A DNA stretch of 28,039 bases from the IMG/VR virus record IMGVR_UViG_3300020202_000193, positions 1 through 28,039 of that record. The stretch is one strand, 5' to 3'. Below, one piece after another: positions 1-28,039 of this stretch; the first letter of the stretch is position 1, and every line of letters begins with the position of its first letter. The notes under the pieces were generated by a model. That model was not told the DNA's origin. It ran no database searches and saw only the letters and a program-made list of their open reading frames with translations. This stretch comes from a virus. Made by a program: the position numbers and the translations under genes.

Positions 1-45
1 TTCGTCTTCGAAGACCAATTGACGGTAGGGGAGGGAGGGGGTAAA

Positions 46-345
46 GTGGTGGTGGCTCGTAGGAAGTCTTCGCGAGCCGAAGACGACGAACAGAGGGGAG
101 AGTGGGAGAAGTTGATCAGTCGGGAAGCGATCGAAGCCGCAGCCGCTGAGGCGACCAAGAGACATCGGCGCCAAACTGTCAACCGCGACAAGTGGATCAC
201 CATCCGCGTTACCGAGAACGAACGGGACATGGTGAAGTGGGTGGCCGGCGCCGGTCGCGGCCAGATCGCCGCCTTCGTCCGCGAAGCCGCACTCGACGTC
301 GCCCGCTTCCTCATCGAGGCCGAAGGGGAAGAACCAGGAGCATGA
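46..345 (+). CDS. Ribbon-helix-helix-like small DNA-binding protein
   Basis: About 99 residues. The N-terminal third is charged and probably disordered. It is followed by a pattern typical of ribbon-helix-helix or MobC-like proteins: a strand (DKWITIRVTENE), a helix (RDMVKWVAGAG), a turn, and a second helix (GQIAAFVREAALDVARFL). Such proteins bind DNA as dimers through the paired strands. The frame is open from a TTG at 19, but three GTG codons at 46, 49 and 52 lie just after the GGAGGG stretch at about 33-39. I chose GTG 46 because its spacing is best. The stop overlaps the next start (ATGA at 342-345), so the two genes are translationally coupled. A regulatory or DNA-organising role is inferred from the fold only. 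Confidence 0.72.
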   Translation: MVVARRKSSRAEDDEQRGEWEKLISREAIEAAAAEATKRHRRQTVNRDKWITIRVTENERDMVKWVAGAGRGQIAAFVREAALDVARFLIEAEGEEPGA

Positions 346-686
346 GCTGGCTCGACGCCGCACTCAAGCACCTATGGAAGGCAGCCCGAGGCGGCGAACA
401 CCTCGCCGTCTTCACCTTCACCTACGTCACCGTCGACAAGCTCCCCGGCGTCGCATCCTGGCGGATCAAGTGGCGCTACCACGAGACCGGACCTTGGGTC
501 GGCTTCATGCCGTTCACCGGCACCCGCGAGGCCGCACTCGACAAGGCCATGACATTCAACAGCAAGATTCGCAAACAGCTCGAAGAGGCTAAAAGGAAGA
601 ATCAGCCCACCGGGCTGAAGCACCTACCGGTGCCCCGATACCAGTGCCCCGCCTGCCAGGGGGGAGACAAGTTCCACACCACTTAG
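342..686 (+). CDS. Small protein with C-terminal CxxC knuckle, paralogue 1
   Basis: 114 residues starting MSWLDAALKHLW, from the ATG that overlaps the previous stop. The core holds a strand-rich segment (SWRIKWRYHETGPW), then TGTREAALDKAM and a charged helix. The C terminus carries a single CPAC knuckle. The segment matches the next gene (DRWRIEVRRDPTGPW followed by TGSRDE), so the two are paralogues, and the third gene in the row has the same plan. One CxxC can provide only half of a zinc site, so metal binding would need dimerisation or a partner. I do not recognise a named family, and the function is unknown. Confidence 0.75.
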   Translation: MSWLDAALKHLWKAARGGEHLAVFTFTYVTVDKLPGVASWRIKWRYHETGPWVGFMPFTGTREAALDKAMTFNSKIRKQLEEAKRKNQPTGLKHLPVPRYQCPACQGGDKFHTT

Positions 687-697
687 AAGGGGGGGAA

Positions 698-1090
698 ATG
701 AGCAAGTTTGGTGACTTTTGGTATCACATCAGCGACAACCTCATCCCAGCCAGCCACAACTTGGTCATCCGTCGCCCCTTCGTCAAGGCCACCCAACTGG
801 CCGGCAAAGATCGCTGGCGAATCGAAGTACGGCGAGACCCCACCGGTCCCTGGCTGAAGGGCTACTTCATCACTGGTAGCCGGGACGAGATCGAGAAGCA
901 CATGGCGTTGGTCAACCAGGAGCGTTCCAAGAGCCACAACCAAAAGGTGGCGATGAAGCGCTGGCGTAAACAGCAGGAGGTACACGAGCAGTCTGAGCAG
1001 GGCCAGCCCGGTCAGCATGTACCCGGCCCCATGTCGAAATGCCCCATTTGTAGGAATGCGATCTGGAAGGAGGATAGCGGTTCTCGATGA
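698..1090 (+). CDS. Small protein with C-terminal CxxC knuckle, paralogue 2
   Basis: 130 residues from the ATG at 698, which follows a G-rich Shine-Dalgarno run (GGGGGG at about 688-695). The centre has the WRI...TGPW...TG(S/T)R pattern shared with the preceding gene. A basic helix (QKVAMKRWRKQQ) follows, then a Gln/Gly linker, then VPGPMSKCPICRNAIW. The PGPM-x-x-CPIC ending is almost the same as in the next gene. The open frame extends upstream to 644, but that part overlaps the previous gene and lacks a ribosome site. The stop overlaps the next start (ATGA at 1087-1090). Function unknown. Confidence 0.76.
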   Translation: MSKFGDFWYHISDNLIPASHNLVIRRPFVKATQLAGKDRWRIEVRRDPTGPWLKGYFITGSRDEIEKHMALVNQERSKSHNQKVAMKRWRKQQEVHEQSEQGQPGQHVPGPMSKCPICRNAIWKEDSGSR

Positions 1091-1455
1091 GCTGGAAAGA
1101 TATCTTCAGGCTTGGTCCCGGCCATCGCGGCAAGGCGGAAATCGTCCCCCAGCACACCTACCAGTGGCAGTTCGTGGAGCTGACCAACACCGGGCACAAC
1201 TCGTGGGTGATGAGCGTGTTCACCCGGCCAGGACGAGAGGGTGGTCACCTCGACATCGTGATCAAGGGGCCGGTACAGGACGCCATCGCCCGTGCTTCAG
1301 AGGCTAACGACGAGGCCGCCGAGAACTATCGACAGCAGCGACGCCGCAAGCGGATCCACGAGGAAGGCTCGACGAGCAAGCGCGGCGGCCACCGTCCCGG
1401 CCCGATGCGTGACTGCCCGATCTGCTCACCTCCCATCGGACGGATTCGGCGATGA
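1087..1455 (+). CDS. Small protein with C-terminal CxxC knuckle, paralogue 3
   Basis: 122 residues, beginning MSWKDIFRL like the other MSW-starting members of this row. A strand-rich first half (YQWQFVELTNTGHNSWVMSVFTR) is followed by an acidic helix and a strongly basic helix (NYRQQRRRKRIHEE). The C terminus is RPGPMRDCPICSPPI, the same closing motif as the preceding gene. Start and stop both sit in 4-nt overlaps (ATGA) with the neighbours, so the three paralogues and the next gene form one coupled translation unit. Function unknown. The conserved tail suggests a shared partner or a zinc-bridged oligomer, which is inference. Confidence 0.75.
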   Translation: MSWKDIFRLGPGHRGKAEIVPQHTYQWQFVELTNTGHNSWVMSVFTRPGREGGHLDIVIKGPVQDAIARASEANDEAAENYRQQRRRKRIHEEGSTSKRGGHRPGPMRDCPICSPPIGRIRR

Positions 1456-2276
1456 GTTGGCGACGCCTACGGGCCGGTGCCGGTTGGGTGATCGGCAAGG
1501 ATGTCTACGATCCGGACACCCACGAGTTGCTCGGCAAGCCGCAGCTGGCTACTCCACACCCGGACGGCGGGTGGGTGGTGATCATCATGCCGCCGGGCTC
1601 GACGGTGCCGGTCCATATCCGCCTCTATAACGTGTTGATCGAAGAGGACGAACTTCAGACTGGCGAGCCGGAGCCCAAGGTGGACGAGGACACTGTGCCG
1701 CTGCCCATCGTGGACGATGACGGCCACGGCTACCGCATCCGATCCAGCCATCGGCGCCAGCAACGCCAAGAGGAGGCAGAGCAGGCCGGTGCTGGATGGG
1801 TCGTACGCGAAGAAGGTGTCTCCGGTGATGAAGAGGCGCTCCCACCGGCGGACGCCGCTGATCCGGATCCCGACGACCGACCCGCTGGATCACATGTTGA
1901 CCCGACGGCCGAACTACACCCAAGGGGGAGACCCCTAGGGCGCAAGAAGCAAGACAGATACGAGGATGGCCCTGAACAGCAGGGCCATATGTCCAACACG
2001 ACAGGAGGAGCAACCATGGCAAGCGTTGCCGAAGTGAAGGCCGCAATCGACGGAGCGAACAACACGGCTGAGGAGGCGGCCGGCATCTTCCGAGCTGCAA
2101 TCGAGAAGCTCGGTGAAGCCCAGCAGCTGATGGCCCTCGCCACCGAGTCCAGCGGTCGCGACGAGGTCGCCGCCGCGAACAGCGCTCTGGCCCACGCCGC
2201 CGAACAGGGCGAAGAGGCCATCCGGGCGATCCAGAACGCCAAGGAACAGTCCGAGCAGTACGCCGCGAACCTGTAA
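1452..2276 (+). CDS. Long open frame: N-terminal domain, doubtful middle, helical-hairpin end
   Basis: The frame opens with an ATGA overlap at 1452 (MSWRRLRAGAGWVIGKD) and has no stop until 2276, which would give 274 residues. The first ~90 codons show the expected G/C-rich third positions and encode a strand-rich domain (GGWVVIIMPPGSTVPVHIRLYNV) and an acidic linker. From about 1740 the third-position bias weakens in this frame and becomes strong in the +1 frame up to a stop at 1938. The last 86 codons coincide with an independent gene at 2016 that has its own ribosome site. So either this is a real fusion protein, or the N-terminal gene is frameshifted near 1717-1760 and the continuity with the 2016 gene is chance. 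I favour the second reading. Confidence 0.45.
   Translation: MSWRRLRAGAGWVIGKDVYDPDTHELLGKPQLATPHPDGGWVVIIMPPGSTVPVHIRLYNVLIEEDELQTGEPEPKVDEDTVPLPIVDDDGHGYRIRSSHRRQQRQEEAEQAGAGWVVREEGVSGDEEALPPADAADPDPDDRPAGSHVDPTAELHPRGRPLGRKKQDRYEDGPEQQGHMSNTTGGATMASVAEVKAAIDGANNTAEEAAGIFRAAIEKLGEAQQLMALATESSGRDEVAAANSALAHAAEQGEEAIRAIQNAKEQSEQYAANL
1717..1938 (+). CDS. Possible +1-frame coding segment (C-terminal part of upstream gene or overlapping gene)
   Basis: 73 codons from an ATG at 1717 to TAG at 1938, in the +1 frame relative to the longer frame it overlaps. The third positions are very rich in G and C, much more so than the overlapping frame from about 1750 on, which is the signature of the translated frame in this genome. 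The product is basic in the middle (KKVSPVMKRRSHRR) and ends TRRPNYTQGGDP just before a hairpin. No clear ribosome site precedes 1717, so a frameshifted continuation of the 1452 gene is as likely as a separate gene. No family recognised. Confidence 0.42.
   Translation: MTATATASDPAIGASNAKRRQSRPVLDGSYAKKVSPVMKRRSHRRTPLIRIPTTDPLDHMLTRRPNYTQGGDP
1966..1988 (+). terminator. Perfect 9-bp hairpin before the helical-hairpin gene
   Basis: ATGGCCCTG at 1966-1974 and CAGGGCCAT at 1980-1988 are exact inverted repeats around an AACAG loop. No U-tract follows, so this is a weak terminator at best, or an mRNA-processing or stabilising hairpin. It lies between the stop at 1938 and the ribosome site at 2003-2009, which supports reading 2016 as a separate gene start. 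Confidence 0.5.
2016..2276 (+). CDS. YxxxL helical-hairpin protein 1
   Basis: 86 residues from ATG 2016, preceded by a strong AGGAGG at about 2003-2008. It is almost entirely helical: helix 1 covers about residues 1-45 (VAEVKAAIDGANNTAEEAAG and on), a polar turn follows near ESSGRD, and helix 2 runs from about 53 to the end. The C terminus is EQYAANL. Length and helix-turn-helix layout resemble WXG100/ESAT-6-type proteins, but the turn has no W-x-G and the tail is Y-x-x-x-L rather than the Y-x-x-x-D/E of type VII substrates. It shares size, layout and ending with the next two genes and with the gene at 20084-20353. Function unknown. Confidence 0.75.
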   Translation: MASVAEVKAAIDGANNTAEEAAGIFRAAIEKLGEAQQLMALATESSGRDEVAAANSALAHAAEQGEEAIRAIQNAKEQSEQYAANL

Positions 2277-2279
2277 TCC

Positions 2280-2537
2280 ATGTCCACCAGTGAACTCAGG
2301 GCCGCTGCACAAGAGCTGGCCACCAAGATCGACCGCGAGATGGCGATCATGTTGGCCGTTCGAGAGCGGCTATCGGAAGCGCACATTCAGTGCGCTCAAG
2401 TCTTCGAGGGCACCAGCCGCCAAGACATCATCGACGCTCTGACGGTGATCAGCGAGGTTTACACCGACGTGGAGGAAGGTGCCGGCAAGCTCGGCCTGGC
2501 CGCCCACGCCCTTCAGGCGTACGCCGAAGGTCTCTAA
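2280..2537 (+). CDS. YxxxL helical-hairpin protein 2
   Basis: 85 residues starting MSTSELRAAAQELATKI. Two long amphipathic helices are separated by a short polar turn (FEGTSRQD, about residues 42-49). The protein ends LQAYAEGL, matching the Tyr-hydrophobic-x-x-Leu ending of its neighbours. The ATG is only 3 nt after the previous stop and I see no Shine-Dalgarno sequence, so translation probably depends on coupling to the upstream gene. That would fix the amounts of the two products relative to each other, as is common for obligate partners (inference). Confidence 0.76.
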   Translation: MSTSELRAAAQELATKIDREMAIMLAVRERLSEAHIQCAQVFEGTSRQDIIDALTVISEVYTDVEEGAGKLGLAAHALQAYAEGL

Positions 2538-2560
2538 CTCACGCAGTACATGAGGGAGCT

Positions 2561-2821
2561 ATGACCACCACACAGCTGCTACGTGAGACTGTACTGGCCC
2601 ATCGATACGACCTCAGGCAATATCGGGAAGCGCTGTATCAGCAGCGAGCTTACGTTGAGGAACTTGCCGCCGGGATCGCAAACAATCTCGGCGACAGCTC
2701 CCAAGAGGCAATCTCAAGCATTCCTGGACAACTGGAAACACACGTCAAACTGTTGAGCGATCTGATTACCGGCACCAACAAGATCATGGGCGATCTTGGT
2801 GCCTACGTTCGCGCTCTGTGA
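2561..2821 (+). CDS. YxxxL helical-hairpin protein 3
   Basis: 86 residues from ATG 2561, preceded by GAGGGAG. The open frame reaches back to 2390, but that part overlaps the previous gene. Helix 1 (about 1-42) is Arg/Gln/Tyr-rich, the turn is NNLGDSSQ, helix 2 (about 50-86) is more hydrophobic, and the end is LGAYVRAL. It is the last plus-strand gene of the left module. The stop is 9 nt before a perfect hairpin that separates it from the convergent primase-helicase gene. Function unknown, same family as the two genes upstream. Confidence 0.77.
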   Translation: MTTTQLLRETVLAHRYDLRQYREALYQQRAYVEELAAGIANNLGDSSQEAISSIPGQLETHVKLLSDLITGTNKIMGDLGAYVRAL

Positions 2822-2830
2822 CGGGCTCTA

Positions 2831-2864
2831 TGGGGACCATGACCGCCCTAGGTTATGGTCCCCA
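2831..2864. terminator. Bidirectional hairpin between converging genes
   Basis: TGGGGACCAT at 2831-2840 and ATGGTCCCCA at 2855-2864 form a perfect 10-bp stem with a 14-nt loop. It follows the plus-strand stop by 9 nt and contains the TAG stop of the minus-strand primase-helicase gene (2848-2850) in its loop. No U-run is present on either side, so efficiency is uncertain, but position and symmetry fit a shared terminator. Confidence 0.62.
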
Positions 2865-5454
2865 GTAGTCCATTGGCTGGATTGACACTTAGGTCTAACC
2901 AGAAGAAATAGCTACCAATCTTTTCTTTCTTCAGCCCGATAGACATACATCGCTTATTGAAGCGTTTCTCGGTGAGCGAATACTTGACCTGATTGTTGGT
3001 GCACCAAGTCCGATACAGCTGGTAGAGCGTTTGCACACGGAGGCGCTCACCCTCCGTTCTTAGCAGGACGCCTTCAGCGAGACGCTCCTCCAGGAACTGG
3101 ACAACATCGTCCGACTCTCGTCGGTGGTTGATACTCCCTTGCTTGACCGCCTCAGGCTCATCCAGGCCCAGTGCGAGATACTCACGTACGCCCTCTAGTA
3201 GCCAATTGAGAATGCCGTCCGCTTCTTCCTCGGCGATCGTCACACCGATGTTGGGGACGTCATTCTCGGTGTTCACATACACCTGACTGAACTCGATCGG
3301 CTTGGTGCGTAACCAAATGGCGTTGTCATCCGAGTTGAGTCGAGGGAGGAAGTTCGTGGTGAGCCAGATCGCTCCCTCAGGAATCCAGCTCGTGTTCTTT
3401 TCGTAGAGGTCCCGACTGGTGATTCGGTCCCGACCCGTCAATCTCTTGATCAACTCTTCGTCAAGCTCCGACGTCTCCGATGTCTCCGACGAGCTGATTA
3501 GTCGCTTGCCCTTAAGGTCGTGAAGGTCGTTCGTTGCGCCACCTTCGCCACGCTTCTTACGGAACGTCGCCGCCGCCGCCGTGGTAGCGAAGTCACCGAA
3601 GACTGTCGCGAGAGCCTCGACGAACTGGCTCTTGCCCGTGCCCGATTCGCCATGAAGCAGAAAGATGGCACGGCGGTCGGCCTTGCCAAATAAGGTGTAT
3701 CCCATTGCCCGCTTGACGTATGCGCGGACATTCGGGTCAGGAAGGACCTCTTCGAGGAACTTGATCCAACGTGGACACTGGGCATCGGGATTGAAGTTGG
3801 CATTGAAAAGTCGTGTAAGCAGCCGCTTCGGGTCGTGCTTGGAGAATTCCATCGTGTTCAGGTCAATGACTCCATTGTGGACTGTTATGTACTGTCCACT
3901 TCGGTCAAAGTCCTGAGGCCGGGCCGACATGCCTGGCATGGGTGCGAGACGAGACACCGCGCCAAGGATGCGCTGGGTAGACCGTGAGGTCTTGATGTGC
4001 TTCTTGAAAGCCTTAACGGCTTCCTTCTTCTCTTCATCGTCGCCGGCCTCGCGGTCCATATCGGCCGCTTGGTCCATCATGATCTCGGTCGAGATCTGGG
4101 CAGCGTATTGGATACGGGAGTTTTCGTCTCGAATCCAGACCTTGCCATCCCAATGCATCCACTCGCCATACGACTTCACATAGCGGTAGTGGGCGCCGAA
4201 ATGGTCACGGATGCGTTCGGCATTCCCGATGTCATCGTGGGTGTAGTTGCGCCGAGGTGGCGGTTGTACCGGGTCCTCGTTACTGGAGGGGGGTGGCCCT
4301 GGCGCCTCGTAATCCTCACCCAGGATTCCCTTGATTACCTCACTGGCTCGTTCGAATCGCTCGCCGCCACTCAAAGCGGTCGCTGCTGCCCGGAAGTCCA
4401 GACCGTACCCGTTCAAGACGGACCAGGCGGCGAACTTCGAGTACGACGTGTCGGAGTTGAAGCCTTCACACTCGGTGGAGAACACCCACATCAGGTCCGA
4501 GCCGGCGTAGTTTGTCGTCACCGAATGGCCGTCGCGAGGGTCCTTGCCTGGCCGTACCCAGTACTCCTCGACGCCCCGCCGGTGGGACAGCCGGTAGCCG
4601 GCCGGCTCCAAGATCTCCGCCCAGCTCATCTTCGCCGCGAGGGCGTCGCCAGGCCGGTCCCCGACGGCTTGGCCACTAAGTGGCGGCCGAGTCTCCTGGG
4701 GGGGGAGAACGGGCTGAGGAGCCAGCTCGTCCATGATCTGCTTGGCGATGTCCGCCGAGGCAGCCAGCTCGTCTAGGCTCAGTCGCTCCCCGCTGCCCTC
4801 GCCATCCACGACGTAGCAGAGGCGGGGGTCACCGTCGACCTTCCGGTTGACCGTGCCGGGGATCCGCAGTACCCGAGACAGGTCGGGCAGGGGGCCGTAG
4901 TGGAAGCCGAGCCGTTCAGCTCCCGCCGCGATGGCGTCGTGCCACAGCCGGGACACCTCGTACGCGGTCGTCCGGCTGAACCGGTCATCAATCCGCCACG
5001 GCCGCTCCAGCAGCCACCACGGGTAGAAGCCGCCCCCCGACGACACCCAGAGGGTGGGGACGGGCAGACCGGACTCGTGCAAGATCTTTTTGCAGTCATC
5101 GAAGGTCTGGGGAAGCGGCTTGGTCGTCTTGTGGCCCGGACCGGCGACGTCCATGTCCGCCCATAGGCCGGGCAGGAAAAAGCTGTCCTCGTCGCCGCCA
5201 CGGCCCTCAACGGGCGGGTTCTTCAGCGTGGTCGCACGGGCGTAGATGCCTTTTGCGCCAGCAGCATCGAGGCTCTTGATGTAACTAGTGGCGTCAGTGT
5301 TCCAGGTCTTCGTACTTCCATCGAAGCTACGACCTGCCCAGCTGGAAGTGGACACAATGGACAGATAGCCATCCGTGCCCCCATACAGGGTATAAAGCCA
5401 GTCCTGGACACACTGAAGGTCAAGATTGTGGATGGCCGAGCCCTCAACTATCAT
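2848..5454 (-). CDS. Primase-polymerase / SF3 (D5-type) helicase fusion
   Basis: 868 residues, a replication initiator joining an archaeo-eukaryotic-type primase to a hexameric helicase. In the N-terminal part, LWADMDVAG (DxD at about 100-102) fits the metal site, and a Ser/Gly-rich loop (VSSGGGFYPWWLLE, about 137-150) and RVLRIPGTVNRK (194-205) fit the nucleotide site. A linker domain (about 275-400) follows. The C-terminal D5/P4-type helicase has Walker A GESGTGKS at 602-609, an acidic segment LKGKRLISSSETSE (647-660), the sensor-like IWLTTNFLPRL (696-706) and an Arg-finger candidate in AIWLRTKP. Start ATG 5454 has GGGGGA about 8 nt upstream. It would unwind and prime phage DNA, and no separate DNA polymerase is in the window. 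It stands alone at the end of the minus-strand module, behind a 254-nt leader. Confidence 0.93.
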   Translation of the reverse strand: MIVEGSAIHNLDLQCVQDWLYTLYGGTDGYLSIVSTSSWAGRSFDGSTKTWNTDATSYIKSLDAAGAKGIYARATTLKNPPVEGRGGDEDSFFLPGLWADMDVAGPGHKTTKPLPQTFDDCKKILHESGLPVPTLWVSSGGGFYPWWLLERPWRIDDRFSRTTAYEVSRLWHDAIAAGAERLGFHYGPLPDLSRVLRIPGTVNRKVDGDPRLCYVVDGEGSGERLSLDELAASADIAKQIMDELAPQPVLPPQETRPPLSGQAVGDRPGDALAAKMSWAEILEPAGYRLSHRRGVEEYWVRPGKDPRDGHSVTTNYAGSDLMWVFSTECEGFNSDTSYSKFAAWSVLNGYGLDFRAAATALSGGERFERASEVIKGILGEDYEAPGPPPSSNEDPVQPPPRRNYTHDDIGNAERIRDHFGAHYRYVKSYGEWMHWDGKVWIRDENSRIQYAAQISTEIMMDQAADMDREAGDDEEKKEAVKAFKKHIKTSRSTQRILGAVSRLAPMPGMSARPQDFDRSGQYITVHNGVIDLNTMEFSKHDPKRLLTRLFNANFNPDAQCPRWIKFLEEVLPDPNVRAYVKRAMGYTLFGKADRRAIFLLHGESGTGKSQFVEALATVFGDFATTAAAATFRKKRGEGGATNDLHDLKGKRLISSSETSETSELDEELIKRLTGRDRITSRDLYEKNTSWIPEGAIWLTTNFLPRLNSDDNAIWLRTKPIEFSQVYVNTENDVPNIGVTIAEEEADGILNWLLEGVREYLALGLDEPEAVKQGSINHRRESDDVVQFLEERLAEGVLLRTEGERLRVQTLYQLYRTWCTNNQVKYSLTEKRFNKRCMSIGLKKEKIGSYFFWLDLSVNPANGLLGTIT

Positions 5455-5468
5455 GCAGACATCCCCCA

Positions 5469-5486
5469 GAATTGCGCTAACAATTC
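5469..5486. promoter_or_regulatory. Inverted repeat in the leader of the primase-helicase gene
   Basis: GAATTG and CAATTC flank a 6-nt centre directly upstream of the ribosome site of the minus-strand primase-helicase gene. It is either an operator or an RNA hairpin that could limit translation. The choice cannot be made from sequence. Confidence 0.4.
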
Positions 5487-5509
5487 TCGGCGGGCTGGTA
5501 CCTCAGATC

Positions 5510-5540
5510 AGGCTCCCGAGGGGTGGGGGCCTTTTCTGTT
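5510..5540 (+). terminator. Plus-strand intrinsic terminator opposite the primase leader
   Basis: AGGCTCCC at 5510-5517 pairs with GGGGGCCT at 5525-5532 (one G-T wobble) around a 7-nt loop. The tail that follows is TTTCTGTT. This is a good rho-independent terminator in the plus direction, yet no plus-strand gene ends here. It could stop read-through or an antisense transcript entering from the primase gene. Confidence 0.5.
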
Positions 5541-5550
5541 GCCAGGCAAC
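5538..5550. promoter_or_regulatory. Operator-like dyad GTTGCC-A-GGCAAC
   Basis: A perfect 13-bp dyad with a single central base lies about 85 nt upstream of the primase-helicase start. Short perfect dyads of this kind are common repressor sites. The double helix-turn-helix protein encoded at 10249-10653 is a possible ligand, which is inference only. Confidence 0.4.
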
Positions 5551-5628
5551 CGATGTCCCCGGACTCTACATGATCCGGCGGGCGTTCGGGTACGGTGAGG
5601 GCAACCCCGCTACGGCTGTCGGGTGTTC

Positions 5629-5647
5629 GTATCCTCCCCGTGGATAC
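5629..5647. other. Small hairpin abutting the terminator
   Basis: GTATCC at 5629-5634 and GGATAC at 5642-5647 enclose the 7-nt loop TCCCCGT. The hairpin ends one base before the large stem at 5649-5696. I first considered a tRNA arm here, but the rest of the cloverleaf is missing. The role is unknown. Confidence 0.4.
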
Positions 5648-5648
5648 A

Positions 5649-5696
5649 ACAAGGCCCCCTAGCTGCGTTACTCACCCGCAGTCAAGGGGGCCTTGT
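5649..5696 (-). terminator. 12-bp stem terminator after the surface module
   Basis: ACAAGGCCCCCT at 5649-5660 and AGGGGGCCTTGT at 5685-5696 are perfect inverted repeats. The loop itself contains a nested stem (CTGCG at 5663-5667 with CGCAG at 5677-5681). It lies 12 nt past the minus-strand stop at 5709, so it most likely ends the transcript of the LPVTG and proline-tail genes before the primase leader. Confidence 0.6.
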
Positions 5697-5708
5697 CTAT
5701 GTCACAGT

Positions 5709-5927
5709 TCAGTAGTCCAGCGTGTCGCGAGGTGCTGGACGTCCAGGCGGTGGGGGCGGCGGCTTGGGCTTCATCATGTCCACGCCCATCTTGTGCTCGG
5801 CCAGCTTCAGGAACAGCTCACCGGCCCGGCTCCAAGCCGTCGCCATGTCCGTGCTGCCCCGGGTCGCCATGACCCTCGCCTCTCGGGCGCAATCAACGGC
5901 GGCCTCGTACAGCCGCTCGTACGTCAT
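5709..5927 (-). CDS. Small helical protein with proline-rich tail
   Basis: 72 residues: a helical N-terminal part (MTYERLYEAAVDCAREARVM, then a second helix AWSRAGELFLKLAEHKMG) and a proline-rich tail (MKPKPPPPPPGRPAP). No signal peptide, so it is probably cytoplasmic. It overlaps the end of the LPVTG gene by 4 nt (ATGA), so it is translated with it. The proline tail suggests protein binding. Function unknown, and the coupling implies a link with the surface protein (inference). Confidence 0.65.
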   Translation of the reverse strand: MTYERLYEAAVDCAREARVMATRGSTDMATAWSRAGELFLKLAEHKMGVDMMKPKPPPPPPGRPAPRDTLDY

Positions 5928-6700
5928 GCCTCGAACCGCTCACGGCGGCGACGCGCCACCAGCACGCCTGCCGCGCCGAGCACGACGAACACGGCGCCCA
6001 CAACGAAGGCCAGCCAGATTGGCGTGCCAGTCACCGGCAGGCCGCCACTGGACGAGGCGGGTGACGTCGACACCGAAGGCGCCGGAGCTGCGCTCGTCGT
6101 CGAGGCGGACGGGCTGGGCGACGGCGACGCCGAGGCGGAGACCGACGGGGACGGTGAAGGGGTACTGCACACGTCGGTGAACTTGACCGACTTGCCGCCC
6201 ACCTTCAGGTCAGTGAAGGTCACCTTGCCGGCGGCCGTGTTGCTGGCGTCGTACACCAGGCCCAGCGTGCCGACCTTCGTCACCCCGGTCAGGGTGAGCA
6301 CGCCGACGTCGCTCATGGCCGCGTCGGACGCCTTGGGTGCCGTGGTCAGGGTGTCCGCGTTCGCCTCTTCGTAGTAGAACAGGCGGACCGCTCCGGCGGC
6401 GTAATCGGCGTCCTCGTCGAGTGAGTAGAACACCGTGATCGTCACCGGCGAGTCGAAGGTGAGGCCGGCGTCGTAGGTGGCGAACTCGGTGCCACCGCCG
6501 GTCGGCTTGGTGAGCACCACCTTGCTCGCCGAGACCACCTTCGAGCCCTCGGCCGGCTCCTGCCAGGCGGTGACAATGGACCGCAGCTTCCAGTCCGGGC
6601 ATACCTTGTTCGGGGTTGGCGTGGCGCCACGTGCCGGCGCGCTACAGATGGTGGCGGTCAGCGCCAGCACGCCGACGAGCACCGCGAGGAGCTTTCTCAT
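5924..6700 (-). CDS. LPVTG-anchored secreted surface protein
   Basis: 258 residues from ATG 6700, which has GAAAGGA upstream. The longer open frame to 6730 lacks this and would spoil the signal peptide. Order: signal peptide (RKLLAVLVGVLALTATICSA), a strand-rich domain of about 160 residues with one Cys near each end (VCPDW and TDVCST, possibly a disulfide), a Ser/Pro/Ala-rich wall-spanning linker, LPVTG at 221-225, a hydrophobic helix and a basic tail RRRRERFEA. This is the classic sortase anchoring layout, so the host should own a sortase and the protein would be displayed on the infected cell or lysogen. The upstream stop codon is 26 nt away. Ligand or activity unknown; superinfection exclusion or lysogenic conversion are possibilities. 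Confidence 0.85.
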   Translation of the reverse strand: MRKLLAVLVGVLALTATICSAPARGATPTPNKVCPDWKLRSIVTAWQEPAEGSKVVSASKVVLTKPTGGGTEFATYDAGLTFDSPVTITVFYSLDEDADYAAGAVRLFYYEEANADTLTTAPKASDAAMSDVGVLTLTGVTKVGTLGLVYDASNTAAGKVTFTDLKVGGKSVKFTDVCSTPSPSPSVSASASPSPSPSASTTSAAPAPSVSTSPASSSGGLPVTGTPIWLAFVVGAVFVVLGAAGVLVARRRRERFEA

Positions 6701-6726
6701 AGAGATCCTTTCCGTGGATATGGACA

Positions 6727-7332
6727 TCACCAGGCGGCTGCCTGGGACGCTTCGGCCGACGTCAGGTAGGGCTCGTCAGGCCTCTTGGGGGGACACTGCC
6801 AGAAGTTGACGTCCATGGCGGACAGGCAGTGTGTGGTGTTGGTAGGCAAGCCGATGAACCGGCCTACCCAGTAGGACAGCATCATGCCGCGCTGCCAGGG
6901 GGTGTAGTTGCCCCAGCCGTCCCGGAACAACGGGCCGTCCCGGTTGATGGTGATCAATGCCTTGCGGGGACCGAAGGAGCGCAGGGTGGCGTCCGGGCCG
7001 GTCAACCCCAGAGAGCCCATCCGCAGCACCAGGCAGTTGTTCATGTCGGGGCAGGTGATGTGGGCGCAGTTGCCGTCGTTGTCGGCCGCACAGAGGATGT
7101 CTGTGCTGGTGTACGCGTTCCAGAGGTTGATGGCGTACACGGCCGCCCCGGCGGCCTCCGGTGTCGCGTCGATGACCACCGGCGGCGGGGTTAGCGACCG
7201 GTAGTACTTGGTGGTGATCGTCGGTCCAGGCCTCGGCTTGGCGTCGGCTGCGGTGGCCAATCCGGCGACGGCCACAGCAGTGGCGGCCACGCCAAGAGTG
7301 ATGAGAAGCGTGACGGCTTTCCTGATCTTCAC
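6727..7332 (-). CDS. Secreted matrixin-like protein lacking the zinc site
   Basis: 201 residues from GTG 7332 with AAAGGAG upstream. It has a signal peptide of about 30 residues (KIRKAVTLLITLGVAATAVA...). The mature part follows the layout of actinobacterial matrixin-like metallopeptidases: VVIDATPEAAGAAVYAINLWN, a Cys-rich central sheet, RKALITIN, WQRG, then the active-site helix and a CLSAMD Met-turn. In place of HExGHxxGLPH the sequence reads YWVGRFIGLPT (residues 154-164), so all three zinc His and the catalytic Glu are replaced by Y, R, T and W while the scaffold residues remain. It is therefore probably an inactive, binding-only relative. It sits directly upstream of the LPVTG gene on the same strand. 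Confidence 0.78.
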   Translation of the reverse strand: MKIRKAVTLLITLGVAATAVAVAGLATAADAKPRPGPTITTKYYRSLTPPPVVIDATPEAAGAAVYAINLWNAYTSTDILCAADNDGNCAHITCPDMNNCLVLRMGSLGLTGPDATLRSFGPRKALITINRDGPLFRDGWGNYTPWQRGMMLSYWVGRFIGLPTNTTHCLSAMDVNFWQCPPKRPDEPYLTSAEASQAAAW

Positions 7333-7359
7333 TAGTCTCCTTTCCCCGTGGAAACGAGC

Positions 7360-7397
7360 GGAGGGCGTAACCCCCTCCCTCGGGTGTCACGCCCTCC
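7360..7397 (-). terminator. 9-bp stem between the SSB operon and the surface genes
   Basis: GGAGGGCGT at 7360-7368 and ACGCCCTCC at 7389-7397 are exact inverted repeats with a 20-nt loop. In the minus direction the stem follows the stop at 7417 and is trailed by GCTCGTTTCC, a poor U-tract. It probably reduces transcription from the replication genes into the surface module. Confidence 0.5.
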
Positions 7398-7416
7398 AAC
7401 GTACCTGGTGGCTACT

Positions 7417-7608
7417 TCATTCCTCGTCGGTGCACTTCCACTCGATGTATGCACAATCCCGGACAATGAAGTCCTTAGTGCCCTCACCGCGAACAAAGTG
7501 GACAGCTCCCCGGCCATCCGCCAGGATCTGTACGTCAAGTATCTGGCCAACGAGGATCTTCTTCGCGAAGCCCCCGTTCATCATGTATCCCACCTCTACA
7601 AGATCCAT
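7417..7608 (-). CDS. Small strand-rich protein, function unknown
   Basis: 63 residues beginning MDLVEVGYMMNGG. Alternating hydrophobic segments (KKILVGQILDVQILADGRGAV, DFIVRDCAYIEWKC) suggest a small beta barrel or SH3/OB-like fold. The start shares one base with the upstream stop (TAATG), so it is coupled to the SSB-like gene. The terminator-like stem at 7360-7397 follows. An alternative open frame on the same strand (7332-7550) has no coupling and worse codon bias. No family recognised. Confidence 0.65.
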   Translation of the reverse strand: MDLVEVGYMMNGGFAKKILVGQILDVQILADGRGAVHFVRGEGTKDFIVRDCAYIEWKCTDEE

Positions 7609-8336
7609 TAGAACGGTGGCTCCTCATCCTGCGGCTGGCCCTGCGGACCACGCTGACGCTGGTCATGATAAGCCTGTTGATTCGCAGTGGTCTGCCGCAA
7701 CTTGTCCAAGAAGGACTGTGGCGGGCCGGCCTGGGCCGGCGGCGTCGATACTGGGCGAGCCCCCATGACCGCCTGCGGTTGATACTGTTGCGTCCGCATG
7801 GGTTCGGCCAGGTGGGGCGAGGCGCTCTGGGGCATCGCTGGACTGGGTGGGGTACGCATGGGCTCGGCAGGCATGGATTGAGGTGCCCCAGATTCTTCCC
7901 ACGCCGAGGCGGCGGGAACTGTCTGGGGTACCTGCTCCGGCGGCCAGTAGTTGGCCGAGTAGATCTTCTGCGGCTGGAGCCCGGACGAACTCTTCTTCTC
8001 CGACGACCACGTCACCTGGAGCACACCGCCCGGCAGAATCCCCTTCGCTCCTGCCTCGCGGACCGCGTCCCGGATGGCGTTCTGCATCTGCCCCTTCGCC
8101 CACAGGGTGCGCTCGCCGTTGTCGTCGTCGCTCTCCCGAAGCTCGGTCTGAAGCTCGATGATGACCTGCATCTTCGGGTCGCCGTTCGGCCAGCGCTTCA
8201 CCTCCTTCGTGGCCGGATCCCGAACCTCGGTGACCTTGATCGGCTTCGTCACCGCGCCGATGATGGTCGAGCCGAGCACGGGGAACTTTACTGAGGGGGT
8301 ACCCCCCCGCATCAGGAATTCGTTGCCGTCAGTCAT
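7608..8336 (-). CDS. SSB-like single-stranded DNA-binding protein
   Basis: 242 residues. The first ~130 look like an OB-type domain (KFPVLGSTIIGAVTKPIKVT, MQVIIELQTE, LWAKGQMQNAIRDAVREAG, GVLQVTWSSEKK). A long Pro/Gln/Ala linker follows, containing AEPMRT twice. The last residues are QDEEPPF, closely matching the acidic Asp/Glu-Pro-Phe tip with which bacterial SSB recruits partner enzymes. It sits in an operon with the nuclease and upstream of the primase-helicase, which fits a role in covering ssDNA during replication and recombination. The OB assignment is by appearance; the tail motif is seen directly. The ATG at 8336 has GAGGAC upstream. Confidence 0.78.
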   Translation of the reverse strand: MTDGNEFLMRGGTPSVKFPVLGSTIIGAVTKPIKVTEVRDPATKEVKRWPNGDPKMQVIIELQTELRESDDDNGERTLWAKGQMQNAIRDAVREAGAKGILPGGVLQVTWSSEKKSSSGLQPQKIYSANYWPPEQVPQTVPAASAWEESGAPQSMPAEPMRTPPSPAMPQSASPHLAEPMRTQQYQPQAVMGARPVSTPPAQAGPPQSFLDKLRQTTANQQAYHDQRQRGPQGQPQDEEPPF

Positions 8337-8338
8337 GG

Positions 8339-8503
8339 CTAGTCCTCGAAAACATTTGGATTGGCGTCGTAGTCGCGGATAAGTTGTTTTAGATCGATCA
8401 TCAGCAGGTCGAGTGCTTTTTGTGGATCATTGGCTTCGATGGTGATCAGTCTGTCTTCGTGGCCATTGTCGTCGCAGCGTATGACGAAACTAAAGGTTGG
8501 CAT
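8339..8503 (-). CDS. Small protein, 54 residues
   Basis: Starts MPTFSFVIRCDDNGHED and ends DYDANPNVFED. Two strands are followed by a helix (NDPQKALDLLMIDLKQLIRD), a small alpha/beta unit. The start lies inside the end of the zinc-ribbon gene (14-nt overlap) and the stop is 2 nt before the SSB-like ATG, so it is fully embedded in the operon. It is too short for a default length cut-off, but its codon phase and packing support it. Function unknown. Confidence 0.68.
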   Translation of the reverse strand: MPTFSFVIRCDDNGHEDRLITIEANDPQKALDLLMIDLKQLIRDYDANPNVFED

Positions 8504-8759
8504 CTGATTCTTCTCTTGCCCTTGCTTCGGCTAGTCCTGGTCCGAGTCGTGGCGTCTTCTTGCCTTCGCCAAGGACTCGTTGAGTTGGCGTCTTCGCCCC
8601 GTGGAAGATTTGAGTACAAGGCTGGCATCGATGATCAGTTCGATCGGGGACACCGTAGGCTCGGCCGCCACAATCGATGCACTTGTGTTCGACGTTGGGA
8701 CCATGCAAGGTCTCCTGGAATACGTATCCGTTCACGTCATGAACATCACCTACTGCCAT
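8490..8759 (-). CDS. Zinc-ribbon protein
   Basis: 89 residues. Cys27-x-x-Cys30 and Cys45-x-x-Cys48 form a four-cysteine ribbon (KCIDCGG ... HRCQPC) with His residues nearby. The C-terminal third is basic and low in structure. The start ATG 8759 overlaps the upstream gene by 10 nt and has AAGAAGAA upstream. Small zinc ribbons in phage early operons often bind nucleic acid or host transcription proteins, but there is nothing here to choose between these. Confidence 0.7.
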   Translation of the reverse strand: MAVGDVHDVNGYVFQETLHGPNVEHKCIDCGGRAYGVPDRTDHRCQPCTQIFHGAKTPTQRVLGEGKKTPRLGPGLAEARAREESDANL

Positions 8760-8935
8760 TTTTCTTCTTTAAGTTCATATTGTCGTTCTATCTCATACAT
8801 TTGATCGATATATTCAATCCTCTGTTTCTTAGCCTCTTGAGCCGACGTCAGGTCGTCCGGATCCACTGCCAAGTATTTGGTTATGATCGCTCGCCAGTGA
8901 GGGTCTTCTTGTGCCTTGCTGTATGCCGTTGTCAC
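8750..8935 (-). CDS. Small charged helical protein
   Basis: 61 residues starting at GTG 8935 (MTTAYSKAQEDPHWRAIITKYLAVDPDD) and ending in a highly charged helix (QMYEIERQYELKEEKWQ). The GTG overlaps the TGA of the nuclease gene (GTGA), so the two are coupled. The local composition is more A/T-rich than that of its neighbours. No family recognised. Confidence 0.65.
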   Translation of the reverse strand: MTTAYSKAQEDPHWRAIITKYLAVDPDDLTSAQEAKKQRIEYIDQMYEIERQYELKEEKWQ

Positions 8936-9777
8936 ACTTCCCCCTTGGGGACGATCAATCCTTCCGAAGCTCTATCCAGCGCACTTCGGGTATCTCCAGG
9001 ACAACCTGTGCTATCAGCGGGTCCACCACTTCGATAGAACGGACAGAAGCCGCAGAGCTTTGAAGGGTGAGCCGGAACTGACTCCCAGTTGATCTCGGAT
9101 TGCTGAAGGAGTCCTCCAGCGATTCGATAAGGTCTTTCCAGAACAGACTGCGCATATCGGCGGTCATACTTATCTGCCCAGACGCTAATGTCCTCAAGCC
9201 AGCCGTCCCGAGGTAGGGCGATGATTCCGACATATTCCACCTTCCTACCCAGCCGTTCCTGGCCGAGCCCGTAGAGCTGGATCTGATCGACCTCTTTGTC
9301 GGTCGGGCCGTTGGCCCGGAATTGCTTGAGCTTGTCCTTCCCTTTTGACTTGTAGTCCCAGACGCAGTTCCGCCAAAACAGATCCGAATGGCCTGTGACC
9401 AGGTCATCGATGGGAACCACTGCTTCAGTGACGAATTCATGGATGCCATGCGCCTGCTGATACTGGTTAACCGCATCCTCAAGCCACTTGTGGATAGCCG
9501 TACCGACGATGGCCTTCCATGGATCCATGTACTTGTTTTGGCCAACCACACCCGCAATGCGATAGGCCAGATACCTCTCGCACTCTTCGCCCAGCTCGGA
9601 AGGGCCGAGGCCCATCTGTAACGAGCGTTCCGATTGGCTGTCGGCCCACCGAATCACTTCCTTGATCCGATGCTTGACCGCGTCCTCCATCTTCCGGGGG
9701 CCGCACGTGATGTGGTAGTCCTGATCCTTGATCAGGGGGTCCATCCGACCCCCACAATCCCGGCACAACTCCCCCAC
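8932..9777 (-). CDS. Cas4/RecB-like PD-(D/E)xK nuclease with Fe-S cysteines
   Basis: 281 residues from GTG 9777 with GAGGGGGG upstream. Nuclease motifs in order: TAIHKWLE (His96, Glu100), GHSD (129-132), DYKSK (Asp141, Lys143) and QIQLYG (Gln165, Tyr169). Cys66 (ECERYL) and the C-terminal group Cys242, Cys245 and Cys259 match the four-cysteine iron-sulfur arrangement of Cas4 and AddB. The N terminus also has a CxxC (CRDC) and a later Cys25, possibly a small ribbon. Family members are 5'-3' single-strand exonucleases that make recombinogenic ends. Its place next to an SSB-like gene and a primase-helicase fits phage recombination or DNA processing. Confidence 0.87.
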   Translation of the reverse strand: MGELCRDCGGRMDPLIKDQDYHITCGPRKMEDAVKHRIKEVIRWADSQSERSLQMGLGPSELGEECERYLAYRIAGVVGQNKYMDPWKAIVGTAIHKWLEDAVNQYQQAHGIHEFVTEAVVPIDDLVTGHSDLFWRNCVWDYKSKGKDKLKQFRANGPTDKEVDQIQLYGLGQERLGRKVEYVGIIALPRDGWLEDISVWADKYDRRYAQSVLERPYRIAGGLLQQSEINWESVPAHPSKLCGFCPFYRSGGPADSTGCPGDTRSALDRASEGLIVPKGEV

Positions 9778-9822
9778 GGTCCCCCCTCAGCTGGACGTAC
9801 TTTGACTTAAGCTCCGCGTGAG

Positions 9823-10002
9823 TCAAGACCAAGTTCGACCCCGCTCGTCCTGATGAACCGGGCGCCCCTTGGAATCTTCCTGGGTGTGGAAGACGAGGAT
9901 GCATGGCCGGTTGAAGTACACCGAATCCCCTGAGCCGGGATCAACGACATGATCACGCAGGGAGTGCTGGCAACGCTCCAGCTCAGCCGGCTTGCTTTTC
10001 AT
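9823..10002 (-). CDS. Small protein, 59 residues
   Basis: Starts MKSKPAELERCQHSLRDHV at ATG 10002, which has CTGGAG upstream and overlaps the previous gene by 20 nt. A strand-rich middle (SVYFNRPCILVFHTQED) is followed by a charged tail. The open frame continues upstream to 10080, but that part is the shadow of the overlapping gene. A 45-nt gap separates it from the nuclease gene. No family recognised. Confidence 0.6.
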   Translation of the reverse strand: MKSKPAELERCQHSLRDHVVDPGSGDSVYFNRPCILVFHTQEDSKGRPVHQDERGRTWS

Positions 10003-10252
10003 CGCGTACTCCAGGGCAACAGTTCGGTGAGTATGAGTGCATACGAGAGATGTCAACAGCCAGGAAGGCGATGCCAGCATGCTCGACGCAGGTGGCTAGG
10101 GAGACGTTCCCCCAACCTTTCGCCCGCCCCAGAATGTGGATCACCGCCGGCTTGCTACACGTCGGATCCGATGGGGTCGGGGCGAACTTGCACGAACCGT
10201 CGTCCTCGGAGGGCAAGCCCACCATTGGAATGGACCACGGGTCGCCGGTCAC
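9983..10252 (-). CDS. Cys/His-rich small protein, probable zinc binder
   Basis: 89 residues from GTG 10252, whose GTGA overlaps the stop of the helix-turn-helix gene. The longer open frame lies over that gene and is not credible. Residues likely to bind metal include SCKFAPTPSDPTCSK, an HILG histidine, ATCVEHAG and SPNCC. The combination CxF...C..pA.H...CxxH looks like a small treble-clef or ribbon. Function unknown. The coupling suggests it works with, or is dosed with, the regulator upstream. Confidence 0.66.
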   Translation of the reverse strand: MTGDPWSIPMVGLPSEDDGSCKFAPTPSDPTCSKPAVIHILGRAKGWGNVSLATCVEHAGIAFLAVDISRMHSYSPNCCPGVRDEKQAG

Positions 10253-10653
10253 AACGTCTCCAAGTTCGGAATGTCTGATTTGAGGATGTAGACGCCTAAG
10301 GCGCCCAGATCCACGCACGTTAGCTCGCGTGCCTGACACTTTTCGAGGACGGTCGCGTAGCTCATCCCGAGGTACTGGGCAGCCATCGACAGGGACACCA
10401 GCTCCTCGGGTGCCGGCGCGCCGTTCAACTCCTTCGACGACCGCTGGACCTCGATCATCCATGCGCCGATCTTCCGCGCTGACGCATGGGACGGTTCCCG
10501 CGTGCCGTCCACCCACATCTTCAACGAGGCGGCGTCGACCCCGATCAGGCTGGCCATCACCGGCCAGGACAGGTTGAACTGCTCCTTCAGGCTGCGTATA
10601 CGACCGTTGGCGATTGCCGTGCGGCCGGCCGCTGCCTCGTCACCGGGCGACAT
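10249..10653 (-). CDS. Double helix-turn-helix regulator
   Basis: 134 residues from ATG 10653, preceded by GGGGGA. Two DNA-binding units are visible. The first (about 20-55, RSLKEQFNLSWPVMASLIGV, then SLKMWVDGTREPS) resembles a Cro/Xre or antitoxin-type HTH. The second (about 92-130, SLSMAAQYLGMSYATVLEKC, then LGALGVYILKSDI) resembles an excisionase or MerR-type winged helix with its beta hairpin. A TTG-started longer form (10677) is possible. It is the third gene behind the divergent promoter region, so it may control that region or the replication leader. It overlaps the upstream gene by 67 nt. Confidence 0.7.
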   Translation of the reverse strand: MSPGDEAAAGRTAIANGRIRSLKEQFNLSWPVMASLIGVDAASLKMWVDGTREPSHASARKIGAWMIEVQRSSKELNGAPAPEELVSLSMAAQYLGMSYATVLEKCQARELTCVDLGALGVYILKSDIPNLETL

Positions 10654-10961
10654 AGGTGTTCCCCCACAATCTCGCAACCGGTCTCATGCCAGCCGGTTTC
10701 CAATATGTCCTTGGTGCACCCGCACGCTAGACGCATCCCCCACTGGATTTCTTTCTCGCGGAGATACTGTGCTTCACGTTTCCGATGGGCATTGCGCTCA
10801 CGGCGTAGTCGACGCTGTTCGTCAGGATCAAGGGGAGCGCACCACCCACTTGCCGCCGTGAACGATTGGCGCAGTTCACCAACATGCATGGGGACTAAGG
10901 CCGAGGCGATCTGTCGAACACCTTCCTCCATTACCTGGACCATTTGTGCCTCCAGGCTCAT
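10587..10961 (-). CDS. Helical protein with Cys-containing C-terminal half
   Basis: 124 residues from ATG 10961 with AAGGAGT 9 nt upstream. An N-terminal amphipathic helix (LEAQMVQVMEEGVRQIAS) and a strongly basic helix (RRLRRERNAHRKREAQYLRE) are followed by a Cys/His cluster (RLACGCTKDILETGWHETGC). The last ~20 codons overlap the next gene in another frame. The basic helix suggests nucleic-acid binding, but no family is recognised. The ATGA at the start couples it to the first gene of the operon. Confidence 0.62.
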   Translation of the reverse strand: MSLEAQMVQVMEEGVRQIASALVPMHVGELRQSFTAASGWCAPLDPDEQRRLRRERNAHRKREAQYLREKEIQWGMRLACGCTKDILETGWHETGCEIVGEHLCRPVTRQRPAARQSPTVVYAA

Positions 10962-11119
10962 GCGCCCAACTCCTTGTCGTAGCGGTCGCACACCTTATTC
11001 ATGAGGCGGCCACGGATACCGAGGCCATGCATGATCGAATCCAGAATTCCCCACCGCCCTACCGCATATCGCATCATTCGCCAGGACGGTCGTTTGGGTG
11101 TACTCCAGGCGAAGCGCAT
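10958..11119 (-). CDS. First gene of the minus-strand operon, 53-residue basic protein
   Basis: Starts MRFAWSTPKRPSWRMMRYAV and ends CDRYDKELGA. Rich in Arg, Trp and Met. No Shine-Dalgarno sequence lies at normal distance: the GGAGG run is about 14 nt away. Instead a TAAGAT box ends exactly 6 nt before the ATG, so it is probably translated from a leaderless mRNA. The stop overlaps the next start (ATGA at 10958-10961). It could act as a leader gene that sets translation of the operon, or be a small DNA-binding protein. No family recognised. Confidence 0.62.
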   Translation of the reverse strand: MRFAWSTPKRPSWRMMRYAVGRWGILDSIMHGLGIRGRLMNKVCDRYDKELGA

Positions 11120-11125
11120 ACGGAG

Positions 11126-11156
11126 ATCTTAGACCCCTCCCCTCCCGTGTCGTCAA
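11126..11156 (-). promoter_or_regulatory. Promoter of the minus-strand early operon
   Basis: On the minus strand TTGACG (11156-11151) and TAAGAT (11131-11126) are separated by 19 nt. The -10 box ends 6 nt before the ATG at 11119, placing the predicted transcript start on or next to the A of the start codon. Both boxes are close to the housekeeping sigma consensus, though the spacer is 1-2 nt long. Confidence 0.6.
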
Positions 11157-11170
11157 GCTCGACGGGAGGG
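11140..11170. promoter_or_regulatory. Inverted repeat between divergent promoters (operator candidate)
   Basis: CCCTCCCGT at 11140-11148 and ACGGGAGGG at 11162-11170 are perfect inverted repeats around a 13-nt centre, which itself contains CGTC...GACG symmetry. The repeat covers the -35/spacer of the minus promoter and lies just upstream of the plus -10 box, so a protein bound here could switch early and late directions. In the plus transcript the right arm also provides a Shine-Dalgarno-like GGAGGG. Confidence 0.5.
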
Positions 11171-11177
11171 GGTCACA

Positions 11178-11193
11178 TATGATCACTTTATGA
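11178..11193 (+). promoter_or_regulatory. TATGAT -10 box and MITL leader mini-ORF before terminase
   Basis: TATGAT at 11178-11183 ends 6 nt before the terminase ATG, the same geometry as on the other strand, so a leaderless transcript is possible. No good -35 is seen. The same bases hold a second option: ATG 11179, placed 6 nt after GGAGGGGG, starts a four-codon frame (M-I-T-L) whose TGA overlaps the terminase ATG (ATGA at 11190-11193), allowing coupled initiation from a longer transcript. Confidence 0.45.
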
Positions 11194-12641
11194 GTCTTTC
11201 ACTGGCACAGAGGGTGGCATGCCTCCCTCCGGACCAGCGTCGCGAATGGCTCATGCGCCAAGAAAAGGACATCCTGGACGAGATCGTCCGGGGAGAGTGG
11301 TGGTGGACCGCCCGCCCCGAGCAGATCCCCCCACCCGGCGACTGGCTCGTACACCTCGTTCTATCCGGGCGTGGCTGGGGGAAGTCCCGAGCCGGCGCGG
11401 AGTGGATCGTCGACCGCACACTCAAGTACCCCCGCGACCGGTCTGGTGCGCCCACCGAACGCTTGGTCATCGGCGAAACCCTCTCCGACGCCAGGTCCAT
11501 CTGCGTCGAAGGGCCGTCCGGCATCCTCCGCGTCCTCGATCGGCGAGGCATCAAGTACAAGTACATCCGCAACCCCAAGCCGAAGATCGTCATCGCTCCG
11601 GGCAGTCTCGACGCCGTCATCTACTTCGGCGGGGCCGACAGCCCCGACGTCGGCCGTGGCTACAACGCCGCCGACGCGTGGCTCGACGAGATCGCCAAGT
11701 GGCAGTATCCGAAAGCGTCGTGGGTGGAAGGCATCATGCCGTCCCTACGTGCCGACCTCATCGGCGATCATCCGCGTGCCTTCGTCACCACCACGCCCAA
11801 GCCGATCGACTTGCTCATGGAGTGGCTGGAACGCCGCGATGGGTCCGTCTCCATCGTGCGGGGCAGCACGTTCGACAACGCCGCCAACCTGTCCTCGCAT
11901 GTGCTTCAGGAGCTGAAGCTACGGTACGAAGGCACCTCCATCGGTCGTCAGGAACTCTACGGGGAGATGCTCGAAGCTCTCGATGGCGTCCTCTTCAAAT
12001 GGGCGGACATCGAAGGTAACCGTGTAAAGATCGGCCCCGAAGTCGTAACTCACCGAACGGTGGGCGTGGACCCCACGCTCAGCTCCGGCGACGAGGAAAA
12101 CAGCAGTCGCTGGGCCACAGACGAAATGGGCGTCGTAGTCGCGTCCCGGGACCACCGGGACCACGTCTATATCGTGGCCGATGAGTCGACGAGGCTCGTC
12201 GGTCGAGAAGCCGCCCTCCATGCTTGGGCTGTCTTTGACCGGTACCAGTGCGATTCGCTCGTCTACGAGGACAACCTCGGTAAGGCTTGGATGCGGCAGG
12301 TCTTCACCGATGCCTACCGTGAACTGCAAAAGCGCGGAGTCTTCCCGGCCGGCAACCACAAGCCACCTATGGCAGAAATCCATGCGAACCAGGGTAAGCA
12401 GCTACGTGCTGAGCCGGTTGGTAACCGATACGAGCAGGGTCGGGTGCACCATATCGGCAAGTTCGAGAAGCTCGAAGCCCAGATGATCCAGTGGGATCCG
12501 GTCAATTCGAAGGAGTCGCCGGACCGTCTGGACGCCATGGTCCATGCCGTTCGACACCTCATGGATGGGGAAAAGCGAGCCGCTCGAATCCTCTCCGCCC
12601 GCAAGGTTTGGCTGCCGACTGCCGGAAACGGCGCTTACTAG
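11190..12641 (+). CDS. terL: Terminase large subunit
   Basis: 483 residues. The packaging motor and head-filling nuclease. ATPase half: Walker A SGRGWGKS (59-66), Walker B AWLDEI (163-168) with the catalytic Glu, and coupling motif TTTPKP (200-205). Nuclease half: the RNase H-like first acidic strand VGVDP (Asp294), the second acidic site VYEDN (Glu360/Asp361) and a late acidic segment SPDRLDAM (Asp445, Asp448). The length is normal for the family. It opens the plus-strand late module. No terminase small subunit is recognisable next to it. The DUF1360-like gene, portal and MuF genes follow in the usual order. Start ATG 11190 lacks a well-placed ribosome site (see the control region just upstream). 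Confidence 0.95.
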   Translation: MSLSLAQRVACLPPDQRREWLMRQEKDILDEIVRGEWWWTARPEQIPPPGDWLVHLVLSGRGWGKSRAGAEWIVDRTLKYPRDRSGAPTERLVIGETLSDARSICVEGPSGILRVLDRRGIKYKYIRNPKPKIVIAPGSLDAVIYFGGADSPDVGRGYNAADAWLDEIAKWQYPKASWVEGIMPSLRADLIGDHPRAFVTTTPKPIDLLMEWLERRDGSVSIVRGSTFDNAANLSSHVLQELKLRYEGTSIGRQELYGEMLEALDGVLFKWADIEGNRVKIGPEVVTHRTVGVDPTLSSGDEENSSRWATDEMGVVVASRDHRDHVYIVADESTRLVGREAALHAWAVFDRYQCDSLVYEDNLGKAWMRQVFTDAYRELQKRGVFPAGNHKPPMAEIHANQGKQLRAEPVGNRYEQGRVHHIGKFEKLEAQMIQWDPVNSKESPDRLDAMVHAVRHLMDGEKRAARILSARKVWLPTAGNGAY

Positions 12642-12660
12642 GGGAGAGGGGGCCTACGAT

Positions 12661-12978
12661 ATGGCCATGCCCGACCCGTTGACACTCATCGTCCTAATGT
12701 TCGCTGTCGCGCGTGTGACCAGGCTTATTGTGGACGATAAGATCAGTCTGCCTATTCGACAGTGGGTATTGCGGAAGTCCGGGGAGGACGGATGGTTCTT
12801 CTACCTGGTGAGCTGCCCCTGGTGCATGGGCATATGGGTGTCTGCCGGGATGACGGCAGTAACGTTCCTGTGGGACAGCCAGATCTGGTTAGCGATCCTT
12901 GTTTTCCTGGCTGTTGCACAGCTGGCGAGCAGCTTGCTGACATTCGAGCCAACGGTCACGGTGAAGAAGGACGAGTGA
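12661..12978 (+). CDS. DUF1360-like small membrane protein
   Basis: 105 residues from ATG 12661 with GGAGAGGGGG upstream. Hydrophobic segments are LTLIVLMFAVARVTRLIV, CMGIWVSAGMTAVTFLW and WLAILVFLAVAQLASSLL. The hallmark R-x-x-R...D...P.R pattern followed by SCPWCMGIWVSAG matches the DUF1360 family as I know it from phages and bacteria. Such genes often sit next to terminase in actinophages, but the role is unknown. The two Cys of CPWC may bind metal or form a disulfide at the membrane face. The stop is 3 nt from the portal start. Confidence 0.8.
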   Translation: MAMPDPLTLIVLMFAVARVTRLIVDDKISLPIRQWVLRKSGEDGWFFYLVSCPWCMGIWVSAGMTAVTFLWDSQIWLAILVFLAVAQLASSLLTFEPTVTVKKDE

Positions 12979-12981
12979 TCG

Positions 12982-14883
12982 ATGGCCTTCCGTAGGACGA
13001 AAGAGTTGGCGGTCATCCCCGAGGTGGCCAACTCCCTTATCGCCTCTGCCGCTCAGGTAAAGCTCAACGATTCTTCCTGGCGGTACTACCGACTACGGGA
13101 CGAGACGTGGCAGATCGAGGCCTGGCGGCTCTACGACTGCATCGGTGAACTCCACTTCGCGGCCGGCTGGGTCGGCTCCGCCTGCTCACGAGTGCGGATC
13201 TACGTCGCTGAAGTCGACGAACTTGGCCGCGTCGGTGGTGAAGTCGAAGACGACGATGAAATCGAAGCCATCTCGGACACCTTGTTCGGTGGGCCGGCCA
13301 GCAAGGCGGAAGCTCTCCGGGCCATCGGTATCGCCCTCACCGTGGCCGGCGAGTGCTACCTGATCGGTCTGGCCAAGAACACCGAGGCCAACCAGGGCAG
13401 CCGCGACAAGTGGCTCGTCGTCGCCCCATCTGAGCTGAAGCGCGTCGGCGACCGTCTTCAGCTGAAGAGGGGTCGGGCTGACTGGCTGGACATCAATCCA
13501 GGCCGTGACATCGTCATCCGGTTGTGGACGCCGCACCCCCGCATGATGGACCTGGCTGACAGTCCTACTCGGGCCGCGACGCCCATCCTCCTGGAGCTGG
13601 AGCGGCTCACCCGGTACGTGTTCAGTCAGATCGACTCCCGGCTGATCGGTGCTGGCATCCTGCCGATCCCGGCCGGCCTGCGGTTCCCGCGTGCTGATGG
13701 CACTACGGGTGACGCCGGTGACCTAATGGTGGAGCTGGCTGAGGCCGCCAAGGCATCCCTGTCCGGTGAGGGCTCGGCGGCCGGCGTGGTGCCGATCCTG
13801 GTGGAGATGCCAGCTGAAGACCTGGCGAATATGCCGGACAAGCCGATTACGTTCGAGTCGGTGATGTCCGAGCACGCACGGGAGCTTCGCGATGAAGCCA
13901 TTCGGCGTCTGGCTCTGGCAATGGACATGCCGCCGGAGGTGCTCTCCGGCACCGGTGAGACCAACCACTTCAATGCTTGGCATGTGGAAGAGTCGGCGGT
14001 CAAGATCCACATCGAACCGTTGATGACCCGGATCTGTGACGGCCTCACCGACGCCTACCTGAAGCCGGCCCTGAAGGCCCTCGACAAGGATCCCGACCGG
14101 TACTGCCTCTGGTTCGACACCGCACCCCTGACTGTCCGGCCGAACCGGCTCCAAGACACCCTTAACCTCTTCGAGCGAGGCATCGTCTCCGCCGAGGCGG
14201 TACGTCGCGCCGGTGACTACAAAGAGTCGATCGACGCCCCCTCACAAGAGGAAGAGAACACCCGGTTCATCAAGGAATTGCTCCTGCGTGACCCGACGCT
14301 GTTCCAAAACGTCGCCATCCGGGAAGCCATCGGCATCGAGATCGAAGAAGTCGACCCGCTCGCGTTGCCGCCGGGTGCTGAAGGTGACCCCAACGCCCCG
14401 GGGCCAGCCCCTCCACCGGCCCCAGAGCGTGCTGTCGATAGTAGCGAGCCTGGTCAGAATTCCCCTGACCTTCCGCGTAATACCCGTCCCCAACGGCAGG
14501 GCGGTACGTCCAATGGACTGATCGCCGGCCTGGAGTACGTCGAGGCGCCGTCGGCCGAGTTGGTCCTTGCCGATGCGGTAGTTCGCCGCGCTCTCCAGGT
14601 GGCCGGGGCTCGGCTGCTAACTCGTGCCCACGTCGAGCAATGGAAGCACGTACCCAAGCACGAACTCCACACCAAGATCAAGGTCAAGGACTACGAACAC
14701 TCCGAGAAGCTGCTCCTCGGCGCCTGGGACGAACTGCCATCCCTTGCCGAGGGGCTTCGCTTCCATGCGCAGCCGAAGATTGAAACAGTCCTCGACAACT
14801 ACTGCACCACCTTGCTGTTGCGTTCTCTGCCGCACTCCCGAGAGTTCCTCAAGGCCTACCTATGTGAGGTGGGCGCCCTGTGA
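12982..14883 (+). CDS. Portal protein
   Basis: 633 residues. Forms the dodecameric ring at the capsid vertex through which DNA enters. Assigned from its place between terminase and the MuF-like gene, its length, and actinophage portal features: the N-terminal SSWRYYRLRDETWQIEAWRL, the acidic insertion after AEVDELGRVGGEV, the conserved centre (VMSEHARELRDEAIRRLALA then MPPEVLSGTGETNHFNAW), and the stem/clip segment EPLMTRICDGLTDAYLKPAL. The last ~170 residues hold a Pro-rich linker (PGAEGDPNAPGPAPPPAP) and an extra helical domain (about residues 515-633). ATG 12982 has GGACGAG upstream. Its stop overlaps the next start. Confidence 0.92.
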   Translation: MAFRRTKELAVIPEVANSLIASAAQVKLNDSSWRYYRLRDETWQIEAWRLYDCIGELHFAAGWVGSACSRVRIYVAEVDELGRVGGEVEDDDEIEAISDTLFGGPASKAEALRAIGIALTVAGECYLIGLAKNTEANQGSRDKWLVVAPSELKRVGDRLQLKRGRADWLDINPGRDIVIRLWTPHPRMMDLADSPTRAATPILLELERLTRYVFSQIDSRLIGAGILPIPAGLRFPRADGTTGDAGDLMVELAEAAKASLSGEGSAAGVVPILVEMPAEDLANMPDKPITFESVMSEHARELRDEAIRRLALAMDMPPEVLSGTGETNHFNAWHVEESAVKIHIEPLMTRICDGLTDAYLKPALKALDKDPDRYCLWFDTAPLTVRPNRLQDTLNLFERGIVSAEAVRRAGDYKESIDAPSQEEENTRFIKELLLRDPTLFQNVAIREAIGIEIEEVDPLALPPGAEGDPNAPGPAPPPAPERAVDSSEPGQNSPDLPRNTRPQRQGGTSNGLIAGLEYVEAPSAELVLADAVVRRALQVAGARLLTRAHVEQWKHVPKHELHTKIKVKDYEHSEKLLLGAWDELPSLAEGLRFHAQPKIETVLDNYCTTLLLRSLPHSREFLKAYLCEVGAL

Positions 14884-15608
14884 CGATGCGCCAGGAACAG
14901 AGGCTATTCACCCAGGTCATCCGAATCCTTGGTGAATTCCTCCAACGCGTCATCGATGCGGTCCTGGGCGCCTACCGACGATTCAGATTGTCTCCAGATC
15001 CGGCAGGGGTCTATGAAGTCGCGCCGTGGTGGAATGGTCAGGTCGATCGCCTGGTTAGCGACGATCTTGAGCAGATTTCCGAAGAGGGTTGGCAAGAAGT
15101 CGTTGAACGGCTCGGTCTGGATGTCCCGTTCATATCGACCGACTCGTTCATCCAGGCACAACTTGCCCTCACGCAGAACCTTCTAGTCCGGATCCCGGAC
15201 GAGGTCTACCACCTCATCTTCGCCGAGATTAACGACGGTGTGAATGACGGCGACGATCCTGACCAGCTCGCCGCCCGCATCGAGGCGGTGTTGTCGATGA
15301 CCAACTCAGAAAGGTGGCCCGAACGTGCCCGGACCATTGCCGTCACGGAAGCGAACCGAGCGAACAACGCTGGGGCGTACGCAGCCGGCCTCCAGTCCGA
15401 GTCAATGGCTGGGATTGGACTACGAAAGCGATGGCTCGCTACGAATGACCAGCGAACCCGACCAGACCACCGACACGCAGACGGACAACTGCAACCCCTC
15501 CGACAGCCATTCAATGTAGGGGGTTGGCCCCTACAATTCCCTGGAGACCCAACCGGGCCTCCCGAGCAGGTCATCTGGTGTAGGTGTGCATTGGTGGTGA
15601 CGGACTGA
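14880..15608 (+). CDS. MuF-like minor head (head morphogenesis) protein
   Basis: 242 residues from GTG 14880, which overlaps the portal stop (GTGA) and has GAGGTGG upstream; ATG 14886 is an alternative. The C-terminal half shows the SPP1 gp7/Mu F signature: RARTIAVTEANRANNAGAYA, KRWLATNDQRTRPDHRHADG, then FPGDPTGPPEQVIWCRCALV, including the typical R..H...G and CRC ending. The N-terminal half is helical. Such proteins bind the portal and enter the head, some being ejected with the DNA. Gene order (portal, MuF, protease) is canonical. Confidence 0.9.
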   Translation: MTMRQEQRLFTQVIRILGEFLQRVIDAVLGAYRRFRLSPDPAGVYEVAPWWNGQVDRLVSDDLEQISEEGWQEVVERLGLDVPFISTDSFIQAQLALTQNLLVRIPDEVYHLIFAEINDGVNDGDDPDQLAARIEAVLSMTNSERWPERARTIAVTEANRANNAGAYAAGLQSESMAGIGLRKRWLATNDQRTRPDHRHADGQLQPLRQPFNVGGWPLQFPGDPTGPPEQVIWCRCALVVTD

Positions 15609-17878
15609 TGGCGATCGACAAGAGCCAAGAGTCGACCCGAACCCTGGTCAATTACTGGACTCGGGGCGAGGGTGCCGCCAAGATTCGCTGGGGGACTGAT
15701 GGCTCATTTAACCGTTGTGTACGTCATCTCACCGGCAAGGTTCGCGACCCGAAGGGTCTATGCGCCGAGCTTCACCATGAAGCTACTGGTGAATGGCCTG
15801 CTGAGAAGAAGGTTGAGTCCACCTCGGATGTCGAAGTATTTGACATCACCGACGAGGAGTGGGCGGGGCTTGCGGCCCTGAACGCCGCGATGAACCCAGC
15901 CGGTGGCATCCGCTATCGAGGCCTGCTCGCCCCGATCGAGAAGCCGACTGGTGACCGGCGCATGTTCGCCGCTAACAGTCTCAGCTTCCGCAAGCTGCCC
16001 CGGCCGGCGAACTTCCAAATCCAGACCTCTTCGGGGCACGCCCAGAGCGTCACCGTCGGCAAGCTGGAACGGGCCTACCTTCAGGACGATGGCTGGTGGG
16101 GAGAGGGTCGATTCCTCGATCCACGTATCGTCCCCGAGGTCACCCGGGCCGTCTACCTACTCAAGGAAGGCGTGATCGGCCCCAGCGTTGATGTCTCCGA
16201 CGTCACCTACGAAATCGTCCCGCATCCCAGCATGAGCGGGGAAAGTGCGGTCCGCTTCACCAAGGGCCAGGTCATGGGTTTCACCCTGGTCTCCTTTCCG
16301 GCCTTCGCTGAAGTGGAAATCCTTGTCGACGATTTTGATATGTTCGATTCGCTGACGGCGGCCGGTATCAACATCGCCTTCGCGGTCAATTCGACCGCCT
16401 GGAAGCGCATGCCACTCGGCCCCCGTGACCAGGACTGGAACGCCGACGACGCCATCGGCCGTCTGGTCGAATGGTCCGGTGGGCAGCCGGCGAAGTTCCG
16501 GACCGCTTTCCTGTATGTCGACGACAAGGGCGAGCCGACCAGCCGGGACTCGTACCGTCTGCCGATCGCCGATGTTGTCGACGGCAAGCTGATCCTCATG
16601 CCGCACGCGGTCTACGCGGCGGCGGCGCTGCTGTCCGGTGCACACGGCGGCCTGCCGAACATCTCCGATCAGGAGAAGGATCGCCTCCGCGACGTCATCA
16701 CCGAGATCTACGCGGTGTTCCAGGAGTCGTGGAGCGATCCCCGGGTGAAGCCGCCGTGGCTGCGTGGCGGCCGGGATCAGCACGGCGAGCCGATCTCCAC
16801 GACCAAGAAGGCGGAGGCGGCAATCGAGCTGCCGCTACTGACGCCCGACGAGGTTCGCGCTTCGGAGGGCTTCGATGACCAGGGTGGTGAGCCGAACATG
16901 GACGAGCCTGACGCCGGGAAGCTGAACCAGGCAGCCCGACGCCAGGCCGCCAGCAAGGGTTGGGCCTTGCCAGATGGTTCATACCCGATCCGGGACGCCG
17001 ATCACCATGGCGCGGAAGACCTCCGCAAGGCCATCCGCGCGGTAGGTCGGGGCAACGCACCCCACGACAAGATTCGAGCGCACATCATGAAGCGAGCACG
17101 TGCCCTCGGCCTGGCCGATGAGATCCCGGACAACTGGACGTCCAGCGGCGACTCCCAGCAGGCAGCTGCCGCCCCCCTCCGCCCCCCTGCAAGCTGGTTC
17201 ACGGACCCGAAGTTGTCCGGGCCTACCCCACTGACCGTCGAGGAAGACGGCCGCGTCTACGGCCACCTGGCGGCCTGGAACGTGTGCCACACCGGCATCG
17301 GCAATCGCTGCATCATCGCCCCGCGCAGTAATGCCGGATACAAGCACTTCAAGGTCGGTAGCCTCCTACTTGACTCCGGGCAGACCATCCCGGTAGGCAA
17401 GATCACCTTGGGAGGCGGGCATGCCGATCCACAGCTGGGATACGTTCCGGCCGCTGAGCATTACGACAATAGCTGCGCGGCCGTCGCAGTTGTTACGTGC
17501 GGCGAGGACAAGCACGGCATTTGGGTTGCCGGTGCGACAGTGGCCGGTCTTAGCGACGAGCGAATCGCTGAACTGCGCCGATCCCCACTGTCCGGGGACT
17601 GGCGACGTATCAACGGCAATCTCGAACTTGTGGCCGCCCTTGCCGTCAATAGTCCCGGCTATCCGGTCCTTCGAGCCTCGGCCGACGACCTGGAAATCGA
17701 CGAGACCCTCCTGGCCGCCGGCATCGTCGTCGCCACGGGTGATGGGGACAACGCGACACCCGAACATCACCTTGAGCTGAGCAAGATTGACCGGCTGAAG
17801 AAACTCGACCAGACCCTCCAGACGCTTGCCCAACGCAACAAGCGGATTCGAGTGAAGTCGCTACTTGGTGAGGAGTAG
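15608..17878 (+). CDS. Multidomain capsid maturation protease
   Basis: 756 residues from ATG 15608 (TGATG overlap with the MuF stop). The open frame back to 15584 has no better site. Order: a Cys/His N-terminal module (NYWTRGEGAAKIRWG, then RCVRHLTGKVRDPKGLCAELHH, about 16-57) common in actinophage head proteases; a protease-like domain (about 102-243: IRYRGLLAPIEKPTGDRRMF to GFTLVSFPAFAEVEI); a segment DSYRLPIADVVDGKLILMPH; a helical DUF6582-like module (about 442-512: ALPDGSYPIRDADHH, AIRAVGRG, RAHIMKRARALG); and a C-terminal domain (VYGHLAAWNVCHTGIGNRC, GHA, AEHYDNS, GIWVAGA, SGDWRRINGNLELVAALAVN). It would trim the capsid protein or scaffold before DNA packaging. Catalytic residues cannot be fixed by eye. 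Confidence 0.85.
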   Translation: MAIDKSQESTRTLVNYWTRGEGAAKIRWGTDGSFNRCVRHLTGKVRDPKGLCAELHHEATGEWPAEKKVESTSDVEVFDITDEEWAGLAALNAAMNPAGGIRYRGLLAPIEKPTGDRRMFAANSLSFRKLPRPANFQIQTSSGHAQSVTVGKLERAYLQDDGWWGEGRFLDPRIVPEVTRAVYLLKEGVIGPSVDVSDVTYEIVPHPSMSGESAVRFTKGQVMGFTLVSFPAFAEVEILVDDFDMFDSLTAAGINIAFAVNSTAWKRMPLGPRDQDWNADDAIGRLVEWSGGQPAKFRTAFLYVDDKGEPTSRDSYRLPIADVVDGKLILMPHAVYAAAALLSGAHGGLPNISDQEKDRLRDVITEIYAVFQESWSDPRVKPPWLRGGRDQHGEPISTTKKAEAAIELPLLTPDEVRASEGFDDQGGEPNMDEPDAGKLNQAARRQAASKGWALPDGSYPIRDADHHGAEDLRKAIRAVGRGNAPHDKIRAHIMKRARALGLADEIPDNWTSSGDSQQAAAAPLRPPASWFTDPKLSGPTPLTVEEDGRVYGHLAAWNVCHTGIGNRCIIAPRSNAGYKHFKVGSLLLDSGQTIPVGKITLGGGHADPQLGYVPAAEHYDNSCAAVAVVTCGEDKHGIWVAGATVAGLSDERIAELRRSPLSGDWRRINGNLELVAALAVNSPGYPVLRASADDLEIDETLLAAGIVVATGDGDNATPEHHLELSKIDRLKKLDQTLQTLAQRNKRIRVKSLLGEE

Positions 17879-17880
17879 AG

Positions 17881-18024
17881 ATGGGTTGCGCCTGCAACGG
17901 GTCAAAGGCCGGTGAAACATACATCGTCACCTTGCCCGACAAAAGCAAAAAGGAAGTGAGCAGCGAAATGGCTGCTCGTACGGAAATCACAAAAGCAGGC
18001 GGCGGATCCTACCGTCGCAAGTAG
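17881..18024 (+). CDS. 47-residue MGCxC protein
   Basis: Starts MGCACNGSKAGETYIVTLPD and ends AGGGSYRRK. The ATG follows the protease stop by 2 nt, with GAGGAG upstream, so it is a real gene though very short. Short actinophage proteins with an N-terminal MGCxC and a C-terminal Gly-rich basic tail are frequently encoded just after the protease. I recognise the type but not a function. The strand-turn-strand centre and paired Cys suggest a metal-bound or disulfide-bound head accessory. Confidence 0.72.
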   Translation: MGCACNGSKAGETYIVTLPDKSKKEVSSEMAARTEITKAGGGSYRRK

Positions 18025-18043
18025 ACAGAGAGGTTAGAGGCCG

Positions 18044-18364
18044 ATGGGCGCTCTTACGATCCGCGATGGCGAGTCCGTCGGCATCGCCGGTGGGGCTCGG
18101 GTAGGTGGTGGCCTTCAGCTCGAAGAGGGCGCCAACGAATTCATGGGCGTGGCCACGTTGGTGAACGGCGCGGTCACCGTCAACAACACCAATGTCACAG
18201 CGAACAGCCGGATCTTCCTCACGGTCCAGACGCCGGGTGGTACGCCGGGTTCCCCGCTCCGCGTCTCGGCCCGCGTACCGGGCACGAGCTTTACAATTTC
18301 CACGGCGGCGGCTGACACCTCGGTCGTCGCCTGGATGATTGTCGAGCCGGCCGGCGCGGCGTGA
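18044..18364 (+). CDS. Small beta-sandwich head decoration-like protein
   Basis: 106 residues. After a Gly-rich N terminus (ESVGIAGGARVGGGLQL) the sequence alternates strands typical of phage surface beta-sandwiches: MGVATLVNGAVTVNNTNVTA, SRIFLTVQTPGG, TSFTISTAAADTSVVAWMIV. The same fold is used in capsid decoration and fibre-tip domains. With its place in the head gene block, a decoration or fibre-tip role is likely. The stop overlaps the next start (GTGA). Confidence 0.7.
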   Translation: MGALTIRDGESVGIAGGARVGGGLQLEEGANEFMGVATLVNGAVTVNNTNVTANSRIFLTVQTPGGTPGSPLRVSARVPGTSFTISTAAADTSVVAWMIVEPAGAA

Positions 18365-18531
18365 TAACGAAGGTTGATGGGGAGCCGCACATCTACCTGT
18401 CAACCGCCTGCCTGCACGGCGAACACGAATACTGCCAATCCGTGACCCGCGTAGATGGCGAGCGGAAGATACCGGCGACATGTAAGTTTTGCGCCGCCCC
18501 ATGTATCTGTGAATGCCATACACATGAATAG
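18361..18531 (+). CDS. Cys/His-rich small zinc-binding protein
   Basis: 56 residues from GTG 18361, overlapping the previous stop by 4 nt. Cys at 17, 25, 41, 44, 48, 50 and 52 and His at 10, 19, 22, 53 and 55: STACLHGEHEYC, then PATCKFCAAPCICECH. The STACLHG...CKFC..PC.C.CH pattern recurs in actinophage genomes close to head genes, where it has no established function. At least two zinc sites are possible. It is the last plus gene before the terminator pair. Confidence 0.78.
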   Translation: MITKVDGEPHIYLSTACLHGEHEYCQSVTRVDGERKIPATCKFCAAPCICECHTHE

Positions 18532-18532
18532 A

Positions 18533-18602
18533 GAAACCCCCGACGGGGACCTGTGCGGTCAACCCTGCCGGGGGTTTCCCCTTCTCTGGGGAGAGAAGTT
18601 TT
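18533..18602. terminator. Double-hairpin terminator of the head operon, usable from both sides
   Basis: GAAACCCCCG (18533-18542) and CGGGGGTTTC (18569-18578) make a perfect 10-bp stem. A second stem, CTTCTCT (18581-18587) with AGAGAAG (18592-18598) and loop GGGG, is followed by TTTTAG. In the plus direction this is a strong intrinsic terminator 2 nt after the last gene. The minus-strand gene ending at 18614 runs into the same structures from the other side. Confidence 0.78.
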
Positions 18603-18613
18603 AGTGGTCGTAC

Positions 18614-18721
18614 CTACGGCTTCTTCATGCCCGGCTTGATCTCGGTGTACTTGCTCACCGACCTACGTCGGCCACCCGAGTTGTCGCAGCTCGGACCGCA
18701 GTTGTAACTGTCTCCCCGCAT
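18614..18721 (-). CDS. 35-residue protein, last gene of the inverted cassette
   Basis: MRGDSYNCGPSCDNSGGRRR, then SVSKYTEIKPGMKKP. The ATG overlaps the upstream stop (TAATG at 18719-18723) and a GGGAAGG run precedes it, which supports translation despite its length. Cys8 and Cys12 with Gly/Asn around them could bind metal. Many phages carry short basic proteins of this kind. Function unknown. Confidence 0.58.
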   Translation of the reverse strand: MRGDSYNCGPSCDNSGGRRRSVSKYTEIKPGMKKP

Positions 18722-18927
18722 TACCTTCCCTTTATGTTGGATGGACCGGAGGAGCCTGACAATCTACCCTCGTGGACTTGGAAGCCCTGCAGGATCCCGG
18801 TGTAGCCGCTGTCCCGGATCGCCTTGAACACGTCCCGGGCAATGTCGTCCGGGTGCTCGGCGAAGTGACGGCGGGCGAACTCGGTCAGGTCGGCCTCGGT
18901 CATCTCTGCGATCTGCTGGTCGGTCAT
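18721..18927 (-). CDS. Small helical protein, 68 residues
   Basis: Starts MTDQQIAEMTEADLTEFARR and continues HFAEHPDDIARDVFKAIRDSGYTG. Two or three helices, acidic at the start and basic at the end. ATG 18927 is preceded by GAGGAGAAC, which itself forms the end of the upstream gene. The stop overlaps the start of the next small gene. No family recognised. Confidence 0.66.
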   Translation of the reverse strand: MTDQQIAEMTEADLTEFARRHFAEHPDDIARDVFKAIRDSGYTGILQGFQVHEGRLSGSSGPSNIKGR

Positions 18928-18930
18928 GGA

Positions 18931-19149
18931 TCAGTTCTCCTCGTCGTTGGTCTGTTCGCGGGCCACAGCAGAAGCCACACCCGCATCGCCCGGCGGTAAG
19001 GATGCGGGCGGGATAGGCGTCGAGAACTCGCTGACGCACGAGCCGCACTCAACGAGTACCCAGTCGCAGTCGGTACCCAGGACCGGATGTGGGCCATCGA
19101 ACCCGCACTCAGGGCACGGGTGGTCAACCAGCACGCCGCCGCCAGACAT
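18931..19149 (-). CDS. Zinc-ribbon protein, 72 residues
   Basis: CPEC (12-15) and CGSC (35-38) form a four-cysteine ribbon, with another Cys at 28. The C-terminal third is low-complexity and ends GVASAVAREQTNDEEN. This ending, and the ribosome site and start that follow it, resemble the end of the upstream fragment (GEAAAVAREKEN), so a short duplication has occurred. ATG 19149 has AAGGAG upstream. Possible regulator or host-factor binder; no evidence beyond the ribbon. Confidence 0.68.
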   Translation of the reverse strand: MSGGGVLVDHPCPECGFDGPHPVLGTDCDWVLVECGSCVSEFSTPIPPASLPPGDAGVASAVAREQTNDEEN

Positions 19150-19151
19150 GA

Positions 19152-19313
19152 TCAGTTCTCCTTCTCGCGAGCAACGGCAGCGGCCTCGCCCGCGTCGATC
19201 TCTTCTCCGGCCAGGCGGCGAATCACCAACCGGTGCTCCCGGTCAAACGATTCCGTCTCCTCCGGTCCGGCATCCAGACCACATGGTGCACAGTTGCCCA
19301 GTACCGCCCCGGC
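19152..19313 (-). pseudogene. Gene fragment without a normal start
   Basis: An open stretch of 53 codons with good codon phase (NCAPCGLDAGPEETESFDRE, then HRLVIRRLAGEEIDAG and AAAVAREKEN) but no ATG, GTG or TTG near its beginning. It is bounded upstream by a TGA inside the large hairpin. The only usable start is a GTG that would give about 24 residues (VIRRLAGEE and on). The C-terminal end duplicates that of the next gene. Probably the remnant of a gene whose front was replaced, perhaps by the hairpin or tRNA segment. Confidence 0.42.
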
Positions 19314-19335
19314 TCATCGATCGGGGCGGTACTGG
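19298..19335 (-). terminator. 13-bp stem downstream of the tRNA
   Basis: CCAGTACCGCCCC (19298-19310) and GGGGCGGTACTGG (19323-19335) are perfect inverted repeats with a 12-nt loop. It begins 36 nt past the 3' end of the tRNA on the minus strand. It could end or process the tRNA transcript. No U-tract follows. Confidence 0.6.
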
Positions 19336-19371
19336 CGGCAGGGATACGTTGGAATGACACACCCCACGCCG

Positions 19372-19444
19372 TGGCGGAGACCGGACTTGAACCGGTGACC
19401 TCGGGGTTATGAGCCCCGCGCGCTACCGACTGCGCCACTCCGCT
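19372..19444 (-). tRNA. tRNA with anticodon CAT (Met, initiator-like features)
   Basis: A complete 73-nt cloverleaf. Acceptor AGCGGAG pairs with CTCCGCC except for A1-C72. D stem GCGC/GCGC, anticodon stem CGGGG/CCCCG with loop CTCATAA, variable region AGGTC, T stem ACCGG/CCGGT with loop TTCAAGT, discriminator A73. CCA is not encoded, so host CCA addition is needed. The three stacked G-C pairs (G29-G31 with C39-C41) and the unpaired 1-72 position are hallmarks of bacterial initiator tRNA, but the D stem has C11-G24 as in elongators. A lysidine-modified Ile tRNA also uses CAT and cannot be excluded. Confidence 0.93.
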
Positions 19445-19473
19445 CTGTTCGTTTGTACCCTACCCCTCCCGGG

Positions 19474-19572
19474 TCAGATCTGCCAACCCCCGTACACCGC
19501 CGCTCCAGCGAAACACACCGCCGCGACGACAACGAGCGCAAACGCCCCCAGGATCGCCGACGAGATTCTCAC
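19474..19572 (-). CDS. 32-residue single-span membrane peptide
   Basis: GTG 19572 overlaps the upstream stop (GTGA). The product starts MRISSAILGAFALVVVAAVC and ends FAGAAVYGGWQI: a short basic start, one hydrophobic span and a small tail. It is also compatible with a signal peptide. The coupling argues for a real gene. Possible holin-like or inner-membrane accessory peptide, but there is no lysis context. Function unknown. Confidence 0.5.
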   Translation of the reverse strand: MRISSAILGAFALVVVAAVCFAGAAVYGGWQI

Positions 19573-19739
19573 TTCGACGGTTTCCCGTTGATCACCTCGT
19601 CCGGGATCTCGATCTGGAAGTCGGAGACCGGTCGGGGCTGCTTGGGAACGTAGACGTTCACCAGGACGCCTCCGTAATCCTTGGCTGTGTACAGGTTGCT
19701 GTTTCGAGTGTTGCGCTCGTACACCAGCTTGACCCTCAT
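19569..19739 (-). CDS. Small strand-rich protein, 56 residues
   Basis: MRVKLVYERNTRNSNLYTAK, then DYGGVLVNVYVPKQPRPVSD, FQIEIPDEVINGKPSK. Alternating hydrophobic residues indicate a small beta sheet. The start overlaps the upstream stop (ATGA at 19736-19739) and the end overlaps the membrane-peptide start, so all three genes are coupled. No family recognised. Confidence 0.68.
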   Translation of the reverse strand: MRVKLVYERNTRNSNLYTAKDYGGVLVNVYVPKQPRPVSDFQIEIPDEVINGKPSK

Positions 19740-20011
19740 CTGCCTGTCACCTCCCCTCGGATGATCTGTACGGCGATTTGACGCATCTCCAAAGGGGTTC
19801 GGGCTTTGAACAGCACCTTGGAGTTTTCTGGCGTGAGATCGGGCAAGGTGATCGAAGCCAGCGTCTCGTCATGAAATGTCAGGTGGGCCTTGATTCTGCC
19901 GAAATAGACCCGGTTGGGGGCGCACAGATCAACTGTGGCCACCCCCTCCTTCTCCAGGGTGACGTGCTGGTGGGTCATGTTGTGCCAGATGGCCTGAACC
20001 CTCCTGAGCAC
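19736..20011 (-). CDS. Small protein, 91 residues, function unknown
   Basis: Starts at GTG 20011, 6 nt after GAGAGGGGG. An internal ATG at 19978 (MTHQHVTLEKEG) is an alternative. Strand-rich middle (EGVATVDLCAPNRVYFGRIKAH... ASITLPDL) followed by a helix (TPLEMRQIAVQIIRGEVTGR). It lies directly behind a consensus-type promoter at 20049-20077, so it leads its own transcript together with the two small genes and probably the tRNA. Confidence 0.68.
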   Translation of the reverse strand: MLRRVQAIWHNMTHQHVTLEKEGVATVDLCAPNRVYFGRIKAHLTFHDETLASITLPDLTPENSKVLFKARTPLEMRQIAVQIIRGEVTGR

Positions 20012-20048
20012 CCGCTACCCCCTCTCTCCCCTACCAACTTGTGAGCCA

Positions 20049-20077
20049 ACTATGCATCAGACGGGAGAAGTTGTCAA
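20049..20077 (-). promoter_or_regulatory. Consensus-like promoter for the small genes and tRNA
   Basis: On the minus strand a perfect TTGACA (20077-20072) is followed after 17 nt by CATAGT (20054-20049), 4 of 6 matches to the -10 consensus. The predicted start lies near 20042, leaving about 30 nt before the GTG at 20011. This is the best sigma-70-type promoter I see in the window, and it makes the cassette independent of phage control. Confidence 0.66.
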
Positions 20078-20083
20078 GACCCT

Positions 20084-20353
20084 CTACAGCTCCCTGAGGT
20101 ACACCGTTGCCTCGTCGCGGAAGGCGTTCAGGCCCTGGTAGACCTCCTCGATGCCGTGCTTGATCGTCTCCAGTCCGGCAGACATCGCCGCCGGATAGGT
20201 GCTCGAACTGGCCGCGAAGACGAGCTGGTGCAACGGCGTGATCTGGTCCAAGGTCTGGCTGATCTCTGCTGCCCAGGCCTCGATCTTCTCGATGTAGTCC
20301 AACTCGACGTTGATGCTGTCCCGTAGTCCTTGGACGCTTGCATCGTCAGACAT
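20084..20353 (-). CDS. YxxxL helical-hairpin protein 4
   Basis: 89 residues from ATG 20353, with GGAGGGAGAGGG upstream. Helix 1 (about 1-47: VQGLRDSINVELDYIEKIEA and on), turn ASSSTYPA, helix 2 to the end (LETIKHGIEEVYQGLNAFRD), terminating TVYLREL. Length, hairpin layout and the final Tyr-hydrophobic-x-x-Leu match the three genes at 2016-2821, which lie about 18 kb away on the other strand. No W-x-G in the turn. It is the first gene of the inverted cassette, facing away from the capsid gene. Function unknown. Confidence 0.74.
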   Translation of the reverse strand: MSDDASVQGLRDSINVELDYIEKIEAWAAEISQTLDQITPLHQLVFAASSSTYPAAMSAGLETIKHGIEEVYQGLNAFRDEATVYLREL

Positions 20354-20524
20354 ACCCTCTCCCTCCCGTAGAAACTCTCACTCCTCCAGGATGCCCCCCG
20401 GGGGAGATCAAGACAAGACGTCACCCGCATTAGTACGACTTTCATGTATCTTGTGGTACAAGCGCGGTGATGGCTGTGGGCCTGCTGTGGATCGAAAAAC
20501 CCTTTTCGACCCTGGAAGGTCCAG
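20354..20524. promoter_or_regulatory. Divergent leader between the inverted cassette and the capsid gene
   Basis: A 171-nt gap with no gene. It holds a CTTGT-GGT-ACAAG dyad (20450-20462) and a perfect 7-bp hairpin, TCGAAAA (20492-20498) with TTTTCGA (20503-20509), just before the capsid ribosome site GGAAGG. Promoters for both directions are expected here, but I could not identify convincing -35/-10 pairs. The hairpin may protect the 5' end of the capsid mRNA. Confidence 0.45.
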
Positions 20525-22189
20525 ATGTTCACCATTCCCGAAGACCTCACCGTCTTCTCGGTGCCGGGCCTGGAGGATCTGCGCCGGGTGGCTCAGGACG
20601 AGCTGACCGCGCTGCGAGCCTCCATCACCGACCCGGAGACCGTCACCGACGAGCAGCTTGAGCGCGGCGAGGCCCTGTTCAGCTTCATCACGAACGCCGA
20701 CGCCGAGATCGAGAAGCGCCGCGAGCGTTCGGCCCGCTTTGAGGCCCTCGCCCCCTCGACTTCCGAGGTGACACCGGTCGTCGAGGAGCCCGTCGTCGAG
20801 GCCACCATCGAGACCCAGCCGGCAACGACCAGCACCACCGCTACCTCGACCGCCGTCGCGGTCAAGCAGGTGGACATCGCTGCCGTCGCACCACACACCA
20901 CGACGACTGCCACCCTTGAGGTAGAGCAGGCCCCCGAGCGGCCGTTCGGTGAGCACCGCATCGTAGTCGGCGCCGACGTCCCGGAGATCCCGACCGGCAC
21001 CGAGCTGAACTCGTGGACCCAGGTCGCCGAGGCATTCGTCCAGAAGACCCGCGCGTACGGCGGCAAGTCGAACATCGGTCGGCAGTCCGTCGCCACGATC
21101 TACCGCGAGTACGAGGACCCGCAGCTGGTCATCAACCAGACCGACGGCGACGAGCTGGTTCACACCAAGCTCCAATGGGCGGCCAATGAGTCCCGCCTGC
21201 CGGGTAACTCCCTCGTCGCGGCCAACGGCTGGTGTGCCCCGTCGGAGACGCTGTACAACACCTGCGTGCAGGTCACCACGGACGGCCTCGTCAACCTCCC
21301 CGAGGTGGTCGCCCGGCGCGGTGGCATCCGGCACAACCAGGGCATCGAGTTCGACGCCATCTTCGGCACCGGCACCGGCTTCAACATCCTCACCGAGGCC
21401 CAGGTCATCGCCGACACCGCCAAGACCTGCGTCGAGATCCCCTGCCCGCCGTTCGTGGACGACCGCCTGAAGGTCGCGGTCCTCTGCCTCACCGGCGCCA
21501 TCCTCCAGAACCGGGCCTACCCGGAGTTCGTCGCCGACTTCGTTCGGGGCGCCATCGCCACCCAGGCGCACAACGTCAACCGTCAGATCATCGCGGACAT
21601 CGTGGCCGGCTCCGGTGCGGCCATCGACCTGTCGCCGCTGGCGAGCCCGACCGACAACACCGCCGGCTCTGGCTTCCTGGCCGCGCTGGAGATCGCCGCC
21701 CTGGACATCCGGTACCGGTTGCGCCTGGCCACCGGCGCTTCCCTGGAGGCGATCTTCCCGCTCTGGGCCAAGGCTCAGGTTCGGGCGGACCTGTCCCGCC
21801 GCACCGGCGTCGCCGAGATGGCCGTCTCCGACGAGATGATCACCTCCTGGATGGCCATGCGCGGTATCCGTGCCCAGTGGGTTTACGACTTCCGGGACGC
21901 CTTCTCGGCGGCCGGTGTTGGCCCCGGTGCGGACACCCCGATCACCGCCCTGGCCAACGAGGTCACCGTGCCGATCTTCCCCGCCGGCACGTGGGTTCTC
22001 GCTCGCCAGGACGTCATCCGCATCGACTCCCTGTACGACTCGGTCCTGCTCCCCCAGAACCTGGTCACCCAGCTGTTCATGGAGGACGGGTTCGCGGTCA
22101 TGCGGATGTGCCCGCTGTCCCGCCTCTACACCCTGCCGCTCTGCCCGTCGGGTGAGACCAGCTCGACCGCTGCCCGCACCTGCGCCTAA
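20525..22189 (+). CDS. Major capsid protein with N-terminal scaffold-like region
   Basis: 554 residues from ATG 20525 with GGAAGG 6 nt upstream. Residues 1-75 form charged helices (LEDLRRVAQDELTALRASIT, IEKRRERSARFEALAP). Residues 76-145 are a Thr/Val/Ala-rich linker. The capsid domain follows, with actinophage major-capsid landmarks: WTQVAEAFVQKTRAYGGKSN, NSLVAANGWCAPSETLYNTC, LVNLPEVVARRGGIRHNQG and the C-terminal PQNLVTQLFMEDGFAVMRMC. The extended N terminus resembles a fused delta/scaffold domain that the upstream protease could remove, which is inference. The gene lies beyond an inverted cassette instead of directly after the protease block, which is unusual. A hairpin follows the stop. 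Confidence 0.9.
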   Translation: MFTIPEDLTVFSVPGLEDLRRVAQDELTALRASITDPETVTDEQLERGEALFSFITNADAEIEKRRERSARFEALAPSTSEVTPVVEEPVVEATIETQPATTSTTATSTAVAVKQVDIAAVAPHTTTTATLEVEQAPERPFGEHRIVVGADVPEIPTGTELNSWTQVAEAFVQKTRAYGGKSNIGRQSVATIYREYEDPQLVINQTDGDELVHTKLQWAANESRLPGNSLVAANGWCAPSETLYNTCVQVTTDGLVNLPEVVARRGGIRHNQGIEFDAIFGTGTGFNILTEAQVIADTAKTCVEIPCPPFVDDRLKVAVLCLTGAILQNRAYPEFVADFVRGAIATQAHNVNRQIIADIVAGSGAAIDLSPLASPTDNTAGSGFLAALEIAALDIRYRLRLATGASLEAIFPLWAKAQVRADLSRRTGVAEMAVSDEMITSWMAMRGIRAQWVYDFRDAFSAAGVGPGADTPITALANEVTVPIFPAGTWVLARQDVIRIDSLYDSVLLPQNLVTQLFMEDGFAVMRMCPLSRLYTLPLCPSGETSSTAARTCA

Positions 22190-22200
22190 TCGACCGAGGT

Positions 22201-22230
22201 TCCAGGCCCTCGACTGCCCGGGGGCCTGGA
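22201..22230 (+). terminator. Hairpin after the capsid gene
   Basis: TCCAGGCCC (22201-22209) and GGGCCTGGA (22222-22230) form a perfect 9-bp stem 11 nt after the capsid stop. No U-run. A partial terminator or mRNA-stabilising stem at this spot would let capsid protein be made in excess over the downstream genes. Confidence 0.58.
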
Positions 22231-22252
22231 CTTCAACTGAGAGGAGGGGCAG

Positions 22253-23083
22253 ATGGCGGTCTTCACCGGCCCGGTCTTCGTACCGAACCCGGTTCCGATC
22301 GTTGACCGGTACGGCCTGTTCACGGTTGCCACCGGTCCCCTCACGCTGCCGGTTGAGGCTCGCGGCGGTGGCGTCCAATACGAGACCGGGGTCTGCGGCC
22401 TGCCCGCCGGCCTCGAAGTGGAATGCGGCCCTTCCGACCCAGAGAAGGAATTCGCGGAGACGCCGAACGTCATCGTCGGTACGCCTTTCATCGTCTACGC
22501 GGGTATGACGTGTGGGCTGGTCGGCCTAGATGACACCCGCGCCCGCACCTTCGTAATGGAAAAGCTGAAGGCTGGCGAACAGGCCATTGTGGAGAACATC
22601 TTCTCCCAGCAGCTGTTCGGCCAGTCGCCGGGCCTTTCCAACAACCCGGACGCGTTCACCGTCGCGGCGACGACGGAGGGCGTGACGGCTTCCGTCGCGG
22701 CCCTGGAGGAAGCGTTTTACGACACCTACGGCCTGGCCGGGACGCTGCATGTGCCGCACCTGCTCGGTGCCCGCCTTCAGCAGGGTGGCGCACTGCGCTG
22801 GGATAACGGCAGATGGCGTACTGCCGCCGGCACGCTGGTGTCGATCGGCAACTACGCCGGCTTCGATCCAGTGGGAGCAGCACCGGCTGCCGGTACGTCG
22901 TGGATGTACATCACCGGCCAGGTGACCATTTGGCGGACGCCCGATTCAGAAGTGCACATCTCGCGGCTGTCGTCTTCGTTCAACCGCACCACGAACCAGG
23001 CATTCATGCTCGCCGAGCGTGAATACGTCATCACAATCGACTGCACCGTACTGGGCACTGCGGTCACGTTGGATCCGGCATAG
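22253..23083 (+). CDS. Phage structural protein following the capsid gene
   Basis: 276 residues, ATG 22253 with AGGAGG upstream. Strand-rich throughout, with a conserved-looking start (VFTGPVFVPNPVPIVDRYGLF) and end (EREYVITIDCTVLGTAVTLD). The central helix (VAALEEAFYDTYGLAG, then LHVPHLLGARLQQ) and GAAPAAGTSWMYITGQVTIW resemble proteins encoded directly after the capsid gene in other actinophages, where they are listed as head or structural proteins. I cannot name a more exact role: a minor capsid or head-vertex component is most likely from its place. Confidence 0.68.
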   Translation: MAVFTGPVFVPNPVPIVDRYGLFTVATGPLTLPVEARGGGVQYETGVCGLPAGLEVECGPSDPEKEFAETPNVIVGTPFIVYAGMTCGLVGLDDTRARTFVMEKLKAGEQAIVENIFSQQLFGQSPGLSNNPDAFTVAATTEGVTASVAALEEAFYDTYGLAGTLHVPHLLGARLQQGGALRWDNGRWRTAAGTLVSIGNYAGFDPVGAAPAAGTSWMYITGQVTIWRTPDSEVHISRLSSSFNRTTNQAFMLAEREYVITIDCTVLGTAVTLDPA

Positions 23084-23091
23084 GAGAACTA

Positions 23092-23358
23092 ATGGCAACC
23101 GTTGTCCCCGAGAAGGGCCAAACGCGCGAGGTGGCCAAGAAGCTCCTGGCGCTGACTGACGACCCTAACGACATTCGGACCACTGCGGATGGCCCGGATG
23201 GTGTCACCTTTATCGTCCCCGACGACCTGTACGACAAGTACATGGACGACGAGGAGCAGGCCCCGGCGGAGGTCGTAGACGAGGAGGCGCCCGCACCCAA
23301 GCGTCGCGGCCGTCCGCCGGGCTCCAAGAACAAGCCCAAGGCGGAGAACGAGGAGTAA
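23092..23358 (+). CDS. Small AT-hook protein in the head cluster
   Basis: 88 residues, ATG 23092 with AGGAGA upstream. A compact N-terminal alpha/beta part (VVPEKGQTREVAKKLLALTD, GVTFIVPDDLYDKYM), an acidic linker (MDDEEQAPAEVVDEEAPAP) and KRRGRPPGSKNKPK, a clear AT-hook of the kind that lies in the DNA minor groove. Similar small genes sit in the same place in many actinophages. It may bind packaged DNA or the capsid interior, which is inference. Confidence 0.74.
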   Translation: MATVVPEKGQTREVAKKLLALTDDPNDIRTTADGPDGVTFIVPDDLYDKYMDDEEQAPAEVVDEEAPAPKRRGRPPGSKNKPKAENEE

Positions 23359-23361
23359 TCC

Positions 23362-24285
23362 ATGCCTTCGATCTGCTATCCCGTTCTCCGCGTCCCGGCT
23401 GTCCGGCTTACCAAGCTGGGCAGCTGTGGCGAAGTGGTCGATTCGACCTGCTCGTCGGCGACGTCGAACGGCATCATCACCATTGAGCAGACCGCTGAGC
23501 TGGAAGACCGCCAGGACTACTTCACGCTCAATGCGGACGCTCAGCCATGTATCACCGACACGTCACCGCCGATCCTCAAGTGGATCAACGTGACGATTAC
23601 GTTCTGCCAGGTCGATCCGGAGCTGTACAACATCGCCACGGCGGAGCCGCTCGTTCTCAACGATGCGACACCCACGCCGGTGGCAGTTGGTTTCCGCACC
23701 CGTCAGGGCTCGGTCAACAATTCGAACTTCGCTTTCGAGGCGTGGACGCGGATCGGCGGCTCGAACAACTGTTCCGGTGGCACTGTTCAGTACGGCTACT
23801 TCCTTCTACCCTGGCTGGTGGAGGGCATGGTCGGTGACCTGACCCTGGAAAACGGCGCGGCCAACTTCGTTATCACGGCCCGGACGCAGCCGAATTCGCT
23901 ATGGGGCGTTGGTCCCTATGACGTGATTCGACTCAGCACCGGCACCCCAAGCCCGCTGCTGGTGCCGATCGCATCTGGTGACCACCGGCACATGCAGGTG
24001 ACGACCCAGCCGCCGCCCACGGTGACGTGTGGCTGCACCGACGTCACCCCGACGGTGACGGTTAGCCCGCTGGCTGGCTCGGCACCGCTGGCGGTGTCAC
24101 TGACCGTACCGACTGGCACCCTCCCGGCCGTGATCGACTGGGGCGACGCGACCCCTCTCCAGACGGTCACCTCGGGTGCGACGGTTCCGCACAGCTACAC
24201 CGCCCCCGGCACCTACACGGTGAAGTATCACCCGCTGAACTTCTCCGGTCCGGCCTACACGTCCGCCCCCGTCGTGGTTGCGTAG
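23362..24285 (+). CDS. Structural protein with C-terminal PKD/Ig-like domain
   Basis: 307 residues. The first ~220 residues form a strand-rich virion domain (ITIEQTAELEDRQDYFTLNA, PPILKWINVTITFCQVDPEL, FAFEAWTRIGGSN, YGYFLLPWLVEGMVGDLTLE) with eight Cys in the full protein. The last ~80 residues are a PKD-type domain (TVSPLAGSAPLAVSLTVP, IDWGDATPLQTV, TVPHSYTAPGTYTVKY), a fold commonly attached to major tail or capsid surface proteins. Its position before the neck genes leaves both a tail-tube and a head-decoration role open. The ATG at 23362 has GAGGAG overlapping the previous stop. Confidence 0.74.
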   Translation: MPSICYPVLRVPAVRLTKLGSCGEVVDSTCSSATSNGIITIEQTAELEDRQDYFTLNADAQPCITDTSPPILKWINVTITFCQVDPELYNIATAEPLVLNDATPTPVAVGFRTRQGSVNNSNFAFEAWTRIGGSNNCSGGTVQYGYFLLPWLVEGMVGDLTLENGAANFVITARTQPNSLWGVGPYDVIRLSTGTPSPLLVPIASGDHRHMQVTTQPPPTVTCGCTDVTPTVTVSPLAGSAPLAVSLTVPTGTLPAVIDWGDATPLQTVTSGATVPHSYTAPGTYTVKYHPLNFSGPAYTSAPVVVA

Positions 24286-24295
24286 GAGATAGACA

Positions 24296-24700
24296 ATGGC
24301 GAACGTTCTTTACCAGCTGGGGCGGCAAGCCTTCCTGGAGGGCGACCTCGACTGGACCGGTCAGGACATGCGAGTCATCCTGGTGGACCTGGCGGACTAC
24401 ACGTTCAGTCAGGCCCACCAGTTTCTGACCAGTGTCCCGGCCGGTGCTCGGGTGGCGGTCTCTGGTGCCCTGGCCAACAAGACGGCCACGAACGGGACTG
24501 CGGACGCCGACGATGTCACCTTCAACTCGGTCACCGGCGACCAGTCCGAAGCCCTGATCATCTACCAGCACACCGGCTCGGACGCGACATCCAGGCTGGT
24601 CGCCTATATCGACACCGCCACTGGTTTCCCCGTTACTCCGAATGGTGGCAACATCACCGTCACATGGGACAACGGAGCCAACCGCATCTTCACGCTCTGA
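24296..24700 (+). CDS. Conserved phage structural protein (decoration-type)
   Basis: 134 residues, ATG 24296 with AGGAGA upstream. I recognise the layout from many siphoviruses and prophages: NVLYQLGRQAFLEGDLDWTG, MRVILVDLADYTFSQAHQFL, VPAGARVAVSGALANKT, DADDVTFNSVTGDQSEALII, then YIDTATGFPVTPNGGNITVT and a closing IFTL. These proteins are compact beta barrels found in virions. The exact place is not established from sequence. The neighbours suggest an outer head or neck location. Confidence 0.76.
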   Translation: MANVLYQLGRQAFLEGDLDWTGQDMRVILVDLADYTFSQAHQFLTSVPAGARVAVSGALANKTATNGTADADDVTFNSVTGDQSEALIIYQHTGSDATSRLVAYIDTATGFPVTPNGGNITVTWDNGANRIFTL

Positions 24701-24712
24701 CGGAGGTGACCC

Positions 24713-26146
24713 ATGGCGGTACGGGTCTTCTCCAGCAGCGTCATCGTCCTCGATGAAGGCACCCTTGACAACATTTTCAACGGTGCCTTCACCATCGCCG
24801 TCCTGTTCAAGCGATCCGGTTCCACCACTGACGGCTTTCAGGCGCTGCTGAGCTTCAACGGCGGCGTCAACACCAACCAGCGGGCCAGCATCGGATACAG
24901 CTCCGCCAGCGCCCTGCAGATCACCCTCAGTGGTCTTAGCCGAACATTCGGTGCCAGCTTCACCATCGCCAATGACACCTGGTACCTCTTCGTCGTCCGC
25001 AAGGCATCCGGGACAGCCACCCCCACCGCCAACTTGTACAACTACTCCACGGGTGCCTGGGTGGGGTGGACGAACGGATCCGGCACCCTCGACAACGACG
25101 CCACTGCCCTCGTCGAGGTGCGTCTCGGCAACGCCCCCGGTGGGTTTCCATTAAATGGCAAGATGGGTGGCGCCGTTGTCTACAACTCGGTGTTGTCTGA
25201 CACGAACGGCGAGACGCTAGAGACGTCGGCCCAGAACTGGTTCGCGTTGTCGCCAACCGCCATGTGGCGACTGAACCAGGCTTCGACTGCCACTCCAGTT
25301 ACCGACGACACCGGCAACGGTGCCGACCAGACCAGCATCACCGGCACCAGCGTCGATGCCGTCGACAATCCCGGCCCTACCCCCGTCTTCGACTTCAACC
25401 TGGGCGGGCTAACGATCAGCCCGACCGGCATCGCGTCAGGCGAAGCTCTCGGCACACCGACAATCACCCCCGGCGCTGTCACCATCAGCCCGACCGGAAT
25501 CGCATCAGGTGAGGCTTTCGGCACCCCCACCATCACGCCAGGTGCGGTGACAATCGCCCCAACCGGCATTGCCTCAGGTGAGGCATTCGGGACACCTACC
25601 ATTACGCCCGGCCCGGTCACGGTTGCCCCGACCGGGATCGCATCCGGGGAAGCCTTCGGCACTCCCACCATCACACCGGGTGCTGTCACCATCAGTCCAA
25701 CCGGGATCGCATCGGCAGAGGCGTTCGGCACTCCCGTCGTCGCCGATGAAAGCGCTCAGGTCGTCGGTCCCACCGGGATTGCATCCGGTGAAGCGTTTGG
25801 GACACCAACACTCACGCCTGGCCCGGTCACCATCTCCCCTGCCGGGATTGCATCGGCGGAAGCGTTCGGCACTCCCGTCGTCGCAGCGGGGCCAGTGACG
25901 GTCGCCCCGACCGGGATTGCTTCCGGTGAGGTGTTCGGAACGCCAGTCATTACTACCGGTCAGGTGACCATCAGCCCGACCGGAATCGCGTCCGCCGAGG
26001 CGTTCGGAACGCCGACGATCACTGATGCTTCGCAGGGCCAGATAATTGCCCCGACTGGCATACCATCAGGTGAAAGGTTCGGCCACCCGGTCGTCTGGAG
26101 CCACATTGTGAGGGCCTGTGACTGTTCCGTGCTCGTGGACGATTGA
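24713..26146 (+). CDS. Lectin-like fibre protein with ten GIASGEAFGTP repeats
   Basis: 477 residues, ATG 24713 with GGAGGTG upstream. The N-terminal ~225 residues fit a LamG/concanavalin-like sandwich (FTIAVLFKRSGSTTDGFQAL, RASIGYSSASALQITLSGLS, NDTWYLFVVRKASG, VEVRLGNAPGG, LNGKMGGAVVYNSVLSDTNG). Then ten repeats with core GIASGEAFGTP every ~20-23 residues form what is probably a stiff beta stalk. The end is a Cys-containing tail (VRACDCSVLVDD). Likely a glycan-binding fibre or capsid-surface spike. It is encoded between head and neck genes rather than after the tape measure, which favours a head fibre. Its 3' end overlaps the next gene by 29 nt. Confidence 0.8.
   Translation: MAVRVFSSSVIVLDEGTLDNIFNGAFTIAVLFKRSGSTTDGFQALLSFNGGVNTNQRASIGYSSASALQITLSGLSRTFGASFTIANDTWYLFVVRKASGTATPTANLYNYSTGAWVGWTNGSGTLDNDATALVEVRLGNAPGGFPLNGKMGGAVVYNSVLSDTNGETLETSAQNWFALSPTAMWRLNQASTATPVTDDTGNGADQTSITGTSVDAVDNPGPTPVFDFNLGGLTISPTGIASGEALGTPTITPGAVTISPTGIASGEAFGTPTITPGAVTIAPTGIASGEAFGTPTITPGPVTVAPTGIASGEAFGTPTITPGAVTISPTGIASAEAFGTPVVADESAQVVGPTGIASGEAFGTPTLTPGPVTISPAGIASAEAFGTPVVAAGPVTVAPTGIASGEVFGTPVITTGQVTISPTGIASAEAFGTPTITDASQGQIIAPTGIPSGERFGHPVVWSHIVRACDCSVLVDD
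25411..26097 (+). repeat. Ten tandem coding repeats (about 60-72 nt each)
   Basis: Each unit encodes (S/A)PTGIASGEAFGTPTIT with small changes. GEA alternates with AEA, and TIT with VVA. The last unit has diverged (GIPSGERFGHP). The number of units is prone to change by slippage or recombination. Codons differ between units, so the array is old or selected to avoid recombination. Confidence 0.88.
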
Positions 26147-26891
26147 CGTCACCTGCTGCGCCGACTGGGAGTCCTATTCGTCTGCCGTGAGGGACGCCGC
26201 CACGTCGTATGCCACGACGGTGCTTTGGGCGGCGACCGGCCGCCAGTTCGGCCTGTGCCCACAGACGGTCCGGCCGTGCGGTCGCTATAACGGCACCCGG
26301 CAGTGGATATGGGGTTGGGGGTTCTATGGTGGCAGCTGGATCCCCTACATGGATGCCCTTGGCGTCTGGCGGAATTGTGGCTGCGACTGCGCATGTGATT
26401 GCCAGCCTCGATGCCAGGTGTGGCTTCCCGGCCCGGTTGACCAGGTACTTGAGGTCAACCTGAATGGTGCGGTGCTTACTGAGACCGCGTACCGAGTCGA
26501 CAATTCTCAGTGGCTAGTCAGAACTGATGGGGATTGCTGGCCAGAGTGTTCCAACCTGAATGTCGACTCCGGACAGGGCTTCTTCGAGGTCAGCTACATC
26601 AAGGGCGTCGAAGTGCCCTCGGATCTGCGTGTGGCAGCGGGGACGCTTGCGTGTGAATGGGCGAAGGCATGCGTAGGTGCGACGTGTCGTCTTCCGGGCC
26701 GAGCTGCTCAGATCGCTCGACAGGGCGTTTCAGTGAATATGGTGAGCCTGGACAACCTCATGGAGAACGGCTTCACGGGGCTGCCCGAGGTTGATCAGTT
26801 GATCCGTACCTACAATCCGCGCCGACTGCCTTACCCGCTGCGTGTCATCACCCCCGACATGCCGGCACCGAGGATGACAACCAGTGGCTGA
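26118..26891 (+). CDS. Cysteine-rich head-tail connector-like protein
   Basis: 257 residues from GTG 26118 (MTVPCSWTIDVTCCADWESY). The N-terminal helix AVRDAATSYATTVLWAATG and the C-terminal part (DLRVAAGTLACEWAKACVGA, NGFTGLPEVDQLIRTYNPRR) fit the adaptor/connector proteins that attach to the portal. The middle carries NCGCDCACDCQPRC, six Cys in 14 residues, and the whole chain has 16 Cys. This implies bound metal or a disulfide-locked insert. The gene starts inside the end of the fibre gene and overlaps the next gene by 8 nt. Confidence 0.72.
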   Translation: MTVPCSWTIDVTCCADWESYSSAVRDAATSYATTVLWAATGRQFGLCPQTVRPCGRYNGTRQWIWGWGFYGGSWIPYMDALGVWRNCGCDCACDCQPRCQVWLPGPVDQVLEVNLNGAVLTETAYRVDNSQWLVRTDGDCWPECSNLNVDSGQGFFEVSYIKGVEVPSDLRVAAGTLACEWAKACVGATCRLPGRAAQIARQGVSVNMVSLDNLMENGFTGLPEVDQLIRTYNPRRLPYPLRVITPDMPAPRMTTSG

Positions 26892-27411
26892 CAATATGGC
26901 GTTGCCGCTGGCGAATCAGCTGCTTGAGTGCCTGTGTGACGCATTGGCGACGAACCCGAATCCGCCGGCTCAATGCTGCCTCCGGGTCGGTGATGTCGTG
27001 TACGCGGACTTCAACCAGTTTCAAGATCAATGTTGTGAGGGGTTAGCGTACGTACGCATCGCCCGGATCTTCCCCTCGCACGAGTTCCCGGCCCAGTTGG
27101 AGACGTGGACGCCCTGCACGAACCTTCAGTTCGCTGTCGAGCTGGAGATGGGAGTCTTCCGCTGTGAGCCCCAGCAGGAAACCGTCGACCTCCCCTCGTG
27201 CGACGCGTGGACGGCGACGGCCACCCAAGTTGCCAACGACTGGGAGGCGATGACCAGGGCAGCCTGTTGCCTCGATGAACAGCTGCAAGCCGACCCAGCA
27301 ACCAGAGGCAACCCGTTGATCATGGGGGTGTGGCAACCGACGAACTCGGGTGGCGGCTGCACAGGTGGCACACTGTCGGTGATCGTGGCCACGATGAACT
27401 GTGCTTGCTAG
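26884..27411 (+). CDS. Cysteine-rich neck protein (connector/terminator-like)
   Basis: 175 residues from GTG 26884, overlapping the previous stop. 14 Cys, including the pairs QCCL, QCCEG and ACCL and the closing NCAC. Other landmarks are LANQLLECLCDALATN and a central sheet (LQFAVELEMGVFRCEP). Size and place directly after the connector fit a head-tail stopper or tail-terminator protein, but the family is not certain. The shared cysteine richness with the preceding gene suggests the two proteins form contacts through metal or disulfides. Confidence 0.65.
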   Translation: MADNMALPLANQLLECLCDALATNPNPPAQCCLRVGDVVYADFNQFQDQCCEGLAYVRIARIFPSHEFPAQLETWTPCTNLQFAVELEMGVFRCEPQQETVDLPSCDAWTATATQVANDWEAMTRAACCLDEQLQADPATRGNPLIMGVWQPTNSGGGCTGGTLSVIVATMNCAC

Positions 27412-27420
27412 GAGGTGGAT

Positions 27421-27633
27421 ATGAGCGAGCCGCGTTGGCGCTACCGAACCAATAGGGCATTCGGCGTCATGGATCAGGACGAGGAGCTGACCTTCGAGAA
27501 CGACGACGATCCGGTCATGATCTCCCTCGTCGGGGCGGGATACATCGACTTGGTGTCTGGGCCGCCGTTGGAGGGTATCCAGTCGGGAGAATCCTTTGGT
27601 ACCCCCAGCATCGTTATGGAGCCCCCAAAATGA
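27421..27633 (+). CDS. Small protein with one fibre-type repeat at its end
   Basis: 70 residues from ATG 27421, 4 nt after GGAGGT; GTG 27415 is a weaker alternative. The N-terminal part (RYRTNRAFGVMDQDEELTFE, then DDPVMISLVGAGYIDLVSG) resembles short neck or adaptor peptides. It ends LEGIQSGESFGTPSIV, a clear copy of the GIASGEAFGTPTIT unit found ten times in the fibre gene 1.5 kb upstream. It may supply the docking strand for the fibre. The stop overlaps the next start. Confidence 0.68.
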   Translation: MSEPRWRYRTNRAFGVMDQDEELTFENDDDPVMISLVGAGYIDLVSGPPLEGIQSGESFGTPSIVMEPPK

Positions 27634-27845
27634 GTGACCCGAACTTCCAGGCCCCGCAGCCCGGCGACCCTGGCACCCCGCGTGACGTGACTCGCGAGGG
27701 TGACGTCGTCTGGGACGGCAACGACCCGGAGCGTTACGCCGGCCAGACGCCGGAAGACGAGGCCCAGAAGCAGGACGAGAACCAGGACCAGCCGGCCAAG
27801 AAGACGGCCGCGAAGAAGTCGACCAAGAGCGACTCCCAGCAGTAG
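27630..27845 (+). CDS. Small disordered protein with lysine-rich tail
   Basis: 71 residues, coupled by ATGA to the gene before. The N-terminal two thirds are acidic and rich in Pro/Asp/Gln (MSDPNFQAPQPGDPGTPRDV). The tail is QPAKKTAAKKSTKSDSQQ, similar to histone H1-like tails. Low structure throughout. It may bind DNA or act as an assembly adaptor in the neck. Function unknown. Confidence 0.66.
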   Translation: MSDPNFQAPQPGDPGTPRDVTREGDVVWDGNDPERYAGQTPEDEAQKQDENQDQPAKKTAAKKSTKSDSQQ

Positions 27846-27858
27846 AAGGTGGTGGGCG

Positions 27859-28039
27859 GTGGCCCGGACGCGAATCGAGTGGAATCGCTCAGAGGTGTAT
27901 CGCGTCCCCACCGCCCACGCCATTCTCTTGGTGAAGCGGGCGGCCAGGCAGACTACCGCCCGAGCGAAGTTTTACGCCCCCGTCGACACTGGCCGGCTCC
28001 GCTCGTCGATCGGCGAGTTCGGCTACTCGGTCTCCCGTG
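27859..28039 (+). CDS. HK97 gp10-like neck/tail-completion protein (partial)
   Basis: 60 codons to the window end, starting at GTG 27859 with AAGGTGG upstream. The segment AARQTTARAKFYAPVDTGRL, then RSSIGEF, is the signature of HK97-gp10-like proteins (A-P-x-D-T-G-x-L-R-x-S-I), which complete the neck or tail top. This fits the order after the connector genes. The C-terminal part lies outside the window. Confidence 0.8.
   Translation, partial: MARTRIEWNRSEVYRVPTAHAILLVKRAARQTTARAKFYAPVDTGRLRSSIGEFGYSVSR

Follow-up and report, generated by a model that had tools for sequence, protein, structure and literature searches.

The window, by which we mean the whole stretch of viral DNA analysed here, is a virus contig of 28,039 bases and represents an incomplete fragment of a tailed phage, identified as such by its terminase, portal, Mu F-like, head-maturation protease and head proteins. 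Four small genes of this fragment, here called A to D, code for putative helical hairpins. They had been picked out in an earlier note on the same DNA, and their positions (2016, 2280 and 2561 on the plus strand, 20084-20353 on the minus strand) and lengths of 85-89 residues are all confirmed. A, B and C form a tandem on the plus strand, and D is placed between a protease-like gene and the major head gene, which starts at 20525. The main features are:

2016-2276, plus strand: hairpin A, 86 residues, ending YAANL, closest to host hairpin 1 (H1, see below)
2280-2537, plus strand: hairpin B, 85 residues, ending YAEGL
2561-2821, plus strand: hairpin C, 86 residues, ending YVRAL
2848-5454, minus strand: primase/helicase (PHROG 1156, E 1.4e-101), convergent with A-B-C
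11190-12641, plus strand: terminase large subunit, with tblastn matches to 363 phage records and IMG/VR relatives at 52%
12982-14883, plus strand: portal protein (PHROG 776, E 3.6e-155)
19736-20011, minus strand: 91-residue open reading frame 3' of D and on the same strand, without a family match
20084-20353, minus strand: hairpin D, 89 residues, ending YLREL, in opposite orientation to the head genes that flank it
20525-22189, plus strand: major head protein (PHROG 777, E 4e-126), the phage context of D

The reading frame of A is open upstream, and the mechanically called frame begins at 1452; we place the start of A at 2016 because of a strong Shine-Dalgarno sequence (AGGAGGAG) and because its relatives start at the same residue. 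B looks translationally coupled to A, and the ribosome sites of C and D are good. The 91-residue frame is possibly the second gene of the D transcript, judging from its spacing. A tRNA-Met gene (CAT; 19371-19444, minus strand) is found near D, between the protease-like and the head genes. Upstream of A, the products of two small plus-strand genes at 644-1090 and 1087-1455 have a common tail, PGPM-x-x-CPIC, and may be zinc-binding paralogues; MSW begins the product of the gene at 1452 as well as that of the gene at 1087. At 19-345 (plus strand) there is a weak match to NikA-like mobilization proteins (E 8e-4, under the Pfam cut-off).

For A, AlphaFold2 predicts two long helices (residues 4-42 and 49-85) joined by a short turn, with pLDDT 93.9, and for D two helices (3-46 and 53-88) and a similarly short turn, with pLDDT 91.2, so that the fold suggested earlier from the letters, two helices and a turn, is borne out for these two proteins. 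Foldseek searches with both models gave no significant matches, as expected for a generic hairpin shape: EsxA:EsxB ranked third for A (TM 0.79 by query, E 1.3, not significant), and the small matches include CFP10-ESAT6 and EsxGH for A and EsxEF for D. In a viral structure library, the three best matches of A all came from siphovirus ctMAv2 and were all non-significant (E 0.08-0.39); two are small proteins, and the third is a papain-like toxin matched at its N-terminus.

The closest relatives of A are bacterial. It shares 41-51% identity over 86/86 residues with chromosomal proteins of Actinoplanes and other Micromonosporaceae, and a scan of GTDB species genomes with A retrieved 30 full-length relatives of 41-50% identity, nearly all from Actinoplanes and allied Micromonosporaceae (genus names beyond the titled loci are inferred). 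Against a profile built without it, A scores 67.6 bits. A broader family HMM was made from host sequences only, leaving B outside the training set; B scores 32.4 bits with this model, and C 16.3 bits over positions 3-86, each of them above all 500 ordinary and all 500 heptad-preserving shuffles. In its open frame, C has an E of 0.029 among the 9141 ORFs of the fetched DNA. D scores 8.2 bits, a value matched by 1 of 500 ordinary and 0 of 500 heptad-preserving shuffles; model positions 3-86 fall on its residues 6-89 with Tyr and Leu in register. Its E among the same 9141 ORFs is 2.7, which is not significant, so that D is placed in the family by its size, predicted fold, register and tail. In pairwise global comparisons, z was 5.4 for A-B, 3.8 for A-D, 3.5 for C-D and 2.0 for B-C, and similarity was undetectable for A-C and B-D. 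Judged by sequence, A and B are securely members of one family, C is a probable member, and D a plausible one of weak kinship; of the four-member family of the earlier note, then, the part made of A and B holds, with C probable and D statistically unproven. At least two of the four hairpins appear as copies from a poorly known bacterial family, and the host of the phage may, judging by A alone, be Actinoplanes-like.

All four proteins end exactly in Y-x-x-x-L. This ending is seen in 5 of 424 background host genes without a family match (1.2%) and in none of the 68 small ones, as compared with 34 of 44 small family members; the tail common to A-D is not a product of chance, and the shared C-terminal Tyr and Leu of the earlier note are real. 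A slightly relaxed form, [YF]-x-x-x-[LIVM], lies close to the C-terminus in 56 of 59 relatives, and the host relatives of A end in YTANL, YTATL, YTAML or similar. Conservation of the Tyr and Leu was likewise examined in the homologues, most of which keep both; among the exceptions is a second phage copy with I-x-x-x-L (see below). Phage A retains 13 of 16 host-conserved positions within its first 15 and last 6 residues, and only 18 of 39 outside them. Such end-biased conservation points to that end of the hairpin at which the N- and C-termini come together, and is the pattern that would be expected if this end were a binding surface.

In the host genomes, members of the family mostly come as tandem hairpin pairs (H1 and H2) adjoining a gene for a soluble ATPase of the FtsK/SpoIIIE type. 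Such an ATPase is linked to hairpins in 32 of 38 fetched neighbourhoods; the 32 cases are only partly independent, many being from related genera. In type I operons it directly follows the hairpins; in type II operons, which consist of ATPase, membrane or coiled-coil protein, and hairpin, it precedes them. At one type I locus (L010), a relative of A is followed by a 295-residue protein that begins with a second hairpin, then by an 875-residue FtsK/SpoIIIE protein (Pfam E 2e-21), then by a small protein with three membrane-like segments; nearly all other loci of the Actinoplanes group have a second gene of the same kind, most with a readable ATPase start behind it. The best PDB relatives of the ATPase are EccC (4nh0, E 3e-24), EccC5 (E 4e-16) and YukB (E 3e-15), with FtsK (E 3.5e-6) far behind all three, and its Actinoplanes form has no predicted membrane helix. 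The order ATPase, intervening protein, hairpin also occurs in another group of the class (L157-L174), where the hairpins end in YRDSL, YRDTL or YSDGL. Profile comparisons of H1 with H2, with toxin N-termini (see below) and with the type II hairpins gave probabilities of 91-98%, against at most 1% in reversed controls. The search for linked partner genes that the earlier note had called for thus led to an EccC-like ATPase beside paired hairpins.

Neighbourhoods without the ATPase comprise two toxin fusions (L099 and L105), a lone hairpin (L100), two hairpin clusters (L101 and L104), a chance match (L106) and a short contig (L175). In each cluster (L101 6481-7709, L104 5409-7112) there are two or three hairpin genes, and the DNA fetched around them shows no ATPase; one of the hairpins carries a C-terminal extension, and L104 has an HTH-type gene nearby. 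The second operon type, with ATPase, membrane protein and hairpin, was noted in L102, L103, L111, L116 and L118; it adjoins folE and ftsH in Actinoplanes relatives, and in L111, L116 and L118 a DUF6244 protein takes the place of the hairpin. Of 200 genomes from across the order, 52 contain a match to the profile, a few of these being partial chance matches; L051, L052 and L106 were excluded, their matches being partial and located in frames that are unrelated or very long. In the genus Actinoplanes, all 31 genomes searched have hairpin matches, 26 of them three or more, as one would expect of core genes of the host. The idea of a sporadic defence island was given up for this genus, since 31 of 31 genomes carry the module; PADLOC gave only generic ATPase matches on it. 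We found no paper in the open-access literature that describes this hairpin domain or its ATPase.

The same hairpin also occurs at the N-termini of DddA-like (SCP1.201 / BaDTF1) deaminase toxins of actinobacteria, where it often ends in R-x-Y-L-x-x-[LI]-G and where profile probability is 97.5% against both H1 and H2. DddA serves Burkholderia as a toxin against other bacteria, with type VI secretion as its route of delivery; the SCP1.201-like subfamily of DddA also includes proteins of actinobacteria (PMC7901873). In the toxins a linker and a toxin domain follow the hairpin, whereas the phage copies stop at the Leu. The clearest example, a 274-residue protein of L099, starts with a hairpin that ends in YVASI and continues through a linker rich in Pro and Gly into a DddA-like domain (Pfam E 1.4e-17); the stretch at 1269-6883 of this locus, in which the toxin adjoins a TrwC relaxase, is probably a mobile element carrying a hairpin-tagged toxin. 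Among 30 DddA-like loci in the order, one is L099 and 15 more match a profile of stand-alone hairpins at the N-terminus (E<=0.01), which makes about half of the toxins sampled; in L126, L132, L134 and L137 stand-alone hairpin-like ORFs lie just upstream of DddA genes. The proposal of the earlier note that the fixed tail speaks for a secretion or toxin-type system is thus strengthened, relatives of A-D being found beside an EccC-like ATPase or as N-termini of DddA-like toxins.

A further relative may be DUF6244 (PF19757), a Pfam family of unknown function and of the same length as the hairpins, whose members adjoin the type II ATPase operon or DddA-like and immunity-like genes, as in L110, where a DUF6244 hairpin is next to one of each. 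Host H1 matches its model weakly over the full length (15.7 bits, cut-off 31.6), as do 13 of 16 members of the A/H1 alignment (best E 0.0085), and the Pfam search gave no match of A-D to it. The DUF6244 members examined end in ...KVQALGN or similar and do not have the Y-x-x-x-L tail.

A second phage contig (L149, 8.3 kb) has a lone 86-residue hairpin, encoded on the opposite strand between the portal and terminase genes, which ends in ...EEINGRL, with Ile in place of Tyr; its presence on a different phage contig speaks for two or more acquisitions. No hairpin was seen in the DNA searched of phages with related terminases (L002-L008), and IMG/VR scans with A, B, C, D and an alignment designated A2 found no relatives. 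With an alignment of A-D alone (A1), a match arose in a 786-residue frame of another phage, and was set aside as a likely coiled-coil coincidence. Searches by tblastn found nothing with A, B and D in INPHARED phages, with A in PLSDB, with one host hairpin in phages or with the L099 toxin in plasmids; in Pfam, NCBIfam, PHROGs and PADLOC, A-D have only sub-threshold matches of coiled-coil type. The window contains no match to the ATPase, which some host family members also lack as a neighbour, and no recognised toxin in its 28 kb. A toxin borne by the MuF-like protein (14880-15608) was considered and rejected, as this protein ends at its MuF domain and leaves no room for a toxin domain.

From the linkage of genes we infer a function for the hairpins, as follows. 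H1 and H2 would pair into four-helix bundles; the ATPase or its partner would recognise, among other features, the conserved Y-x-x-x-[LIV] tail with which helix 2 ends; and the EccC-like ATPase would move hairpin-tagged cargo. With neither a motor nor a recognised cargo in the 28 kb of phage DNA, the phage copies most likely act in trans. By pairing with hairpins of the host, or by occupying the ATPase, they may block or redirect the host complex during infection or lysogeny. That A-D are decoys or competitors of the host ATPase/hairpin complex in this sense has, in our judgement, an even chance of being correct. The conservation of the operon may also reflect a role other than export, such as DNA or envelope work.

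How far this system can be equated with that of WXG100/ESX proteins deserves comment. Both have helical hairpins of about 85-100 residues, tandem gene pairs, a linked FtsK/SpoIIIE ATPase (EccC/EssC/YukB) and toxins with the same hairpin at the N-terminus. They differ in that the present family has no W-x-G and has Y-x-x-x-[LIV] instead of Y-x-x-x-D/E, which in type VII substrates is part of the pattern HxxxD/ExxhxxxH (PMC3935865), and in that the Actinoplanes ATPase has no predicted membrane helix, the partner gene with three membrane segments being present only in some operons. An architecture like that of WXG100 is therefore supported, and the likeness drawn in the earlier note stands as to size, fold, missing W-x-G and Leu in place of the acid; it does not extend to WXG100 membership, which the sequences do not support. 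Were A-D canonical WXG100 substrates that had lost their motifs, the similar size, hairpin and tandem pairing beside an EccC-like ATPase would be accounted for, as would the place of EsxA:EsxB among the top Foldseek matches and a profile match of H1 to host WXG100 proteins (33%, reversed control 1.7%), which is suggestive only. Yet W-x-G is absent from A-D and from all 59 family members, and Y-x-x-x-[DE] from the last 20 residues of all 59; a host relative reaches 16.5 bits with the Pfam WXG100 model (PF06013), under its cut-off of 27.3, and A-D have no match to it at E<=1; and the same host genomes carry separate canonical WXG100 genes, while the WXG100 model, run on these genomes, does not find the hairpin loci. 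We consider such an origin of A-D very unlikely; distant common descent of the two families is possible. It is hardly credible that A-D are unrelated generic hairpins whose tails are alike by chance: the weak statistics of D, and to a lesser degree of C, would agree with this, but the full-length identity of A to ATPase-linked genes, the scores of B and C above all shuffles and the rarity of the tail in background genes speak against it, and for A and B it is already refuted.

There remain two explanations that take the kinship of the hairpins with host proteins as given. A-D may be cargo of lysogenic conversion, that is, export partners or chaperones for a toxin elsewhere on the phage that would use the host ATPase. 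There is a precedent in prophages of Mycobacterium abscessus, where ESAT-6-like WXG100 proteins are thought to serve polymorphic toxins (PMC8092301); those cassettes resemble the present case as hairpin partners borne by temperate phages, with a proposed use of FtsK/SpoIIIE-type secretion of the host. The stand-alone hairpin-like ORFs upstream of DddA genes, the DUF6244 hairpin of L110 with its DddA-like and immunity-like neighbours and, non-significantly, the ctMAv2 structure matches with a papain-like toxin N-terminus among them would fit as well. However, the M. abscessus cassettes have true WXG100 proteins adjacent to a toxin and an immunity gene, and neither gene is recognised in the window, be it beside A-C or beside D, or next to the hairpin of L149. 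We regard this cargo role as rather unlikely, though it is the main rival of the decoy reading. Less probable still, and in our opinion improbable, is service to the phage itself, in virion assembly, DNA packaging or replication, the host likeness being a matter of ancestry only. A-D do sit among replication and head genes, and small all-helical proteins are common in phage assembly; but phages with related terminases have no hairpins in the DNA searched, the head genes are oriented opposite to D and to the L149 copy, and the nearest relatives are chromosomal and ATPase-linked, with no PHROG match.

Action as decoys is favoured over that as cargo because a toxin adjoins the hairpins in neither phage fragment and is adjacent to them in the M. 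abscessus precedent. The preference is a modest one, as both fragments are incomplete and a toxin or ATPase may lie outside them, and the direction of the effect, interference or help, is read solely from the absence of recognised cargo in these two fragments. As a broader and tentative proposal, which is possible though doubtful in its entirety, Actinobacteria might have a second, minimal export system made of non-WXG hairpin pairs with a Y-x-x-x-L tail and a soluble EccC-like ATPase, related to ESX and distinct from it. This system would belong to the core genes of Actinoplanes and serve toxins of the DddA type in other groups, and the phage hairpin mimics would capture or block it. If so, the phage genes would represent a counter-measure against a secretion motor, or its theft, and a new phage route onto such a motor in the host; alternatively, they would be partners that a phage supplies for type VII-like export by its host, the second such case besides that of the M. 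abscessus prophages. In either case, a hairpin family of unknown function is now linked to an EccC-like motor and to DNA-deaminase toxins, which offers a testable answer to the question of how actinobacterial DddA-like toxins might be exported, and at least two different phages carry copies of parts of this host machinery.

Other genes of the window deserve a brief mention. Two overlapping minus-strand genes, at 5924-6730 and 6727-7332, code for probable secreted proteins. The C-terminal part of the former's product reads LPVTG, followed by a hydrophobic stretch and RRRRERFEA, as in cell-wall proteins anchored by sortase; this is unusual for a phage and makes the gene a candidate for lysogenic conversion; the latter has no PHROG match. 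Amid presumed head-tail genes, a plus-strand gene at 24713-26146 codes for a protein with repeats of about 18 residues (APTGIASGEAFGTPTITPG), and a 72-residue protein encoded at 27415-27633 (plus strand) has one unit similar to this repeat.
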